From assembly GCF_008369915.1 (NCBI RefSeq), contig NZ_VSRN01000001.1, positions 558,001 to 622,000 on the forward strand: DNA of 64,000 nt, written 5' to 3'. This stretch comes from Dyadobacter sp. UC 10 (GTDB lineage: Bacteria > Bacteroidota > Bacteroidia > Cytophagales > Spirosomataceae). This document shows, in pieces, positions 1 through 64,000 of this stretch. The notes under the pieces are model-generated. The model searched no databases. It was not told the origin of the DNA and saw nothing but the letters and a program-made list of their open reading frames with translations. The first letter of the stretch is position 1. Each line of letters opens with the position of its first letter. A program made the translations under genes and the position numbers.

Positions 1-65
1 GGAGCAATTCGACTTACTTTTTTTACAATTCTATAAGAAAGGTTTTCATCAAAGAGTAATTTCAT
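1..65 (-). CDS. DUF5615 PIN-like toxin, N-terminal fragment
   Basis: Only the first 21 codons lie in the window; the gene runs off its left edge. The translation begins MKLLFDENLS, the usual start of DUF5615 (Mut7-C/PIN-like) proteins, where the early Asp belongs to the predicted nuclease active site. Its ATG overlaps the TGA of the DUF433 gene by one base (TGATG), so the two are translationally coupled. DUF433-DUF5615 pairs are a known predicted type II toxin-antitoxin arrangement; here the DUF433 partner comes first. Function is inferred from family and context. Confidence 0.7.
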   Translation of the reverse strand, partial: MKLLFDENLSYRIVKKVSRIA

Positions 66-295
66 CAGGCAGAAATCAAAATCTTAGTATTTTCTTCCCG
101 ATTTGCTGCAAATGCCAGGGCTGCTAAAATATCTTCTTTGGTCAAAGACGGAAACTCTTCCAAAATCTCTTCATAAGACATACCATTCGCCAGCCAACCT
201 AACACATCCAAAACAGCAATGCGCGTACCTCTGACGCACGGTTTGCCAAACCGTATCCCCTGATCGATACTAATCCTCTCCTGCCAATTATTCAT
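65..295 (-). CDS. DUF433 family antitoxin-like protein
   Basis: This 76-residue protein carries the DUF433 signature: DQGIRFGKPCVRGTRIAV followed by a winged-helix-like segment (VLGWLANGMSYEEILEEFP, then LTKEDILAALAFA). The family is a small VapB-like DNA-binding domain that usually neutralises a neighbouring DUF5615 PIN-like protein and probably represses its own promoter. The downstream DUF5615 start overlaps its stop by one base. The ATG at 295 has no good alternative and gives the normal family length. Toxin-antitoxin activity is inferred, not shown. Confidence 0.85.
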   Translation of the reverse strand: MNNWQERISIDQGIRFGKPCVRGTRIAVLDVLGWLANGMSYEEILEEFPSLTKEDILAALAFAANREENTKILISA

Positions 296-415
296 AAAAA
301 TCCGTTTTACTCAAAAATACATATTTCATCATATTTTCAAGCCAGTCAATCCAATTGAATGCAACGGCTTCTATGAAAATTCCCGTTAAATTGCGATGCT
401 ATTCAATTTACTCAA

Positions 416-1552
416 ATGGACGAAAAGTCGAAGATTGCCAATGCTCGCAGAGCTGTTTTACTTATTTTTCTTGTATGCGGGATTGGCTTGTCGAGCTGGG
501 CACCGATGGTACCTTTTGCTAAAATACGACTTGCATTGAATGACGCTGACCTGGGTGTGGTTTTGTTATCATTGGGTGCCGGCGCAATCCTCACAATGCC
601 CGTCGCCGGCTTTCTGATCAACAAATACGGTAGCCGTAATGTTGCATTTACCTCCGCTATGGTGATTGCCGCGATACTGCCTATCCTGCTGCTCACCACA
701 ACTTCCTACCAACTGGCTGCGGCCTTGTTTGTCTTCGGCGCCGGAATCGGCTCGATCGATGTCGCGATGAATGCCCAGGCCGTTCTTGTCCAGGAACGTT
801 TCGGCAAACATATTATGTCTTCTTTTCACGGCTTGTTCAGTGTCGGCGGGCTGATAGGTGCTATCGGGCTGGGTTTTCTGATTAAAGCAGGATTGTCTCC
901 CAATGTGGCGGCGGGCAGTATTTCGGCATTGCTGGTCGTCATTACCTCCACGCAGATCAAATACCTGTTGCCGCATTCCGAAGAAGCCAAAATGGATAGC
1001 AGTAATTTTGTGCTCCCGAAAGGCCCCGTCCTGGTACTGGGAATTATGTGCTTTATCATCTTCCTGGCGGAAGGCTCCCTGTTAGACTGGAGTGCTGTGT
1101 TTCTGCAGTTCTCCCGCAACTTTGACCCTTCGCTGTCGGGAATGGGGTATGCTGCATTTTCCGTTGCTATGGCCATTATGCGACTCACAGGCGATGGCCT
1201 GATCCACAAACTTGGCCCCGCCAAGGTAGTGCTTTACGGAACTTTGCTGGCAGGGTTTGGCTTTCTGATCGCCGTACTCACGCCATGGGCCGCAACTGCC
1301 TTACTCGGCTTCGTGCTGGTAGGATTGGGCGCTGCCAATGTAGTCCCCGTGTTTTTTACCGCTGCGGGACGTATTCCCGGCATTCCTCCATCCATCGCAC
1401 TTTCAGCAGTAACAATCCTTGGTTATTCCGGTCAACTGGCAGGGCCTGCTTTGATTGGCATTATTGCAGAACTCACTTCGCTTTCGATCGCCCTCGGTCT
1501 GGTTGGGGTGCTGCTATTTGTGGTTGCATTTGGTTACAAACATCGGGATTGA
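416..1552 (+). CDS. MFS transporter (YbjJ-like)
   Basis: This 378-residue inner-membrane protein has about 12 hydrophobic segments. The first helix is RAVLLIFLVCGIGLSSWAPM, and the loop after helix 2 has the MFS motif-A-like GFLINKYGSRN. The N-terminal half also has the conserved IGSIDVAMNAQAV and SSFHGLFSVGGLIGA stretches typical of the YbjJ/FucP-like branch of the major facilitator superfamily. Substrate is unknown; relatives are proposed sugar or drug exporters. It ends 5 bases before the convergent end of the BamA-like gene. It stands alone, so context gives no substrate clue. Confidence 0.85.
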   Translation: MDEKSKIANARRAVLLIFLVCGIGLSSWAPMVPFAKIRLALNDADLGVVLLSLGAGAILTMPVAGFLINKYGSRNVAFTSAMVIAAILPILLLTTTSYQLAAALFVFGAGIGSIDVAMNAQAVLVQERFGKHIMSSFHGLFSVGGLIGAIGLGFLIKAGLSPNVAAGSISALLVVITSTQIKYLLPHSEEAKMDSSNFVLPKGPVLVLGIMCFIIFLAEGSLLDWSAVFLQFSRNFDPSLSGMGYAAFSVAMAIMRLTGDGLIHKLGPAKVVLYGTLLAGFGFLIAVLTPWAATALLGFVLVGLGAANVVPVFFTAAGRIPGIPPSIALSAVTILGYSGQLAGPALIGIIAELTSLSIALGLVGVLLFVVAFGYKHRD

Positions 1553-1556
1553 AGTA

Positions 1557-2687
1557 CTAAAAAGCTTCTCCGGTAAAGAGGTAAAAGCCCGGCCCGTCTT
1601 TGGTAAAACCTACGTCCAGACGCAGGAAGATGTCTTTTTTAGGAAACAACAGGTAACGCAGCCCTACTCCGCCGGCAGGTTTGATGTGTTTTAAAGAAAG
1701 CTCTGAAATCCGGGGGCCTACCACGGCGGTACCGGCAAATGCAACAGCCCCGAACCGTTTGCTGAAACCAAAAGGAAGCCACCGGTGCTCTATTTGCGTA
1801 GCGATCATTCCCTTATCCCGGTATCTGCCGTAATAATAGCCGCGCATAATCATTTCGCCGCCCATCAACGCAAGCTGGTTGAAAGGCACATTCCCTGCGC
1901 TGAAACTGCTGTACACCTGCCAGGCGAGCACATTTCGAATGCTGGTAGGGTGTGAGCCGCGCACATCCACGTTGATCGAACGGAAGTTTTGGTTGCTGCC
2001 GAGTGCCGGGCTGTATTTGAGAAATGATATCTCACCGAAGAAACCCTTCCTTACATTCAGTACATTGTGCCGGTTGTCATAAACCAGCGCCGCGCCAAAA
2101 CCAATGTTCCGCGCGCCGTCGCTTCCCAGGGGCTTTTCGTAAAAGTGATCATCGGGCTGCTCGAAATGCGTGTTGTAGAGTTGCTGATAGTCTATCTCCG
2201 GACCAGCAAACAGATTGGGCACAATTTTCCGTAAAACCCTTTGTCTTAAAAGCAGATAATTAGCGTCTATCAAAGCGGGATCCTTGTCGGGCGTTTCCGG
2301 ACCGATGCCATAATACAGCAAGGGAAACCGCTGAAAACGGGTCCGGCCAAGAAAAAACCATTTATCCTTATCTCCATAGATGGCATTATCAAGCCAGATA
2401 CCATACTGTGCCTCCAGCGTCACAAAGGTGAACGCCTGCACCTCGCTGAGCCGGTTGAGCGTATCTTTTTTTGCCTGAAAAATTAGCAACGACGATAATC
2501 CGAACTCGAAGCTCGTCTCCGGGGAATACCCCAAAGTTGGGTAAATGCGGAAACTCGGCTCGCCCGGAGCAGTCGTATCTGAAACTGTCTTTTTTACAAA
2601 ACGTTTGAACCAGTCACCCTGCGCATTTGCGTGGGGAAAGCGCGCAATGCCGATCGACAAAAGGAGGAGAATTCTCAGTTTATACAA
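1557..2687 (-). CDS. BamA/TamA-family outer-membrane beta-barrel protein
   Basis: The 376-residue product has an N-terminal signal peptide (cleavage probably after ANAQ, residues 20-23). The remainder fits the bacterial surface antigen (D15) barrel: alternating amphipathic strands, GPEIDYQQLYN, NVRKGFFGEISFLKYSP, and GGEMIMRGYYYGRYRDKGMIATQIEHRW, the last being the BamA/FhaC barrel region around strands 12-14 with its RGY motif. It ends in Phe, as outer-membrane proteins often do. No POTRA repeats are visible, so this is a stand-alone barrel rather than BamA itself. Substrate or role is unknown. Confidence 0.8.
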   Translation of the reverse strand: MYKLRILLLLSIGIARFPHANAQGDWFKRFVKKTVSDTTAPGEPSFRIYPTLGYSPETSFEFGLSSLLIFQAKKDTLNRLSEVQAFTFVTLEAQYGIWLDNAIYGDKDKWFFLGRTRFQRFPLLYYGIGPETPDKDPALIDANYLLLRQRVLRKIVPNLFAGPEIDYQQLYNTHFEQPDDHFYEKPLGSDGARNIGFGAALVYDNRHNVLNVRKGFFGEISFLKYSPALGSNQNFRSINVDVRGSHPTSIRNVLAWQVYSSFSAGNVPFNQLALMGGEMIMRGYYYGRYRDKGMIATQIEHRWLPFGFSKRFGAVAFAGTAVVGPRISELSLKHIKPAGGVGLRYLLFPKKDIFLRLDVGFTKDGPGFYLFTGEAF

Positions 2688-2828
2688 TACCAGTACACTT
2701 TAAAGGATGAGTATGTTATTAAAAGTAAGGATATTAAAAAATTAAGCCAGAACACATCGGCTTCACTGCATATTCAAGAAATACAAATCCAGCAGTAGAT
2801 ACAAAAACGTTGGCCCCTTTTCTGCAAA

Positions 2829-4946
2829 ATGAAAATAACAATGAAAAACATACTCCTGCTGCTGTTTTGCCTCCTTACCTTCCCTCCCATTTTTGCTCAA
2901 AAAAGTGATTCTGAACCACTTTGGTGGAAAAGAAATAACCTTCGAGTCATTCAGATGAACCTGCCGGATTACGAAGCGGCGACCATTAATGCTGATTCGA
3001 TTGTAGAAGATCTGGTGCGGGTTTCAGCAAATACATTATTGATCAATGCCGGAGGGATAATGGCTTTTTACCCTACAAAACTCGATTTTCAGTATCAGAA
3101 TCCTTATGTCAAAAGCAATGTACTAGGCGACGTGATCAAAAAATGTCACGATCAAAACATTAAAGTGATTGTCCGCTTCGATTTCAGCCGGGTACACGAA
3201 AGTATTTTCAAGGCACATCCCGACTGGTGCTATATCTCTCCAAAAGGGGAGCGTATTATCAATACCGATATGTACGTTGTCTCGATCAATGCGCCTTACG
3301 TACAGGAAAAAGCCTACCAGATTATCAATGAGATAATACAGATGTTCCCGATAGACGGTATCTTTTTGAATATGCCCGGATACCAGGTCAACAATCCGTA
3401 TGAGGGCAAATATCACGGAATTGATCAAAATGAATATGATAAAAGACGCTTTGCCGAATTCTCAGGCGGCAAACAGCTTCCCACCGAAGAAAACAAGTCT
3501 GATCCGCTGTTTCAGAAATACCTGGAATTTAAAAAGCACACGGTGGAAGACTGGTCGGAGCGGCTGCACAAACTGGTAAAGTCCAAAAATGAGCAGATAG
3601 CGATCTGTACCTACTCAGACAAATTCGTCGATATTATCCGCCACGAATCGCAAAGTATGACCACCCTGCCCTACTGGCCCTATTCGGCTTCGGATAATGT
3701 CGGAAATGCGGTCAACTCGTTTCCGGAACACATTATCAGCAATGCCAGTATTCAGCAAATTTCGTTTCAATCGCGGTATAATGCCGTAGAGCCGCAGGAA
3801 GTACAGATCCGGTTGTATGAAAATATCGCAAACGGGTCCGGGCTTGACATGAGTATGATGGGGGATATGCGGGGATATGAGGACGAGCGTAATTTCGGGG
3901 TTTTCAGAAAGGTATATGCTTTTCACAAAAAACATGAGCCTTATTTCGGGAAATACAAATCAGTTGCGCACATAGCGGTTGTGGCACCCGGCGCGTGGCC
4001 GAACGGTGAGCCCATGCAGGAATACCGCGGCATTCAGTTAATGCTCCGCGAGGCGCATATCCCATTTGATATCATTGAAGACGGACAGATTCACAATCTG
4101 GCGGAAAAGGTAAAGAACTACAAACTGCTGATCCTGCCTGAAATAACCTACCTGAAACCGGAAGCGCTTGCCATACTCAGACAAGCCAGTCAGCAGGGCA
4201 CTCACCTCATTGCGACAAACCGAAGCCTATTCGATAGCCCGGAAATACTGCAGGAATTGTTCGGGGTAAAGATTGAAAAGAAAGATAATGATGGGGCGGG
4301 CAACTATCTGGTGCCGGATAACCGGACGATATTCAAAAGTTTCGCAGGACAGACAATGCTGTTCTGGAAGTTTAATCTGGGAATTTATGATTTCTCAGGA
4401 GCTGATCAGAAACTGCTGCCCGTTCTGGCAAAAGGCCGGCCAGGCCCTCCTGAAATCATTGGCGGCCACAACCCAACCGGCTCTTACGCTATGGCGATCA
4501 AAAATCACAGTAAAAGCAAGGCGGTAATTTTACCGATTAACCTGGGAAAAATTTATTATATGCATGGCTATCAGGAACATAAGAATATTCTACTGGACGT
4601 GATCAACCACATTTTGCCCGAGGCCAGGAATACCATCCAGACCAATGCACCGGCCAGGGTCGAGACGATTTTAAAGGAATTTGTTAAAAACATCCCTGAA
4701 AATATAGGTAAGACTACCAGCGAAGGGATGATCCTGCACCTCGTAAACCTGACAGGTTTCAGCGGCAATACCTATTTCGAACCGCTGCCGCTTTACAACC
4801 TGCAATTCAAAATAAAGTCCGGCAAAAAGCCAGCGAAAGTGTTCACCCTGAACGGAGAAAGAGTAAAATTTTCGTGGAAGAACGGCTATATAGATCTGAA
4901 CCTGCAAGAACTCACTGATTTTAACGGAATCGTGATGTCCTGGTAA
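2829..4946 (+). CDS. Secreted glycoside-hydrolase-like protein (GHL6 / beta-galactosidase-trimerisation type)
   Basis: The 705-residue protein starts with a signal peptide ending at IFAQK (about residue 24). Residues about 40-370 look like a TIM barrel of the hypothetical glycosyl hydrolase 6 class: NTLLINAGGIMAFYPT, KVIVRFDFSRVHE, HPDWCYISPKGERI and DGIFLNMPGY are beta-strand ends of such barrels. Residues about 380-500 (HIAVVAPGAWPNGEP, then YKLLILPEITYLKPEALAIL) match the class-I-amidotransferase-like beta-galactosidase trimerisation domain. A beta-rich C-terminus follows. Enzyme activity and substrate are not established. It is monocistronic and is followed by a 21-copy octamer repeat. 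Confidence 0.6.
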   Translation: MKITMKNILLLLFCLLTFPPIFAQKSDSEPLWWKRNNLRVIQMNLPDYEAATINADSIVEDLVRVSANTLLINAGGIMAFYPTKLDFQYQNPYVKSNVLGDVIKKCHDQNIKVIVRFDFSRVHESIFKAHPDWCYISPKGERIINTDMYVVSINAPYVQEKAYQIINEIIQMFPIDGIFLNMPGYQVNNPYEGKYHGIDQNEYDKRRFAEFSGGKQLPTEENKSDPLFQKYLEFKKHTVEDWSERLHKLVKSKNEQIAICTYSDKFVDIIRHESQSMTTLPYWPYSASDNVGNAVNSFPEHIISNASIQQISFQSRYNAVEPQEVQIRLYENIANGSGLDMSMMGDMRGYEDERNFGVFRKVYAFHKKHEPYFGKYKSVAHIAVVAPGAWPNGEPMQEYRGIQLMLREAHIPFDIIEDGQIHNLAEKVKNYKLLILPEITYLKPEALAILRQASQQGTHLIATNRSLFDSPEILQELFGVKIEKKDNDGAGNYLVPDNRTIFKSFAGQTMLFWKFNLGIYDFSGADQKLLPVLAKGRPGPPEIIGGHNPTGSYAMAIKNHSKSKAVILPINLGKIYYMHGYQEHKNILLDVINHILPEARNTIQTNAPARVETILKEFVKNIPENIGKTTSEGMILHLVNLTGFSGNTYFEPLPLYNLQFKIKSGKKPAKVFTLNGERVKFSWKNGYIDLNLQELTDFNGIVMSW

Positions 4947-4959
4947 GCATACTCAGCCT

Positions 4960-5175
4960 GAGTCATTCAGTCATTCAGTCATTCAGTCATTCAGTCATTC
5001 AGTCATTCAGTCATTCAGTCATTCAGTCATTCGGTCATTCGGTCATTCGGTCATTCGGTCATTCGGTCATTCAGTCATTCAGTCATTCGGTCATTCAGTC
5101 ATTCGGTCATTGAGTCATTGAGTCATTCATCGCACCGGCGACCGGTCATTCATCGCACCGGCTACCGGCCATTCA
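4960..5175. repeat. Octamer tandem repeat (NNGTCATT)21 plus a 23-bp duplication
   Basis: From 4960 to 5127 there are 21 uninterrupted 8-base units of form cagtcatt, cggtcatt or gagtcatt; only the first two positions vary. They are followed by two copies, 23 bases apart, of GTCATTCATCGCACCGGC (5122 and 5145). The block fills the gap between two convergent genes. The unit is not self-complementary, so it is not a terminator. Expansion by replication slippage is the likely origin. Confidence 0.92.
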
Positions 5176-5178
5176 AAA

Positions 5179-6354
5179 TCAAAGATAACTAAGCCACCAT
5201 TTCTTTTCCCGTGTGCGGTAATCGCCAAACCATCTGCAGGGCAGGTACAGGGCGAGTACGATCAAAATCCAGATCAGGTACACCCAACCAAGTTCATAGC
5301 CAAAGTCAAAGGGCCGGAATTTAAAGAACAGCTTGTCGTCGGTGGCCTGCTGCCACGTATAACCGGATGCCAGTACGGCTATCATGGTCAATAAGTGAAT
5401 CACGTAAAAATGCAGCATGAAGAAAAAGAAAGGTACTTTTCCATACACGGTGAAGAACCTGGCCAGGCTGTTCCCAGAGTTTTCGGCAAATGCCAGAGCA
5501 AGGAGTAGCGGACCTTGCGTCATTAAAGTAAACATCAGTGACGGCGGGTATTTGCTGACATTCATAAAGGAAAGAAATGTCCGGAAGCCCTCCTTCTGGC
5601 CGCTCCATTGAGCGGGATCACCATAACCGTTGAACAGCCGCAATGCGATAAAAAGCAAAGTGAGAACTACGCCTGTCACGACGAGTATCTTCCTGCGTTG
5701 GTCGACCGGAAAGCTTCTTTTAAAGATCGTCCCTAGTCCATAACCCGACATCATAATACCTGCCCAGGGCAAAATCACGTACAAAAATGCCAGGGTACCA
5801 CCGTCGCCCCTGGGGTAAAATTTGCCTGCGCCGGTCAGGAATATGCTTAACAAAATATCGGGCAGCGAGTTGGGTGCTACTTTTATATAATCCAGCAGAT
5901 TATGCCCAAAAATCAATACTAGCCCTACGACGAGAATTGCTTTGGGAGACAGAAAGCGAACAAGTAAACCAAGCGAGATCATGCTGGTCCCCAGCGCCCA
6001 CAATACTGCCAGAAAAATCGTTTTGTAAGTGATGTCGAAAGAGAAGGCAAATGTCATGAAGACGATCTCGACGAATATCAGCCAGAGACCGCGTTTGATC
6101 AGAAAAGAAGAAGTGTTACCTGCGGTTTTATTCTGACCTGAAAGATAGGCTGAAATGCCTGAAAGCAACATAAACGAAGGCGCGCAGAAGTGGGTGATCC
6201 AGCGCGTAAAAAAGAGCATTCCGGATGTTGTGGCCGGATCAAGCGGGTCGGCTGTGAATGCTGAAATGTGAAAAAAATCACGAACATGGTCAAGGGCCAT
6301 AATCACCATGATCAGGCCCCGGACCGTATCGATGGATCTGATGCGGTATTGCAT
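5179..6354 (-). CDS. DUF1624 / heparan-N-acetyltransferase-like membrane protein
   Basis: The 391-residue protein starts RSIDTVRGLIMVIMALDHVRD, the signature of the DUF1624/YeiB-HGSNAT acyltransferase-like fold, where the conserved DHxRD in helix 1 is diagnostic. About ten membrane helices follow. It ends with the characteristic CRWFGDY...KKWWLSYL cytoplasmic tail. Family members are thought to move acyl groups across the membrane onto sugars or cell-wall polymers, but few have been tested. It lies 39 bases downstream of the ROK kinase gene on the same strand and may share its transcript. Confidence 0.85.
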   Translation of the reverse strand: MQYRIRSIDTVRGLIMVIMALDHVRDFFHISAFTADPLDPATTSGMLFFTRWITHFCAPSFMLLSGISAYLSGQNKTAGNTSSFLIKRGLWLIFVEIVFMTFAFSFDITYKTIFLAVLWALGTSMISLGLLVRFLSPKAILVVGLVLIFGHNLLDYIKVAPNSLPDILLSIFLTGAGKFYPRGDGGTLAFLYVILPWAGIMMSGYGLGTIFKRSFPVDQRRKILVVTGVVLTLLFIALRLFNGYGDPAQWSGQKEGFRTFLSFMNVSKYPPSLMFTLMTQGPLLLALAFAENSGNSLARFFTVYGKVPFFFFMLHFYVIHLLTMIAVLASGYTWQQATDDKLFFKFRPFDFGYELGWVYLIWILIVLALYLPCRWFGDYRTREKKWWLSYL

Positions 6355-6393
6355 TCCGGTAAGGTATTGAAATGGATAATATTCCAGATTTCA

Positions 6394-7293
6394 CTACAAA
6401 AGAGCTGCGCCGAAAACGCCTGCACTATCTCCTAGCTTGGGTTTCACGATCGGCGTTGTGATCACCCCATTATTGAAAATGTATTTTCTGATCCGCTCGT
6501 ACCCGGCTGTATAGAGCAAATCCACGTTCCCTACCCCTCCGCCGATCACGATCAGTCCCGGATCGATTACATTGATCAATGTTGAAATAGCGCGACCGTA
6601 GAATTCGAGCAGCCTGTCAATCGTGGCTGCTGCGTGCGGGTCTTTCCCTTCGTTATACCGTTCGAGAATGACTTTCATTGTCGTTTTTTCGCCACTCTGG
6701 CGCTGATAAAAACGTTCGAGCGCAGGCCCCGAAATGACTTGTTCGACGCATCCGGCCTTCCCGCAATAGCAGGGTTCGCCATTTTCTTCAAGGATGTTAT
6801 GTCCCCATTCGCCACCTATACCGTGGTGACCGGAAATGATTTTATTATTGACGACCAACCCGCCGCCAACACCAGTTCCCATGATCACGCCAAATACAAC
6901 TTCTGCGGTATGGTACTCTTTCCCCGCTCCCATTAAAGCTTCGGCCAGGGCAAAACAGTTGGCGTCATTTGCCAGCTGGCATGATACACCCAATATCTCC
7001 TGCAAATCCGCTTTCAGCGGCATTCCGTTCAGACATGTTGTGTTGGAATTCTTCATCAGCTGAGAATCTGGCTCCAGCACACCGGGCGTAGCGAAACCAA
7101 TTTTAGTTGGCCGCTCCCCAACCTGCTCCGCTACCAGATCGATCAACTTTTTGATTTGCGACAAAATGTGGTCATACCCTTTCGCAGATTCCGTTGGCAA
7201 CCGCATCCTGGCCACCACTTCCAGATTCCTTTTAGAATCCAGAACCGCACATTCTATCTTGGTCCCACCCAAATCTATTCCCCAGAGATTCAT
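6394..7293 (-). CDS. ROK family sugar kinase
   Basis: The 299-residue protein has the ROK ATP-binding motif DLGGTKIE (residues 7-14). The sugar/zinc motif is GEWGHN with His165, followed by CYCGKAGCVE with Cys175, Cys177 and Cys182. A C-terminal GLIVIGGGVGN phosphate-binding segment completes the fold. No N-terminal HTH is present, so it is a kinase and not a NagC/XylR repressor. The likely reaction is ATP-dependent phosphorylation of glucose, fructose, mannose or an N-acetylhexosamine. It lies downstream of a FucP-like permease (7478-8722), which supports import followed by phosphorylation of a hexose. Confidence 0.9.
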   Translation of the reverse strand: MNLWGIDLGGTKIECAVLDSKRNLEVVARMRLPTESAKGYDHILSQIKKLIDLVAEQVGERPTKIGFATPGVLEPDSQLMKNSNTTCLNGMPLKADLQEILGVSCQLANDANCFALAEALMGAGKEYHTAEVVFGVIMGTGVGGGLVVNNKIISGHHGIGGEWGHNILEENGEPCYCGKAGCVEQVISGPALERFYQRQSGEKTTMKVILERYNEGKDPHAAATIDRLLEFYGRAISTLINVIDPGLIVIGGGVGNVDLLYTAGYERIRKYIFNNGVITTPIVKPKLGDSAGVFGAALL

Positions 7294-7308
7294 TGTTGTG
7301 TTGTTTGA

Positions 7309-7476
7309 GGCTGTTGGCTTTTAGCTATTAGCCGTTAGCTATTGGCTTTGGGCAGTTTGCTTTCAGCTTTTGTTTTAAATATTTACAATAAAAAGTCTTC
7401 AAGAATCACTCATACAAAGGCTAACCAAAACCTAATAGCTAATAGCCAAAGGCTAACGGCTAATAGCCAATATCCA
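7309..7476. repeat. Inverted heptamer-repeat element between fucP-like and ROK genes
   Basis: The left arm (7309-7360) is a run of 7-base units such as ggctgtt, agctatt and agccgtt. The right arm (7417-7476) is made of cctaata/gctaata/gccaaag-type units, which are the reverse complement of the left. They flank an AT-rich centre, so the region can fold into a long imperfect hairpin on either strand. The same architecture recurs at 24121 and 29739. Confidence 0.8.
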
Positions 7477-7477
7477 C

Positions 7478-8722
7478 TCACTTCACCTTATAAAACTTAT
7501 ATCCAAACAGAAATATGACCGTATAGCAGATAATAGGCAGGTAGTAAGCATGCGCTACGTCTGTTTCTGCTACGGCTCCCATCGCGAATGGGAAAAACGC
7601 GCCACCTACTACACCCATTGAAATGAAGGATGAAGCCTGCTGGGTATGCTTGCCGAGGTTTTTAAGGCCAAGACTGAAAATCGTCGGGAACATGATGCTG
7701 AAAAAGAAATTCAGCATTAAGAGCGCAATGAAAGAAGGCCAGCCCAGGCTTTGTGCGATGATCAGGCACATGACTATGTTGCATGCTGCGAAAATGGCAA
7801 GAAGTGAATGCGGTGCAATGTATCGCATCAGATAAGTACCCACAAAACGGCCCGTGAGCATAAGTACGAAAAACAAGATCATGTAATTTCCTGCCACTTC
7901 GTCGGTGAAACCCATTTTCTCGTGTCCATAATTGATAAAGAACGCCCATGTCCCCGATTGTGCCGCCACATTGAAAAACTGCGCCACTACGGCCCATATG
8001 AAATGATTATGCTGAAAAAGACCCTTTTCCGGGTGCATATCGACATTCTCCGCTGCGGGATCTACCGCCACGTGCGGATCGGTGAGCGCAGGGACTTTTA
8101 CGAGAGAAAACAAAACCGCGATCGTGGCGATTACCGAACCGATTACAATATAGAGTGTCTTGACAGAGGTCAGGTCCGTGCTGCCTTCCACGTTGTTTCT
8201 GAGAAGAAAATAGGAGCCGACTGCCGGGCCAATGATGGTGCCTACTGCATTAAAAGCCTGCGCGAAATTAATGCGCATATCGCTGGTACGCTGGTCACCC
8301 AGGGAAGCTACGAAAGGGTGAGCGACTGTTTCCAGCGTGGAAATGCCGCATCCCAGAATAAACAGTGCGCAACCAAAAAAAGGAAACGAAGCCGCCGCCG
8401 CAGCAGGAACAAACAGGAAGGATCCCGTAGCAAAAAGCGCCAGACCGAAGAGTACGCCATTCTTATAGCCAAAACGCTTCATGAATAACCCCGCAGGTAT
8501 ACCCATCACCCCGTACGCACCGAAAATTGCAAACTGGACGAACGCCGACTGCGTTTTGGTCAGGCTCAGAACGTGTTGAAAGTGCTTATTAAGAACATCG
8601 CCCATCGTAATGGCAATGCCCCAGAACATGAAAAGAGAGGTTACGAAAACCAGGGTAATCAGGTATTTCTTATCCGTAAATCGTGGAGCATTAGCTGGCG
8701 CAGACGAGGAAATGTTGCTCAT
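7478..8722 (-). CDS. FucP-like sugar MFS transporter (FHS family)
   Basis: The 414-residue inner-membrane protein has about 12 helices and matches the fucose/glucose:H+ symporter (FHS) family. It begins with a cytoplasmic tail, then YLITLVFVTSLFMFWGIAIT, followed by MGDVLNKHFQHVLSLTKTQSAFVQFAIFG, where the LxxxFxxxL and QxxxVQ pattern is family-specific. GCGISTLETVAHPF and INFAQAFNAVGTIIGP are further FHS landmarks. The exact sugar cannot be read from sequence. The ROK kinase gene lies downstream on the same strand, separated by a heptamer repeat. Together they suggest hexose uptake and phosphorylation. Confidence 0.88.
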   Translation of the reverse strand: MSNISSSAPANAPRFTDKKYLITLVFVTSLFMFWGIAITMGDVLNKHFQHVLSLTKTQSAFVQFAIFGAYGVMGIPAGLFMKRFGYKNGVLFGLALFATGSFLFVPAAAAASFPFFGCALFILGCGISTLETVAHPFVASLGDQRTSDMRINFAQAFNAVGTIIGPAVGSYFLLRNNVEGSTDLTSVKTLYIVIGSVIATIAVLFSLVKVPALTDPHVAVDPAAENVDMHPEKGLFQHNHFIWAVVAQFFNVAAQSGTWAFFINYGHEKMGFTDEVAGNYMILFFVLMLTGRFVGTYLMRYIAPHSLLAIFAACNIVMCLIIAQSLGWPSFIALLMLNFFFSIMFPTIFSLGLKNLGKHTQQASSFISMGVVGGAFFPFAMGAVAETDVAHAYYLPIICYTVIFLFGYKFYKVK

Positions 8723-8817
8723 TTAGTTGAATAATAAAAATAAAAGGTAGGTTAATTCTATTTCTGCAAATGTAACGGAGAGAAATGTAAAAAACTGAAT
8801 GCGATGACAAATACCCG

Positions 8818-9648
8818 TCAACGGACAGCCGCATCTTTCTTACCAAAATAGTTACTCATAAAAAGCAACTGGTATTGCACCGCATTGTTCCAGTAAGGCC
8901 AGTTGTGCGCGCCGGGGCGGACAATATAGTCGTGAGGAATGTTTCTGTACAGCAGCTCGCGGTGAAGCTTTTCATTTACTTCGAAGAAAAAATCATCAGT
9001 ACCGCAGTCGATCATGATGGATAATGCATTAGGAGTCAGCAAATGCAGCATATTGATCACCGTATTATCTTCCCATAACTGCGGATTTTCTGCATATTTC
9101 CCCAACCTTTTAGCCATATCCCAATTATTGGGAAAGGGACGAATATCCACGCCGCCGCTCATGCTGCCCGCAGCGCCAAATACATCCTGATGCTTCAAAG
9201 CGAGGTACAATCCGCCATGCCCGCCCATACTTAGTCCCGTGATCGCCCTGCCTTTACGATCTTTGATCGTTTTATACTTGCTGTCAATGAATGCTACCAG
9301 TTCTTTGGAAACGTAGGTTTCATACTGAAACTGTGGATCTTTCGTATCCCAGTACCAGCTACCGAACCCTCCGTCGGGACACACGATCATCATCTGGTGT
9401 AAATCTGCTGCTTTTTGAAAACCTGCTGCTTTTTTGACCCAATCCGCATAATTGCCGCTATAACCGTGTAAAAGGTATACAACCGGCATTTCGCCCGCCG
9501 AAGCATGATTGTCGGGCCTGATCACCACCGCCTTGATATTTTTTTTCATCGCCGCACTGTAAGTATCAATTGTGTCAACAACAGCACCTTGCGATACAAG
9601 AGGAAGGATAGTAATGAATAATAGGAGTCGTAAAAATGCCTTGTTCAT
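8818..9648 (-). CDS. Secreted esterase (esterase D / XynZ-type alpha/beta hydrolase)
   Basis: The 276-residue protein has a signal peptide (residues 1-21) and an alpha/beta-hydrolase domain of the esterase D/feruloyl-esterase type. An oxyanion region is at PVVYLLHGYSG, the nucleophile elbow is GLSMGGHGG with Ser140, and a C-terminal GAHNWPYWNNAVQYQLLF carries the catalytic His. Relatives hydrolyse acyl or feruloyl esters on carbohydrates. It sits directly upstream of the fucP-like/ROK genes on the same strand, which fits carbohydrate deacylation before uptake. The substrate is inferred only. Confidence 0.85.
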   Translation of the reverse strand: MNKAFLRLLLFITILPLVSQGAVVDTIDTYSAAMKKNIKAVVIRPDNHASAGEMPVVYLLHGYSGNYADWVKKAAGFQKAADLHQMMIVCPDGGFGSWYWDTKDPQFQYETYVSKELVAFIDSKYKTIKDRKGRAITGLSMGGHGGLYLALKHQDVFGAAGSMSGGVDIRPFPNNWDMAKRLGKYAENPQLWEDNTVINMLHLLTPNALSIMIDCGTDDFFFEVNEKLHRELLYRNIPHDYIVRPGAHNWPYWNNAVQYQLLFMSNYFGKKDAAVR

Positions 9649-9823
9649 AAGAAAATAATTTGAGAGAAAATTCTACAACTTAAAGCTATACAGCTTCTGA
9701 TCATCGCAAATATTGTAGAATCCGGGGAAATATCAGACTTGCATGGCAGGTAATTCTCGCTGGCATTCAAATTGATACAATTAAAACATATCTATCATAA
9801 CTGTAACTAAAAATAATAAGACA

Positions 9824-9988
9824 ATGGGAAATCTTCTTTATACAATAGCTGTCATCCTTGTAATCCTCTGGCTGATAGGCTATTTCGGCTTTGCAAGCTT
9901 TGGAATGGGTAACATTATTCACATTTTATTGGTGATCGCAGTAGTAGCAATAATTCTGCGTGTGATTCGTGGCGACAGGGTTGTGTAG
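9824..9988 (+). CDS. lmo0937-family small membrane protein
   Basis: A 54-residue ORF starts MGNLLYTIAVILVILWLIGY and ends VVAIILRVIRGDRVV. It has two hydrophobic helices separated by a Gly/Phe-rich turn. This is the pattern of the lmo0937 family, common small membrane proteins in Bacteroidota whose function is unknown but which are often found near stress genes. It is followed after 19 bases by a strong terminator, which supports it being a real, separately transcribed gene. Confidence 0.85.
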   Translation: MGNLLYTIAVILVILWLIGYFGFASFGMGNIIHILLVIAVVAIILRVIRGDRVV

Positions 9989-10007
9989 GGAAAGACCATT
10001 TTAATAA

Positions 10008-10043
10008 GAAGGCCCGGAGCTGATGTTCCGGGCCTTCGTTTTT
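10008..10043 (+). terminator. Rho-independent terminator of the lmo0937-family gene
   Basis: An 11-bp perfect stem GAAGGCCCGGA / TCCGGGCCTTC (10008-10018 with 10027-10037) encloses an 8-base loop and is followed by a T run. It lies just after the small membrane protein gene. It may also limit read-through into the end of the convergent GDSL gene. Confidence 0.85.
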
Positions 10044-10065
10044 ATGTTTTATTTTGTAAGCAGTA

Positions 10066-10764
10066 TCACAGCAGGTCTTTTATCCTCACCCAGACATTTT
10101 CTGCGAGTATTTTATGACCTTCCTCGGTCGGGTGGATACCGTCGGGCAAATTCAGTTTCGCTTCGCCTCCTACCCCTTCCAGCAAAAAGGGTATCAGCGT
10201 AATGTTATTTTTCTCCGCCAGATCGGCATAAACAGCCCGGAATTCCGAAGCATACTTTTGCCCGATATTAGGCGGGATCTGCATGCCTGCCAGCACCAGC
10301 TTCGCTTCCGGATATTTTGTATGTACCTTATCGATAATGGATTGCAGATTTTTCTTTGTTTCCGAAACAGGTATCCCCCTCAACCCATCGTTACCGCCCA
10401 GTTCAAGCACGAATATGTCAAGCGGCTGTTTCAGAAGCCAGTCAACACGGCTGTTTCCGCCCGAAGTCGTTTCTCCGCTCACGCCTGCATTGATTACTTT
10501 ATAATTGAGATTTAACGAATCTATTTTCTTCTGGATCAAACCTGCAAATCCTTGCGACGGATCGTCGAGACCGTAAGCAGCGGTAAGGCTGTTCCCGAAA
10601 AAAACGATGGTTTTCTTCTTTGCCGTGGAAGCTTTGCCCTCCGATTTTGTAGAGTCGACAGTGGCGGCAGACTGCTCTTTGTTTTCAGAATTGCAGCCCG
10701 GCAGGCAGCCCAGCAGCACGGCTGAAATGAAAAGTGTGTAAAGGAATGCGGGAATCCGGATCAT
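10066..10764 (-). CDS. tesA: GDSL/SGNH arylesterase-lysophospholipase (TesA-like), lipoprotein
   Basis: The 232-residue protein has an N-terminal lipoprotein signal with Cys20 (VLLGC) or Cys24 as lipobox. The SGNH blocks are clear: block I FFGNSLTAAYGL with Ser59, block III LGGNDGLRG, and block V DGIHPTEEGH with Asp208 and His211. Relatives (E. coli TesA, Pseudomonas EstA-like arylesterases) are periplasmic thioesterase/lysophospholipase enzymes. It is divergent from a ybbA-ybbP ABC pair, the same arrangement as tesA-ybbA-ybbP in E. coli, which supports the assignment. In this organism the protein appears membrane-anchored rather than soluble. Confidence 0.88.
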   Translation of the reverse strand: MIRIPAFLYTLFISAVLLGCLPGCNSENKEQSAATVDSTKSEGKASTAKKKTIVFFGNSLTAAYGLDDPSQGFAGLIQKKIDSLNLNYKVINAGVSGETTSGGNSRVDWLLKQPLDIFVLELGGNDGLRGIPVSETKKNLQSIIDKVHTKYPEAKLVLAGMQIPPNIGQKYASEFRAVYADLAEKNNITLIPFLLEGVGGEAKLNLPDGIHPTEEGHKILAENVWVRIKDLL

Positions 10765-10956
10765 ATTGGAACATTAATTTTTGTAAAATTCGAAAAAGGC
10801 CTGCCCTTTGGCAAGTGTGGCACCACTAGCCACTCATTTAGTTTTAAATACCGTTTAAACTATATTTATGTTCGGCATAAAATCAAAAGAACCAAATTAG
10901 ATTAAAACAGGTTGCCAAACTCAGCATTGAAGGTCAATAATTTTTAAAAACAATAA

Positions 10957-11625
10957 ATGAATACAATACTCGATCTCCATCAGGTTAGTAAGATATATAA
11001 AAGCGGGGACCGATCCCTGACCGTTCTCGATAACATTCATTTTTCGGTAGAAGCCGGCTCCACGATGTCCATTGTTGGTCCGTCCGGAAGCGGCAAAACT
11101 ACCCTGCTCGGCCTCTGCGCCGGCCTCGACCGTGCTACTTCCGGCTCTGTAGAACTCCATGGAACAAAATTGAACGGGTTGAATGAAGACCAGCTCGCAG
11201 CCGTACGAAATCAGTATGTAGGTTTCATATTTCAGAATTTCCAGTTGCTCCCCACGCTTACAGCACTGGAAAACGTGATGGTGCCGCTGGAACTCAGGGG
11301 AGAGCGGAATATCAAGTCCCGCGCCCTCGACCTGCTCGATAAGGTTGGCCTCGGCGAGCGGAGCCACCACTACCCTACCCAGCTCAGCGGCGGCGAGCAG
11401 CAGCGGGTTTCGCTCGCCCGCGCTTTTTCCAACCAGCCGCAAATCCTCTTCGCCGACGAACCTACCGGAAACCTCGATGCGGAAACGAGTGAAAAAGTGG
11501 TCAAGCTGCTTTTCGACCTCAACAGAGAGGCAGGCACTACGCTGGTGGTAGTGACCCACGACCTCGAACTCGCCGCAAAAACGCAAAGAATAATCCGTAT
11601 CAAAGGCGGCAAACTGGTAGCATAA
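10957..11625 (+). CDS. ybbA: ABC transporter ATP-binding protein (YbbA/LolD-MacB type)
   Basis: The 222-residue ATPase has Walker A GPSGSGKTT (residues 41-49), Q-loop IFQNFQLLP, signature LSGGEQQR (143-150), Walker B ILFADEP and H-loop VVTHD. Its length and sequence fit the MacB/LolD mechanotransmission class, which works with FtsX-type permeases and does not import solutes. The permease gene starts 12 bases downstream, so they form an operon. YbbA/YbbP-type pairs are thought to extract lipophilic or lipoprotein substrates from the inner membrane, consistent with the adjacent TesA-like lipase. Confidence 0.93.
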   Translation: MNTILDLHQVSKIYKSGDRSLTVLDNIHFSVEAGSTMSIVGPSGSGKTTLLGLCAGLDRATSGSVELHGTKLNGLNEDQLAAVRNQYVGFIFQNFQLLPTLTALENVMVPLELRGERNIKSRALDLLDKVGLGERSHHYPTQLSGGEQQRVSLARAFSNQPQILFADEPTGNLDAETSEKVVKLLFDLNREAGTTLVVVTHDLELAAKTQRIIRIKGGKLVA

Positions 11626-11637
11626 CCCGAATTCCTG

Positions 11638-14181
11638 ATGAACCAAAATAAGCTGAATGTAACCTGGCTGCTGAAAATGGCGTGGCGCGACAGTCGTAAA
11701 AACCGCTCACGTCTGGTATTGTTCATTTCTTCCATTATTCTGGGTATCGCTGCCCTCGTGGCGATCTATTCCCTGGGCGAAAACCTGAAAGAAAACATTG
11801 ACAACCAGGCCGCAACGCTGATCGGAGCTGATCTGGCGCTTTATGGTAACAAAGCTGTGGAAGGAAAGGCGAAGGAACTGGTGGATTCACTTGGGAAAAA
11901 CCGCTCCGAAGAACGGAGCTTTGCTTCGATGGTTTATTTTCTGAAAAATGGCGGCAACAGGCTGGCGCAGGTCAAGGCGCTGTCAGGCGATTTTCCTTAT
12001 TACGGTAAATTTGAAACGGTACCGGTTACTGCCGAAAATACATTCCGGACGAGGCAGGAGGCACTGGTCGACCAGACTTTAATGCTGCAATACGAAGCCA
12101 AAGTGGGCGACTCGATCCGGATTGGCGAGGTAACATTTGCCATTGCGGGGGTTCTGGAAAAAGCGCCCGGGGCCACTGGGATAACCAGTTCTGTTGCGCC
12201 AACGGTTTATATCCCCATGCGGTTTCTGGATCAAACGGGCCTAATGCAAAAAGGCAGCCGCGTGGCATACAGGTATTATTTCAAATTTCCTCCGCAAACA
12301 GATGTCGAGAAAATGGTTAAGGCGCTCGATCCGAAATTTGAAAAATACGACCTCGATTATAATACAGTCCAGGAGCAAAAAGAAGATACCGGCCGCTCAT
12401 TTCAGGACCTTACACGGTTTTTAGCATTGGTCGGGTTTGTTGCATTACTGCTCGGCTGCATCGGCGTGGCCAGCGCGATCCATATTTACATTCGTGAAAA
12501 GCTCAATTCTATTGCTATTCTGAGGTGTTTAGGCGTAAAGGCATCGCAGGCATTCATGATTTATCTCATTCAAATTGTTGGGATCGGCGTGATCGGTTCC
12601 GTACTCGGGGCGGCATTGGGAACTGCAATTCAGCAGTTTATGCCTGTTGTGATCAAAGATTTATTACCCTTTGAATTGATTACCAGCATTTCCTGGCTTT
12701 CGATATTCCAGGGATTGGCGATCGGCATTTTAATATCCGTATTGTTTGCATTGCCACCGCTCGTTTCTATCCGCGGTGTTTCGCCTCTGAATGTACTCCG
12801 CGTTTCCCTCGATCCGATCAAACTCGACCGTGATCCCGTTACCTGGCTTTTATACGGGCTGATCGTTCTGTTCATTTTTGGTTTTTCTTTTCTGCAAATG
12901 CGCACCTGGATCGAGGCGCTTGTTTTCACAGCCGCCATCGTAGGCTCGTTTCTGGTGCTTTATGGGATTGCCCTGTTATTAACCTGGCTTGTCAGAAAGT
13001 TTTTCCCGGTTTCGTGGAGCTATTTGTGGCGGCAGGGACTTGCAAATTTATACCGGCCCAATAACCAGACTGCGATATTGATCGTCTCCATTGGTCTGGG
13101 TACCTCGCTGATCTGCACCTTGTTTTTTGTCCAGAGTATTCTACTGGAACGTGTCAAGCTTTCCACCAGCGGTAACCAGCCAAATATTGTCCTTTTCGAC
13201 ATTCAGGGGAATCAGAAAGAAGGTGTCCTTGCGATTGCGAAGGCACAAAATGTACCTGTGAACCAGAGTGTCTCCATCGTCAATATGCGATTGGAAGAAT
13301 TGAACGGCAAAACAGCTTCCGACTTTGAGGGCGATACAACCGCGGAACAGTCGAGACGGATTTTCGGCCGTGAATACCGTGTCACCTTCCGCGATTCCAC
13401 TACTTCCTCCGAAAAAGTGGTAAAGGGAAAATGGGAAGGTAAGTATGATCCGGCCAGAGGATTAGTCCCTATTTCCATAGAAAAAGGTTTTGCCGAACGC
13501 AGCCGCATTGATCTGGGCGATACGATGGTCTTCAATGTACAGGGTACTTTAATGGAAACGCGGGTTTCGAGCTTCCGGGAGGTGGATTGGGGAAAGGTAC
13601 AAACCAATTTCCTGGTGGTATTCCCGACCGGCGTACTGGAAGAAGCGCCCCAGTTTCACGCCATGCTTACACACGTTCCGAACCCACAGGTTTCAGCCAC
13701 TTTTCAGCAGGCGGTAGTTCGTAAATATCCGAATATCGCGATCATCGACCTTGCATTGGTCTTGCGCTTGCTGGATGACATTTTCAACAAAATTGGCTTT
13801 GTAATCCGTTTCATGGCAGGTTTCAGTATTCTGACCGGATTGATTGTACTGATATCCTCCGTGCTGATCAGTAAGTACCAGCGTTTGCAAGAAAGTGTTT
13901 TACTACGAACGCTGGGGGCGAGCCGGAAGCAGATTTTTGCAATTACTGCGCTTGAATATTTCTTCCTAGGCGCTCTTGCTGCGGTTACAGGCATTCTGAT
14001 CGCCATAATAGGAAGCTTTGCACTCGCCAAATTCAGCTTTGAAGCTGAATTCAAACCTGAGATACTACCAATTCTTGGCGTGTTCTTCTTTGTTTCGCTA
14101 TTAACAGTTTTCATTGGCCTGATCAACAGCCGCGGCATTTTGTCAAGGCCACCACTCGAAGTTTTACGGCAGGATGTTTGA
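11638..14181 (+). CDS. ybbP: FtsX-like ABC permease (YbbP type)
   Basis: The 847-residue protein has one N-terminal helix (LVLFISSIILGIAALVAIYS), a periplasmic MacB-like domain, then two FtsX permease units. The first is around residues 260-390 (FVALLLGCIGVASAIHIYIREKLNSIAILRCLG). The second is at the C-terminus (LIVLISSVLISKYQRLQESVLLRTLGAS). The ending PPLEVLRQDV is typical of the YbbP/DUF214 class. It forms a type VII ABC transporter with the ATPase encoded 12 bases upstream. The substrate is unknown; the tesA-ybbAP neighbourhood suggests lipid or lipoprotein handling. Confidence 0.92.
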   Translation: MNQNKLNVTWLLKMAWRDSRKNRSRLVLFISSIILGIAALVAIYSLGENLKENIDNQAATLIGADLALYGNKAVEGKAKELVDSLGKNRSEERSFASMVYFLKNGGNRLAQVKALSGDFPYYGKFETVPVTAENTFRTRQEALVDQTLMLQYEAKVGDSIRIGEVTFAIAGVLEKAPGATGITSSVAPTVYIPMRFLDQTGLMQKGSRVAYRYYFKFPPQTDVEKMVKALDPKFEKYDLDYNTVQEQKEDTGRSFQDLTRFLALVGFVALLLGCIGVASAIHIYIREKLNSIAILRCLGVKASQAFMIYLIQIVGIGVIGSVLGAALGTAIQQFMPVVIKDLLPFELITSISWLSIFQGLAIGILISVLFALPPLVSIRGVSPLNVLRVSLDPIKLDRDPVTWLLYGLIVLFIFGFSFLQMRTWIEALVFTAAIVGSFLVLYGIALLLTWLVRKFFPVSWSYLWRQGLANLYRPNNQTAILIVSIGLGTSLICTLFFVQSILLERVKLSTSGNQPNIVLFDIQGNQKEGVLAIAKAQNVPVNQSVSIVNMRLEELNGKTASDFEGDTTAEQSRRIFGREYRVTFRDSTTSSEKVVKGKWEGKYDPARGLVPISIEKGFAERSRIDLGDTMVFNVQGTLMETRVSSFREVDWGKVQTNFLVVFPTGVLEEAPQFHAMLTHVPNPQVSATFQQAVVRKYPNIAIIDLALVLRLLDDIFNKIGFVIRFMAGFSILTGLIVLISSVLISKYQRLQESVLLRTLGASRKQIFAITALEYFFLGALAAVTGILIAIIGSFALAKFSFEAEFKPEILPILGVFFFVSLLTVFIGLINSRGILSRPPLEVLRQDV

Positions 14182-14356
14182 GGAAGCTGGAAAGCGCTGC
14201 CTGATACCACTTTACTTCCCGGACATTACAATTTAACAATTCCTTAAACTCCTCTTTTGCATTCTTTCCGGATGCAAGAATCACTTTTGCGCGCCCCGAC
14301 CAAACCGGGGCGTTGACGTGATATCAATTTCATCCAATTTAATCTTGGATTTTTTT

Positions 14357-14366
14357 CAAACGTTTG
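14357..14366. promoter_or_regulatory. LacI-type operator 1 upstream of susC
   Basis: The palindrome CAAACGTTTG has the central CpG typical of LacI/GalR operators. Its flanks, TTTTTT before and CAT after, match the operator in the lacI-iolB gap at 23172. It is 137 bases before the susC start codon. Confidence 0.75.
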
Positions 14367-14372
14367 CATAGA

Positions 14373-14390
14373 ATTTCAAACGTTTGAAAT
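14373..14390. promoter_or_regulatory. LacI-type operator 2 upstream of susC (18-bp perfect palindrome)
   Basis: ATTTCAAACGTTTGAAAT is a perfect 18-bp palindrome with the same CAAACGTTTG core. Its centre is 20 bases, about two helical turns, from operator 1, so two repressor dimers could bind the same face of the helix. Confidence 0.78.
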
Positions 14391-14502
14391 GCACATCAAC
14401 TTTATTCTATAATTTATTTTAAAAATACAAATGCAATCTTGCAGCTAATCCTCTATCACTACTCCATCTCTTTATGTTGTTCAAAATCAATAATTCACAA
14501 GT

Positions 14503-17500
14503 ATGATGAAAAATCTATCCCGATTGGTCAGATCCGGCCTATGGCGAAGTTATGTGATGATTTTCGCTGCTGCTTTAAGTATGCAGGCGAATGCCGCGCC
14601 CCTATTTGCCCTCAGAGAGATAACGCTTTCCGGAAAAGTGCTCACAGAAACGAGTTCGGAGCCTCTGCCTGGCGTAACTGTTGTTATTTCCGATTTAAAC
14701 GGCGGGAACAAACAAGGCGCAACCACCGATGAAGCAGGTGCATTTTCGTTCGCCAACCTGCAAACAGATACCCGGTATAATATCGAATTCAGCTACATTG
14801 GCTTTGAGAAGCAATCTCTCAGCAACTTCCTGCTGACGGAAGCAAACGCCAGTTCCATTCAGATCAAACTGAAAGAAGCAGCGTCCAACCTGGGTGAAGT
14901 AGTGGTAGTGGGCTATGGCACAACCGTCAAAAAAGACATTACCGGCTCCGTCAAATCACTGAAAAGTACCGAATTCAACTCCGGTATCATTAATTCGCCG
15001 GAACAGCTTTTACAGGGAAAGGTATCCGGCGTGAACGTTACTTCGGCCACAGGTGAGCCAGGCGCGAAAACCAATATCACCATTCGCGGCCCGGGCGGCG
15101 TGCGGACAGGCAGTACCCCACTTTTCGTGGTCGACGGAATGGCGCTTGACAATAGCGGTACCGGCGGTGACACCAACCCGCTCAACTTTCTTAATCCCCA
15201 GGATATTGAGTCGATGGACGTTTTGAAAGATGCCTCTGCAACCGCCATTTACGGAGCAAGGGGAGCAAACGGAGTCATTTTGATCACTACCAAAAAAGGG
15301 AAATCCGGCCAGGCAAGCGTCAATTACTCCGGAACGCTCGGTATATCTACATTGGCCCGTCCGCTCGACGTTTTGTCCGGACCCGAATTTCTGACCGAGG
15401 CTGGCAAGCTGGGCAGTACCGTGATCAACGGAGGTGCGGATACCGACTGGCAGAAGGAAATTTCAAGAACAGCAACCACGCACAACCACAATATAGCGAT
15501 CGGCGGGGGAACTGAAAAAATGACCTATTACGGCTCGTTCGGAGCGCAAAAGCAACAGGGTATCCTGAAAGGCAGTCAGCAGGACCGTTTTTCAGGCCGG
15601 GTAAACCTTTCCCAAAAACTTTTGAACGACCGGGTAACACTCGATGTCAACCTGAACGCAACCAACACCAAGAATAAAAAACCAAACGTACAAGGTATCA
15701 TCGGCGGTGCCGTCACCGCCAACCCGACCTACGCTCCTTACAAAGAAGACGGCAAGCCATTTCAGTATGAGGACGGCACCAACCCGCTGGTTCACCTGGC
15801 ACTTTACAAAGAACTTCTGAGTACGAACCGGGTCCTGGCAAGTATTTCGCCTTCGGTAACGATCATAAAAGGGTTGATCTACAAGCTGAACTTCGGCCTC
15901 GATCACGCTACCTCCGTGCAGGACAAGCAAACTTTGCCAAACGAAATCCCTTATGAAATGGGCCGGCTTGAAAACTGGGGCACCAAAAACTCCAACAGGC
16001 TGATCGAGAACTATCTGACTTACACAACGAATACGAAAAATCACAGTTTCAGTGCACTTGTCGGGCATTCCTACCAGCACATTTTTTTACAGGAGCGTAA
16101 TTTCAGTGTTAATAAATTTCCGATCTCCGACATTGAGCCGATCTATAACCCCGGCCTGGGACAGCAAATCGACCTGGTATTGAACCAGCCCGGCGGCTTT
16201 GCCAGAATCAATGAGCTGCAATCGTTTTTTGGACGGGCTACTTATGGATTCAAGGATAAATATCTGGCAACTGCAACATTGCGTGTCGATGGTTCATCGA
16301 AGTTCGGGGCCAATAATAAATATGGGTACTTCCCTTCCTTTTCACTTGGCTGGCGCATTTCGGAAGAGCCCTTCATGAAATCCTCTCCTTTCTCCGACTT
16401 AAAATTGCGCGCAGGCTGGGGCTCGACGGGTAATCAGGAGATTCCATCGAAAATCACGCAGGCCCGTTTCACTTCCGTTGTTTCAGGAACAACGAGCTAT
16501 CCGCTCGACGGCTCGGGAACGTATCCGGCAGGAACCACTTACACCCGCCTCGCCAATCCGAATATCCAGTGGGAAGTGTCACAGCAAACCGATATCGGAC
16601 TTGATTTCGCATTGTTCAAAGGCGCATTGAGCGGGGAAATCGATTATTTCTCCAAAACGTCCCAAAAAATTCTGCTGGAAGTGATTCCAGCCGATCCCGT
16701 GCAGCCAGCAGGTACGTTCTGGACCAATGTCGCTGACATGAAAATTGTAAACCAGGGACTTGAACTGGATCTGAACTACCGGAACTCGACCGAAAGCGGG
16801 CTTAGATATGCCATCGGCGGTAACATTACTTTTATGAAAAATAATGTGACTAACTCACCCTATTCAGTAATTCCTTCGGGTTCGGCACAGGGCTCAGGAC
16901 TTACTTCGGCGACAATCAATGGCTATATCAACAACGAACCGATCGGTACATTTTTCCTGAAAGAGCACATCGGATTTGACGAAAAAGGGATCAGCCAGTT
17001 CAGGGATGTGGACGGCGACGGGATTATTTCGGATAAAGACCGGATTGCCGCCGGCACCGCAATCCCTACCCGGATGTACAATTTCAATGGCAGTGTAAGC
17101 TTTAAAGGTTTTGACCTGGCTGCCAACTTCAACGGTGTAGCCGGAAACAAGGTTTACGATAACACGGCCAATTCGAATTTTTATAAACTGAAATTGTCAA
17201 AGGGTGTGAATGTTACAAGAGAAGCACTTAACGACGCGGCAGAATCAGTTAATAATTCAGCCCCTGTTTCAACCCGCTACCTCAAAAACGGCGCTTACCT
17301 GAGGCTGAATAACCTGGTCCTGGGATACAATCTGAATACAACCAAACTGGGTATCAATAAGTGGATACAGACAGTGCGTTTGTCGGTTACCGGTCAAAAC
17401 CTGTTTGTGTGGACAAAGTATGACGGCTACGATCCAGAGGTAAACAATGACCGCCAGATCAATGGAATTACATCGTACGGCATTGACTATCTGAGCTATC

Positions 17501-17544
17501 CGAAAGCTAAAACTGTCCTTTTTGGTCTAAATGTTGGTTTTTAA
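14503..17544 (+). CDS. susC: SusC/RagA-family TonB-dependent outer-membrane receptor
   Basis: The 1013-residue protein has a signal peptide (to about residue 32, ANA), a carboxypeptidase-D-like domain (ITLSGKVLTE to about 125), then the SusC plug: VVVGYGTTVKKDITGSV, LFVVDGMALD, and MDVLKDASATAIYGARGANGVILITTKKG. A 22-strand barrel follows, with the C-terminal DYLSYPKAKTVLFGLNVGF ending in Phe. It imports a ligand across the outer membrane using TonB energy, with SusD as lid. The susD gene starts 10 bases after its stop. Two LacI-type operators lie upstream and match the one at the iol operon, so the ligand is predicted to be inositol or an inositol-containing compound. This is inference. Confidence 0.93.
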   Translation: MMKNLSRLVRSGLWRSYVMIFAAALSMQANAAPLFALREITLSGKVLTETSSEPLPGVTVVISDLNGGNKQGATTDEAGAFSFANLQTDTRYNIEFSYIGFEKQSLSNFLLTEANASSIQIKLKEAASNLGEVVVVGYGTTVKKDITGSVKSLKSTEFNSGIINSPEQLLQGKVSGVNVTSATGEPGAKTNITIRGPGGVRTGSTPLFVVDGMALDNSGTGGDTNPLNFLNPQDIESMDVLKDASATAIYGARGANGVILITTKKGKSGQASVNYSGTLGISTLARPLDVLSGPEFLTEAGKLGSTVINGGADTDWQKEISRTATTHNHNIAIGGGTEKMTYYGSFGAQKQQGILKGSQQDRFSGRVNLSQKLLNDRVTLDVNLNATNTKNKKPNVQGIIGGAVTANPTYAPYKEDGKPFQYEDGTNPLVHLALYKELLSTNRVLASISPSVTIIKGLIYKLNFGLDHATSVQDKQTLPNEIPYEMGRLENWGTKNSNRLIENYLTYTTNTKNHSFSALVGHSYQHIFLQERNFSVNKFPISDIEPIYNPGLGQQIDLVLNQPGGFARINELQSFFGRATYGFKDKYLATATLRVDGSSKFGANNKYGYFPSFSLGWRISEEPFMKSSPFSDLKLRAGWGSTGNQEIPSKITQARFTSVVSGTTSYPLDGSGTYPAGTTYTRLANPNIQWEVSQQTDIGLDFALFKGALSGEIDYFSKTSQKILLEVIPADPVQPAGTFWTNVADMKIVNQGLELDLNYRNSTESGLRYAIGGNITFMKNNVTNSPYSVIPSGSAQGSGLTSATINGYINNEPIGTFFLKEHIGFDEKGISQFRDVDGDGIISDKDRIAAGTAIPTRMYNFNGSVSFKGFDLAANFNGVAGNKVYDNTANSNFYKLKLSKGVNVTREALNDAAESVNNSAPVSTRYLKNGAYLRLNNLVLGYNLNTTKLGINKWIQTVRLSVTGQNLFVWTKYDGYDPEVNNDRQINGITSYGIDYLSYPKAKTVLFGLNVGF

Positions 17545-17554
17545 TTATTACCCG

Positions 17555-19246
17555 ATGAAAAAGAAACTATCACTCATATTTACGGCTGCCGGTTTGTTGT
17601 TGTTTGCAAATGGCTGTACCGATCTGAAAGAACAAGTACTCGATGAAACACTGAGCGTAGAACTCTCTGACCAGGCGGCTGCAAACGGGCTGATTGCGCC
17701 AGTGTACGCGTTGCTGCCTAATTTGTTTCAACATACAACCTATTTCGCTTTACAGGAAATCACGACCGATGAGGCGATCCTGCCGTACCGAGGCGGCACA
17801 GACTGGGGCGACAATGGAATTTACCTCGCCCTGCACCAGCACAATACAACCAGCACAGATCCTAACGTGAACAATACCTGGAACTCACTGGTACAGTCTA
17901 TTTCCAGGTCAATTACTGCAATTACCGGTTTCAAGGAATCTTCCGATCCGAATGCAGCGATTTACCTGGCTGAGGCACGGGGAATGCGGGCTTATTATAA
18001 CATGGTCATGCTGGATATGTTCGGGATTGTTTTTATTAAAGAGGATCCGGGAACAACGTCCAAAATCGTCAGGGGCGACGAAGCCGTCAAATACATTGAA
18101 AGCGAATTACTGGCCGTGGAGCCACTTGTTCAGGCCAAATCGGCGGTAGGTCCCGGGCGCCTGAATCAGGCTGCTGTATGGAGCTTGCTGGCGAGGTTGT
18201 ATATCAATGCCGGCGTTTACCGTAATGTATATGCCCCTACGATCGAGTTTCGTCCGGAAGATTTAGACAAGGTGATCCAATACACCGACAAAGTGATCAC
18301 ATCCGGTCAGGCTAAACTTTCAGCTGATTACTTTTCGATTTTTTCAAATGATAACCACAGCAATCAAGAGCTTATTTTTGCTGTGGATCAACGGGCTGAT
18401 CTCAACGGTCATAACAGGATGGCGTACTTTTCAATTTCCGGTGACCAGTTCCCACTTGCCGAGTTTCCCGGCGCAAACGGTACAGACGGCCCCGGTATCA
18501 CTTCGGACTTTTACCAATCCTGGGTGCAGGCTTACGGTGCGGTGGACCCAAGCCGCGACCCTAGATTCTATCAGCAGAATATGTCGATTTATACCAACGC
18601 TGCGGACACTTGCATCAGTGATGCCGATTACAAGATCAACCGTGGTATTTTGAGAGGCCAGCAATATGGTGCTTTGCGGGTAAATGGCGCATTTGTAAGG
18701 TGCGCGGGCGATAAATTGAAGGTTGGAAAGCTCACTTACGTAACGCGTAACCGTGCGGACCTACCAGTAAGCTTTTCAGAAATGATCGACTTCACCACTG
18801 CGGGCAGTAACTACAATACAGGTTATCGCGTGGCGAAATATGAGTTCAGCAGCAAATCCAATACCGGCAGGAACAAAGGAGAAGCGGATATTGTGATTGT
18901 TCGTCTGGCTGATGCTTACCTGATGCGCGCGGAAGCTAAGCTACGCAAAGGCGACGCAGCCGGCGCATTGGCAGACGTAAACCTGGTACGCGCTTCACGG
19001 ACTGCCACTTTGCCCCCTCCTGCGCTCACGAGCATGACGCTGGATATTCTTTTCCGTGAAAGAGGTTTTGAGTTTTATTGGGAAATGCTGCGTCGTACAG
19101 ATATGATCCGGTTTGGTAAATATGAAGGCAAATGGACGGAAAAGACAAATTCAGACGTCCACAAACGCATTTTCCCTATACCGCAAACAGCAATCGACGG
19201 CGCGTCGAATTTACCAGGGTACTTGTCGCAGAACGAGAGTTACTAG
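17555..19246 (+). CDS. susD: SusD/RagB-family nutrient-binding outer-membrane lipoprotein
   Basis: The ATG at 17555 is chosen because it begins a good lipoprotein signal (MKKKLSLIFTAAGLLLFANGC, lipidated Cys). An upstream ATG at 17531 would overlap susC and add non-signal residues. The 563-residue product shows the SusD N-terminal TPR-like part (YLAEARGMRAYYNMVMLDMFG) and the C-terminal RagB domain (VIVRLADAYLMRAEAKLRKGDAAGALADVNLVR, RERGFEFYWEMLRRTDMIRFGKY). It acts as the ligand-binding lid of the SusC channel on the cell surface. It is followed by a strong terminator, so susCD is a two-gene operon. Confidence 0.93.
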   Translation: MKKKLSLIFTAAGLLLFANGCTDLKEQVLDETLSVELSDQAAANGLIAPVYALLPNLFQHTTYFALQEITTDEAILPYRGGTDWGDNGIYLALHQHNTTSTDPNVNNTWNSLVQSISRSITAITGFKESSDPNAAIYLAEARGMRAYYNMVMLDMFGIVFIKEDPGTTSKIVRGDEAVKYIESELLAVEPLVQAKSAVGPGRLNQAAVWSLLARLYINAGVYRNVYAPTIEFRPEDLDKVIQYTDKVITSGQAKLSADYFSIFSNDNHSNQELIFAVDQRADLNGHNRMAYFSISGDQFPLAEFPGANGTDGPGITSDFYQSWVQAYGAVDPSRDPRFYQQNMSIYTNAADTCISDADYKINRGILRGQQYGALRVNGAFVRCAGDKLKVGKLTYVTRNRADLPVSFSEMIDFTTAGSNYNTGYRVAKYEFSSKSNTGRNKGEADIVIVRLADAYLMRAEAKLRKGDAAGALADVNLVRASRTATLPPPALTSMTLDILFRERGFEFYWEMLRRTDMIRFGKYEGKWTEKTNSDVHKRIFPIPQTAIDGASNLPGYLSQNESY

Positions 19247-19269
19247 GTTTAAACAAAAGTTGTTAGATT

Positions 19270-19313
19270 AAAAAGCGATAGGCCGGGATTCCAACCCCCA
19301 CCTATCGCTTTTT
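19270..19313. terminator. Bidirectional terminator between susD and higA
   Basis: A 13-bp stem AAAAAGCGATAGG / CCTATCGCTTTTT (19270-19282 with 19301-19313) has A-runs and T-runs on its two sides. It can end transcription from susD on the plus strand and from the higBA remnant on the minus strand. It reaches into the higA stop codon. Confidence 0.85.
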
Positions 19314-19602
19314 AAATATCGATCTGAATTCTAACTTTTCCGCCTAATCCCTTCTCAACGATTTCGTAAAGTGTTTTAAGATTGAGATTGCTGCCATCAT
19401 TTTCTACCCTCGAAATAAATTCGCGCTTTTTGTCAATGATATTAGCCAGCTGCGACTGTGTAAGGTTTTTTTCTTCACGGGCCTTTTTTAAGAGCAGCCC
19501 GATCCTGAAACCAGAAACATCCCGCTCTAAATTATCGCGCCGCTCCGTTCCGGTTTTCCCATAAACATCATCCTTGATTTCCGTCCAGCTTTTAGTTTCC
19601 AT
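19312..19602 (-). CDS. higA: HigA-like XRE-family antitoxin
   Basis: The ATG at 19602 (METKSWTEIKDD) is preferred over an upstream TTG at 19623 because it gives the usual HigA start and overlaps the end of higB by only 11 bases. The 96-residue protein has an XRE helix-turn-helix at about residues 40-80 (LLLKKAREEKNLTQSQLANIIDKKREFISRVEN). The family binds and neutralises HigB ribosome-dependent mRNA interferases and represses the operon. Here the partner toxin gene just upstream appears broken, so this may be an orphan antitoxin and regulator. Confidence 0.85.
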   Translation of the reverse strand: METKSWTEIKDDVYGKTGTERRDNLERDVSGFRIGLLLKKAREEKNLTQSQLANIIDKKREFISRVENDGSNLNLKTLYEIVEKGLGGKVRIQIDI

Positions 19603-19970
19603 TGCGCGATGGTTTAGTTTCAAAATATTCTGTCATAAGTCTCGATTCCCTTTCAATCTCTTGCCTGGGTGTTTTTTGAGATTTCTTTTGGAATCCAGTC
19701 GGCAACACAACCAGCCTATCATTGTCAAAAAAGCAGAATACCCGCCAAATGTCCGAGCCCAGTTCTATTCTATACTCATACAACCCACTGGTACCCTGCA
19801 TCGACTTTAAATAATTCGACGGAACTCGTTCTAGCATCTCTATTGCTTCGATTATCTTGAATTATCTTGTCTTGAACCTTCCCTGGCTGATTTACAAGAA
19901 ACTCTTCGAAATAGTGTTTGTAGGCGGCGACCTCTCTGACTTTTCCCGTGATGAAGGTAACTTTAAAGTT
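19592..19970 (-). pseudogene. higB: higB-like toxin gene, frameshifted by a 10-bp tandem duplication
   Basis: Two pieces in different frames join into one RelE/HigB protein. The upstream frame reads FKVTFITGKVREVAAYKHYF, then EEFLVNQPGKVQDKI (about 19970-19871). The downstream frame reads FKIIEAIEMLERVPSNYLK and, after GLYEYRIELGSDIWRVFCFFD, ends ESRLMTEYFE (19861-19592). The break is a 10-bp tandem duplication, attatcttga / attatcttgt at 19851-19870. Removing one copy restores KVQDKIIEAIEMLE. The upstream frame also has no ATG, GTG or TTG between its in-frame stop (19992-19994) and the conserved part. The 81-residue ORF from 19837 lacks about the first 45 residues of a HigB and is probably inactive. 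Confidence 0.75.
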
Positions 19971-20052
19971 ACTATTTTCGAAATTGCTCGTCTATTTAGA
20001 CGTGGGATTCAGCAACTGGTTACTTAACATTCTATAAATCGAATGCAACTAA

Positions 20053-21054
20053 TCAAACATTAATCCAATCCATTTGCGAAGCTTCGTACCGCTCCCCTGC
20101 CGCGCTGCCTACTGGCACGATCAATTCCAGTCTCTGTTTCTCTTGGGCTGTGAGTATCACTTCGGTCGCGGCAGCATTTTCTTCGATATACTTAATCCTC
20201 TTCGTGCCGGGAATGGCGACTATGTTATTCGACGCTACCCAGGCGAGTGCGAGCTGCGAAGGCGTAATGCCTTTTTCAGCAGCGATTGACTGTATTGCTT
20301 TTAGCAAATCAAGGTTTTTGTAAAAATTCTCACCCTGATAACGCGGGATACTTCCTCTGAAATCATCCGCAGCAAAATTGTCCGGACTTTTCAATTCGCC
20401 GGTTATAAAACCGCGTCCAAGTGGCGAATAGGCTACAAAACAGATACCTGATTCTTTCAGTACATCCAAAATGCCATTTGCCTCGGGCTCCCGTTCGAAA
20501 AGTGAATATTCGGTCTGAACAGCTGAAATAGGATGAACCTGATGTGCTTTCCGGATTGTTTCCGCAGATACTTCCGATAAGCCGATATATTTAACTTTGC
20601 CAGCCTGGACCAGCTCCGCCATCGCACCGACTGTATCTTCAATAGGTGTATCCGGGTCGAGCCGGTGCAAATAATACAGGTCAATATAATCGGTTCCCAA
20701 ATTTCGCAGCGACCGGTCAATCGACTTTCTCACATATTCCGGCTGCCCGTTGAAACCCCAGGTAAGCTGCTCGTTATCATCGATTTCGAAACCGAATTTA
20801 GTGGCAACGATGTATTTATCCCGGTTTCCTGAAATTGCTTTGGCGACCAGCCGCTCATTCAACAGCGGCCCGTATAAATCGGCTGTATCCAGAAAATTGA
20901 TACCCAATTCCAATGCGCGGTGAATGGTGGCGATGGACTCTTTTTCATCTGCCTTTCCATATATATCACCGCCCGCGATGGTCGTCATGCCCATACAGCC
21001 CAGTCCCTGAACAGGTACTTCAAGTCCCTGGCTTCCTAAATTGATCTTTCTCAT
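20053..21054 (-). CDS. Aldo/keto reductase
   Basis: The start at 21054 ([13 protein letters not shown]) is chosen because it is the usual family start; an upstream ATG would add 11 atypical residues. The 333-residue NADP(H)-dependent TIM-barrel enzyme has the catalytic tetrad Asp56, Tyr61 (DTADLYG), Lys86 (VATKFGF) and His130 (YYLHRLD). A cofactor-binding [16 protein letters not shown] sits near the C-terminus. It belongs to the AKR13-like group that reduces aldehydes or ketones; the substrate is unknown. An AraC regulator gene lies 91 bases upstream on the same strand and may control it. Confidence 0.92.
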
Positions 21055-21144
21055 TTTGCGTTTGTTGTTTGTGATTAACAAGTGCAAAAGTAGGAGATCA
21101 AATTCCGGGGTTCGCTACAAGTTTCAAAGCGAAAATTATAGTTT

Positions 21145-22038
21145 TCAAAGTGACTTTCTAAAAACCAGCGGCGTGTTACCCGTATGCTTTTTGAAGAAAT
21201 TATTAAAATAGGATGCATATTCAAAACCCAGGCTGAATGCGATGTCGGCCACACTCCAGATAGTATATTGCAGTAAAGATTTGGCTTCCGTCAGCAGACG
21301 GTCATTGATATGTGCGGTGGTGGATCTACCCGTAACTTCCTGTACAGCAGCATTCAAATGATTTACATGTACCGAAAGCTTTTCCGCGTAATCACTTGCC
21401 TTTTTCAGTTTCAGCATATTCTCCGGCGAATCGACGGGAAATTGTTTTTCCAGAAGATTAAGAAACAATTTTGCAATCCGGGAAGATGCATTGGTATGAG
21501 TAAAATAAGCCAGCGCCGGCTGCATTTTGATCGCTTCGTGAATAATCAGACTAACCTGATTCCGAATTACATCGAGCTTGAAAACGTACTCACTGTCAGC
21601 TTCCTGCCTGATTCTCTGGAAGATACTTTCGAGATAAGCGGTTTGTTCGGGATTCAGGTGATAGATGGGATCACCACCTACTTTGAAGAGCGGCGATTCT
21701 TCCAGATTTTCCGTCCGTCCATTGTGATGCAGGAATGAATCGCTCAATATGCAGAAATAGCCGGAAGGTTCTTCATGCAGCATTTCCCAGGAATAGGGAA
21801 TCAGCGGATTGGTAAAAACCAGCGCAGGTGCAGTGATTTCAATACCCCTGTTGGCATAAAACAATCTGCTTCTACCGGTCAGTATCAGTGATATTTTGTA
21901 AAAATCGCGGCGATTGTACGAGGCCAGTGTGCATTGATCCTCTCCTACTACCGAAATCCTGAACTGCGCAGGCTTAAACAAGATGTCCGGCGCCCGGCTC
22001 TCTGCGCGCTGCACTATTTCGAATTGCTCCATCTTCAA
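21145..22038 (-). CDS. AraC-family transcriptional regulator
   Basis: The 297-residue protein has an N-terminal cupin-like sensing domain (residues about 20-150) and a C-terminal AraC DNA-binding domain with two HTHs. The second helix region is WSVADIAFSLGFEYASYFNNFFKKHTGNTPLVFR, the classic AraC signature. No transmembrane segment is present. It is transcribed in the same direction as the aldo/keto reductase just downstream, a common pairing in which the regulator activates a detoxifying reductase. The effector is unknown. Confidence 0.9.
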   Translation of the reverse strand: MKMEQFEIVQRAESRAPDILFKPAQFRISVVGEDQCTLASYNRRDFYKISLILTGRSRLFYANRGIEITAPALVFTNPLIPYSWEMLHEEPSGYFCILSDSFLHHNGRTENLEESPLFKVGGDPIYHLNPEQTAYLESIFQRIRQEADSEYVFKLDVIRNQVSLIIHEAIKMQPALAYFTHTNASSRIAKLFLNLLEKQFPVDSPENMLKLKKASDYAEKLSVHVNHLNAAVQEVTGRSTTAHINDRLLTEAKSLLQYTIWSVADIAFSLGFEYASYFNNFFKKHTGNTPLVFRKSL

Positions 22039-22102
22039 AATTAACTATTTCAAAGAATAAAGCAATTCGCTTTAAGCTTCGTCAGGCTGGCAAAATAAAT
22101 CA

Positions 22103-23134
22103 TCAAATCCGCAGGGTTGACTCCCGAATAACCAGCTCGGAAGGCAGTACAATGCTTTCGTGCAGGAAGTCGCCGGAACCGTTGACCTGACTAAGGAACA
22201 GTCGGGAAGCTTCCATTCCAATCTTTCGGCCCGGGCGGGTTACGGTTGTCAGTGACGGGAAAGTATAAGCAGAGATCGGCGAGTTATCGAAACCTACCAG
22301 CCCGACTTCCTGTGGTATCTTGAGTTCCTTGTCCTTTACAACCCGCATCGCACCGATCGCTACCTGATCATTTACCCCGAAGATCGCATCGGGCGGAGCG
22401 GCCATTTCGAGTAGTCGCTTGGTAGGAAGGATCGCACTCTCAACTTTGAAATTAGTATTGATAATCAGCTCTTCCTGAACAGGCATATCGTATTTTTTCA
22501 GACAATCCACATACCCTTTCAGCCGCTGCTCGGAAACTGTCAGCCCGTTCGGCCCCTTCAAATGAGCAATCCTTTTGTAACCGATGCTGATCAAATGTTC
22601 GACTGCCGCAAATGCGCCGTGGTAATCGTCGACTGTGGCCCTGCTCGTTTCGAAATCCTCATACTCTCGGTCAATAAATATCAGCGGCGTTTTTCGCTGG
22701 ATAACATTTTCCAAATGCTCGTAATAGCCTGAGTCATAGGTCTCCTGTGAAACGGAGAGAAAAATACCCTCAGTCCGGTTCGAGAGGAGTTTGGATAAAT
22801 ATTCTTTCTCGAGCAGATAGTTTTCATTCGTCACACAGATATTAAGTGTGTAACCAAGCGGCTGCAGAGCAGTATGCAGCCCTTCAATTACGGCGGTTTC
22901 GTAGTAATTACTAATCGTCGGCACCACCACTCCCAGTGAAGCCGTCTTTTTGTTCAACAGACTGAGCGATACCTCGTTCCGCTGATAACCTACTTCCCGG
23001 GCATATTCCTGGATGTTTTTGCGGGTGTCTTCATTGATCGCCGGGTGGTCGTTCAACGCCCTGGAAACGGTGGAAGGGGAGCACCTGAAACGGCGTGCAA
23101 TGTCTTTGATTGTAACGGGACGGGAGGAATTCAT
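22103..23134 (-). CDS. LacI-family repressor of inositol genes (predicted)
   Basis: The 343-residue protein has an N-terminal LacI HTH and hinge (VTIKDIARRFRCSPSTVSRALND, residues about 7-29) and a periplasmic-binding-protein-like effector domain (ASLGVVVPTISNYYETAVIEGLH, then FDNSPISAYTFPSLTTVTRPG). It is divergent from iolB. The gap contains CAAACGTTTG 38 bases before its own start, so it likely represses itself and the iol operon. The same site lies before susC, suggesting it also controls the SusCD importer. The inducer is predicted to be inositol or an intermediate; this is inference from context. Confidence 0.92.
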   Translation of the reverse strand: MNSSRPVTIKDIARRFRCSPSTVSRALNDHPAINEDTRKNIQEYAREVGYQRNEVSLSLLNKKTASLGVVVPTISNYYETAVIEGLHTALQPLGYTLNICVTNENYLLEKEYLSKLLSNRTEGIFLSVSQETYDSGYYEHLENVIQRKTPLIFIDREYEDFETSRATVDDYHGAFAAVEHLISIGYKRIAHLKGPNGLTVSEQRLKGYVDCLKKYDMPVQEELIINTNFKVESAILPTKRLLEMAAPPDAIFGVNDQVAIGAMRVVKDKELKIPQEVGLVGFDNSPISAYTFPSLTTVTRPGRKIGMEASRLFLSQVNGSGDFLHESIVLPSELVIRESTLRI

Positions 23135-23171
23135 TGATCGGATCTGAGCGATTAATTCTTATTTATTTTTT

Positions 23172-23181
23172 CAAACGTTTG
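23172..23181. promoter_or_regulatory. LacI-type operator in the lacI-iolB divergent region
   Basis: The palindrome CAAACGTTTG sits between the two divergent start codons, 38 bases from lacI and 78 bases from iolB. The surrounding TTTTTTCAAACGTTTGCAT is identical to operator 1 upstream of susC. It is the only CAAACGTTTG core noticed outside the susC region. Confidence 0.8.
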
Positions 23182-23258
23182 CATTCGATATTAACATATT
23201 TACATTTTGTGTTTAATTTATACAACACTATCATTGTACAAATCTATTCGATTCTTCA

Positions 23259-24119
23259 ATGAGTAACCTGCTGATCAAGCCAAAAAATGACAAAACTTAC
23301 CATTCACTCACAGCCGCACAGGCGGGGTGGACTTATTTGAACTTTGAGGCGAAAGTACTGGATGTTAATGAACAAATATCCGGTAATACCGGTGAATATG
23401 AATATTGCTTCGTTTTACTCGGCGGAAATTTTAAAGTAGAGGCAGCCGGGCAAATCTGGGAAACGCAAAATGGCAGAAAAGACGTTTTTAGCGGCATTGG
23501 ACATGCCATGTATCTTTCCCGCAGAACAGATTTTGTAATTACAGCCCAATCTCCTGAAACCGATATTGCGATCTGCAAAGTCCTGTCAGACGAAGACCAT
23601 CCGCCCAGAATGAAGCGCCCGGAGGAAGCGGCGATCGAATACCGTGGCGGCGACAATGCGAACCGGCAGATCAACAGCCTGCTCGAACCAGGTTTTGACT
23701 GCCACAAAATAGTTTGCGTGGAGGTATATACGCCCTCCGGCAACTGGAGTTCATTCCCTGCGCACAAGCACGACGTCAGAAAGGTGGATTCCGAAGGAAA
23801 CTTGCTGGAAGCGAACCTGGAAGAGATATATTTTTATAAAATCGATAAACCGCAAGGCTACGCCATTCAGCAGGTTTACACCGAAGACCGCTCTCTCGAT
23901 GAAATTGTGCGGGTAAAACATAACGAAGCCGTACTGGTACCGAAAGGGTATCACCCTGTGGTGGCGGGTCACGGTTACAACGTATACTACCTCAACTTCC
24001 TGGCCGGCAGCGACCAGTCCCTCGCCAACACTTCCGATCCCGATCACGACTGGATCTACGGAACATGGAAAAGCGCGGACCCAAGATTACCGATTGTAAC
24101 GGCGGAGATGAATGGATGA
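23259..24119 (+). CDS. iolB: 5-deoxy-glucuronate isomerase
   Basis: The 286-residue protein matches IolB (KduI/IolB cupin family). It converts 5-deoxy-D-glucuronate to 2-deoxy-5-keto-D-gluconate. Visible landmarks are TYLNFEAKVL, the metal-site region SSFPAHKHDV with its histidines, LEEIYFYKIDKPQGYAIQQVYTEDRSLDE, and the late VPKGYHPVVAGHGYNVYYLNFLAG. Length is normal. It is the first gene of the iol operon, behind the divergent LacI regulator and its operator. A heptamer-repeat element separates it from iolC. Confidence 0.95.
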   Translation: MSNLLIKPKNDKTYHSLTAAQAGWTYLNFEAKVLDVNEQISGNTGEYEYCFVLLGGNFKVEAAGQIWETQNGRKDVFSGIGHAMYLSRRTDFVITAQSPETDIAICKVLSDEDHPPRMKRPEEAAIEYRGGDNANRQINSLLEPGFDCHKIVCVEVYTPSGNWSSFPAHKHDVRKVDSEGNLLEANLEEIYFYKIDKPQGYAIQQVYTEDRSLDEIVRVKHNEAVLVPKGYHPVVAGHGYNVYYLNFLAGSDQSLANTSDPDHDWIYGTWKSADPRLPIVTAEMNG

Positions 24120-24120
24120 G

Positions 24121-24273
24121 GGTTGGTGGCTGTTAGCGGTTAGCTTTTAGCTATTGGCTATTGGCTATTGGCTATTGGCTACCAGTCGGTGGCTCTTTAA
24201 CCTTTGAAACTAATTATTTAATCGACAAAATTATCAGCTAACTCAAAAAGCCAACAGCTAAAAGCCACCACCC
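24121..24273. repeat. Inverted heptamer-repeat element between iolB and iolC
   Basis: The left arm (24122-24182) contains units ggtggct, gttagcg, gttagct, tttagct and four copies of attggct. The right arm (24231-24273) has the complementary gccaaca/gctaaaa/gccacca pattern. Between them is an AT-rich core. The right arm ends 2 bases before the iolC ATG, leaving no room for a Shine-Dalgarno site. Confidence 0.82.
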
Positions 24274-24275
24274 AA

Positions 24276-25283
24276 ATGAAATCCCTAGACCTATTAACTC
24301 TTGGCCGCTCTTCCATCGACTTATATTCGGCCAATGTTGGCAGCCCTTTTGAAAAAATTGAAGCATTTAATGCATTCGTCGGCGGCTGCCCTCTGAATAT
24401 TGCTACCGGCAGTCAGCGACTTGGATTGAAGACTGCGATTTTAACCGGTATCGGTGATGACCAGGTTGGCAACTTTATCAAACATTTTTTAGACGAAGAA
24501 GGAATTTCCACTGAGTGGGTACCAGTCATCGCAGGGACCAGGAGTTCTGCCGTAGTACTGGGGATAGAGCCTCCTGATCGTTTTCCGCTGGTCTATTACC
24601 GTGAAAACTGCGCTGATATCAATTTGAATATCGATCACGTAGCGGCTATTCCTTTTGAACATTTCAAGGCAGCGGCATTTTCAGGAACTGCATTCAGCAA
24701 AGATCCGAGCCGTACCGCGATGTTTTATGCATTGGAACTGGCCAAGAAAAACGATGTCATCAGGTTACTGGATATCGATTTCCGCGCCGACCAATGGTTT
24801 GACCCCCGGGCATTCGGAGTAACACTGCGCGCTGCTTTGGAAAGCTTTAATATCATAGTAGGAACAGAAGAAGAGATCCTGGCCACTTTTCTGACTGACA
24901 AAGAGCAGCTACTCATCAAGCATCAGCAAATCTCAGCCCCCGAGATAAGAGGTAACATTGAGAATGCGATCAACGAAATCCTTGCATCCGGCGTGGAAAC
25001 ATTGGTTGTGAAGAGAGGCAAAGACGGCGCGTCGATTTTTCAGCCGGGTAAAGAAGAAGTAAAAGTCCCGGGATTTCCGGTGGAGGTTTTAAATGTACTG
25101 GGCGCAGGCGACGCTTTTTGCGCCGGGTTTTCTTACGGCCTTCTAAATGGCTGGGATCTGTACAAAAGCGTAAGAATGGGCAACGCCTGCGGAGCTATCA
25201 TCGTGACCAGGGAAGGCTGCGCCAACTTTATGCCTACGCTGGAAGAAGTAACATCATTTACAGAAGGTTTTGGGGGGTTGTAG
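24276..25283 (+). CDS. iolC: 5-dehydro-2-deoxygluconokinase
   Basis: The 335-residue PfkB-family kinase phosphorylates 2-deoxy-5-keto-gluconate. It starts LDLLTLGRSSIDLYSANVG, the IolC N-terminus, and has the sugar-binding GGCPLNIATGSQRLG. The PfkB signature 2 is VLNVLGAGDAFCAGFSYGLL, with the catalytic Asp in GAGD. It has the simple length of stand-alone IolC and lacks the C-terminal aldolase-like extension seen in some IolC proteins, consistent with a separate iolJ in the operon. A stretch of REP-like repeats separates it from iolA. Confidence 0.95.
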   Translation: MKSLDLLTLGRSSIDLYSANVGSPFEKIEAFNAFVGGCPLNIATGSQRLGLKTAILTGIGDDQVGNFIKHFLDEEGISTEWVPVIAGTRSSAVVLGIEPPDRFPLVYYRENCADINLNIDHVAAIPFEHFKAAAFSGTAFSKDPSRTAMFYALELAKKNDVIRLLDIDFRADQWFDPRAFGVTLRAALESFNIIVGTEEEILATFLTDKEQLLIKHQQISAPEIRGNIENAINEILASGVETLVVKRGKDGASIFQPGKEEVKVPGFPVEVLNVLGAGDAFCAGFSYGLLNGWDLYKSVRMGNACGAIIVTREGCANFMPTLEEVTSFTEGFGGL

Positions 25284-25336
25284 GAAAGAAGGAAAAGGGA
25301 GGAAGGAGGAAAGGGAGGAATGGAGAAAGAAAAAAA
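25284..25336. repeat. Purine-only tract after iolC
   Basis: After the iolC stop the plus strand is almost purely purine (ggaaaagg/gaggaagg-type units) up to the REP-like block. It resembles the left arms of the polypurine elements at 32775 and 53944, but here the pyrimidine right arm is absent. Confidence 0.7.
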
Positions 25337-25493
25337 GGGCGCAGCCCAAAAAATCAATTGCCCCGGGCTTCAGCCCATGAAGAGAAAAGAGAAAAAGGGC
25401 GCAGCCCAAAAATCAATTGCCCCGGGCTTCAGCCCATGAAGAGAAAAAAGGGCGCAGCCCAAAAAATCAATTGCCCCGGGCTTCAGCCCGGGG
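25337..25493. repeat. REP-like repeat, three copies
   Basis: Three near-identical 39-40-base units start at 25337, 25397 and 25450. Each begins GGGCGCAGCCC (a mini-hairpin) and ends with CCCCGGGCTTCAGCCC. In the third copy this extends to the near-palindrome CCCCGGGCTTCAGCCCGGGG at 25474-25493. The form resembles repetitive extragenic palindromes mobilised by RAYT transposases; no transposase is in the window. Confidence 0.88.
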
Positions 25494-25510
25494 ATAACAT
25501 AAATAGATAG

Positions 25511-26977
25511 ATGGAAAAATTAAGGAATTATATTAATGGGCAATGGGTAGACAGCCATTCTGAGCAATTTGAAAAGGTATTAAACCCGGCAAGCCAGGAG
25601 GTTCTGGCGCTGGTACCCTATGGAAACAAGCAGGATGTAGCAGATGCTGCTGCGGCTGCCCAGGCCGGATTTCAGGAATGGAGAAGTATGCCGGTTTCCA
25701 AGAGGGTTCAATATTTGTTCAAACTGAAAACACTCCTCGAAGATAATCTCGACGACATAGCCAGGACGATTACCCTTGAATCGGGCAAAACTTTCGTGGA
25801 AGCAAAAGCGGAGATGGTGCGTGCGATTGAAAATGTGGAAAATGCATGTGGTACACCCACGCTGATCCAGGGCGAATTTTCAGAAGATATTGCCAAAGGC
25901 ATCGACGAATACATGATCCGCCAGCCGCTGGGCGTGTGCGCATGCATTGCGCCTTTCAACTTTCCGGGCATGATCACATTCTGGTTTTTGCCCTATGCGC
26001 TGGCTTGCGGCAACAGCTACATTATCAAACCATCCGAAAAAGTACCGCTGACGATGACCAAAATTGTCGGCCTGATGGATCAGCTGGATTTGCCGAAAGG
26101 TGTGCTGAATCTGGTGCAGGGAGCGAGAGAGGTGGTGGATTCATTACTCGAACATCCTGTAATCAAAGGCATTAGTTTCGTAGGATCTTCCAATGTAGCC
26201 CGTCACGTTTACGCCAAAGGTGCTGCAAACGGAAAACGCGTACAAGCCCAGGGTGGCGCCAAAAATCCGGTGATCGTACTACCGGATGCGGATATTGAAA
26301 TGACCTCCCAGATTGTGATCGATAGCGTGTATGGCTGTGCAGGGCAACGCTGTCTTGCCGCTTCGACCATTATCACGGTCGGAGAGCATAAGGATATTAC
26401 CGAAAGCCTGGTAGAATCGGCGAAAGCGCGAAAGACCGGTTTTGGACTTGATAGTGACGTTTTAATGGGTCCCGTGATCACGGCTGAAAGCAAGAACCGG
26501 GTTCAGACCTTAATCGAGCGGGGCATTAACGAAGGCGGACGTTTACTTGTCGACGGACGTAATCCGAAAATAGACGGTTACGAACAGGGTAACTTTATCA
26601 ATCCGACGATTATAGAAGACATTCCTTTGGACGGAGAACTCGCTGCTACCGAAATTTTTGGACCGGTTCTGACATTGGTTCATATCAATACCATCGACGA
26701 GGCGATCCGGTATATCAACTCCGGTAAATATGGAAATATGGCCTGTATTTTCACCAGCAGCGGCTCCAATGCACGGAAATTCCGTCATGAAGCGGAGGCC
26801 GGGAACATCGGGATTAATATTGGCGTAGCCGCTCCTGTCGCACAATTTCCCTTTTCAGGTTGGAAAGATAGCTTTTACGGCGACTTGCACGGCCAGGGAA
26901 AACACGCGGTCGAATTCTTCACCCAGACAAAAGTGGTGATCGAACGCTGGCTCAAAGAATGGAACAGAAAATTTTAA
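25511..26977 (+). CDS. iolA: CoA-acylating malonate/methylmalonate-semialdehyde dehydrogenase
   Basis: The 488-residue aldehyde dehydrogenase converts malonate semialdehyde, NAD+ and CoA to acetyl-CoA and CO2, the last step of inositol breakdown. The oxyanion Asn150 lies in APFNFPG and the catalytic Cys281 in [11 protein letters not shown]. The motif QAQGGAKNP (246-253), in place of the glutamate-containing motif of other ALDHs, is diagnostic for the CoA-acylating MMSDH class. The ending [29 protein letters not shown] is also typical. It follows iolC in the operon. Confidence 0.95.
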
Positions 26978-26993
26978 TCATATTAATCCATAC

Positions 26994-27013
26994 CCGTCGA
27001 CTTAAGTCGACGG
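26994..27013. repeat. 20-bp perfect palindrome before iolG
   Basis: CCGTCGACTTAAGTCGACGG is perfectly self-complementary and lies between iolA and iolG, 16 bases before the iolG ATG. It has no T run. It looks like a single REP-type unit, but a regulatory or mRNA-stability role cannot be excluded. Confidence 0.8.
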
Positions 27014-27029
27014 CAAGGTAATCCAGCAC

Positions 27030-28058
27030 ATGACAAAAAAACTTAAAACTGGTGTGATCGGACTTGGGCGGATCGGCCAAATCCACCTGAGCAACCTTGT
27101 TCACCACATGCCAAACGCAGAGGTGATCATCGCTTCCGACGTATCTACGGCATCACACGCATTCGCGCTGAACCTGGGTGTGAAGGAAGTGACTACCGAT
27201 GCCTACGATGTGATCAACCACCCTGATGTGGAAGCAGTGATCGTGTGCTCCCCTACCCCTTTTCACGTTCCGTATACGGTTGCTGCGGCGCGCCAGAAAA
27301 AGCATATTTTCTGTGAAAAACCATTAGATGTGACGTTGGAGGCAATCCAGGAGGCTGAAAAAGCGGTGAATGAGAACAATGTAAAATTGATGCTCGGCTT
27401 TAACCGCCGGTTTGACGCCAACTTTAACAATGTAAGGACACTGGTCGAAGCCAACAAAATCGGCGACCCACACATACTTCGCATTACCAGCCGAGACCCT
27501 GCACCACCTCCGGTTGAATATCTGAAAGTTTCAGGCGGGATCTTTCTCGATATGTCGATCCATGACTTCGATATGGCGCGCTATATCGTGGGCAGCGAGG
27601 TCAGGGAAGTATTCGTAAAAGGCGACGCACTGATCCATCCGGAGATCAGGGAATTCGGGGATATAGACACTGCTGTGATCGTTCTGACCTTTGAAAATGG
27701 CGCAATTGGTGTGATTGACAATAGCAGAAAAGCAGTTTACGGCTACGACCAGCGTCTGGAAATTTTTGGATCAAAAGGAATGGCGAAAGCGGAGAATAAC
27801 ACAGCCGACACTTTAATCCATTTCGATGATAATGGCGGCCACAGCTCTCTCCCGCTGCATTTCTTCCTCGAAAGGTATGAAACTGCATACCGCGTTTGCC
27901 TCAAATCTTTTATAGATTGCGTGCTGAACGACAAACCTTCACCTGTCGACGCCCACGACGGATTAATGGCGACGGCGATCGGTATTGCTGCCATGCGATC
28001 ACTTACGGAAGGTAGAAGCGTAAAATTGAGTGAGGTTTTGCAGTATGCGGAAGTGTAG
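27030..28058 (+). CDS. iolG: Inositol 2-dehydrogenase
   Basis: The 342-residue Gfo/Idh/MocA oxidoreductase oxidises myo-inositol to 2-keto-myo-inositol with NAD+. The Rossmann motif is TGVIGLGRIGQIH (residues 7-19) and the EKP motif is at residues 96-98. The catalytic region has GGIFLDMSIHDFDMARYIVG, with the conserved Asp and His of IolG. Length is normal. The gene sits in the middle of the iol operon, before the symporter. Confidence 0.95.
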   Translation: MTKKLKTGVIGLGRIGQIHLSNLVHHMPNAEVIIASDVSTASHAFALNLGVKEVTTDAYDVINHPDVEAVIVCSPTPFHVPYTVAAARQKKHIFCEKPLDVTLEAIQEAEKAVNENNVKLMLGFNRRFDANFNNVRTLVEANKIGDPHILRITSRDPAPPPVEYLKVSGGIFLDMSIHDFDMARYIVGSEVREVFVKGDALIHPEIREFGDIDTAVIVLTFENGAIGVIDNSRKAVYGYDQRLEIFGSKGMAKAENNTADTLIHFDDNGGHSSLPLHFFLERYETAYRVCLKSFIDCVLNDKPSPVDAHDGLMATAIGIAAMRSLTEGRSVKLSEVLQYAEV

Positions 28059-28121
28059 GGTGAGTTTTGTCTTTTGTTGTCAGATGTAGTCATTTATAGT
28101 CACTTATCGTCCTAAACCCGA

Positions 28122-29735
28122 ATGTCCACTACCGGATTGCAATCGCTGGATTATGTTGTATTCTTTATTTATCTGATAGGCGTTTCTGCTTATGGTTACT
28201 GGATTTACAAGAAAAAGAGTTCGAAGGAAGTAAGCTCGACAGACTATTTCCTGGCCGAGGGTTCACTTACATTCTGGGCAATCGGTGCATCGATCATCGC
28301 TTCCAATATTTCTGCCGAGCACTTTATAGGCATGTCGGGCTCAGGCTTTGCAATCGGGCTGGCGATTTCTTCCTATGAATGGATGGCCGCCGCCTCGCTG
28401 ATCGTCGTCGCGGTTTTCATTCTTCCGGTTTATTTAAAAAACAAAATATACACGATGCCACAGTTTCTGCGGGAAAGGTATAACCCTACCGTGGCGACGA
28501 TTATGGCTGTTTTCTGGCTGCTACTGTATGTTTTCGTAAACCTCACTTCCATTCTGTACCTCGGTGCTCTTGCATTGGAGGTAACCGCCGGACTGGATTT
28601 CAATTACGGGATCATCGGATTGGGCATTTTCGCCGTGATCATCACGATTGGCGGGATGAAGGTAATTGGCTATACGGATGTGGTTCAGGTAATTGTGCTC
28701 GTGCTCGGCGGCTTAGCTACAACTTATCTCGCACTTGACCTCGTGTCGACGCATTTCAACAAACCGGGTATTTTTAATGCACTGGGTTTGCTGAGAGAGC
28801 AGGCAGATACACATTTCCACATGATCCTGCCAAAGGAAAGCCCTTTTTATAAAGATCTGCCAGGGTTAACCGTAATTATCGGCGCGATGTGGATCAATAA
28901 CCTGGCCTATTTCGGCTGCAATCAATATATTATTCAGCGGAGCCTTGGAGCTGATCTGCCGACTGCGCGCAAAGGGATTCTGTTTGCAGCTTTGTTGAAA
29001 TTGCTCATCCCGATCATCGTCGTGATTCCGGGTATTGCCGCTTTTGTTTTGTATCAAAATGGCATGTTCCAGCAGGAAATGCTTGATGGTGCGGGAGTTG
29101 TAAAACCAGACCACGCCTACCCTGTTTTACTAAATCTGCTTCCGGCGGGATTAAAGGGAATGGCGTTTGCAGCACTTACTGCGGCAATTGTTGCTTCACT
29201 AGCCGGAAAAGCAAACAGTATCTCGACAATTTTCACACTCGATATTTACAAACAGTACATCGCCCCGAATGCATCTGAAAAACAGCTGGTCAGGGTTGGC
29301 CGCTATACTATATATGTGGCGATGGCAATCGGAGTATTGATCGCACCGCAGCTACGCGTTTTGGACCAGGCTTACCAGTTTATCCAGGAATACAGCAGTT
29401 TTATCACGCCAGGTGTTTTCGCGATTTTCATACTTGGAATGTTCTGGAAAAGAACTACTTCCGCCGCCGCGCTTACAGCTGCACTGCTCACTATTCCGCT
29501 GTCAACCGCAGGCAAATTTATGGCGCCGGAAATACCATTTCTCGACCGTATGGGCTACATTTTTGTAATACTATGTGCGATCATCGTAATTATTTCACTG
29601 GCAGATCCAAGAAGCAAAAACAACCCGAAAGGGCTGGAAATCAACCAATCTATGTTTCTGCCCGGCAAAAGTTTCGTCATCGGCTCGGTACTGATATGCG
29701 GCGTTATCGCGGCTTTGTATACGGTGTTTTGGTAG
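28122..29735 (+). CDS. Sodium/solute symporter (SSS/SGLT family), likely inositol transporter
   Basis: The 537-residue inner-membrane protein has about 14 helices and matches the SSS (SGLT) family. Landmarks are SLDYVVFFIYLIGVSAYGYW, STDYFLAEGSLTFWAIGASIIASNISAEHFIGMSGSG (TM2 and the sodium-site region) and AALTAAIVASLAGKANSISTIFTLDIYK. SGLT/SMIT relatives carry glucose or myo-inositol with Na+. Its place between iolG and iolJ makes inositol the likely substrate. It would take over after SusCD has brought the ligand into the periplasm. Confidence 0.93.
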   Translation: MSTTGLQSLDYVVFFIYLIGVSAYGYWIYKKKSSKEVSSTDYFLAEGSLTFWAIGASIIASNISAEHFIGMSGSGFAIGLAISSYEWMAAASLIVVAVFILPVYLKNKIYTMPQFLRERYNPTVATIMAVFWLLLYVFVNLTSILYLGALALEVTAGLDFNYGIIGLGIFAVIITIGGMKVIGYTDVVQVIVLVLGGLATTYLALDLVSTHFNKPGIFNALGLLREQADTHFHMILPKESPFYKDLPGLTVIIGAMWINNLAYFGCNQYIIQRSLGADLPTARKGILFAALLKLLIPIIVVIPGIAAFVLYQNGMFQQEMLDGAGVVKPDHAYPVLLNLLPAGLKGMAFAALTAAIVASLAGKANSISTIFTLDIYKQYIAPNASEKQLVRVGRYTIYVAMAIGVLIAPQLRVLDQAYQFIQEYSSFITPGVFAIFILGMFWKRTTSAAALTAALLTIPLSTAGKFMAPEIPFLDRMGYIFVILCAIIVIISLADPRSKNNPKGLEINQSMFLPGKSFVIGSVLICGVIAALYTVFW

Positions 29736-29738
29736 GGA

Positions 29739-29930
29739 TTGGCTGTTGGCAGTTAGCTGTTGGCAGTTAGCTGTTGGCAGTTAGCTGTTGGCTGTTAGCT
29801 GTTGGCTGTTGGCTGTTGGGATTTTGAAGTTAGCTTACTGAAAGTATTTTTTGTAATCGCATAAAAAACAGAAAGAATATTCGCCAAGAGCTAATAGCTA
29901 AGAGCTAAGAGCTAAAAGCCAACACCCAAA
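29739..29930. repeat. Inverted heptamer-repeat element between the symporter gene and iolJ
   Basis: The left arm (29739-29822) has 7-base units alternating gttggca and gttagct, then gttggct. The right arm (29886-29927) reads gagctaa, tagctaa, gagctaa, gagctaa, aagccaa, cacccaa, which is complementary. The AT-rich centre contains the T run TTTTTTGTAAT. It ends just before the iolJ ATG at 29934. Confidence 0.82.
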
Positions 29931-29933
29931 AAC

Positions 29934-30911
29934 ATGCTCCTAACCACCAGACAACTCTTCGCTCAATGCTACTCCCGTTACGCGTTACCGGCGGTGAATG
30001 TGTTCTTTATGGAGGAAATCCATGGTTTGTTTGCGGCGGCGCAGGAGGCTCAGGCTCCGTTTATTGTTCAAACGACGCCTTTTGCAAGGGATTATGCGCA
30101 CCCCGAAATGCTCTTATCCATGATCGGCGCCGCCGCACGAATCTACCCTCAGGTAACCTACGCCATTCATATGGACCACGGTTATGAAGAACACATTTTT
30201 GACGCGATCGAAAAGGGAGGCTATACCTCGGTGATGATTGACGCATCGCATGACGATTTTGAAAAAAATGTGGAAAGAACAAAAGCAGTAGTAGCAAAAG
30301 CACATGCTAAAAATATCAGCGTGGAAGCTGAATTGGGTGTTTTGGCAGGGGTTGAAGATGATCTGACTGTCGACGCTGCGCATTCATTTTACACCAATCC
30401 GCAGCAGGTCGAAGATTTTGTAAAAGCGACGGACTGTGATAGTCTGGCGATTGCGGTAGGTACCAGTCACGGTGCTTATAAATTCTCGGGCGGCCAGGGT
30501 TTACAATTTAATATTCTGGAAGAAATACAGCAGCGACTACCTGGATTTCCGCTCGTTCTGCATGGCGGCTCCAATGTAATTCCCGAGGTGATCGGGCGTA
30601 TCAATGCAGCCGGAGGAAAACTTAAAACCGATGCAAAAGGCGTTCAGGAAGAGGAAGTAAGAAAAGCTATTCCGCTGGGAATCTGTAAGATTAATATTGC
30701 AACCGATACCCGGCTGCTCTGGACGATGGTCAATCGCGAATTCTTCCGCGACCGGCCGGAAGAGTTTGCCCCGACCACACCGGGGAAGGTTTTCATGGAA
30801 GAATACAAGCAGTTTATGCTGAAAAAATTTGATCTCTTCGGTTGTACCAATAAAGCCGGGGAGTTTCAATCAGAACTAAACCTGAGACAGGAGAAAATTT
30901 CACGATTATGA
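29934..30911 (+). CDS. iolJ: Class II aldolase for 6-phospho-5-dehydro-2-deoxygluconate
   Basis: The 325-residue class II fructose-bisphosphate-aldolase-family protein would cleave the IolC product to DHAP and malonate semialdehyde. The zinc and catalytic region is YAIHMDHGYEEH (Asp81, His82). Further metal and phosphate sites are VEAELGVLAGVED, AVGTSHGAYKFSGG and VLHGGSNVIPE. Its place before iolD, with which it overlaps by four bases (ATGA), argues for IolJ and against a glycolytic Fba, though the families are close. Confidence 0.88.
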   Translation: MLLTTRQLFAQCYSRYALPAVNVFFMEEIHGLFAAAQEAQAPFIVQTTPFARDYAHPEMLLSMIGAAARIYPQVTYAIHMDHGYEEHIFDAIEKGGYTSVMIDASHDDFEKNVERTKAVVAKAHAKNISVEAELGVLAGVEDDLTVDAAHSFYTNPQQVEDFVKATDCDSLAIAVGTSHGAYKFSGGQGLQFNILEEIQQRLPGFPLVLHGGSNVIPEVIGRINAAGGKLKTDAKGVQEEEVRKAIPLGICKINIATDTRLLWTMVNREFFRDRPEEFAPTTPGKVFMEEYKQFMLKKFDLFGCTNKAGEFQSELNLRQEKISRL

Positions 30912-32773
30912 CGAGAAGACTTACCGTAGCCCAGGCTACTATTACCTTTTTGAAAAACCAATACATTGAGCGCGACGGAGTAGAGGAGCCTTATTTTGGC
31001 GGCTGTTTCGGGATTTTCGGTCATGGCAATGTGGCCGGGCTGGGCCAGGCATTGCAGCAGAATCCTGATTTTCGGTATTACCAATGCCGGAATGAGCAGT
31101 CGATGGTACATACTGCCGTAGCTTATGCCAAGGTGAAAAACAGGCTGGGTGCATTTGTATGCACGACTTCAATTGGTCCCGGGGCCACGAACATGCTCAC
31201 CGGGGCGGCGCTTGCTACCATTAACCGGCTGCCAGTGCTCCTGTTGCCCGGCGACATTTTCGCCACGCGCGAGCCAAATCCTGTTTTGCAGCAACTGGAA
31301 AGCGCCGGTACGCAGGACATTTCAGTCAATGACTGTTTTAAACCTGTTTCCAAATACTGGGACCGTATTAACAGGCCGGAGCAACTGATCTATTCCCTGC
31401 CGGAGGTAATGCGTGTTTTGACTTCGCAGGCAGAAATGGGCGCAGTGACGCTCTCGATGCCGCAGGATGTGCAAACGCACGCATACGATTTCCCTGAAAC
31501 GCTATTTCAAAAAAAGGTGTGGCATGTAGGTCGCCCGCGGCCCGATCTTCCCAGCATTCAAAAAGCCGCGGAATGGATTAAAACGAGCAAAAATCCGGTC
31601 ATCGTTTCCGGCGGAGGCGCCATTTACAGCGGCGCAAGTGAAACTTTACATCAGTTTGCCACCAAAACCGGTATTCCGGTTGGTGAGACTTTTGCCGGAA
31701 AGGGTTCAGTGCGCTATGACGCTCCATATTGCGTCGGCGGACTAGGTGCTACCGGTACCAAATATGCCATCGAAATTGCAAACGAAGCAGATTTGGTGAT
31801 CGGGATCGGAACGCGTTACAGCGATTTCACAACTGCTTCGAAGTCCATTTTCAAAAACCCGGATGTCAGATTTGTCAATATCAATATCAGTGAATTCGAC
31901 GCATTCAAACACGCAGCTTTGCCGGTGATCGGTGACGCGAAGGTTATTCTGGAAGAACTATCAGACTTGCTCGGTGATTTTCAGGTCGATCCTGCTTTCC
32001 GTCAGCGTGTTGAAAATATGAACCAAGCCTGGGACGACGAGGTTACGCAAATTTATCTCGAGGGGAACAGCACTGCGCCGCCTATCGATCAGGCAGTAGT
32101 GATCGGTACTTTGAACAGTTTCATGGGCGACCGCGATGTGATGATCAATGCCTCGGGAAGTGCCCCCGGCGATTTACACAAACTATGGCGCGCAACCGAC
32201 CCGAAGAATTTCCATCTGGAATATGGTTACTCCTGCATGGGCTACGAAATAGCAGCAGGTTTAGGCGCCAAAATGGCGGATCCGAGCCGGGAAATATATG
32301 TGATCTGCGGTGACGGAGGCTACCTGATGAACAATAGTGAGATCGTGACGGCTATTCAGGAAGGCGTGAAATTTACAATCCTGCTTTTGAACAATAATGG
32401 TTTCGCCAGTATCGGCGGATTGTCCGAAAGCATTGGCAGCGAACGATTCGGAACAATGTACCAGTATCGGGAAGAGCATTCGGGACAGCTATCAGGTGGA
32501 TTTCTACCGGTTGATCTTGCGAAAAACGCAGAAAGCCTCGGTGCAAATGTGATCAAAGCAACAGATAAAGCTTCGCTCGAAGCCGCGTTAGCCTCCTCTA
32601 AAACCAGCGACCGGCTCACTGTTATTTATATTGAGACCAGCCTGTACCGAACCGTCAAAGGTTATCACGCCTGGTGGGAAGTCCCGGTAGCCGAAGTTTC
32701 AGAATCAGAAAATGTGCAAAAAGCATTTGAAAACTATCAGGTAAACAAGAAAACGCAGAGGGTGTTTTTATAA
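30908..32773 (+). CDS. iolD: 3D-(3,5/4)-trihydroxycyclohexane-1,2-dione hydrolase
   Basis: The 621-residue thiamine-diphosphate enzyme opens the ring of THcHDO to give 5-deoxy-glucuronate. It starts RRLTVAQATITFLKNQYIE and has GGCFGIFGHGNVAGLGQAL, with a TIGPGATNMLTGAA segment as in other acetolactate-synthase-like proteins. The C-terminal ThDP/Mg motif is GDGGYLMNNSEI...LLNNNGFASIGGL. Its start overlaps the iolJ stop, so the two are translationally coupled. Length is normal for IolD. Confidence 0.96.
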   Translation: MTRRLTVAQATITFLKNQYIERDGVEEPYFGGCFGIFGHGNVAGLGQALQQNPDFRYYQCRNEQSMVHTAVAYAKVKNRLGAFVCTTSIGPGATNMLTGAALATINRLPVLLLPGDIFATREPNPVLQQLESAGTQDISVNDCFKPVSKYWDRINRPEQLIYSLPEVMRVLTSQAEMGAVTLSMPQDVQTHAYDFPETLFQKKVWHVGRPRPDLPSIQKAAEWIKTSKNPVIVSGGGAIYSGASETLHQFATKTGIPVGETFAGKGSVRYDAPYCVGGLGATGTKYAIEIANEADLVIGIGTRYSDFTTASKSIFKNPDVRFVNINISEFDAFKHAALPVIGDAKVILEELSDLLGDFQVDPAFRQRVENMNQAWDDEVTQIYLEGNSTAPPIDQAVVIGTLNSFMGDRDVMINASGSAPGDLHKLWRATDPKNFHLEYGYSCMGYEIAAGLGAKMADPSREIYVICGDGGYLMNNSEIVTAIQEGVKFTILLLNNNGFASIGGLSESIGSERFGTMYQYREEHSGQLSGGFLPVDLAKNAESLGANVIKATDKASLEAALASSKTSDRLTVIYIETSLYRTVKGYHAWWEVPVAEVSESENVQKAFENYQVNKKTQRVFL

Positions 32774-32774
32774 G

Positions 32775-33032
32775 GGAGGAAGGGAGGAAGGGAAGAAGGA
32801 GGAAGGAGGAAGGGGACGAAGGAGGAAGGAAATAAGGTAATCTTATAATATATGTGGGTTAATTTGAGAGAGCGAAATACTAAACTTCCTCCCTTCCTCC
32901 CTTCCTCCGTCCTCCTCCCTCCATCCTCCTAAAAAAGATAATCTAATAATATACATTTAAAACAGGATGTAGGTGGATTGATCAGAGTGGGAGAAATACC
33001 CCCCTTTTCCTCCTTCCTCCATCCTCATCAAA
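32775..33032. repeat. Polypurine/polypyrimidine inverted element between iolD and iolE
   Basis: The left arm (32775-32832) is made of purine 7-8-base units (gggaggaa, gaaggag). The right arm (32883-32931) is the pyrimidine counterpart (cttcctcc), with a second short pyrimidine block at 33000-33026. An AT-rich core separates the arms. It has the same design as the heptamer elements but an unrelated sequence, and ends 3 bases before the iolE ATG. Confidence 0.8.
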
Positions 33033-33035
33033 AAA

Positions 33036-33938
33036 ATGAATTTCGAAAACATCAAACTGGGCGTTGCTCCTATTAACTGGACCAACGACGATATGCCCGA
33101 ACTGGGCGGTGAAAATACCTTTGAACAATGCGTGAGCGAAATGGCGCTGGCAGGCTTTACGGGTTGTGAGGTAGGCAATAAGTTTCCGCGGGATATTAAT
33201 GTGCTTAAAAAAGCACTGGAACTCCGTGGTTTACAGATCTGCAATCAATGGAACAGCTACGAGCTGACTACCAAAAGCTTTGCAGAAAACCGCAAGAATT
33301 TCACAGAACTTCTTGATTTTCTGGAAGTAATGGGTGCCAAAGTAATCGGCGGCGGTGAAACAGGAAATAGCTGTCAGGGTAGAATGGACGTGCCTGTTTT
33401 TGAAGGAAAAGGTCTGCTGACGACGAAAGAAGAATGGGACAGCTTTACTTATGGATTAAATGAGCTGGGGAAAATAGCACGCGACCGAGGCATGAAACTC
33501 GCTTTCCACCATCATATGGGTACCTGTATTCAAACAATAGAAGAAACTGACAGGTTACTCAATGAAACTGAGCCGGAAAATGTATTCCTCAACTACGACT
33601 GCGGCCATTTTCACTTTGCAGGCGAAGATCCGGTTGCTGCCCTGAGTAAATACATTGGCAGGACTGCACATATTCATTTGAAGGACGTTCGTCCAAATGT
33701 ATTACAGCGCGTTCATGATGAAAGACTTAGCTTTTTAACGGCTGTTAAAAACGGGGTATTTACGGTACCAGGCGATACGGAGGGCTGCATTGATTTCCCT
33801 TCCCTATTCGCGATCATCAAGGAAAATGACTACCACGGCTGGATCGTGCTCGAAGCCGAACAGGACCCTGCGAAAGCAAATCCACTTGAATATGCCATTA
33901 TTGCCCGGAATTTTTTCAGAGGATTGACGGGGATTTAA
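33036..33938 (+). CDS. iolE: Myo-inosose-2 dehydratase
   Basis: The 300-residue AP-endonuclease-2-type TIM-barrel enzyme dehydrates 2-keto-myo-inositol to THcHDO. The start KLGVAPINWTNDDMPELGGENTFEQCVSEMALAGF is diagnostic for IolE. The metal site is LAFHHHMGTCIQTIEETDRL, then YDCGHFHFAGEDP and HIHLKDVR. It is the last recognisable gene of the iol operon. No iolI or iolH homologue was seen. Confidence 0.95.
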   Translation: MNFENIKLGVAPINWTNDDMPELGGENTFEQCVSEMALAGFTGCEVGNKFPRDINVLKKALELRGLQICNQWNSYELTTKSFAENRKNFTELLDFLEVMGAKVIGGGETGNSCQGRMDVPVFEGKGLLTTKEEWDSFTYGLNELGKIARDRGMKLAFHHHMGTCIQTIEETDRLLNETEPENVFLNYDCGHFHFAGEDPVAALSKYIGRTAHIHLKDVRPNVLQRVHDERLSFLTAVKNGVFTVPGDTEGCIDFPSLFAIIKENDYHGWIVLEAEQDPAKANPLEYAIIARNFFRGLTGI

Positions 33939-33969
33939 TTAGCAAAACAAAATATTCATATGCTTCATT

Positions 33970-34203
33970 TTGGAAATTCCAGTTTCTCCTATATCCTGGT
34001 TCTGGGCTTGCTTACCATTTGGCGATGAAAATGCGACTTTACTAAGAAAAGCGCTGGACATAATGGGTATCCCTGCCAACGAAAATCTTCGGACCGGAAA
34101 TCTAAAAACGGTCAATGCATTCAGGAAAACGCTAAGAGACGACCTTCAAAATCCTCATAACCTGATGATCAGAAAGGAAAAGCTGACGCCCATTCCCCAA
34201 TAA
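33970..34203 (+). CDS. Hypothetical small protein
   Basis: A 77-residue ORF starts with TTG, with an internal in-frame ATG at 34063 that would give 46 residues (MGIPANENLRTGN to the end). It is basic and shows no recognised motif. It follows iolE directly and is followed after 23 bases by a good terminator, so the region is probably transcribed with the operon. Whether it is translated is uncertain; it could also be 3-prime untranslated sequence. Confidence 0.35.
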   Translation: MEIPVSPISWFWACLPFGDENATLLRKALDIMGIPANENLRTGNLKTVNAFRKTLRDDLQNPHNLMIRKEKLTPIPQ

Positions 34204-34226
34204 ATTCTTCCTGCCATGTAAATACC

Positions 34227-34253
34227 AGGAGGCCTTGGCGGGCCTCCTTTTTT
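34227..34253 (+). terminator. Rho-independent terminator at the end of the iol operon
   Basis: An 8-bp stem AGGAGGCC / GGCCTCCT (34227-34234 with 34241-34248) with a 6-base loop is followed by a T run. It is the first clear plus-strand terminator after iolB, so it probably ends the whole iol transcript. Confidence 0.85.
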
Positions 34254-34360
34254 GTAACCATCAAAAAACAAAAATCTCTGAGTGATAGGCATTTTATATC
34301 CATTTCAAGTACTTTTGCTCCCGTTTTCTACTCACGATTCCCCTACCGGCTGTGGCTGCG

Positions 34361-36352
34361 ATGAAGTTCAGCATTTACTTTGCTTTTTTCCTGATTTTAT
34401 GCCTGATACAGACAGTCGCTGGTCAATCCGTGCAACATACTTATCGTTTTTACGAAGATCTGGCTGTTGCAAAACCTGAATGCGGGCCAGGCCTGGAACC
34501 ATGGCAGGCATTGGGCTCCTGCCAGAAGGATACGCAGGGCGGAACTTATGTAGAGGACCGGCTACCCTGCGGTGTGCAGCGAAAAGTTTACCGCAATAGC
34601 ATGAACTGGGGCCTGATGTACCCGAATTCAGAAGGCGCGATCACGACCAATTATACCATTCAGATGTATATCAAGGTAACGGACTGGGGGAATATCTGGG
34701 CGCGGATCATCGATTTTTCAAATGGTACCAGGGATGAGGGTATTTATTTCAAAAGCACACCCGGCTCGACCGATCGTTGCCTCGATTTTTATCCTTCCGG
34801 CATCACTGGCGCTTGTCCTTACTTCAACAAATCCACTTACTACCTGCTGACTTTCACCCGTAACGGGCAAACCGGAATTATGGATGTGTATGTAGATAAC
34901 ACGCTTTTTACTTCATATGACGATTCAGAGGGGAAATACGTAGGCAAGGCCGGGACACCAATTTATATCTTCCGCGACGACGAGCAAAAACCCTGTGAGT
35001 CCGGGATTGCCAACTTTGCCTATTTATCGTTCAGTAACAGGCATTTCTCGCAGAGGGACGTTGACAGTACTTTCAAAGACATTTGCTTTGTTGCCAACAT
35101 CAATGCTTACGCGGATTTTTCCATCTCCCCTAATCCAAGCTGCGGTTTTCCCAGAAATATCACGGTCGAATATACGGGCATTATTCCTGCGCCGGGCACA
35201 GGCTATACCTTCAACTGGGAATGGGATGGTGCCAGGATAATTTCGGGTTCGGGTATGGGACCATATGTGGTGAGCTGGGATACCGGAGGATCCAAGAATG
35301 TCGCGCTGACCGTCGTCAACAATAGTTGCGGAAACCCGCTTTACAACCGAAAACAGGCGGTGATCAGCAGCCTTGACCTGACGAGCACGACTGTTTCGGG
35401 GGATTGTGAAGTAGGGGAAAAAGGTACAATCACATTACGCGGCCTGGAAGGTACGGGACCTTATGCATACTCGATTGATTCAGTTAATTATCAGCAGGAT
35501 TCGGTTTTCGTGGTGCCGATCGGTACTTACCGGTTTTTTGTAAAGGATAAAAACGATTGTACGATAGCGAAGAACATCGTAGTTGAGTTCAACGGAGACA
35601 TTCAGGTGGCTGCGATGGCAGATACGGTCGTTTGCTCCGGCGGGTCCGTCAGCCTCGACGTCACGGGAAACGGGGAGCAATACTCCTGGTCACCGGCATT
35701 CGGGCTGGATGATCCTTCTTCAAAAACACCTGTGGCTTCCCCTGGGCAAACTACGCAATATATTGTTACAGCTAAAAAAGGAACGTGCACCAAATCTGAC
35801 ACTGTTATTGTGGAGGTCGCCCCCAAAGTCCAGGTCAATGTAACTCCTGATGCAGTCATTGAGTATAATGTCCCTTACCAGCTTTCAGTTTCGTCACCAC
35901 AGGTAATGGATTTAAAAGGCGCAATTTTCAGTTGGTCGCCGCCCGAGGGACTCGACAATCCTGCAAGTCAGAGTCCGAAGGTGGTTCTGCGGGAGGATAA
36001 ATCTTACAGCGTAGAGCTCACCGGTCCAAATGGCTGCAAAGGAAGCGGAATTGTAAACCTGACAGTAAAAAAAACGGAGAATATCACAATCCCGGGCGTG
36101 TTCACACCCAATGGCGACGGAAAAAATGAGGTACTGATGCCTGTTCTTACCGAGATCGCTTCAATACGGTATTTTAAGATCTTTAACCGATGGGGCGAGG
36201 TAGTGTATTATACTGATCAGATCAACAACGGCTGGGACGGCCGTTACAAAGGCGGTAACCCCATGACTGGGACTTATGTTTGGGAAATTGAGGGAACTTC
36301 GGTCAAAGGCAAGGTGGTCAGAAGGAAAGGGTCAGTTCTTCTGGTTAAATAA
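34361..36352 (+). CDS. T9SS type B (gliding-motility C-terminal) cell-surface protein with LamG-like and PKD domains
   Basis: The ATG at 34361 is preferred over a GTG at 34352 because the signal peptide starts there (KFSIYFAFFLILCLIQTVAGQ). The 663-residue product has a concanavalin/LamG-like domain at about residues 60-250 (NYTIQMYIKVTDWGNIWARI). PKD or SprB-like beta domains follow (about 260-560). The C-terminal gliding-motility sorting domain has GVFTPNGDGKNEV, YFKIFNRWGEVVY and WDGRYKGG...GTYVWEIEG. That domain directs export by the type IX system and surface attachment. The role may be adhesion; it has no operon partner. Confidence 0.88.
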   Translation: MKFSIYFAFFLILCLIQTVAGQSVQHTYRFYEDLAVAKPECGPGLEPWQALGSCQKDTQGGTYVEDRLPCGVQRKVYRNSMNWGLMYPNSEGAITTNYTIQMYIKVTDWGNIWARIIDFSNGTRDEGIYFKSTPGSTDRCLDFYPSGITGACPYFNKSTYYLLTFTRNGQTGIMDVYVDNTLFTSYDDSEGKYVGKAGTPIYIFRDDEQKPCESGIANFAYLSFSNRHFSQRDVDSTFKDICFVANINAYADFSISPNPSCGFPRNITVEYTGIIPAPGTGYTFNWEWDGARIISGSGMGPYVVSWDTGGSKNVALTVVNNSCGNPLYNRKQAVISSLDLTSTTVSGDCEVGEKGTITLRGLEGTGPYAYSIDSVNYQQDSVFVVPIGTYRFFVKDKNDCTIAKNIVVEFNGDIQVAAMADTVVCSGGSVSLDVTGNGEQYSWSPAFGLDDPSSKTPVASPGQTTQYIVTAKKGTCTKSDTVIVEVAPKVQVNVTPDAVIEYNVPYQLSVSSPQVMDLKGAIFSWSPPEGLDNPASQSPKVVLREDKSYSVELTGPNGCKGSGIVNLTVKKTENITIPGVFTPNGDGKNEVLMPVLTEIASIRYFKIFNRWGEVVYYTDQINNGWDGRYKGGNPMTGTYVWEIEGTSVKGKVVRRKGSVLLVK

Positions 36353-36354
36353 AA

Positions 36355-36376
36355 ACGCCCTTCATGGGAAGGGCGT
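36355..36376. terminator. Terminator hairpin between convergent T9SS and desaturase genes
   Basis: A 9-bp stem ACGCCCTTC / GAAGGGCGT (36355-36363 with 36368-36376) has a 4-base loop. The five As on its left give a U run for the minus-strand desaturase transcript; the plus side has only a weak T run. It lies 2 bases after the stop of the plus-strand gene. Confidence 0.75.
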
Positions 36377-36394
36377 TGTCTGTGAAACTATTTC

Positions 36395-37381
36395 TTAACT
36401 GATCCAGCTAAATTCGTATTGCAACTCAGGAATGCGGGTTCGGTCTGCGATTCTCCTCAGTCTGCCCGGCAGGGCCATTAAATAGTCCCGAGCCTTTTCC
36501 GCTTTTTCGTTTATTCCCTTCACCGAGCCGATCTCCCATTCAATCAGCAGGCTTTCCAGAATTTCGATATAGTCCATGGTTGTATACACACCCAGGCGTT
36601 GTGCGGCATCTGAGAAATGTGCGAAGGTATCGCCCATTTTAACCCCCGTTTCGCGCATGAAATGGGCTGGCATGACGATCTTCTTCTTCATCATATCGTC
36701 CAGCGCCAAAACCAGCTCAGAAGGATCGATTTCGAGAATCCGGGTAACAAATGTTTTATAAGCTTTTGCATGTCGCATCTCATCGGAAGCGATTACTCCG
36801 CATATTTTGGATAAATGCGGGTTACCGAATTTTTTAGCCAATGTGGCGGTACGACGATGCGAAACGTTTGTCGCAAGCTCCTGAAAAGAAGTATATATAA
36901 AATTGCGATAAGGGTCACGGTCAGTGCCGATATCAAATCCGTCGGCGATCAGGTATTGCGTAGACACCTCCATTGCGCGCATATTGACGCGGCCAGAGAG
37001 GTACAGATATTTGTTAAGCAAGTCCCCGTGGCGATTTTCTTCTGCCGTCCACGCTCTCACCCACCTTACCCAGCCCGACTCCGGTTCGTCGACCTGATTG
37101 ATACCGATCACATCCACCAGCCAGGACTCGTAAGTTGGCAGTGCCTCTTCGGTAATGGTATCACCGATCAGAACAGCCATGTAATCGTACGGTAAATCGC
37201 GGCAGCTTTCCTGTAAAAGCTTCACCTCACGAACGAAATCCTCATTCCTGGAATCCGGCAAAAAATCAGAAGGCTGCCAATTCTCGTCAATTGGTTTTAA
37301 GTATTCTGCTATCAGTCCATCCAGGTCTTTTCCTATATGTTTCATGACTTCTAGCCTCTCTGCTGAAAGTGCGGTGTCCAT
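36395..37381 (-). CDS. Acyl-ACP desaturase (stearoyl-ACP desaturase type)
   Basis: The start at 37381 (MDTALSAERLEVMKHIG) is chosen because an earlier start adds 16 residues not seen in the family. The 328-residue soluble diiron enzyme has the two carboxylate/His motifs EENRHGDLLNKYL and DEMRHAKAYKTF that bind the diiron centre, plus the early DLPYDYMAVLIGDTITEEALPTYE. It introduces a double bond into acyl-ACP chains for membrane lipids, using ferredoxin and O2. It is divergent from a PlsC acyltransferase gene, which uses fatty acyl groups for phospholipid synthesis. Confidence 0.92.
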   Translation of the reverse strand: MDTALSAERLEVMKHIGKDLDGLIAEYLKPIDENWQPSDFLPDSRNEDFVREVKLLQESCRDLPYDYMAVLIGDTITEEALPTYESWLVDVIGINQVDEPESGWVRWVRAWTAEENRHGDLLNKYLYLSGRVNMRAMEVSTQYLIADGFDIGTDRDPYRNFIYTSFQELATNVSHRRTATLAKKFGNPHLSKICGVIASDEMRHAKAYKTFVTRILEIDPSELVLALDDMMKKKIVMPAHFMRETGVKMGDTFAHFSDAAQRLGVYTTMDYIEILESLLIEWEIGSVKGINEKAEKARDYLMALPGRLRRIADRTRIPELQYEFSWIS

Positions 37382-37524
37382 CGTCAATTCGTTTAAAACG
37401 CTCAATATATATTTTACAAATAACGTCAATAATCTGTAAGTTTTACATGATAAAGGTCATTTCGAATTCCAGATTTTGAGATAAAACAAAACAGTTTTAG
37501 ACTATTTTTGCAGAAAAAATACGA

Positions 37525-38277
37525 ATGAAAAAAATCATTGATTACCTGTTAAGTGTCATCTATCTTATTCATTTCGGATTAACGCTGCTGGTATTTCACG
37601 TCATTCAGGTCGTCGCTTTCAACCTTTTCGGGAAGAGGGCCCACAAAGTAGTGGTCGACTACATGAATTTTTCACTGACTTACGGCCTCTATTTCACCGG
37701 CGCCCGCATCACATTGCGCAGCCTCACCATATTGCCAGAAAACCGCCCGATCATATTTGTAGCCAATCATCAAAGCAGCTTCGACATTGCAGCTGTGTAT
37801 TGGTTCCTGAGAAAATACCACCCTAGGTTCGTCTCCAAGATAGAACTTGCAAAAGGTGTTCCAGGCATTTCCTATAATCTACGAAAAAGCGGCGCGGCGC
37901 TGATCAACCGCAAAGACGGAAAACAGGCTATTACCGAGATCGCCCGCCTGGGCAAGCTGATCCAGGATGAAAAATCTTCTGTGATTATTTTTCCCGAAGG
38001 TACCCGCACTGCCACCGGCATCATGCGGCCTTTTGTGACCGGCGGTGTAGCCACCTTGTTGAAACGTGCTCCCGATGCGCTGATCGTGCCGATAGCGATC
38101 GATGGAACCGGCGCATTTAATCCGAAAGGAATATTTCCGCTCAAATCATTTTCCAAACTTAGCTGGACAGTGCTCCCCGGCATTGAGCCCGCCGGAAAAA
38201 AGGTCGAGGAAATTCTCGCCGAGGCGCAGGAAGAAATCAGAAAAAATATCCGCATTACCTCAACTCAATCAATCTGA
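37525..38277 (+). CDS. plsC: 1-acyl-glycerol-3-phosphate acyltransferase (PlsC-like)
   Basis: The 250-residue membrane-associated enzyme has the acyltransferase motif I NHQSSFD (His82 and Asp87), motif III FPEGTR near residue 158, and motif IV IVPIAIDGTGAF. An N-terminal hydrophobic anchor (VIYLIHFGLTLLVFHVIQVV) is present. It makes phosphatidic acid from lysophosphatidic acid. It is divergent from the acyl-ACP desaturase gene. Several PlsC paralogues are usual in this phylum, so the exact acceptor is not certain. Confidence 0.92.
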   Translation: MKKIIDYLLSVIYLIHFGLTLLVFHVIQVVAFNLFGKRAHKVVVDYMNFSLTYGLYFTGARITLRSLTILPENRPIIFVANHQSSFDIAAVYWFLRKYHPRFVSKIELAKGVPGISYNLRKSGAALINRKDGKQAITEIARLGKLIQDEKSSVIIFPEGTRTATGIMRPFVTGGVATLLKRAPDALIVPIAIDGTGAFNPKGIFPLKSFSKLSWTVLPGIEPAGKKVEEILAEAQEEIRKNIRITSTQSI

Positions 38278-38427
38278 GCTGGTTTTCAATCCATTAGCAA
38301 GCTAACAAGAGGGGTAAACAAATTTGCTTTTTAAGCAGTTTACTTGCCTTAACAATTGTTAACAATGACCTTTTAAACCTGTCTGGTCCGGGGCTCTCTA
38401 ACCCACGAACTTTAACATTTATTGGTC
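38278..38427. other. Intergenic gap after plsC with two small palindromes
   Basis: The gap holds a hairpin-like GTAAAC / GTTTAC pair (38314-38343) with an inner TGCTT/AAGCA stem, and the 14-base palindrome TTAACAATTGTTAA (38349-38362). The latter could be a regulatory site for the downstream small exported protein; no family link is claimed. Confidence 0.5.
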
Positions 38428-38820
38428 ATGAAAAAGATACTTTTTGCCGTCGCAGTACTTGCTCTTGGATTCACATCCGCCTCTGCCCAATATGGTCCGC
38501 GCTACGACAGCCGCGATCGTTACGATCATAGTGACAGAAGCAGGCACGGAAACGATATTAATTATATGCAGCGCCAGGCGCGGCAGCAAATAGCCCAGGG
38601 GGTACAGCGGGGCACCCTGAATTCCCGTGAAGCAAATGCATTAATGAGCCAATACGAGCGCATTGAAGCCAGGGAGCGCAAATACAGTCACCGCGGAAGA
38701 TTATCGCCCCGTGAAGCAAGAATCATCCGACAGGACCTGGAAAGGCTAATGGCCGATACGCAAAGGCTGAGCAGCCGGAGAGGCGATGGCTGGGCACGCG
38801 AGCGCAGACACAGATATTGA
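38428..38820 (+). CDS. Small exported Arg/Asp-rich protein, unknown function
   Basis: The ATG at 38428 (KKILFAVAVLALGFTSASAQ) is preferred over the TTG at 38422. The 130-residue product has a clear signal peptide and a mature part rich in Arg, Asp and Tyr (SRDRYDHSDRSRHGND). Helical segments follow, with two NSREAN/SPREAR-type repeats: GTLNSREANALMSQYERIEA and GRLSPREARIIRQDLERLMA. These look like a duplicated helical hairpin. Periplasmic location is likely; no function is known. A strong terminator follows. Confidence 0.8.
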   Translation: MKKILFAVAVLALGFTSASAQYGPRYDSRDRYDHSDRSRHGNDINYMQRQARQQIAQGVQRGTLNSREANALMSQYERIEARERKYSHRGRLSPREARIIRQDLERLMADTQRLSSRRGDGWARERRHRY

Positions 38821-38854
38821 GTTTTTTATGGCAGTTGAAGGTTTAGGGTAATGC

Positions 38855-38889
38855 AAAAAGCGCCGGATCGTTGATCCGGCGCTTTTTTT
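38855..38889. terminator. Bidirectional terminator between the exported protein and GNAT genes
   Basis: A 15-bp perfect stem AAAAAGCGCCGGATC / GATCCGGCGCTTTTT (38855-38869 with 38873-38887) has a 3-base loop. It has A and T runs on both sides, so it can stop transcripts from both directions. It partly overlaps the end of the GNAT gene. Confidence 0.9.
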
Positions 38890-39340
38890 ATTCTTCGTTT
38901 CTGAAATAACGCACCAGTTTTATGTGCGATTTCTCGAAACCTTCATGCTGGTAAAACTGGTGCGCCTGTTCGCGCGTGCTGCGGGAAGTTACCTCCATTT
39001 GAACCGCCCCGGCCTTTTTGGCGAAATCAATAGCACGAGAGATAAGTGCCTTCCCAATTTTCAGAGAGCGGAATTCCGGCTCCACGTACATTTCCTGAAT
39101 TTCGGAAACCAGCGCGGCATGGTGAAGAAGAGACTGAATATGACAACTCACAATACCTACTGCGACATTTTCATAAAATGCCAGAAAATAGCGGATATTG
39201 TTGTTTTTTAGATTCCTTTCGAACGCAACATCGAAGCCTTGCCTGTCCAAAATCATGTCTTCCAGTCCGCATATCATTTTGTAGGCAATCTCCCGGTCTT
39301 CGGCAGTTGCCGCCCGGATCTGGAGATGGTTCTGATTCAT
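38888..39340 (-). CDS. GNAT-family N-acetyltransferase
   Basis: The 150-residue protein has the GNAT fold. Strands around FLAFYENVAVGIVSCHIQ and EIQEMYVEPEFRSLKIGKALISRAIDFAKKAG contain motif A, with the acetyl-CoA-binding RSLKIGKAL variant of the R/Q-x-x-G-x-A/G consensus. Motif B follows at VEVTSRSTREQAHQFYQHEGFEKSH. The substrate is unknown; relatives acetylate amines, antibiotics or protein N-termini. It is transcribed alone, flanked by a terminator. Confidence 0.85.
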   Translation of the reverse strand: MNQNHLQIRAATAEDREIAYKMICGLEDMILDRQGFDVAFERNLKNNNIRYFLAFYENVAVGIVSCHIQSLLHHAALVSEIQEMYVEPEFRSLKIGKALISRAIDFAKKAGAVQMEVTSRSTREQAHQFYQHEGFEKSHIKLVRYFRNEE

Positions 39341-39386
39341 TTGCTATTCTTCAGTTGAGTATATATTATCAACAGCAAAAATAAGC

Positions 39387-39758
39387 TTATTTCTCAGGCC
39401 AGAGTATGATCCGCTTTCCTTTATCTCCCCAAATGTTTTCCTGAAATTCTTTTAACTCCTCCTGGCTATAATTCTCCCAGTCGAGGCGGCTTCCGTCGCA
39501 ATGATAAGCGACACACCCAATGCAGGACATATGTAACAAGCTGTAATTGATCACTTGCTCCCCGCCGATTTCAACCAGTGTGATCGTCAGCATGTCTTCC
39601 TGTTTATCTGCTTTGGCTTTATCCATCAATTCGCGCAGCCAGGGGAGGTTACGTATTGGGTCTTTCACGCCGCACGCGGTCAGTTTGGAAGCGGGATTCT
39701 CGTCTTTGCACGAGAGCGAGATCAGCAGGGTTATCAGAAAGGGTAGTGTTTTCTTCAT
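39387..39758 (-). CDS. Hypothetical lipoprotein
   Basis: The ATG at 39758 (MKKTLPFLITLLISLSCKDE) starts a convincing lipoprotein signal with lipidated Cys17; an upstream start would add 60 residues with no signal. The 123-residue product has a CIGCVAYHCDG stretch with a CxxC pair near residue 90 and ends RIILWPEK. No known domain was recognised. It is encoded just before the divergent DUF748 gene. Confidence 0.78.
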   Translation of the reverse strand: MKKTLPFLITLLISLSCKDENPASKLTACGVKDPIRNLPWLRELMDKAKADKQEDMLTITLVEIGGEQVINYSLLHMSCIGCVAYHCDGSRLDWENYSQEELKEFQENIWGDKGKRIILWPEK

Positions 39759-39936
39759 GGCAGACAGGTAGGAAGTTGAGTTTGAAGGTAGACAATGTCC
39801 GAGGAAACAAAGTTGTAAGACTGGAAATTTATTCCTCCGGTATCGCTGCGTTGACACCATGTAATCTGCAATTTCAAAGCGCTTTGGTACGATTGTTTCA
39901 ATCCCGGCTCCATTAAACGGCACACGATCAAAGAAC

Positions 39937-41184
39937 ATGGCAGCTCAACCGGAAAAACGCAAAGTTTCTAAAAAGAAACGCTTTACAATGATCCTCATCG
40001 GTATCGTTGCTTTCATCGTGATTATCCGACTCATCCTGCCTTACGTAGTACTGCATTTTGCAAATAAAAGTCTGGCAAACATGAAGGGTTATTACGGGCA
40101 CGTGGACGATGTCGATCTGGCCATCATACGAGGCGCTTACAGAATTGACAGTGTTTATTTGAATAAAGCCGATACGGTCACCGGCAAGCAAACGCCGTTT
40201 TTTGCCGCATCGGCAATTGACCTGTCTCTGGAATGGAAGGCATTATTTAAGGGTGAGATCGTAGGCCAGTTGTTTTTCCAGCAGCCCTATCTTCGGTTTA
40301 CCAAAGACAAGGTAGAACCGAAAGAGATAGTGAAAGATTCGGCCGATTTCAGGAAAGTGCTCGATCAGTTTATGCCGCTCAATATCAATACCTGCGAGAT
40401 CAACAATGGCATTGTGGAATATAAGGACTTCACCAGCACCCCGAATGTGGATATCTCCATGACGAACTTGCATCTGATAGCACGAAATCTGCGGAACAGC
40501 TATGATTCTACGGCCCTGCTCCCGGCCAGCGTCAATGCTACCGCTGATATTTACGAAGGAACGCTTCGTGCAGATGCTAAACTAAACCCTCTTGCCAGCG
40601 CTCCGACCTTTGATGTGAGCGCGGAACTTAAAAATACAAACCTGGTCAAAATGAATGATTTTTTCCAGGCATATGCCAAAATCGATGTCAACGACGGGCG
40701 GTTTGGTTTATATACGGAGGTGGCCGCAAAGGATAATGCCTTCACGGGATACATAAAGCCTTTAATCCAAAACCTGGATATCCTGGGAAAGGAGGACAGA
40801 AAGGATAATATTTTCCAGAAACTATGGGAAGCAGTTGCAGGAGGTGTCGGCGAGGTTTTCGAGAATCAACGTAAGGATCAGGTAGCTACGAAAATTCCAT
40901 TCAAAGGTAGGTTAGACAACCCTAAAATGAACGTCTGGCTTGCGATTACGAATGTTCTGCAGAATGCTTTCATCAGCGCACTGCAGCCTTCCATCGATAA
41001 CGAGATCAGTATTGGCTCTGTGGAAGCTCCTAATGAAGAGAAAGAGACTCTTTTACAGAAAGTTTTCGGTAAAGACGATCAGAACGAAAAGAATCGTAAA
41101 GCCGAAAAAAAAGAGCAGAAAAAGAGTGAGAAACAGGAACGTAAAGAGGAAAGGAAAAACAAAAGAGATCAGAAAAAAGAATAG
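39937..41184 (+). CDS. DUF748 / AsmA-like envelope protein
   Basis: The 415-residue protein has an N-terminal membrane anchor (MILIGIVAFIVIIRLILPYVV, residues about 18-38) after a basic tail. A long periplasmic part has the DUF748 pattern (YRIDSVYLNKAD, LSLEWKALFKGEIVG, LHLIARNLRNS). The C-terminal 60 residues are an unusual Lys/Glu/Arg-rich charged tail (KNRKAEKKEQKKSEKQERK). AsmA/DUF748 proteins belong to the bridge-like lipid-transfer superfamily; a role in envelope lipid transport is inferred. Confidence 0.82.
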   Translation: MAAQPEKRKVSKKKRFTMILIGIVAFIVIIRLILPYVVLHFANKSLANMKGYYGHVDDVDLAIIRGAYRIDSVYLNKADTVTGKQTPFFAASAIDLSLEWKALFKGEIVGQLFFQQPYLRFTKDKVEPKEIVKDSADFRKVLDQFMPLNINTCEINNGIVEYKDFTSTPNVDISMTNLHLIARNLRNSYDSTALLPASVNATADIYEGTLRADAKLNPLASAPTFDVSAELKNTNLVKMNDFFQAYAKIDVNDGRFGLYTEVAAKDNAFTGYIKPLIQNLDILGKEDRKDNIFQKLWEAVAGGVGEVFENQRKDQVATKIPFKGRLDNPKMNVWLAITNVLQNAFISALQPSIDNEISIGSVEAPNEEKETLLQKVFGKDDQNEKNRKAEKKEQKKSEKQERKEERKNKRDQKKE

Positions 41185-41264
41185 CCGGGCCTTTGAGCGT
41201 GGCTATTTCCACCAACGAATGAAACCTCAGTTTGACAATCTGTTCTGGCCCCTATTCGCCTTAT

Positions 41265-42263
41265 CTATTTTCTGACATCCTTGGGCAAATAGCCGAACTT
41301 TTTCTTAAAAGCCGCAGTGAAATGCTGCGGGTTTTTATAGCCTGATAGCGCAGATATATCAGCTATGGTGCCACCATACTGGGTTTCTGCGAGCATTTTA
41401 TGAGCCTCGTCAAGACGGGAATTTGTGATATAGCCAAAAATCGTCGTGCCGTAAAGCTGCCGGAAACCTTCCTGCAATTTGGTACGATTGATCCCTGCCA
41501 CGCGCGACAACTCGTCTATTGAAAAGGGGGCATACATATTCCTCAGCAGCAACGCTTTAACTTCGTGAAGCTTTTCAATATCCGACTTTTTCAACGGTTT
41601 CTTTTTGACGTCCGAGGCATTAATCTGGCTGATCTGCATGGTCAGAAGCTCAATTACCTTTGCTTCAATAAACAGTCTTTTGAGGGCGCCTTCAAACTGA
41701 CAATCCCTGATCTGAGTTAATATCTGCTTCATCGCAGGCGTAACCGGAAAACTTCTGCCGCCCATAATGGAGGGTAGCTTTTTTTCAACATTGCGTCCAA
41801 ATTCATGTAGCACTTCCAGGTCATCGTTAAAAATCCGCCTCAAAAAATCCAGTGAAAGTTCAATTTCCACACTTTGCGAAAGCGGCTTTCTGAGATAATT
41901 CAGCTTACCTTTTAAAGAAGGGTAAAAAAGCAGGCAATGCGAGCCGCTGAAAATCACGGCATCAGCTTCAAATTGAGCATCCGGCAGGTAAATGCAACCC
42001 GTCGACGACAATTCAAAGTGCATTTGCAAATAGGGAAAATCGCTTTCCAGAATATGCACCATGTCCCTTTCCAGAGACCCTTCAATCATTGAAACGATCA
42101 TTCCGGGACAATATATACGATGAACTTTTGAGTTTATTCCCTCATAATGCATCTCCTCCCTGACTTCCCTGATCTGCGACCGGTCGCCAACCTGATACCC
42201 CTCCGCAAATTCCCGCACGTGGTTAAGCTCTGCAAAATCTTCGGATTTAAACACGATTTTCAT
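41265..42263 (-). CDS. AraC-family regulator (PchR-like)
   Basis: The 332-residue protein has an N-terminal sensing domain and a C-terminal AraC domain (FSIDELSRVAGINRTKLQEGFRQLYGTTIFGYITNSRLDEAHKML, then GYKNPQHFTAAFKKKFGYLPKDVRK). It resembles PchR, the AraC regulator of siderophore-receptor genes, and is divergent from a TonB receptor gene with a 113-bp gap. It probably activates that receptor when ferric siderophore is present. This fits the siderophore module that follows. Confidence 0.88.
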   Translation of the reverse strand: MKIVFKSEDFAELNHVREFAEGYQVGDRSQIREVREEMHYEGINSKVHRIYCPGMIVSMIEGSLERDMVHILESDFPYLQMHFELSSTGCIYLPDAQFEADAVIFSGSHCLLFYPSLKGKLNYLRKPLSQSVEIELSLDFLRRIFNDDLEVLHEFGRNVEKKLPSIMGGRSFPVTPAMKQILTQIRDCQFEGALKRLFIEAKVIELLTMQISQINASDVKKKPLKKSDIEKLHEVKALLLRNMYAPFSIDELSRVAGINRTKLQEGFRQLYGTTIFGYITNSRLDEAHKMLAETQYGGTIADISALSGYKNPQHFTAAFKKKFGYLPKDVRK

Positions 42264-42376
42264 TCGAGTCCTGTTTTTGGCGTCATTAAAACTGCTTTTC
42301 GCGTTAACTCAGCCGTAAGGATACCCTTACTTTTGCAGTTATTTTTAAACAGTCTTAATAACAAATCTATACAGAA

Positions 42377-44767
42377 TTGACAAGAATTCTATTCCTCTCC
42401 TCTATTTTAATATACTGCCTGATTTTTAGCGCCAAAAATTCCTGTGCACAGGATGTAAATATCATTCGCGGAACTGTTAAAGATAGCCGGGGAGATCTGC
42501 TTGTCGGAGCGGCGGTGGTACTGAACGGTCTGGACAAAAGTGCATTAACCGATAGTTCCGGCGCATTTCGAATTGCCGCCCCGGCGCGTAATTTATATAC
42601 GGTCAGCATTCAGTTTATCGGGTATAAAAAACTCGTCAAAACCCTGTCAGAAAAAGATTTAAGAAAAAATGATCTGATTTTCACTTTACAAGACGACCAC
42701 ACACAGCTTTCGGAAGTGGAAATATTGGGCAAAACAGAAACGCAGCAGGCCAGGCTCCAGCCAATAAAGGCCGAGGTAATTAACACAAAAGCAGTACAGG
42801 AACAGCCTTCAACACTGGTGGAACTGATGAACCGGTCGGCCGGGATCCGCATCCGGCAAACAGGTGGGCTTGGCTCCAATGCCGGTTTGATGATGAATGG
42901 TTTTCAGGACCGCGCGATTAAGAATTTCAGGGACGGAATCCCGCTCGACTACCTGGGTGCCGGGTATAATATTTCGCTCGTACCCGTCAATATGCTTGAA
43001 CGTGTAGAGGTTTACAAAGGTGTTTTACCAACCGCACTGGGCGCCGACGCGCTGGGAGGGGCCGTGAATATGGTGACTAAAAAATCGCTCTATCGCTATG
43101 CCGAGGCATCTTACGAGGTTGCTTCGTTCAATACCCACCGGGCATCAGTAAATGCATTATACACCGATTCCACGAGGCATTTCTTTCTGGGAGCAGACGC
43201 ATTCCTGAACAAGTCCGATAACAATTATAAGGTTGATGTGATTGTGACAGACCAGGAAACTGCTGCCCGCACTCCGGCTACGGTACGTCTGTTCCACAAC
43301 AAATTTACCAACTACTATGCCGAAGCATACGGCGGGTTGACAAACCTTAAATGGGCAGATGAGTTGCGCGCAGGGATTACCTGGTTTAACATCAACCGAC
43401 AAAACCAGTATGGCGCGTCGATGGCACAGCCGTTTGGAGCGTCGGTCAGCAGGCAATATTCGGTGATACCGACCCTTCGTTACCGGAAGAAATTCGGAAG
43501 GCTGGGCCTTGATCAGTTTCTCACGGCCAGTAGTATCAACACAACACAGGTGGACACCGTCAGAGGCACATACGACTGGTACGGTAACTTTATCCCGAGC
43601 CCGTCGCGCCGGGGTGAGATTTCAATGCGCGGAACATTGTCGGACATTAAATTCTCCTATTTCACTTCCCGCACTCACCTTGGTTATCAGCTGAGCGAAA
43701 ACCACCTGGCTGAAATCAATGTGGTTTCAACTCATATCGGTCGCACAGGACGTGATCCGCTGGGCCTTACCTTGCCTGAAACCGGGCAGGATATATTGTC
43801 GCTTCCAGCCAAATATTACAAAATCATCGGCGCAGCTGGAGTCCAGTCTTCTTTTTTTAACGACAAACTCACCAACAATCTTATTGCCAAATTTTTCCAT
43901 TACAATACTTCGACCATCCATGTAGACATCTACGGAACAGCGCTGGGCGAACACCGGGCTACCTCTGAAAACAGTTTTGGCATTGCGGAGGCGCTGAAAT
44001 TCGCCTTGACTCCCAATACCTTCATCAGGGCCTCGGCAGAAGCGGCTACGCGGCTTCCGGAGCAGGACGAAATGTTTGGAGATGGTAATTTCCATCGCTC
44101 CAATTTTCTTTTGAAACCCGAAAAAAGCACAAACATCAATCTCGGTTTCCGGACAGAAAAAAGAAATGCATACAGTCTGGAAATCAACTCTTTTTACCGC
44201 ATTACCAAAGATCTGATCTTACGGATGCCGATCGATTTTTTATTTACCCAAAACCAGAACGTTGAAAGTGTGAAAGGATTGGGCCTTGAAACCGATCTGA
44301 CCGTGTCTATCAAACCCTGGCTGCGGGCGAATGGAAATTTTACTTATCAGGATTTCCGCCTTTTTGATACAAGTAACAGGCTTAAAGAAAAATCGCGCCT
44401 CAGAAATACGCCTTACTTTTTCGCCAACCTGGGGCTGAACAGTACGATTAACCACGTAGGCGGAAAAGGGAAAATACACTTGTATTATTTTTTCACGTTC
44501 GTGCGGGAATATTATCTCGACTATATACCAAAATCGCTGGAACCCGACGGCTTTCTGGGGCTTTGGGGCAAAGCGAAGTTTGACGCTCCCAATATTATCC
44601 CAAACCAGGCCTTGCATTCGGCAGGCTTCACTTACAATCCTGGCGGCGAGCGGTTCTCAATCGGTTTTCAGGCCAAGAACTTCCTGAACGCCCGTGTTTA
44701 CGACAATTTCCGCATTCAGAACGCCGGCCGCAGCTTGCATCTTAAAGTCAATTATATCCTCAAATAA
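42377..44767 (+). CDS. TonB-dependent siderophore receptor
   Basis: The 796-residue outer-membrane receptor has a signal peptide, a CarboxypepD-reg-like domain at about residues 30-105 (IIRGTVKDSRGDLLVGAAVVLNG), a plug (TLVELMNRSAGIRIRQTGGLGSNAGLMMNGF) and a barrel ending GRSLHLKVNYILK. The best start is a TTG at 42377: the in-frame TAA at 42359-42361 excludes any upstream ATG, and the signal peptide begins right there. It is followed by DUF4374 and PepSY genes, a common iron-siderophore uptake set in Bacteroidota, with an AraC/PchR-like gene divergent. Confidence 0.92.
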   Translation: MTRILFLSSILIYCLIFSAKNSCAQDVNIIRGTVKDSRGDLLVGAAVVLNGLDKSALTDSSGAFRIAAPARNLYTVSIQFIGYKKLVKTLSEKDLRKNDLIFTLQDDHTQLSEVEILGKTETQQARLQPIKAEVINTKAVQEQPSTLVELMNRSAGIRIRQTGGLGSNAGLMMNGFQDRAIKNFRDGIPLDYLGAGYNISLVPVNMLERVEVYKGVLPTALGADALGGAVNMVTKKSLYRYAEASYEVASFNTHRASVNALYTDSTRHFFLGADAFLNKSDNNYKVDVIVTDQETAARTPATVRLFHNKFTNYYAEAYGGLTNLKWADELRAGITWFNINRQNQYGASMAQPFGASVSRQYSVIPTLRYRKKFGRLGLDQFLTASSINTTQVDTVRGTYDWYGNFIPSPSRRGEISMRGTLSDIKFSYFTSRTHLGYQLSENHLAEINVVSTHIGRTGRDPLGLTLPETGQDILSLPAKYYKIIGAAGVQSSFFNDKLTNNLIAKFFHYNTSTIHVDIYGTALGEHRATSENSFGIAEALKFALTPNTFIRASAEAATRLPEQDEMFGDGNFHRSNFLLKPEKSTNINLGFRTEKRNAYSLEINSFYRITKDLILRMPIDFLFTQNQNVESVKGLGLETDLTVSIKPWLRANGNFTYQDFRLFDTSNRLKEKSRLRNTPYFFANLGLNSTINHVGGKGKIHLYYFFTFVREYYLDYIPKSLEPDGFLGLWGKAKFDAPNIIPNQALHSAGFTYNPGGERFSIGFQAKNFLNARVYDNFRIQNAGRSLHLKVNYILK

Positions 44768-44795
44768 GTTTACCGTTTTATCAAATCCCCATATC

Positions 44796-46025
44796 ATGAA
44801 AATTAAATTATTTAAGTACCTGCTTTATTTTTTCGCCGCCACTGCCTTTATCAGCTGTACTTCTGATGATAATAATGAAAACCCGGCTCCTGACGACAAA
44901 GACAAGTTTGTCCTGATGACGAACTCGACGCGGTTTGAAGAAGGATACCTGACTTCACTTTCTGGTTTTCCAACCGGAACAGTAAAGAATACAAACGAAA
45001 AGACATTGGGCCTGAAAAGCGCGTTCGGTTTCCGGACTTTCGGTAAATGGATTTTTAACCGTACCAATGCCGCCGGTGATGAAGGGCTGCAAAAGTTTAC
45101 AGTGAATGCGGACGGTAGTATGAAAGACGAAGGTTTCATCGCAGGCTCAACGCAGTTTCTGGTTGTTAATGAAACAACAGGCTATTACCTTGACCCTACC
45201 CGTGGCACTTTGAAATTACAGAAGTTTAACCCGACTACGATGCTTCGTACCGGCGAAATAGATCTTTCGAACCTGAAAAAGGCAGGCGTTGAGTACCAAT
45301 CGATCGGACAGCATACTATCGCGGCAAAAGAGGGAAAACTTTACGCAGGAATCACCTACGGAACCACAACAGGTGCGGGATATGGCGACGATCTTTACAA
45401 TACAGTTGAAATCGCCGTGATCGATATGGCAACTGAGAAGTACGAAAAAACCATCAAATACGACGGTTTGCGCAGCATTGGCTGGGGTTCTTCGGGAAAT
45501 AAAATGTGGTCAATCGGCGACGATGGTGCATTATATCTTTACTCAACCGGCCTGGGAAAAATGCTTTTCGAAAAATCATCGATCATCCGCATCAAAAAGG
45601 GTGAAACCGACTTTGACAAAGACTGGATTCTGACGGCACCGAACGGTAACTCGATCGTGATGGCTTTAATTAAAGGCGGCAAAGTGTATTATGAAATGAC
45701 TTCAACGCCTTTAAAAACGGATTACTCGAACCTGACTGCCAGCATTTTCGACTATTATACCCATGATATGAGCACCAAACAGAACACAAAAATCACAGGC
45801 ATGCCGCTCCACGACTATGCTTATGCCAACGAGCAGGCTATTACCGAGATTGACGGCAAAGTGTATCTGTGGGTGAGAAACGGAACAGTCACCAATGTTG
45901 GGAACACACAGGTAACCACTGTAAACGAAGACGGCTATTACGTCGTCGATGGAACAACGGCAACTTCCGTTTTCAAAGTTGACCACGACGGTACCATCCA
46001 GGGTTTTGCCAAGTTAAGCGAATAA
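44796..46025 (+). CDS. DUF4374 lipoprotein of siderophore locus
   Basis: The ATG at 44796 begins a lipoprotein signal (KLFKYLLYFFAATAFISC, then TSDDN). An upstream start would lie inside the TonB receptor gene. The 409-residue product matches DUF4374, a beta-propeller-like family found only beside TonB siderophore receptors in Bacteroidota. Landmarks are VLMTNSTRFEEGYLTSL, AFGFRTFGKWIFNR, and NEQAITEIDGKVYLWVRNG. It is probably a surface or periplasmic lipoprotein aiding iron-siderophore handling; the exact role is not established. It is 28 bases after the receptor gene. Confidence 0.9.
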   Translation: MKIKLFKYLLYFFAATAFISCTSDDNNENPAPDDKDKFVLMTNSTRFEEGYLTSLSGFPTGTVKNTNEKTLGLKSAFGFRTFGKWIFNRTNAAGDEGLQKFTVNADGSMKDEGFIAGSTQFLVVNETTGYYLDPTRGTLKLQKFNPTTMLRTGEIDLSNLKKAGVEYQSIGQHTIAAKEGKLYAGITYGTTTGAGYGDDLYNTVEIAVIDMATEKYEKTIKYDGLRSIGWGSSGNKMWSIGDDGALYLYSTGLGKMLFEKSSIIRIKKGETDFDKDWILTAPNGNSIVMALIKGGKVYYEMTSTPLKTDYSNLTASIFDYYTHDMSTKQNTKITGMPLHDYAYANEQAITEIDGKVYLWVRNGTVTNVGNTQVTTVNEDGYYVVDGTTATSVFKVDHDGTIQGFAKLSE

Positions 46026-46060
46026 TTGCATTCAGGATTCACCGGATAACCTTTCAAACT

Positions 46061-47236
46061 ATGAGCTCTGTAAGAAAAATTCAAACCTGGTTTCAGATCC
46101 ACAAATGGACGAGCCTTATCTGCACAGCCTTTTTGCTGATGCTCTGCCTCACCGGCCTCCCGCTGATATTTCATGAAGAGATCGAAGAACTGGAAGGAAA
46201 GCCGCATCTGGCAAAGGAAGTTCCAGCCGGGACACCGCTGGCGGGGTTGGATAAAATGTCAGAAAATGCGCTGGCAAAGTATCCTGAAAAGGTTATCCGC
46301 TATATCTACTGGGACGAGCATGAGCCCAACACCACCGCATTCAGCCTTTCGGATTCCATTGATGCGGCACCCGACAATTACACAACGGTGATCATGGATG
46401 ATCATACGGCGGAAGTTTTGGAAACACCCAATTACCAGGAAGGCTTCATGTACATCATGTTACAAATGCACATTGATATGTTCATGGGCATCGGAGGCAA
46501 ACTTTTCCTCGGATTGATGGGACTGCTGTTTATCGCGGCGATCGTGTCGGGTATTATGCTTTACGGCCCGATCATGAAACGGTTTGACTTCGGAATGGTG
46601 CGTACCGAGCGCTCGACCCGGTTGAAATGGCTGGATCTGCACAACCTGCTCGGCGTGGTAACGATCGTGTGGGGCGTGGTTGTTGGTTTTACTGGGGTCA
46701 TCAACACTGCTTCGGAGATTGTGCTTGGGCTGTGGCAAATGGGACAGCTTTCAGAAATGACGGCACCCTACAAAACTGCGGGGCCACTCACCGGCAAGTT
46801 AAGCTCACTCGACCAGGCCATTGTACTGACGAAGCAGGCAGCGCCGGATATGGAGCCGTCGCTAATCGCCTACCCGGGAACGCCGTTTACCAGTAAACAC
46901 CACTACGCGGTTTTCGTAAAAGGTAACACACCGCTCACAAAAAGAATCATCAAACCTGCGCTGATAGATGCAAAAAAAGGCGAGTTGACAGACATGCGCG
47001 ATATGCCCTGGTACGTGAATGCACTTTTCATTTCGCAGCCACTGCATTTTGGCGATTACGGCGGACTTCCTATGAAAATTATCTGGGCGCTGTTTGACAT
47101 TGCGACCATTGTGATCCTCGGCAGCGGCTTATACTTATGGTTTGCCAGAAATAAGGCTACCCGGGCACATATTAGCAGATTAAGCAAGAATGAAACAGAA
47201 ATCCTGACCGTTCAGGCTCAAAATGAAAATGCATAA
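46061..47236 (+). CDS. PepSY-associated TM protein (siderophore reduction type)
   Basis: The 391-residue inner-membrane protein has four helices and periplasmic PepSY domains: IQTWFQIHKWTSLICTAFLLMLCLTGLPLIFHEEI, KLFLGLMGLLFIAAIVSGIMLYG, LHNLLGVVTIVWGVVVGFTGVI, and IIWALFDIATIVILGSGLYLW. Members of this family (FoxB, PiuB and relatives) are found with siderophore receptors and are thought to reduce ferric siderophores in the periplasm. The conserved His residues in the helices (IHKW, DLHNLLG) could bind haem. It is 35 bases after DUF4374. Confidence 0.9.
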   Translation: MSSVRKIQTWFQIHKWTSLICTAFLLMLCLTGLPLIFHEEIEELEGKPHLAKEVPAGTPLAGLDKMSENALAKYPEKVIRYIYWDEHEPNTTAFSLSDSIDAAPDNYTTVIMDDHTAEVLETPNYQEGFMYIMLQMHIDMFMGIGGKLFLGLMGLLFIAAIVSGIMLYGPIMKRFDFGMVRTERSTRLKWLDLHNLLGVVTIVWGVVVGFTGVINTASEIVLGLWQMGQLSEMTAPYKTAGPLTGKLSSLDQAIVLTKQAAPDMEPSLIAYPGTPFTSKHHYAVFVKGNTPLTKRIIKPALIDAKKGELTDMRDMPWYVNALFISQPLHFGDYGGLPMKIIWALFDIATIVILGSGLYLWFARNKATRAHISRLSKNETEILTVQAQNENA

Positions 47237-47254
47237 TCCCATAAGTATCTAAAT

Positions 47255-47458
47255 ATGAAAAGCACTTTTTGGAAAGTCTGGGGAATTCCGGTGATCATTG
47301 GAATATTATCGGGTATCGGTCTTTTGTCTGCACTAACCGGCGATGGTTTTTTCGACATATTGTCCTGGCTAACACTCGGAATACCGGTATTTATTACGAT
47401 CTGGTATTTAATAAAAGCAAAGAATAAGCGTGATGACAGAAGGATCAGGTCTATGTGA
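47255..47458 (+). CDS. Small membrane protein of the siderophore operon
   Basis: The 67-residue ORF has two hydrophobic segments (IPVIIGILSGIGLLSAL and WLTLGIPVFITIWYLI) and a basic tail. It lies 18 bases downstream of the PepSY gene and just before a terminator, so it is probably the last gene of the iron operon. Similar small proteins often accompany PepSY proteins, but no function is known. Confidence 0.8.
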   Translation: MKSTFWKVWGIPVIIGILSGIGLLSALTGDGFFDILSWLTLGIPVFITIWYLIKAKNKRDDRRIRSM

Positions 47459-47490
47459 AGTGATGTAAGTTCTAGAAAATATTCATTGCA

Positions 47491-47545
47491 AACTAAGCAG
47501 CTATCAGCACTTGAAAGTGACTATCAGCTGCTTAGTTTTTTATTT
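47491..47545 (+). terminator. Terminator of the siderophore operon
   Basis: A 12-bp stem AACTAAGCAGCT / AGCTGCTTAGTT (47491-47502 with 47526-47537) with an inner short stem is followed by a T-rich run. It is placed 32 bases after the small membrane protein. Confidence 0.88.
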
Positions 47546-47552
47546 TTATTAC

Positions 47553-48698
47553 CTATTTCTTTATAAAGACCTGACTATTTTCTTCCCCGTTTTCAAAAAT
47601 TACTTTCATAATATATTGCCCGGATAAAAGTTTTCTGATATCAATCTCCTCTCGCGGAAGTTTCGATTGATAAACTTGCTTACCAGCTTTATTGTAAATC
47701 TGTATTTCTGAAATTACTTGGTCTCCTTTCATGAGACGAATACGATCGTCGCTATCAGCAGGATTTGGGTATACAAATATTTTCTTTGCATCGAACGCTA
47801 CCTCCTTAATCTCGCTGTAAGCAAATGAACCGTCGCGATCTACCATTTTCAGTCGGTAATAATTGGCTCCTGGCAGAGGAATCTTATCTGAAAAAGAATA
47901 ATCGGAGGTCAAATCACTCTTAGGAAAAACCGTACCGATAGCAACCCACTTCTTCCCGTCTTCGCTTCTCTCGATACTGAAACGATCAAAATTCACCTCT
48001 GAAACAGTTGTCCAATTCAGCAATGCCACTTCTCCTTCTTTTTTTGCCAGAAAACTACTCAACTTCACCGGCAGCGGCTCATCCTCACAATCCTCCACAG
48101 CCGCATTAAAAATCGAAACCTCATTCATGATCCATTCCGCCAGCTCAAAATGGTCTGCGAGAGGTCTCCTGTGATCAAAATTACCGACAGTCGCAAATAT
48201 GGATGCGAAAGGCGTTTTTTCCAGTTTGTTGGGATCCGTAGCGATATTATGATACCAGTCATTTGTATCGAAATCGAGTGCACTTGCAGTAGGTATAAAG
48301 CAACCATTGGGCATCCGGATATTTGAATTTACACCGACCCCATTCAGACTTTCAGCCACCAGTTGAAATATAGGGGTAAAACTACCCGGCATTACATCTG
48401 CGGGTATCTGCGCGTTATAATATCCAGTGATATTGCTGGATGTAAATACCGCGCTGGCGACTGAAATGTACATGATCGCAAAAGGCAAACCAGAAAATGG
48501 GACGGTTATATTGTACGGAAGCGGGGATGCAATCCCAGACAGTGCGTATCCAATAAATGGTGCATTCTTGGCGCCGGAGAAGCTGAAAGCAAGCGGATTT
48601 GTTGCCAGAACACTGCCATTATGATCTATCCAATTGTTCAGATTATTCATATAGGCTTGTCCGAGTCCCGTCCAGTTCCCTAAACTGGCAGCGATCAT
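47553..48698 (-). CDS. C-terminal part of a frameshift-split T9SS lipase (type A sorting domain)
   Basis: The 381-residue ORF begins inside a domain and has no signal peptide. Its C-terminus is a T9SS type A sorting domain (VYPNPADSDDRIRLMKGDQVISEIQIYNKAGKQVY, then IDIRKLLSGQYIMKVIFENG), preceded by a fibronectin-like segment (LLNWTTVSEVNFDRFSIERSEDGKKW). Its ATG overlaps the stop of the next ORF upstream (48695-49561). Adding one G to the five-G run on the coding strand (plus-strand C run, 48723-48727) fuses both into about 670 residues. This piece alone could not be secreted. Confidence 0.75.
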   Translation of the reverse strand: MIAASLGNWTGLGQAYMNNLNNWIDHNGSVLATNPLAFSFSGAKNAPFIGYALSGIASPLPYNITVPFSGLPFAIMYISVASAVFTSSNITGYYNAQIPADVMPGSFTPIFQLVAESLNGVGVNSNIRMPNGCFIPTASALDFDTNDWYHNIATDPNKLEKTPFASIFATVGNFDHRRPLADHFELAEWIMNEVSIFNAAVEDCEDEPLPVKLSSFLAKKEGEVALLNWTTVSEVNFDRFSIERSEDGKKWVAIGTVFPKSDLTSDYSFSDKIPLPGANYYRLKMVDRDGSFAYSEIKEVAFDAKKIFVYPNPADSDDRIRLMKGDQVISEIQIYNKAGKQVYQSKLPREEIDIRKLLSGQYIMKVIFENGEENSQVFIKK

Positions 48699-49561
48699 TT
48701 TGCATTTCTTCGGATAGCCATTCCCCCAATCAAACCCTTCATCTGATTATAAAATCCGGTAAACGCCGGATTCACATTGGCGACATCACCATTAATATAG
48801 TCGGTATGGTAAATAAGCATCTGTTGTGCGGCATAGGAATGAATGGACCGTGCCTGGTGCTGAATTTCCACGCTTAAACCATAGGTAACAACATTATTAT
48901 CCAGCCAGTCAATCATATCCTGCATACTTAAAGGGATGTTAGCCCCTTTTTGCGGAGCATCGAAAGAGAAGAACAAGCCGACATTGTGAGGAAGTGCATT
49001 CGCTTCCATATAATTCAAAGCATACCTGGAAACAATTCCACCCATGCTGAATCCCGCCAAAATAATAGGGCAGGCAGAAGCCTTCGTCGCGTTAATATGC
49101 TGGATCAGTTTTACCAAGAGAAAAGCATTTCTCTGTATAAGCTGACCTCCATCATCATAGTCGAGCACTATCAGATCATATCCCTGAAATCGGAGCTGAT
49201 TTGCGAGATCGTCAAATGAATTATCAATAGATCCATTTAACAGGGAAATAATTCCGTCACAGCTATACTTATCAGTCGGATCAAAGCCTTCTGCAATGAT
49301 TATTGGCTTTAATATTGTTCCAGAAGTATTGGTCCAGGCAGGATAGACTGAGTATCTTCCGCTTGCTGCCTGATAAGAAAATGGATCACCTGATGAACCA
49401 GGAGTTGCACCCGGCACTGAAAAATGTGTTTTAACTTCATTCGGCGCGGCAGCATATCCAATACTCGCAGTGATTGAAAAATCGCCTTGCGACAGTGCTG
49501 AAGCATGAATAAGAAGCAAAGCAGAAGTAATAAATATTTTGAATGTTGATCTAGTTTCCAT
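48695..49561 (-). CDS. N-terminal part of a frameshift-split secreted lipase
   Basis: The ATG at 49561 starts METRSTFKIFITSALLLIHAS, a signal peptide. The 288-residue piece has an alpha/beta-hydrolase core with PIIIAEGFDP, DLIVLDYDDGG, the nucleophile elbow ILAGFSMGGIVSRYAL and FFSFDAPQKGANIP. Near its stop the reading continues in the other frame as NGYPKKCKMIAASLGNWTG, typical of this lipase family, so a one-base loss is likely. The start overlaps the end of the next upstream gene by 11 bases. The catalytic Ser is present; the rest of the protein is in the next ORF. Confidence 0.75.
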   Translation of the reverse strand: METRSTFKIFITSALLLIHASALSQGDFSITASIGYAAAPNEVKTHFSVPGATPGSSGDPFSYQAASGRYSVYPAWTNTSGTILKPIIIAEGFDPTDKYSCDGIISLLNGSIDNSFDDLANQLRFQGYDLIVLDYDDGGQLIQRNAFLLVKLIQHINATKASACPIILAGFSMGGIVSRYALNYMEANALPHNVGLFFSFDAPQKGANIPLSMQDMIDWLDNNVVTYGLSVEIQHQARSIHSYAAQQMLIYHTDYINGDVANVNPAFTGFYNQMKGLIGGMAIRRNAK

Positions 49562-50069
49562 ATTTGACGTCAAAAATACCTTGTGAGAAATTTTTTATAA
49601 TATTGTTTTTACTGCCTTTCAGTTGAACTTCAAAGGTTCCGGATATTACCTTGTTGACCGTATCAAATCGGGTAATATTCACAGTGTTTGTTCCACCGGC
49701 ATAGGCGAAATATTCGTCATCGACTAATTTTCCGCTATACTCTGTTTTCGAAGCCCGCTTATCATCCACATTCAATTTGTAACTTCCGACAGACCTGATA
49801 TCAAGAACCACCAGTTTCAGCACTTCCTGATTCGTGGCCTTTTGCGCAGTAATACCCAGAGAACCAAGATGTTCGTAATACGACGAGTGGAGCTTAGAAG
49901 CACCAAAAAAATCAAAGCTTCCTTTTGGCAGCCAGACCTTCCCGTCAATCTTCACCCCGAAGGTGTTAAGCCCCTCCTGAGTCGGTTCGGGCAGAATCTG
50001 CTTTGGTTTGCAGCTGTGGATCAGACTCGCCACGGTCATTGCTATTAAAATCAATTGCAGTTTTGTCAT
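49551..50069 (-). CDS. Hypothetical lipoprotein
   Basis: The ATG at 50069 (MTKLQLILIAMTVASLIHSC) begins a lipoprotein signal with lipidated Cys20. The 172-residue product has a beta-rich mature part (GLNTFGVKIDGKVWLPKGSFDFF, then LKLVVLDIRSVGSYKLN and ISGTFEVQLKG) resembling DUF6252-type Bacteroidota lipoproteins. The function is unknown. It is the upstream member of a pair with the split lipase, with which it overlaps by 11 bases. Confidence 0.72.
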   Translation of the reverse strand: MTKLQLILIAMTVASLIHSCKPKQILPEPTQEGLNTFGVKIDGKVWLPKGSFDFFGASKLHSSYYEHLGSLGITAQKATNQEVLKLVVLDIRSVGSYKLNVDDKRASKTEYSGKLVDDEYFAYAGGTNTVNITRFDTVNKVISGTFEVQLKGSKNNIIKNFSQGIFDVKYGN

Positions 50070-50330
50070 TTCAGTAAAGGTTAAAATGTAATTCGTCCTC
50101 AATCATTCCGGTTAGTTCGGAATAGGTGAGAAGAAATGGTAAACTCTTAAACACACTTCTTTGCTTCATGGCTTTGTTTTTTAGATGATAAATGATGATT
50201 TCATAAGCTGTACTTATAAATTATTTTTAGAAATAATTAAGTAGTCACTTATCGGCAATATGAAGTTTATTTGAAATGAAACAGGCGAGAATTACCAAAC
50301 GGCAACCGATAGTTTAATAAAAGGTATTAT
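50070..50330. other. AT-rich upstream region of the lipoprotein gene
   Basis: Together with the hairpin that follows it, this 320-bp gap has no supported ORF. The part nearest the lipoprotein gene is AT-rich and is probably its promoter. No clear operator or repeat was seen. Confidence 0.6.
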
Positions 50331-50368
50331 AAAAAAACCGGGCAGCTTCCAATGGAAACTGCCCGGTT
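50331..50368 (-). terminator. Terminator of the phosphodiesterase gene
   Basis: A 10-bp stem AACCGGGCAG / CTGCCCGGTT (50336-50345 with 50359-50368) with a nested TTCC/GGAA stem is followed on the minus strand by a run of seven Ts. It lies 22 bases after the stop of the phosphatase gene. Confidence 0.88.
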
Positions 50369-50389
50369 AAATACTTTGATTATGTAATA

Positions 50390-51928
50390 TTACTTCTTAA
50401 ATACCCGTTCGGTTTTACTGAAATCGAAATACTTATATCTACCCAAAACAGACATTTCCAGCGTTAAAAAGTAAGTCCCCCAATCGTGCGTTACTTCCGT
50501 TTTAATTAACTCTTTTTGTACAGTTCCTGTCGCCCTGGAAGGTTTCTTTAACAGCTCGGAAATTGACCTTCCATCCATTTGCGCGGACTGCTGAATATGA
50601 TAGATGCTGAGTATAGTGGGCACGATATCGATGTTCGAAGTAGGAAGCTCGGTTACTGCCCCATTTTTAAAATCAGGGCCTTTGGCAAATAAATTAATAT
50701 GTATCTCGTACGGGCTCGATCCGCCGTGCCCCGCTTTTCCTTTCGAGTAATCTGTCCCTGCAAAACCCTTTTCATTTTTCACATCGTTCCAGGCTTTTGC
50801 CACGAGAATATCGCCCGTCCGCTGCGGATGATTAAAATGAATTGCATCAAATGACAGCGTGCCTTCCACCCAGCCATGGTTATCGCCCGCCTGTTTGGCT
50901 TTTGTAAAAATCGCCCCGATCCATTCTTCTTCCTGCAAACTCGCCACGATCTTCCTGATCAATTCCGGGTCGTGGTTTTTGACATAAATACTTCCCTCAG
51001 CCAATATCACATCATCAGATTCTTTGTCTTTCTTTAAGCCTTCCTGTATCAGAAAATCGGTCAGACTGATACTGCCGATCTGCGTTACAAACCCGTGGTC
51101 CGTCGAAATAATGATGTTATACTTTCCATCAAGTCCCCTGCTTTGCATCGCTTCGAGAATTCGCCCGAACTGCCCGTCAACAAATCTGATCGCTTCCACC
51201 GCCTCGGGTGAACCGATACCGTTTTTGTGTGCCGCACCGTCGGGATCCGAAAGCCAGATCGCACTTACGAGCGGCCCGTCTTTAGCCAGTCCGTACTTTA
51301 GCAATGCATCCGTCACCCATTTGTGCTTCGCAAGCCCCTCGCCTACTTCTCTCGGCACTTCCCCGATTTCTGCTAAAACCTGCGTTTTGAACGTTTCCGG
51401 CAAAATCAGTTCGGGATTTATGATGGTACCGTTTGCCTGATGGTTTTGTAAAAAAGCCTGACCGGTCGTTCCTGAGCTGAAAACCATCATTTTCTCACCG
51501 GCTGATTCCAGTATTTCGCCCAGTGACGGGGATGTCAATATTGAACCTCCCGTCGCGCCGGGGATTTTAATCAAATCCTCGTGACCGGTACCAATGCTTT
51601 TCAACGGATCCACCTCCGGAATATAAATCGCATTGCCCAGTAAACCGTGCGTGCCCGGGTAAGAACCTGTCGCATAAGAAGCAGAATTAACCCGCGTGAC
51701 CGTTGGAAAAACGCTGTGGTGATTTTTGGCAAAACTTGCCGTTTCCTTGAAAGCAAACAGATTAGGCATCTGTTCCCTGGTAATATAATCCGGCCGCAGC
51801 CCGTCGAAAAAGACAATCAGGGTTTTATTCCTGGTGTTTGATGTTTCCTTTCCGGCCTGCCCGAAGACGGTTGAAATAGCCAGTACTAAAACAATGGTCA
51901 CCTTAAAAAATGTAGTTATCCTCTTCAT
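50390..51928 (-). CDS. Alkaline-phosphatase-superfamily nucleotide pyrophosphatase/phosphodiesterase
   Basis: The 512-residue exported enzyme has a signal peptide (residues 1-23). The NPP core has TLIVFFDGLRPDYI with metal-binding Asp42, and PTVTRVNSASYATG with the likely nucleophile Thr78. Further metal sites are WLSDPDGAAHKNG, IISTDHGF and KAGHGGSSPYEIH. Relatives hydrolyse phosphodiesters or nucleotides in the periplasm. It is followed on its transcript by the terminator at 50331 and lies 7 bases downstream of the propeller-like gene, so the two form an operon. Confidence 0.9.
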   Translation of the reverse strand: MKRITTFFKVTIVLVLAISTVFGQAGKETSNTRNKTLIVFFDGLRPDYITREQMPNLFAFKETASFAKNHHSVFPTVTRVNSASYATGSYPGTHGLLGNAIYIPEVDPLKSIGTGHEDLIKIPGATGGSILTSPSLGEILESAGEKMMVFSSGTTGQAFLQNHQANGTIINPELILPETFKTQVLAEIGEVPREVGEGLAKHKWVTDALLKYGLAKDGPLVSAIWLSDPDGAAHKNGIGSPEAVEAIRFVDGQFGRILEAMQSRGLDGKYNIIISTDHGFVTQIGSISLTDFLIQEGLKKDKESDDVILAEGSIYVKNHDPELIRKIVASLQEEEWIGAIFTKAKQAGDNHGWVEGTLSFDAIHFNHPQRTGDILVAKAWNDVKNEKGFAGTDYSKGKAGHGGSSPYEIHINLFAKGPDFKNGAVTELPTSNIDIVPTILSIYHIQQSAQMDGRSISELLKKPSRATGTVQKELIKTEVTHDWGTYFLTLEMSVLGRYKYFDFSKTERVFKK

Positions 51929-51935
51929 TTTCAGG

Positions 51936-52733
51936 TTATTTTATTGTTGAAATGGTTACGGTATTCGTTGAACGTTTGATTCCGTACAACGTCAGAGGAG
52001 CTTTTATGGATTTGTCGAACGCGATTCCCTGACCTTCGATCGGTGCGGGCACCGTGGCAAGGTGTTCGAGCGTAAAGCCCGACTTTGGCAGCTGCAGCAC
52101 ATACAGTTCAGCGCGGTCGTGCCCGGTACAGTACAGTTTACCGTCGTTTCCCCAGCCGCCGCCGGAGTTACTTTTAGGTGTAAAAAGAGCGATCAGATTT
52201 TTGGGAAATACCCACGATTCGAGTTCCCGCCATTCCTTGTCGTATTTGACAACCGCCGTCCAGCGCACATCACGGCCCTCGCTTGCCTCTTTACCCGCAT
52301 AATGTGCGAAACCCGCCCACCAAAACCCGTCTTTCCGGTCAATCCACGTAAGCGAACCGTGCGGGGCAATACCAAAGCTGTGGTTATCAATATGCTCCAT
52401 CGTATTGACGTCAAATATCTCGATTGAGCTTGCCATCGGAATTTCGGGGTAATTGGTGTTGGCACAATACAATTTTCCTTTGATCACAACTCCACTATTC
52501 AGGTGCTTAATTCCCTCCTTTTCACCATCCCAGGTTTTGAGCAGTTTCGCATCCTTTTTGCTGTATTTACCAATAGTACTGTTGTTGATGACATAGAAGA
52601 ACTGATCGTCTACCGCGACCGCCTGCTTGGCTTCCTTCACCTGAAAAGCAGAAATTTCGGTAGCTGTCTGAGCTGGGGAAATGCGTGCGCCAAATAGCGC
52701 GAAAAGGAGAAAGAGTTTGCCGTAAGTGTTCAT
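51936..52733 (-). CDS. Exported beta-propeller-like protein
   Basis: The 265-residue protein has a signal peptide to about residue 22 (ISPAQ). Its repeated strands (AVAVDDQFFYVINNSTIGKYSK, VVIKGKLYCANTNYPE, GSLTWIDRKDGFWWAGFAHY, WGNDGKLYCTGHDRAELYVL) suggest a YncE/NHL-like propeller. No catalytic motif is seen. It is the first gene of a two-gene operon with the phosphodiesterase 7 bases downstream and may bind a substrate for it. This is inference. Confidence 0.7.
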   Translation of the reverse strand: MNTYGKLFLLFALFGARISPAQTATEISAFQVKEAKQAVAVDDQFFYVINNSTIGKYSKKDAKLLKTWDGEKEGIKHLNSGVVIKGKLYCANTNYPEIPMASSIEIFDVNTMEHIDNHSFGIAPHGSLTWIDRKDGFWWAGFAHYAGKEASEGRDVRWTAVVKYDKEWRELESWVFPKNLIALFTPKSNSGGGWGNDGKLYCTGHDRAELYVLQLPKSGFTLEHLATVPAPIEGQGIAFDKSIKAPLTLYGIKRSTNTVTISTIK

Positions 52734-52817
52734 TTGCGTGGGGATACTATTATCTGGTAAAAGTAGCCAATCACGCTCCTTACTCGTTAAGTTAATGTTA
52801 TTGTTTGCTGTCGACGG

Positions 52818-53219
52818 TCAGATCACTTCGAAAATCCATTGGATTGCATATTTATCCGTAAGTGTCGCCCACTGGCCTTTTTGAAAAGCCGGTGACAGAG
52901 GGCCTGTCACTTCACCCTTTCGGGAAAGTTTATCGAAAACAAATTTCAAATGCGCATTTCCCGCCATGCTGATCAGCAGCGAAACGCTATTGCCTGCGTA
53001 CAGCCCTTCCTCATTGCCCAGGTCGGATGCAAAGAGGCGAATGTGTTCAGATTCCAGACTTGCCTGTACGATCAGCTGTTTCATTTCGTCCGGCAAATCA
53101 CGCCCGAAAGGGGCTTCGCCGAGGTATGTGAAGCGCAGCTCGCCGCCAAAGCATGACTGGTAAAACCGCATTGCCTCTTTGCAATTGCCGTTAAATGTCA
53201 GATAAGGATAAATCGCCAT
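52818..53219 (-). CDS. VOC family protein (PhnB-like)
   Basis: The 133-residue protein begins IYPYLTFNGNCKEAMRFYQSCFGGELRFTYLGE, the start of the PhnB/3-demethylubiquinone-methyltransferase-like glyoxalase superfamily. It has the typical HIRLFASDLGNEEGL strand, and ends WATLTDKYAIQWIFEVI. These small VOC proteins bind metal and small molecules; the reaction is unknown. It is encoded 10 bases downstream of another VOC gene, so they probably form an operon. Confidence 0.88.
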   Translation of the reverse strand: MAIYPYLTFNGNCKEAMRFYQSCFGGELRFTYLGEAPFGRDLPDEMKQLIVQASLESEHIRLFASDLGNEEGLYAGNSVSLLISMAGNAHLKFVFDKLSRKGEVTGPLSPAFQKGQWATLTDKYAIQWIFEVI

Positions 53220-53229
53220 TACTATATGC

Positions 53230-53721
53230 TTACTGGTTATAAGCAGCTTCCAGCTCAGCTATATTAAGCTTTTTCATGCTGCCAAGCGCCTGAAACATCT
53301 GTCCTACCCGGCGGGGCTCGCCGGTACTGCTTTTTTGCCCCAGCATGGCGGGCACAATCTGCCAGGACAATCCAAACTTGTCTTTCAGCCAGCCGCACAT
53401 GCTTTCCTCGCCGCCATCTGCTGTCAGCTTGTTCCAGTAATAATCAATCTCCTCCTGGTCCTTGCAGGAAACGAAAAAGGATATCGCCTCGGTGAACCTG
53501 AACATCGGGCCGGCATCGAACATATGCATTTGCAAGCCATGCACGCGGATTGATCCCGTCATCACCTGGTTCGCCGGAAAAGGGCTTCCCTCACCCCATT
53601 TTTTCAGCATGATGATCTCTGAACCTGGAAACACAGTGGTATAGAAATGCATCGCCTCTTCGGCGCGTCCGTCAAACCACAAAAAAGGAATAATGCCCTG
53701 GTTAGTTGTTAAGTTGCTCAT
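53230..53721 (-). CDS. VOC family protein (PhnB / 3-demethylubiquinone-9 methyltransferase-like)
   Basis: The 163-residue protein has IIPFLWFDGRAEEAMHFYTTVFPGSEIIMLKKWGEGS, then FRFTEAISFFVSCKDQEEIDYYWNKLTADGGEESMCGWLKDKFGLSWQIVP, a complete PhnB-type glyoxalase fold with the characteristic CGWLKDKFGLSWQ end. The enzymatic reaction is unknown; the class is often misnamed as a methyltransferase. It is the upstream partner of the VOC gene at 52818. Confidence 0.9.
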   Translation of the reverse strand: MSNLTTNQGIIPFLWFDGRAEEAMHFYTTVFPGSEIIMLKKWGEGSPFPANQVMTGSIRVHGLQMHMFDAGPMFRFTEAISFFVSCKDQEEIDYYWNKLTADGGEESMCGWLKDKFGLSWQIVPAMLGQKSSTGEPRRVGQMFQALGSMKKLNIAELEAAYNQ

Positions 53722-53943
53722 TTTTAAATAAATGGAATATGGTTAATAATAACTGAATGAAAGCGTTCGCACTTGTACCTATCAAAAATCCCGACCACTT
53801 CAATACCGGCATCGCACACCAGCCACGCCTGGCCACACTACAAAATTGCCGGAAATATTGCAAAAAAATGGGGGGTGATTACGGCGATAATAGGGGGCGA
53901 TAGCGTCAACCGCGCTTTCTCTTCCAAGTAGCGTTAATCTACA
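53722..53943. other. Intergenic gap upstream of the VOC operon
   Basis: The 397-bp gap between the VOC operon and the next plus-strand gene has no supported ORF. The part nearest the VOC gene is probably its promoter. The rest is the polypurine inverted element listed separately. Confidence 0.6.
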
Positions 53944-54064
53944 GGAAGGGACGAAGGGAGGAAGGGACGAAAGGACGAAAGGACGAAGGAGAAAAAAAAA
54001 TTGTCCTCCCTTCCTCCTTCCTGCTTCCTCCTTCCTCCTTTCCTCCCTTCCTCCTTCCTCCCCT
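53944..54064. repeat. Polypurine/polypyrimidine inverted element
   Basis: The left arm (53944-53991) is built of 8-base units agggacga, agggagga and aaggacga. The right arm (54004-54064) is pyrimidine 7-8-base units tcctccct, tcctcct, tcctgct. They meet at an A/T stretch, so a long imperfect hairpin can form. This is the same architecture as the element at 32775. Confidence 0.82.
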
Positions 54065-54118
54065 GCAAGGAACTATTCTTTATTTCGATTAACTTAAAGC
54101 CATATTAGCCATCACGAC

Positions 54119-54583
54119 ATGAAGCATCTTCGTTACTTAATTGCATTCGCATTGCTCAGCATATTTCTGCTGGCCGGCTGCGACCCTTGCAGTGATACCG
54201 TCGACCGGATCGCCTCGCAAACTTCGGTTTATCTTAAAATCGTAGATCAAAACGGAACGAGCCTCGTAGATTCCCTGAAAGGCCCCTACTACCCTGACTC
54301 TGTCAAAGTGACTACTACCGAAACCGCCAATACCTTGTTTGGCCCCGCGAGAGCCCCGCTGGACACCAGTGATTTTCTCTTCGAACTTCATCCGCCATTG
54401 AACGCGTCCCTCCGATCGGTAGTATTATTGCATTTGAACCAAAACGACACCGATACCCTGCAATTCGATTACGACCTGATCACTCACAAATGTGGCTCCT
54501 ATTATCAATTTTCAACGTTTTGGCTCAATGGAAAAGAGATAGCGCTGACCAAACCTTACGGAATCCTGGTATTGAAAAAGTAA
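54119..54583 (+). CDS. Hypothetical lipoprotein
   Basis: The 154-residue protein has a lipoprotein signal with LLAGCDPCSD and lipidated Cys20. Its mature part is beta-rich (TSVYLKIVDQNGTSLVDSL, SDFLFELHPPLNASLRSVVLLHLN, LQFDYDLITHKCGSYYQFSTFWLNGKEI). It resembles DUF6452-like Bacteroidota lipoproteins; the function is unknown. It stands upstream of the metal-efflux operon, separated by 86 bases. Confidence 0.75.
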   Translation: MKHLRYLIAFALLSIFLLAGCDPCSDTVDRIASQTSVYLKIVDQNGTSLVDSLKGPYYPDSVKVTTTETANTLFGPARAPLDTSDFLFELHPPLNASLRSVVLLHLNQNDTDTLQFDYDLITHKCGSYYQFSTFWLNGKEIALTKPYGILVLKK

Positions 54584-54669
54584 GCCGCTACACTTTTTTG
54601 CCCCGCCGCGGAATGCTGTTCCTGAAACTATTACTTGCACAAGCAACTATCCCGACCTAATTTAGGATC

Positions 54670-55047
54670 GTGAAAAGGCTCATCTTACATATCATGCTGA
54701 CCATCCTGATCCTCGATACGACCTCACTGTATCAGGTTTTCAAGGTGCCGACGCTACTCCGTCATTATGTAGAGCACAAGACGTTGAACCAGGATATCAG
54801 TTTTATGGACTTCCTCTCCATGCATTACTGGGGCGACGATATGGATGATAACGACGATGATAAGGATATGCAGCTGCCTTTCAAAAAGTTCGAAATTCAG
54901 CATACCAGCTTCCTTTTCGTCCCTTTTTCAAATGCATTTACCTTTAAAAATACCCTCTGGCCCATCAAGCAGGATTACGGCCCTGACCAACCGCAGGGAC
55001 ATTACAATGCTGCACTAGGCGCGCTCTTTCGTCCGCCACGAGTTTAA
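54670..55047 (+). CDS. Small protein conserved upstream of CzcA, Asp-rich
   Basis: The 125-residue ORF starts with GTG; an ATG eight codons later (54694) is an alternative. It has an N-terminal hydrophobic stretch (ILHIMLTILILDTTSLYQVF) and then an acidic segment WGDDMDDNDDDKDMQLPFKKFE. Short proteins of this type are common directly upstream of CusA/CzcA in Bacteroidota. The Asp cluster could bind metal, so a role in metal sensing or shuttling is a reasonable guess. It is 100 bases before the RND gene. Confidence 0.7.
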   Translation: MKRLILHIMLTILILDTTSLYQVFKVPTLLRHYVEHKTLNQDISFMDFLSMHYWGDDMDDNDDDKDMQLPFKKFEIQHTSFLFVPFSNAFTFKNTLWPIKQDYGPDQPQGHYNAALGALFRPPRV

Positions 55048-55147
55048 GTACCGACATACAGCAGGATAAATCTATCCTGTCGCGACTATGCGCTCACTTT
55101 CTGCTGAGCCCATAGCCTGTTTGCTGTGTATTTATACTCAATCCGAT

Positions 55148-58100
55148 ATGCTTTATAAAATCATTCAATTTTCAGTTCATAATAAACTGGTAATTGGTCT
55201 CTTCATGTTGCTGTGGGTCGCCTACGGAACTTACGAAGTGACGCAGTTACCAATCGACGCCGTTCCCGATATTACTAACAACCAGGTACAGGTAATCACC
55301 ACCGCGCCCGCATTGGGCGCCGAAGACGTGGAAAGGCTTATTACCTTTCCCATCGAACAAGCGATCAGCAATATTCCCGGCTTAAAAGAAAGCCGCAGCC
55401 TGTCGCGTTTCGGTCTTTCTCTGATCACGATTGTCTTTGAGGATGGTTCCGACATCTACTGGGCGCGCCAGCAGGTAACCGAGCGGCTGGCGCAGGTAGC
55501 TATCAACGAAAACGCAGAAAAACCCGAACTCGCGCCAGTCACCACCGGATTGGGCGAGATATATCAGTATGTGATCAAGCCCAAAGCAGGTTTTGAAAAA
55601 AAATATTCACTTGCTGACCTGCGCACAACGCAGGATTGGATCGTAAAACGGCAGTTGCTCGGTACGCCCGGCGTAGCTGACGTTTCCACTTTCGGCGGCG
55701 ACCTCAAACAATACGAAGTCGCAGTGAATCCGGCCAGCCTTAAAGCGGTTAATCTCACGATCAGCGACGTATTCACTGCGCTGGCACGGAACAACCAGAA
55801 TACCGGCGGCGCGTATATAGAGAAGGGTCCCGCTGTATTATATATCAGAAGTGTGGGCCTGGCCAGCTCACAGGCGGATATTCAGGATATTGTTGTGAAG
55901 AATAACACCAACGGAACGCCGGTACTGATCCGCGATATTGCCGAAGTACGGCTAGGCTCCGCGATCCGCTATGGTGCGTTAACAATGGCAGGGAAAGGTG
56001 AATTGTCGGGTGGGATCGTGATGATGCTCAAAGGCGGCAACTCTTTCGAAGTGGTCAGCAATGTCAAAAAACGTATTGCAGAAATTCAGAAAACGCTTCC
56101 GGAAGGATTGGAAATTGAACCTTTTCTGGACCGCACCAAAATGGTCAGCAATGCAATCGGGACGGTTGAAAAAAACCTGGCGGAAGGTGCGTTGATCGTA
56201 GTACTCGTGCTCGTGCTATTTCTCGGGAATCTGCGCGCCGGACTGATTGTAGCGTCGGTGATCCCGCTTTCGATGCTTTTTGCGGTTGCGATGATGAATA
56301 CTTTTGGCGTAAGCGGCAATCTGATGAGCCTCGGCGCCCTGGATTTCGGTTTGATCGTCGACGGTGCCGTGATCATTGTGGAAGCTATTCTGCACCACCT
56401 GCATACTTCCAGACGGTACGCGGGTATCAACGCGATTTCGCAGCATGAAATGGATCGCGAGGTAACCGGCTCAGCTTCCCGCATGATGAATGCCGCGGTT
56501 TTCGGCCAGATCATCATTCTGATCGTTTACCTGCCGATCCTCTCGCTGTCGGGTATTGAGGGAAAAATGTTCAAACCGATGGCGCAAACCGTGGCGTTTG
56601 CGATTCTCGGTGCATTTATACTTTCACTTACCTATGTACCGATGATCAGCGCCTTGTTCATCAGTAAAAAACTCAACCACAAACCGACCCCCTCCGACCG
56701 CATCATGGTCAAACTGGAAAGTGGCTACCAGCGGCTGCTGGTGCGCGCGCTAGGTTATAAAAAAAGCCTGGTAATCGCTGCATTTGCATTGTTTGGTACG
56801 GCTGTTTTTGTCTTTTCACAAATGGGCGGGGAGTTCATTCCGCAGTTGGAGGAAGGCGACTTCGCGACAGAAACGAGGCTGCTGGTCGGTACGAACCTGA
56901 GTACGACAATCGATGCGATCAACCGGGTTTCCGAAACTTTACAAAAACAATATCCGGAAGTCGAAAAGGTGGTTTCCAGGATTGGCAGCGCCGAGATACC
57001 TACCGATCCGATGCCGATTGAGGGAGGGGATATGATCATTGTTTTGAAGGATAAATCGGAATGGACCAGCGCGGAATCATTCACCGAATTGGCCGATAAA
57101 ATGGCCCGGACTGCCCAGGAAGTAGTGCCAGGCATCACAACCGGCTTTCAGTATCCGGTCCAGATGCGCTTCAACGAGCTTATGACCGGCGCGAAACAGG
57201 ATGTGGTCTGCAAAATTTTCGGCGAAGACCTGAACAAGCTGGCCACCTATGCAGAACAGCTCGGCCATATCTCCAAAACCGTAGCAGGTACCGCCGACTG
57301 GTATATTGAAAAAGTAACCGGCATGCCGCAGATCGTCATCGAATTCGACCGGCCCGAAATTGCGAAATACGGATTGAATATCGACGATCTGAACCGAACT
57401 ATTAATGCGGCATTTGCAGGCGCTACCGCCGGACAGATCTACGAGGGCGAGAAGAAATTTGACCTGGTGGTCAGGGTCGGGAATGAAGGCCGCAAAAGTA
57501 TGGCCGACGTGCGAAACCTGCCTGTTTCCACGCCCTCCGGCATCCAGATACCACTTTATCAGGTGGCGAATATTCAGGAAATAGAAGGCCCGAACCAGAT
57601 CCAGCGGGAGAATACACGGAGAAGGATTATCGTCGGATTTAATATAAGGGGCCGCGATGTGCAGTCGATCGTGGAAGAACTGCAACGGAAAGTGGAAGGA
57701 AAAATTCGTTTTGAGCCTGGTTACAGCGTCACTTACGGGGGCGCTTTTGAGAACCTGCAACAGGCCAAGGCGCGGCTCGCAATAGCAGTTCCGGTCGCAT
57801 TGCTGCTCATTTTTGTGATGCTCTACTTTGCATTCTCGTCCGTCCGGGAAGGTGCGCTGATCTATACGGCGATCCCCCTTTCAGCGATCGGCGGCGTATT
57901 TGCACTTGCCATCCGAGGTATGCCCTTCAGCATTTCTGCAGGCGTGGGCTTCATTGCGCTTTTCGGTGTGGCTGTGTTAAATGGCATCGTACTGATTTCG
58001 GAATTCAACAGGATCAAGGCAGAAGGAAACATCAAGAACGCGCTTGAACTGGTATTGACGGGTACCCGGAACCGCCTGCGTCCGGTGTTGATGACTGCCG

Positions 58101-59509
58101 CCGTGGCTTCGCTGGGATTCCTGCCGATGGCGCTCAGCAATGGGGCCGGTGCCGAAGTGCAGCGTCCACTTGCGACCGTTGTAATCGGTGGATTAATCAC
58201 TGCTACCTTGTTAACTCTGTTCGTGTTACCCGCCTTGTATCTTCTGTTCGAGGGTAAAAGTAAAATCGGCGGAATCCCCGGGCAGCTAATTTGGGTACCG
58301 CTAATTTTTGCTGCCAACCTGGCCAGCGCCCAGCAACTGCCCAAACCGATCGGGCTACCTGCCGCTATTTCGATTGCCGGAGAGAAAAACCTTCAAATGC
58401 AAACCGCACGGCTGGCGCAGAAAAGTAGTGAGCAATTACAGAAAACTGCATATGATATTGCCAAAACGAATATCAATGCGGACGTTGGCAAGTTCAATAG
58501 CGCCAATAGCGACACGCGGTTCGGGATCAGCCAGACTTTTAGTTTTCTGTCTGTTTATACCAATCAGCGAAAAACCCTGGAAGCCGCTTTCACGGCAGCC
58601 CAGGCGCAAACACAGCTCACTGAACTGGAATTACGCACAAGCCTGCGGCAATTCTTCTATGAATATGCCAGTCTTGCTGAACGAAGAAAACTGCTCGTTT
58701 ACGCCGACAGTATTTTCACATTATTTGAAACAAAGTCCAACCTGCGATTTGAAAAAGGGGAAGCAAATGTACTCGAAAAAACCGCCGCTCAATCTCAGCG
58801 CCAGCAGGTCACAAACCAGCTGAATATGCTGAAAAGCGACATGGAGGTGATTGTAAGATCCTTTAATCTGCTCATCAGGGACAGTATCCAGTATGTGCCG
58901 GAAATCGCAGACCCGCGCATTGAAAATACACTGACAGTCCAGGATTCAGCCGCGGGCCGGTTTCCGCTCCTCGACGTGGCCCTGAGCCGGCAGCAGGCAT
59001 CCGAGTTCCGCTGGAAAACGGAAAAGGCCAGGCAGCTGCCCGAGCTGACCATCGGATATAACAATCTCAGCATAGTCGGTTCCCAGCTTATTAACGGACA
59101 GGAAATCAGTTACACAGGTAAAAACAGGTTCAGCTATATCAATGCAGGCATCGCGGTACCACTGTTTTTCAAAGCGCAGTCGGCGCGGGCTGCGGCAGCG
59201 AAGACGGAATTTGAAAAAACAAAAATGGAAACCGAATACCTCACACAACAAGTCCGGGCTGAGCGAGATAATGCGCAGATCCAGGTACAAAAATTCCTGA
59301 AAAGCCTTGAATATTTTGAAAGTCAGGGATTAAAAAACGCTGACATGATCATCAAAACAGCTGATGAGCAATTTCAGGCTGGCGAGATCGATTACCTGCA
59401 ATGGGTTATCCTCGTCAATCAATCGATTGCGATACGCAGCGAATACATTCAGTCACTCAGCAGCTACAATCAGGCTGTGATCCAGTTGTTAAAACTCAAT
59501 AATCTGTAA
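55148..59509 (+). CDS. czcA: CusA/CzcA heavy-metal RND efflux pump fused to a TolC-like outer-membrane domain
   Basis: The ATG at 55148 (MLYKIIQFSVHNKLVIGLFM) is the family start; an upstream ATG at 55088 adds 20 odd residues. Of 1453 residues, about 1-1035 are the RND pump, with QLPIDAVPDITNNQVQV, GALDFGLIVDGAVIIVEA (the proton-relay Asp helix, TM4) and GVAVLNGIVLISEFNR. Residues about 1045-1060 look like an internal signal segment (WVPLIFAANLASAQ). The rest is an OMF/TolC-like domain with coiled coils. This fusion is known in Bacteroidota. It exports divalent or monovalent heavy metals with the CzcB adaptor encoded 9 bases downstream. Confidence 0.92.
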   Translation: MLYKIIQFSVHNKLVIGLFMLLWVAYGTYEVTQLPIDAVPDITNNQVQVITTAPALGAEDVERLITFPIEQAISNIPGLKESRSLSRFGLSLITIVFEDGSDIYWARQQVTERLAQVAINENAEKPELAPVTTGLGEIYQYVIKPKAGFEKKYSLADLRTTQDWIVKRQLLGTPGVADVSTFGGDLKQYEVAVNPASLKAVNLTISDVFTALARNNQNTGGAYIEKGPAVLYIRSVGLASSQADIQDIVVKNNTNGTPVLIRDIAEVRLGSAIRYGALTMAGKGELSGGIVMMLKGGNSFEVVSNVKKRIAEIQKTLPEGLEIEPFLDRTKMVSNAIGTVEKNLAEGALIVVLVLVLFLGNLRAGLIVASVIPLSMLFAVAMMNTFGVSGNLMSLGALDFGLIVDGAVIIVEAILHHLHTSRRYAGINAISQHEMDREVTGSASRMMNAAVFGQIIILIVYLPILSLSGIEGKMFKPMAQTVAFAILGAFILSLTYVPMISALFISKKLNHKPTPSDRIMVKLESGYQRLLVRALGYKKSLVIAAFALFGTAVFVFSQMGGEFIPQLEEGDFATETRLLVGTNLSTTIDAINRVSETLQKQYPEVEKVVSRIGSAEIPTDPMPIEGGDMIIVLKDKSEWTSAESFTELADKMARTAQEVVPGITTGFQYPVQMRFNELMTGAKQDVVCKIFGEDLNKLATYAEQLGHISKTVAGTADWYIEKVTGMPQIVIEFDRPEIAKYGLNIDDLNRTINAAFAGATAGQIYEGEKKFDLVVRVGNEGRKSMADVRNLPVSTPSGIQIPLYQVANIQEIEGPNQIQRENTRRRIIVGFNIRGRDVQSIVEELQRKVEGKIRFEPGYSVTYGGAFENLQQAKARLAIAVPVALLLIFVMLYFAFSSVREGALIYTAIPLSAIGGVFALAIRGMPFSISAGVGFIALFGVAVLNGIVLISEFNRIKAEGNIKNALELVLTGTRNRLRPVLMTAAVASLGFLPMALSNGAGAEVQRPLATVVIGGLITATLLTLFVLPALYLLFEGKSKIGGIPGQLIWVPLIFAANLASAQQLPKPIGLPAAISIAGEKNLQMQTARLAQKSSEQLQKTAYDIAKTNINADVGKFNSANSDTRFGISQTFSFLSVYTNQRKTLEAAFTAAQAQTQLTELELRTSLRQFFYEYASLAERRKLLVYADSIFTLFETKSNLRFEKGEANVLEKTAAQSQRQQVTNQLNMLKSDMEVIVRSFNLLIRDSIQYVPEIADPRIENTLTVQDSAAGRFPLLDVALSRQQASEFRWKTEKARQLPELTIGYNNLSIVGSQLINGQEISYTGKNRFSYINAGIAVPLFFKAQSARAAAAKTEFEKTKMETEYLTQQVRAERDNAQIQVQKFLKSLEYFESQGLKNADMIIKTADEQFQAGEIDYLQWVILVNQSIAIRSEYIQSLSSYNQAVIQLLKLNNL

Positions 59510-59518
59510 AATCAGGAT

Positions 59519-60667
59519 ATGAAAACTTACCTAATCGCCGGCATATGTATTGCGCTGCTCGCTGCCTGCGGGACTAGTTCAGAGCAAAAGGCCGAGGTTC
59601 ACGAAAAACAGGATTCCATCAAACTGCAGGAAGTTGTGTCGTTCAACGACAGCCAGCTCCGGAATGCAGGCGTTGAAGTGGGAACGCCCGATCTGGAGAA
59701 TATCAGTGGTACCCTGAACCTCCACGGGAAAATTGACGTGCCTCCTCAAAGTACAGTCAGCCTCAGCTTTCCGCTCGGCGGTTACTTAAAATCTACCAGT
59801 ATGCTGCCCGGCATGCGCGTCAGAAAGGGTCAGGTATTGGGCGAACTCGAAGACATGCAGTTTATCCAGCTACAGCAAGATTATCTCACCGCGAAAGAAA
59901 AGTTTACACTGGCAGAAAGTGAATTTAACCGCCAGCGTGACCTGAATGCAACAAAAGCAAGCAGCGATAAAGTGTTCCAGCAAGCGCGCGCGGAAATGGA
60001 AACGCAGCGTATATTAACTCACGCGCTGGCCCGTAAACTGGAAGTGATCGGGATAAGTCCATCAACGCTGACTCCTGGTAACATTTCCAAATCCGTCGCT
60101 ATCGTTTCGCCTATCAATGGTTTTGTTTCAAAAGTGAATGTGAATGTGGGCAAATACACGGCCCCCACCGATATGCTTTTCGAGCTTGTCGACCCGAAAG
60201 ACATTCACCTTTCATTGAATGTTTTTGAGAAAGACCTCCACTCGCTTTCCGTAGGGCAGCACGTGACCGCCTACACCAACGGAGAACCTGACCAGAAATT
60301 CCAGGCCAGAATTATCCTGATCACCAGAAACCTTGATCAGGACAGAATGGCGGAAGTCCATTGTCATTTTGAAAAATACGATCCTGCACTGGTACCGGGA
60401 ATGTTTGTGAATGGCGAAGTTGCAGTCAGTAACAAAAAGGCGTTGACGGTACCCGAGGAAGCGATTGTACGCTGGGAAAACAGTTTCTATGTCTTTACAG
60501 ACGGTGGAAGCGGTAAGTTCGAAATGATCGAAGTAAAACCGGGCACGGTCAGTGGCGGAAAGCAGCAAATTGAAGGGCCGGGAATCAGCGGGGATACGAA
60601 GCTGGTTGTCAAAAATGCCTATGCATTACTGATGAAAATCAAGAATACGGAAGAGGGCGAAAGCTAG
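59519..60667 (+). CDS. czcB: RND periplasmic adaptor (CzcB/CusB-like) lipoprotein
   Basis: The 382-residue protein has a lipoprotein signal ending LLAACGTSS (Cys17). The membrane-fusion-protein order is clear: a barrel-sandwich lipoyl part (GGYLKSTSMLPGMRVRKGQVLGELEDMQFIQLQQDYLTAKEKF), a coiled-coil hairpin (EFNRQRDLNATKASSDKVFQQARAEME), a second lipoyl half (SPINGFVSKVNVNVGKYTAPTDMLFELVD), and a beta-barrel and membrane-proximal domain (VPEEAIVRWENSFYVF). It links the RND pump to the outer membrane. It is encoded 9 bases after czcA and ends the operon. Confidence 0.93.
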   Translation: MKTYLIAGICIALLAACGTSSEQKAEVHEKQDSIKLQEVVSFNDSQLRNAGVEVGTPDLENISGTLNLHGKIDVPPQSTVSLSFPLGGYLKSTSMLPGMRVRKGQVLGELEDMQFIQLQQDYLTAKEKFTLAESEFNRQRDLNATKASSDKVFQQARAEMETQRILTHALARKLEVIGISPSTLTPGNISKSVAIVSPINGFVSKVNVNVGKYTAPTDMLFELVDPKDIHLSLNVFEKDLHSLSVGQHVTAYTNGEPDQKFQARIILITRNLDQDRMAEVHCHFEKYDPALVPGMFVNGEVAVSNKKALTVPEEAIVRWENSFYVFTDGGSGKFEMIEVKPGTVSGGKQQIEGPGISGDTKLVVKNAYALLMKIKNTEEGES

Positions 60668-60675
60668 GAAAGATG

Positions 60676-60702
60676 GCGCGCCCGGAGGCAACCCGGGCGC
60701 GC
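60676..60702. terminator. GC-rich hairpin between convergent czcB and histidine kinase genes
   Basis: A 10-bp perfect stem GCGCGCCCGG / CCGGGCGCGC (60676-60685 with 60693-60702) with a 7-base loop lies between convergent genes. There is no T run, so it is only a possible terminator. Confidence 0.5.
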
Positions 60703-60710
60703 TGTACCAT

Positions 60711-63700
60711 TTAAGCGGGAAGCCAGATGTGGAATGTCGCACCTTTTCCTGGTAAAGATTCGGCCGAAATATAGCCATCATGTTGGTCTACGACCTTTTT
60801 CACAATACTGAGCCCTATGCCGGTGCCGGAATACTCGTGCCTGCCGTGCAGTCTTTGGAACAAACTGAAAATTTTCTCACTGAATTCAGGCGCAAAGCCG
60901 ATCCCGTTATCGGAAAACGTCAGGTGTATAAATGCACGGTTCTGATCAGACAGGTGCGGGTCCTTCTTCTCCTCAGGCCCTGCCAGCTTTGACGTAATGG
61001 TGATCCGCGGGCTGTCCTGCGCGAATTTGAGCGAATTACTGAACAGATTGGAAAAAAGCTGGTTAATCTGAAAACGATTGCCGCGGATCTCGGGCAGATC
61101 ATCACAAATTATTTCCGCCCCTTTCTCCTCGATCAGCAGTTCGAAATCCACGAGGATATCATTCACAATATCGTTCAGATCAAAAACAGAAAAATCCTCT
61201 CCGCTTTCAGTTAACCGGGTATAGGTCAATACAGAATGGATCAGATCGCTCATACGCTGGGCAGATGAATTGATCTTTTCGAAGTACCTTCTGACAAGTT
61301 CCGTATTATCCTTATTTTTCTCAATCAGATGAATGAATGTCTGTATTTTTCTAAGCGGCTCCTGCAAATCGTGGCTGGCGACATAATTGAATGATTCGAG
61401 CTCTTTGTTCGCCTTGATCAGCTCTTGCGTACGCTTTTTCACTTCACTTTCCAGTTCTTCGGTAAACTGGCGGCGCGTCTTCGCTATTTTAAGCTGCGAC
61501 TTGATCCTTACCAGCAGTTCATTGGAGGAAAATGGTTTCACAAGATAATCGTCCGCCCCGATTTCATAGCCCTCGATTTTCGACTCCTCGCCGGCTCTGG
61601 CGGTTATCAGAATCACAGGAATTTGCGCACTTGCTGCATTGTCTTTTACACGCCGTAGCAATTCGATCCCGTCCATTTCGGGCATCATAATGTCGCTCAG
61701 GATAAGTGATGGACGATATTCGGAAATCTTTTCAAGCGCATCGACACCGTTCACAGCTCCGATTGTCCGGTACCAGGGCCCGATCAGCGACTGAATATGC
61801 TGGCGCATATCTGTGTTATCGTCGACCACGAGTATTGTTTCAAATGCAGTTTTTTCAACCGGTTGCGGGGCGGTTACAGTATGGTTCTGCTTACTATCCG
61901 GGGACAGAAATGTAGCAGCCTCCTCAATAAAAAAGCTTGGGACGATTTCCTCCAAACCCGGATCCGCAGCGTATACCTGCGACGGATTAAGATGCTCGCT
62001 GCCGGTTGGAATGGAAACCGTAAACCTGCTACCCCGCCCGATTTCGCTCTCCACGGAAATATTTCCCTGATGCAGTGATACCAATTCCTTCACCATCGAC
62101 AAGCCGATCCCCGTTCCCTCGTAGGTCCTTCCGGCCGTGTTCTGGACCCTGTGAAAACGCTCGAACATGTGCGGCAGCTCATGCAGGGGTATGCCAGAAC
62201 CGGTATCTTCCACAATCAGCCTCACCTCATTCCCTTCCTGTCTGACCGATAATGTGATGCCACCTTTTAATGTATATTTAAATGCATTCGACAACAGGTT
62301 GAAAACAATCTTTTCCCACATTTGTCTGTCCACATACACCGGACTTGTGGTTTCCTCTACATTCACCTGCAAATAGAGTTCCGCTTTCTCAATCACCGAG
62401 CGAAAATTGCCTGCAAGGTTCCTGGTGTAGGCTGCAATATCTGTCAGCACGTAATTGGCCAGGTTCCTGCCACTCTCTATCCGGCTGAATTCCAGCAGCG
62501 TATTGACAAGTTTGAGCAGCCGGATCGCATTGCGGTGTGTCACTTCCAGATTATTCTTCTCTGCCGCACTCAATCCTTCCAGCGGCTTGTTCAGCAGCTC
62601 TTCCAGCGGACTCAGCATCAGCATCAGTGGTGTTCTGAACTCGTGGCTGATATTGGTAAAGAAAAGCGTTTTGGCCTTGTCCAGCTCTTCCAATGCTTTC
62701 GCCCGCTTCCGCTCTTCCTCATAGGCCAGCGCATTACTCACGCCCAATGATATCTGGTCGGCTACCAGTTGAATAAAATTGCGATAGGCTTCATCAAAAT
62801 TACGGTAGGGGTTGAGGCCGATCGTCAGGATAGCGAGCGGGTGTTTCCGGTTCGCTGATTTGATGGGAACATCCACAAAACACCTCGGCACCACGTCCCA
62901 GTGCCCCTTGGGTAGCGTTTTCCAACGGATATCTTGCTCCGATTCTACAATCCTGTTTTCAAAAACCGCTTCTGCGATCGTTCCGGACCCGGGATCAGAA
63001 TTGCGCAGATCTACCAATGCATCGAGGGTGAAGTTTTCGCTGCCAATGCCCGACATGGCTACGACCTCAGCCGTAGTCGCTTCGTCATTTATCTTATAGA
63101 ATACAGTAAAAGGGAAGTCCTTATCGTTGCTCGCCAACGCGGTTGCCGCCTGTACATAAACCTCCTGTTCCGTCTTTTTTTGCGCCAGGCTGTCAAGCCG
63201 CTGCATGGTACGGAGCGATCTTTCGTTGATGATCCGGTCGGTATCGGCTGTGTTGTAGCAGATAATCCCTGCGGGACGCCCGTCTTCTCCCAGCACTGGG
63301 GTGTAGGAAAATGTGTAGTAGGTTTCTTCCGGGAAACCACTCCGCTCCATAATGAGCAGCTGCGACTCCACATAAGTTCCTTCGTCTTTGGTCATCGCTT
63401 GCGAGAGCATGGGTTCAATATCCCGCCAGATATCTTTCCAAACGACAGACGCAGGCTGGCCCAGCGCTCCAGGGTGTTTGCCGCGTACAATATCAACATA
63501 CGCATCATTGTAAAATTTAATCAGGTGCTCACCCCAGCCTATCCAGATGGGCTGTTTGGAGCTTAACATGATCCGGATGCATGTTCTCAGGCTTTGCTGC
63601 CAGTACCCGGGAGGCCCGAGCGGTGACTTTTCCCAGTCGAACCGGCGGATCCTTTCGCCCATTTCCCCTCCCCCAACAAGAAATTCCAGTGATTTTGTAA

Positions 63701-63713
63701 CAACCCGATCCAT
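60711..63713 (-). CDS. Hybrid sensor histidine kinase with two kinase modules
   Basis: The 1000-residue cytoplasmic protein (no transmembrane segment) has, in order, a PAS-like domain (about 20-160) and a GAF-like domain (about 180-330). A first HisKA has His357 in ISHEFRTP, with HATPase_c (N-box NLLSNAFKY, GTGIGLSMVKEL about 470-570). A REC domain has Asp674 in ILSDIMMPEMDG. A coiled coil (about 745-775) precedes a second HisKA with His781 in ASHDLQEPL and a second HATPase_c (NLFSNSLKFA, GTGIGLSIVKKVVD). A REC flanked by two kinase cores is uncommon. It overlaps the upstream response-regulator stop by one base (TAATG), so they are one operon. The signal is unknown. Confidence 0.92.
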   Translation of the reverse strand: MDRVVTKSLEFLVGGGEMGERIRRFDWEKSPLGPPGYWQQSLRTCIRIMLSSKQPIWIGWGEHLIKFYNDAYVDIVRGKHPGALGQPASVVWKDIWRDIEPMLSQAMTKDEGTYVESQLLIMERSGFPEETYYTFSYTPVLGEDGRPAGIICYNTADTDRIINERSLRTMQRLDSLAQKKTEQEVYVQAATALASNDKDFPFTVFYKINDEATTAEVVAMSGIGSENFTLDALVDLRNSDPGSGTIAEAVFENRIVESEQDIRWKTLPKGHWDVVPRCFVDVPIKSANRKHPLAILTIGLNPYRNFDEAYRNFIQLVADQISLGVSNALAYEEERKRAKALEELDKAKTLFFTNISHEFRTPLMLMLSPLEELLNKPLEGLSAAEKNNLEVTHRNAIRLLKLVNTLLEFSRIESGRNLANYVLTDIAAYTRNLAGNFRSVIEKAELYLQVNVEETTSPVYVDRQMWEKIVFNLLSNAFKYTLKGGITLSVRQEGNEVRLIVEDTGSGIPLHELPHMFERFHRVQNTAGRTYEGTGIGLSMVKELVSLHQGNISVESEIGRGSRFTVSIPTGSEHLNPSQVYAADPGLEEIVPSFFIEEAATFLSPDSKQNHTVTAPQPVEKTAFETILVVDDNTDMRQHIQSLIGPWYRTIGAVNGVDALEKISEYRPSLILSDIMMPEMDGIELLRRVKDNAASAQIPVILITARAGEESKIEGYEIGADDYLVKPFSSNELLVRIKSQLKIAKTRRQFTEELESEVKKRTQELIKANKELESFNYVASHDLQEPLRKIQTFIHLIEKNKDNTELVRRYFEKINSSAQRMSDLIHSVLTYTRLTESGEDFSVFDLNDIVNDILVDFELLIEEKGAEIICDDLPEIRGNRFQINQLFSNLFSNSLKFAQDSPRITITSKLAGPEEKKDPHLSDQNRAFIHLTFSDNGIGFAPEFSEKIFSLFQRLHGRHEYSGTGIGLSIVKKVVDQHDGYISAESLPGKGATFHIWLPA

Positions 63714-64000
63714 TAATGGCGTGAGGTAATATTTTGAATGATCTTTTGAAATGCGCTCTTTATCTGGTCAGTGTCTGCATATTTTTTCACAAATCCGTTC
63801 GCCCCCAGACTTCTGCATTGATTTACAATTTCCTGCTCATCCGACGTCGAATACATAAAAACCGGCACCTCCGCCAAATGCTGCATTTTTCTGAATTCCA
63901 TTAGAAATTCCATGCCATTCATGCGCGGCATATTGATATCGGCGAAAATAATATCCGGGACGAACGACTCGCCCTTTAATTGGTACAGCGCATGCATACC
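63713..64000 (-). CDS. Response regulator (receiver domain), partial
   Basis: The gene enters from the right edge, so its start is not visible. The 95 visible residues contain the receiver phosphoacceptor region PDIIFADINMPRMNGMEFL with the phospho-Asp in ADINMP, the VFMYSTSD beta-4 switch, and NGFVKKYADTDQIKSAFQKII with the conserved Lys. It ends soon after the receiver, so it is probably a stand-alone CheY-like regulator. Its TAA overlaps the ATG of the hybrid kinase by one base, suggesting that it is the kinase's partner. Confidence 0.9.
   Translation of the reverse strand, partial: GMHALYQLKGESFVPDIIFADINMPRMNGMEFLMEFRKMQHLAEVPVFMYSTSDEQEIVNQCRSLGANGFVKKYADTDQIKSAFQKIIQNITSRH

Follow-up and report, generated by a model that had tools for sequence, protein, structure and literature searches.

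A predicted LacI operator shared by a SusCD importer and the inositol operon of Dyadobacter

Bacteroidota carry many SusCD pairs, most of them without an assigned ligand. In a 64,000-nt stretch of Dyadobacter sp. UC 10 (NZ_VSRN01000001.1, positions 558,001-622,000; hereafter the window), one such pair lies near a lacI gene that diverges from an inositol operon, raising the question of whether a single regulator governs both uptake across the outer membrane and breakdown and, if it does, what the importer brings in.

The SusCD, lacI and iol genes and their operator cores

The genes concerned are collected in the table. The SusC/RagA porin adjoins a SusD-family gene (TIGR04056, TIGR04057 and PF07980), the two reading frames overlapping at 17531-17544, and has 21 relatives in its own genome at E below 1e-100, the best being 41% identical. 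The candidate regulator combines an N-terminal helix-turn-helix domain (PF00356, 44 bits against a cut-off of 27) with a periplasmic-binding-protein-like sensor (PF13377, 107.7 against 26.5 bits) and is 83-97% identical to its orthologs in the other 47 Dyadobacter genomes; searches against solved structures returned general LacI and SusD relatives and gave no hint of a ligand. Six NCBIfam models above their cut-offs identify iolB, iolC, iolD and iolE together with iolG and iolA as a catabolic operon. The preliminary description of this DNA had called it iolB-iolE; the operon (23259-33938) additionally contains iolC, iolA/mmsA, iolG, the sodium/solute symporter, the aldolase and iolD. Between SusD and lacI lie aldo-keto reductase and AraC genes, which were considered as further members of the module but are placed outside it because they are present at just 8 of 47 relatives' loci.

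Table. Features of the SusCD-lacI-iol locus (positions in the window)
Feature	Position	Strand	Basis
Predicted LacI-type operator core 1, upstream of susC	14357..14366	.	Exact core within TTTTTTCAAACGTTTGCAT
Predicted LacI-type operator 2, upstream of susC	14373..14390	.	18-bp perfect palindrome, core 14377-14386, 20 bp from core 1
SusC/RagA TonB-linked outer-membrane transporter, 1013 aa	14503..17544	+	TIGR04056, 720.6 bits (cut-off 368); Plug, CarboxypepD_reg domains
SusD/RagB-family partner, 571 aa	17531..19246	+	PF07980, 85 bits (cut-off 23)
LacI-family regulator, 343 aa, candidate inositol-responsive regulator	22103..23134	-	PF00356, PF13377; ortholog in 48/48 Dyadobacter genomes
Predicted operator core 3, lacI-iolB gap	23172..23181	.	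Exact core
iolB, 5-deoxy-glucuronate isomerase	23259..24119	+	TIGR04378, 321 bits (cut-off 205)
iolC, 5-dehydro-2-deoxygluconokinase	24276..25283	+	TIGR04382, 377 bits (cut-off 300)
iolA/mmsA, CoA-acylating methylmalonate-semialdehyde dehydrogenase	25511..26977	+	TIGR01722, 555 bits (cut-off 448.5)
iolG, inositol 2-dehydrogenase	27030..28058	+	TIGR04380, 464 bits (cut-off 355)
Sodium/solute symporter, probable inner-membrane inositol carrier	28122..29735	+	TIGR00813, 314 bits (cut-off 184)
Class II aldolase, likely IolJ role	29934..30911	+	TIGR00167, 236 bits (cut-off 215.6); IolJ role inferred from operon
iolD, trihydroxycyclohexane-1,2-dione acylhydrolase	30908..32773	+	TIGR04377, 901 bits (cut-off 715)
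iolE, myo-inosose-2 dehydratase	33036..33938	+	TIGR04379, 394 bits (cut-off 290)

The three occurrences of CAAACGTTTG noted in the preliminary description, two upstream of the susC ATG and one between the divergent starts of lacI and iolB, are the only exact copies in the window, and its further observations, namely the perfect palindrome around the second copy and the matching flanks of the first and third (TTTTTTCAAACGTTTGCAT), also held. Across 100 dinucleotide-shuffled windows the mean was 0.06 copies and none held three. As even palindromes with a central CG near their presumed target genes, the sites resemble operators of the LacI family. The 10-mer core alone is unspecific, since it occurs at 13 places in the whole genome (6.93 Mb) against 15 for a reversed control, while the extended palindrome TKCAAACGTTTGMA occurs at five places against none; these are not the hundreds of sites that had been named beforehand as counting against a shared operator. 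Sites with one mismatch lie elsewhere in the window at 2598 and 36861.

Conservation of the operator at linked and unlinked genes

Among the 48 genomes of Dyadobacter, a genus of soil bacteria, the exact core is present in 48/48 lacI-iolB gaps and upstream of all 46 SusC orthologs found (34 linked and intact, two at the end of a stretch or contig in G007 and G012, nine unlinked and one in G045), with a tandem pair about 20 bp apart at 41 of these 46 promoters. Searched genome-wide, the tandem pattern occurs at 47 places in 44/48 genomes, the reversed control giving none. In the nine genomes where SusCD is unlinked from lacI-iol, lying on another contig or 0.9 Mb away, the pair of cores is kept in every case, and two genomes lacking a SusC ortholog (G002 and G016) retain the lacI-operator-iolB arrangement. 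We considered reading the unlinked copies as having moved; in G047, however, SusC keeps the upstream neighbours seen in the window (ABC, esterase, permease and sugar-kinase genes), iol being the part found elsewhere. Inositol genes are thus not the sole neighbours of SusCD, and we call these copies 'unlinked', a term that implies no direction of separation. An apparent receptor swap in G045, where a tandem site precedes an outer-membrane beta-barrel protein without a SusD, proved to be a mere addition, since that genome also has a SusC ortholog with sites elsewhere.

Outside Dyadobacter, the lacI-operator-iolB arrangement recurs in G052; in G128 and G107 the iol operon closes with a related lacI whose sensor stretches differ, and the sequence examined there contains no exact site. 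In four other genera, which have the orthologous LacI, the operator instead lies upstream of a second inositol enzyme, the myo-inositol oxygenase MIOX (PF05153, 359.5 bits on one copy, the other copies being likewise identified), at 20/20 loci examined (g32 11/11, g28 6/6, g36 2/2, g9 1/1), and it was absent from all 17 MIOX loci examined where the genome has no LacI ortholog. Homologs of the window's symporter (61-67% identity) adjoin MIOX at 7 of the 20 MIOX loci. Candidate SusC orthologs unlinked to lacI (52-58% identity) carry the operator in five g32 genomes looked at (seven searched), in G095 and in G136; the last two also have the order operator pair-SusC (63-65%)-SusD (68-69%)-operator-MIOX. 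The recognition helix, CSPSTVSRALN, is identical in iol-type and MIOX-type LacI proteins. Among 125 genomes outside Dyadobacter that have no LacI ortholog, 28 contain the 14-mer (30 sites, the reversed control giving 10), and it may therefore serve other regulators as well. The LacI next to the operator in g13 is more distant (50-54%), and one genome there (G132) also has a 60% SusC. At the MIOX loci examined in g13 and g5 no operator was present (0/9 and 0/2; 0/11 over the two genera), and for this reason the LacI-SusCD pair in these genera may serve something else.

Taken as phylogenetic footprinting, with unlinked loci and a second enzyme included, this pattern strongly supports, on sequence grounds, one regulator joining SusCD to inositol catabolism. 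That part of the earlier one-repressor proposal is supported, whereas repression as such is taken from membership of the LacI family.

A regulon model, its rivals and the cargo

From features that were computed, namely the sites with their conservation and their occurrence at unlinked susC genes, the enzyme identities and the common recognition helix, we infer LacI binding to these sites, the sign of control, the effector and the cargo as follows. The LacI-family protein would bind T[T/G]CAAACGTTTG[C/A]A and, without inositol, hold down the iol operon and its own divergent gene, and also susCD through the tandem sites some two helical turns apart, until released by inositol itself. SusCD would then act as an active, TonB-driven outer-membrane importer of myo-inositol in free form or as a very simple derivative. 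Passage of inositol over the inner membrane would fall to the sodium symporter, and its degradation to the iolG, E, D, B, C, J and A enzymes. We hold this inositol regulon, from predicted LacI control of iol and susCD through import of free inositol to iol degradation, to be quite probable. The importer probably brings in inositol because the switch sequence of the iol genes precedes it even far away in the genome. Inositol is all that the iol and MIOX routes have in common, which makes it the likely inducer and makes free inositol, or a very simple compound, the likely cargo. As regards promoter geometry, iolB has two about equally conserved candidate promoters, susC none that is convincing and ino1 one in 10/30 sequences, an ambiguous picture as between repressor and activator action.

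That a common core recurs here merely by chance might be argued from the 13 genomic copies of the bare 10-mer and from the CG-centred even palindrome being the usual motif of the LacI family in the available text of PMC4052901. Retention at every iolB and SusC promoter found in Dyadobacter, unlinked copies included, together with the zero count of the tandem-pattern control, rules this out for practical purposes and leaves it a vanishingly small probability. The susC sites might also answer to a different LacI paralog, or to a catabolite-type regulator whose core is similar, SusCD and iol then being under separate regulators; this too is improbable, though less extremely so. The genome does encode nine LacI proteins, two others of which have related palindromes upstream, TGTAAACGTTTACA and CGAGAACGTTCTCG (five of the eight other paralogs being resolved), but these palindromes differ in the half-site, the recognition helix is different in the three other LacI proteins aligned, and the site accompanies both SusC and inositol enzymes across genera.

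The cargo is contested more closely. Most characterised SusCD pairs take oligomers, and the importer might bring in inositol in conjugated form, as galactinol, a glycosylinositol or an inositol phosphate, with cleavage following later and inositol being only the inducing end product; because the operator is inositol-linked, the cargo should in any case contain inositol. Genes that could fit such a conjugate occur in G132, where SusCD is followed by a GMC oxidoreductase and by a gene identified by sight as gluconate-2-dehydrogenase-subunit-3-like, and in G095, where the operator pair has pectinesterase-like and lyase-like genes (both identified by sight) upstream of it. Reading by eye, however, revealed no glycosidase, phosphatase or esterase common to the SusCD neighbourhoods inspected (11 loci and L258), none of these in the G095 interval from operator pair to MIOX, and none recurring at 20 extra operator sites looked at. 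We accordingly regard a conjugate as a rather doubtful cargo. Of the three ligands proposed earlier (an inositol-containing glycan, a galactinol-like compound or free inositol), the lack of a common hydrolase at the loci inspected disfavours the glycan and leaves the balance leaning to free inositol. As for a polysaccharide utilisation locus, in which carbohydrate-active enzymes are encoded with SusCD, reading by eye recognised no such enzyme immediately adjoining SusCD under the operator at these loci; the window's esterases (8818-9648 and 10066-10764) are situated past the ABC genes.

Known systems and the inositol synthesis gene

Both LacI-type IolR and SusCD systems for monosaccharides are already known. 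IolR of Bacillus subtilis and Salmonella controls iol genes; the B. subtilis protein is from a different family and has the intermediate DKGP as its effector, whereas here the effector suggested by a regulator common to the iol and MIOX routes is inositol itself. In the available text of PMC9430895, IolR is named and inositol is described as abundant in soil. Ravcheev et al. 2014 (PMC4052901), in the text available, distinguish seven orthologous groups of LacI-family IolR regulators, which like the regulator predicted here act on inositol utilisation, with the CG-centred even palindrome usual in the family; the predicted regulon differs from these in including an outer-membrane SusCD, iol or MIOX enzymes according to genus, and ino1 in Dyadobacter, the candidate LacI being compared with them by family only. 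According to the text available, the NanO/NanU SusCD of Tannerella and Bacteroides (PMC3969230) serves a monosaccharide, as is proposed here, and is encoded with its utilisation genes, but its ligand is sialic acid, and NanU matches the window's SusD weakly in sequence (E = 0.014). The AraR regulon of Bacteroides thetaiotaomicron (PMC4666351, available text) similarly puts SusCD, an inner-membrane carrier and monosaccharide catabolism under one regulator, although AraR is of the NrtR family and its regulon also includes extracytoplasmic glycosidases and serves arabinose polymers. In the literature searched, largely without subscription papers, we found no report combining a LacI-type inositol regulator with SusCD, no account of inositol uptake by SusCD or TonB systems and no named outer-membrane importer for it. 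The case suggests that an operator kept at an importer through changes of gene order and of breakdown pathway can reveal the class of ligand, and offers a natural experiment in regulon rewiring, iol versus MIOX, under one operator.

Unexpectedly, the operator also precedes the gene for inositol-1-phosphate synthase (ino1) in 30/30 Dyadobacter genomes that have it. Such a site is odd for a simple inositol-induced repressor and counts against the regulon model. Tentatively, one LacI might act as an inositol homeostat, with the same operator serving SusCD uptake, iol or MIOX breakdown and ino1 synthesis, and with SusCD as a dedicated TonB-driven importer of free cyclitols; we see this as a possibility, though not the favoured one. 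To make physiological sense, the homeostat would have to act in opposite ways on breakdown and synthesis, such that without inositol uptake and breakdown would be repressed and ino1 supported. Cra/FruR is a dual LacI-family regulator, and PckR is another; such proteins can act as repressors of a pathway in one direction and as activators in the other. PckR is described as dual in the available text of PMC4052901. Both act in central carbon metabolism, whereas the pathway here is that of a cyclitol, for which dual action is possible.

The predicted operator within Dyadobacter

A single LacI regulator linking the SusCD outer-membrane pair to the inositol genes, as the preliminary description had proposed, is very likely, with putative operator cores kept at linked and unlinked SusC genes, at iolB of the iol operon for inositol breakdown, and at the myo-inositol oxygenase (MIOX) gene of the other route. 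The three copies of the core, CAAACGTTTG, lie in the window where they had been placed, the second within a perfect 18-bp palindrome, and shuffling of the 64-kb window puts three copies far above chance. The bare core proves nothing alone, because counts of this 10-mer across the 6.93-Mb genome are unremarkable (13 places, five of them inside predicted genes, versus 15 for the reversed control). The extended palindromic form, the 14-mer TKCAAACGTTTGMA, occurs five times, its control not at all: two copies precede susC, and one each lies before iolB, a second SusC gene and an AraC gene.

Coordinates of the features, in the window unless another sequence is named
Feature	Position	Remark
Kinase, permease, esterase and ABC genes	6394-14181	
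Operator core	14357	
Operator core	14377	
susC	14503	
susD	17531	
lacI	22103-23134 (-)	
Operator core	23172	
iolB	23259	
Tandem repeat, three 59-bp copies	25320-25489	iolC-mmsA gap; contains GGGCGCAGCCC and GGGCTTCAGCCC
14-mer at second SusC gene	L261:5873 (contig C1, about 3109872)	fetched locus of the same genome
Tandem operator and the beta-barrel protein after it	L074:1412-4746	fetched locus of genome G045

The iolB, iolC, iolA/mmsA, iolG, iolD and iolE genes were identified by NCBIfam models above their cut-offs, with a sodium/solute symporter and a class II aldolase completing the operon's set. SusC and SusD satisfy their family models, and LacI matches the Pfam models for both its domains and no NCBIfam model above its cut-off. 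The aldo-keto reductase and AraC genes between SusD and lacI are kept in only eight of 47 relatives, and the repeats in the iolC-mmsA gap resemble, by eye, a mobile repeat.

LacI orthologs, 83-97% identical to that of the window, are present in all 48 Dyadobacter genomes examined (one of them 81% complete), and with 47 further lacI loci fetched besides the window's, the exact core was found in 48/48 lacI-iolB gaps. The nearest core begins 85-90 bp upstream of the aligned iolB start in 47 loci; at L066 the distance is 255 bp and the IolB match is split. SusC orthologs occur in 46 of the 48 genomes, and all 34 that are intact in the fetched stretch are preceded within 500 bp by one or more exact cores; in 30 these form a pair about 20 bp apart. 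The pair is also present in G007 and G012, where SusC is cut by the fetch or contig end, and the G045 ortholog has two sites ~285 bp apart. SusCD stands away from the iol locus in nine genomes (G008, G014, G018, G030, G038, G040, G042, G046 and G047), 0.9 Mb distant in G046 and on a separate contig in the others, and each of these SusC genes (67-73% identity) has the operator pair directly upstream. G002 and G016 have no SusC ortholog (best matches 48% and 40%), and no exact site there in the DNA examined. When the tandem arrangement was searched for blind, 47 places in 44/48 genomes matched and none in the control; the 47 were assigned to 41 SusC orthologs, three iolB promoters, two SusCD pairs of a second type and one outer-membrane beta-barrel protein. 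In G045, a tandem operator precedes such a protein (1075 aa, PF25183), which lies beside lacI-iol without a SusD.

The second SusC of the window's own genome (1078 aa) has the 14-mer ~400 bp upstream and adjoins a Gfo/Idh oxidoreductase gene; the divergent genes there resemble, by eye, hydroxyproline catabolism. Of the 30 Dyadobacter loci of this type examined, 25 retain an exact core, and the oxidoreductase is present in 48 genomes.

A probable single regulator for two inositol routes

The iol and MIOX routes are mutually exclusive across a draw of 200 genomes from the family, 34 of them Dyadobacter: MIOX is present in 152 (none of the 34) and IolB, above its cut-off, in 40, with no overlap. 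LacI orthologs (E < 1e-110) were found in 75 genomes, 41 of them outside Dyadobacter; all 75 possess IolB or MIOX, which is weak evidence because 192 of the 200 possess one anyway. Inositol is the only compound common to the two routes before central metabolism, and a regulator serving both would therefore, most simply, sense inositol itself. The aligned LacI proteins of the iol type and the MIOX type (G052 and G136 excluded) share one recognition helix, CSPSTVSRALN; it reads CAPSTISRALN in genus g13, and the three paralogs aligned from the window's own genome have other sequences there. Several stretches of the sensor, whose ligand-touching residues we take to be those of the family, are common to the Dyadobacter and MIOX types and not to G128 and G107, where a related lacI (54-56%) closes the iol operon, with no exact site in the stretch examined.

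Among the 20 genomes, of these 41, whose lacI loci were inspected, G052 repeats the lacI-operator-iolB order, and g32 and G113 have an operator upstream of MIOX (a Pfam call on the L201 copy, by genome for the others). MIOX loci were examined in 31 of the 36 genomes with both LacI and MIOX, leaving out one from g32 and four from g13. The exact operator lies upstream in 11/11 for g32, 6/6 for g28, 2/2 for g36 and 1/1 for g9, in 0/9 for g13 and 0/2 for g5, and in 0/17 MIOX loci examined in genomes lacking the LacI ortholog; in four of 11 g32 genomes lacI is elsewhere. The 14-mer occurs in 23/41 non-Dyadobacter genomes with the ortholog (35 sites, control 5) versus 28/125 without it (30 sites, control 10; Fisher p = 1.5e-4, uncorrected for relatedness).

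In all five g32 genomes inspected for it (omitting G096 and G129), the remaining 14-mer site stands upstream of a SusC that shares 52-55% identity with the window's across the compared part. G095 and G136 have the order operator, operator, SusC (63-65%), SusD (68-69%), operator, MIOX, with no further gene within that stretch in the G095 listing, and in G205 lacI and operator stand with a SusC that is cut (51%). The small g13 genomes at L216 and L217 have lacI-operator-SusC(D); in G132 (g13) lacI, operator and SusCD (60-62%) are adjacent. In G132, as at L217, a GMC oxidoreductase and, by eye, a gluconate-2-dehydrogenase-subunit-3-like gene come after SusCD, and in the nine g13 genomes examined MIOX lies elsewhere, lacking the site; g13 possibly has another oxidation route or another substrate. 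A second SusCD type with an operator, its SusC ~32% identical to the window's, is found at L131 (G008), L139 (G020) and L232 (G052), with pairs in G008 and G020; the G052 copy is 64% identical to that of G008. At L213 (G097), a SusC (33%) similar by eye to this type directly adjoins lacI and operator.

Seven groups of LacI-family regulators are known for inositol genes (PMC4052901). In a large survey of iol clusters (PMC9430895), 3% of 2,227 Bacteroidetes species are positive, Dyadobacter among them, and the terms TonB and outer membrane are both absent from the main text. Searches of open-licence literature on inositol with SusC, SusD, TonB or IolR yielded no inositol outer-membrane importer; earlier work may exist.

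The probable cargo of SusCD

The preliminary description had offered an inositol-containing glycan, a galactinol-like compound or free inositol as ligand. On balance the evidence favours free inositol, which is the probable cargo; a glycan or galactinol is disfavoured, no hydrolase being common to the SusCD neighbourhoods listed (five unlinked or second-type loci, six iol loci and G095). NanOU, a SusCD pair for the monosaccharide sialic acid, is a precedent (PMC3969230). By eye, an amidohydrolase-like gene lies some distance after SusCD in G008 and G040, and in G095 the operator pair is preceded by pectinesterase-like and lyase-like genes.

On the far side of the ABC genes that precede SusC, the window has genes for a permease and a sugar kinase as well as two esterase-like genes, and no operator was seen before the esterase, permease and kinase genes. 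In G047 (L140), several of these upstream genes stand beside SusC with iol elsewhere, and the gene order on this side therefore seems to predate the link to iol.

The same site before inositol-1-phosphate synthase

The site TGCAAACGTTTGCA lies upstream of the myo-inositol-1-phosphate synthase gene (ino1, PF01658) in Dyadobacter; ino1 was found in 30 of the 48 genomes, the window's own not among them, and has the exact core upstream in 30/30 (L281-L310). The site is odd because a simple inositol-induced repressor would turn on synthesis when inositol is present. Either LacI acts both ways or another LacI uses this symmetric form of the site, and promoter positions gave no decision between the two. 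The symmetric form is also found at MIOX in G113, beside the LacI ortholog, and at susC in G045 and G020, which favours the same LacI protein as the predicted regulator at ino1. A regulon spanning inositol synthesis and breakdown is possible, and is the most interesting point.
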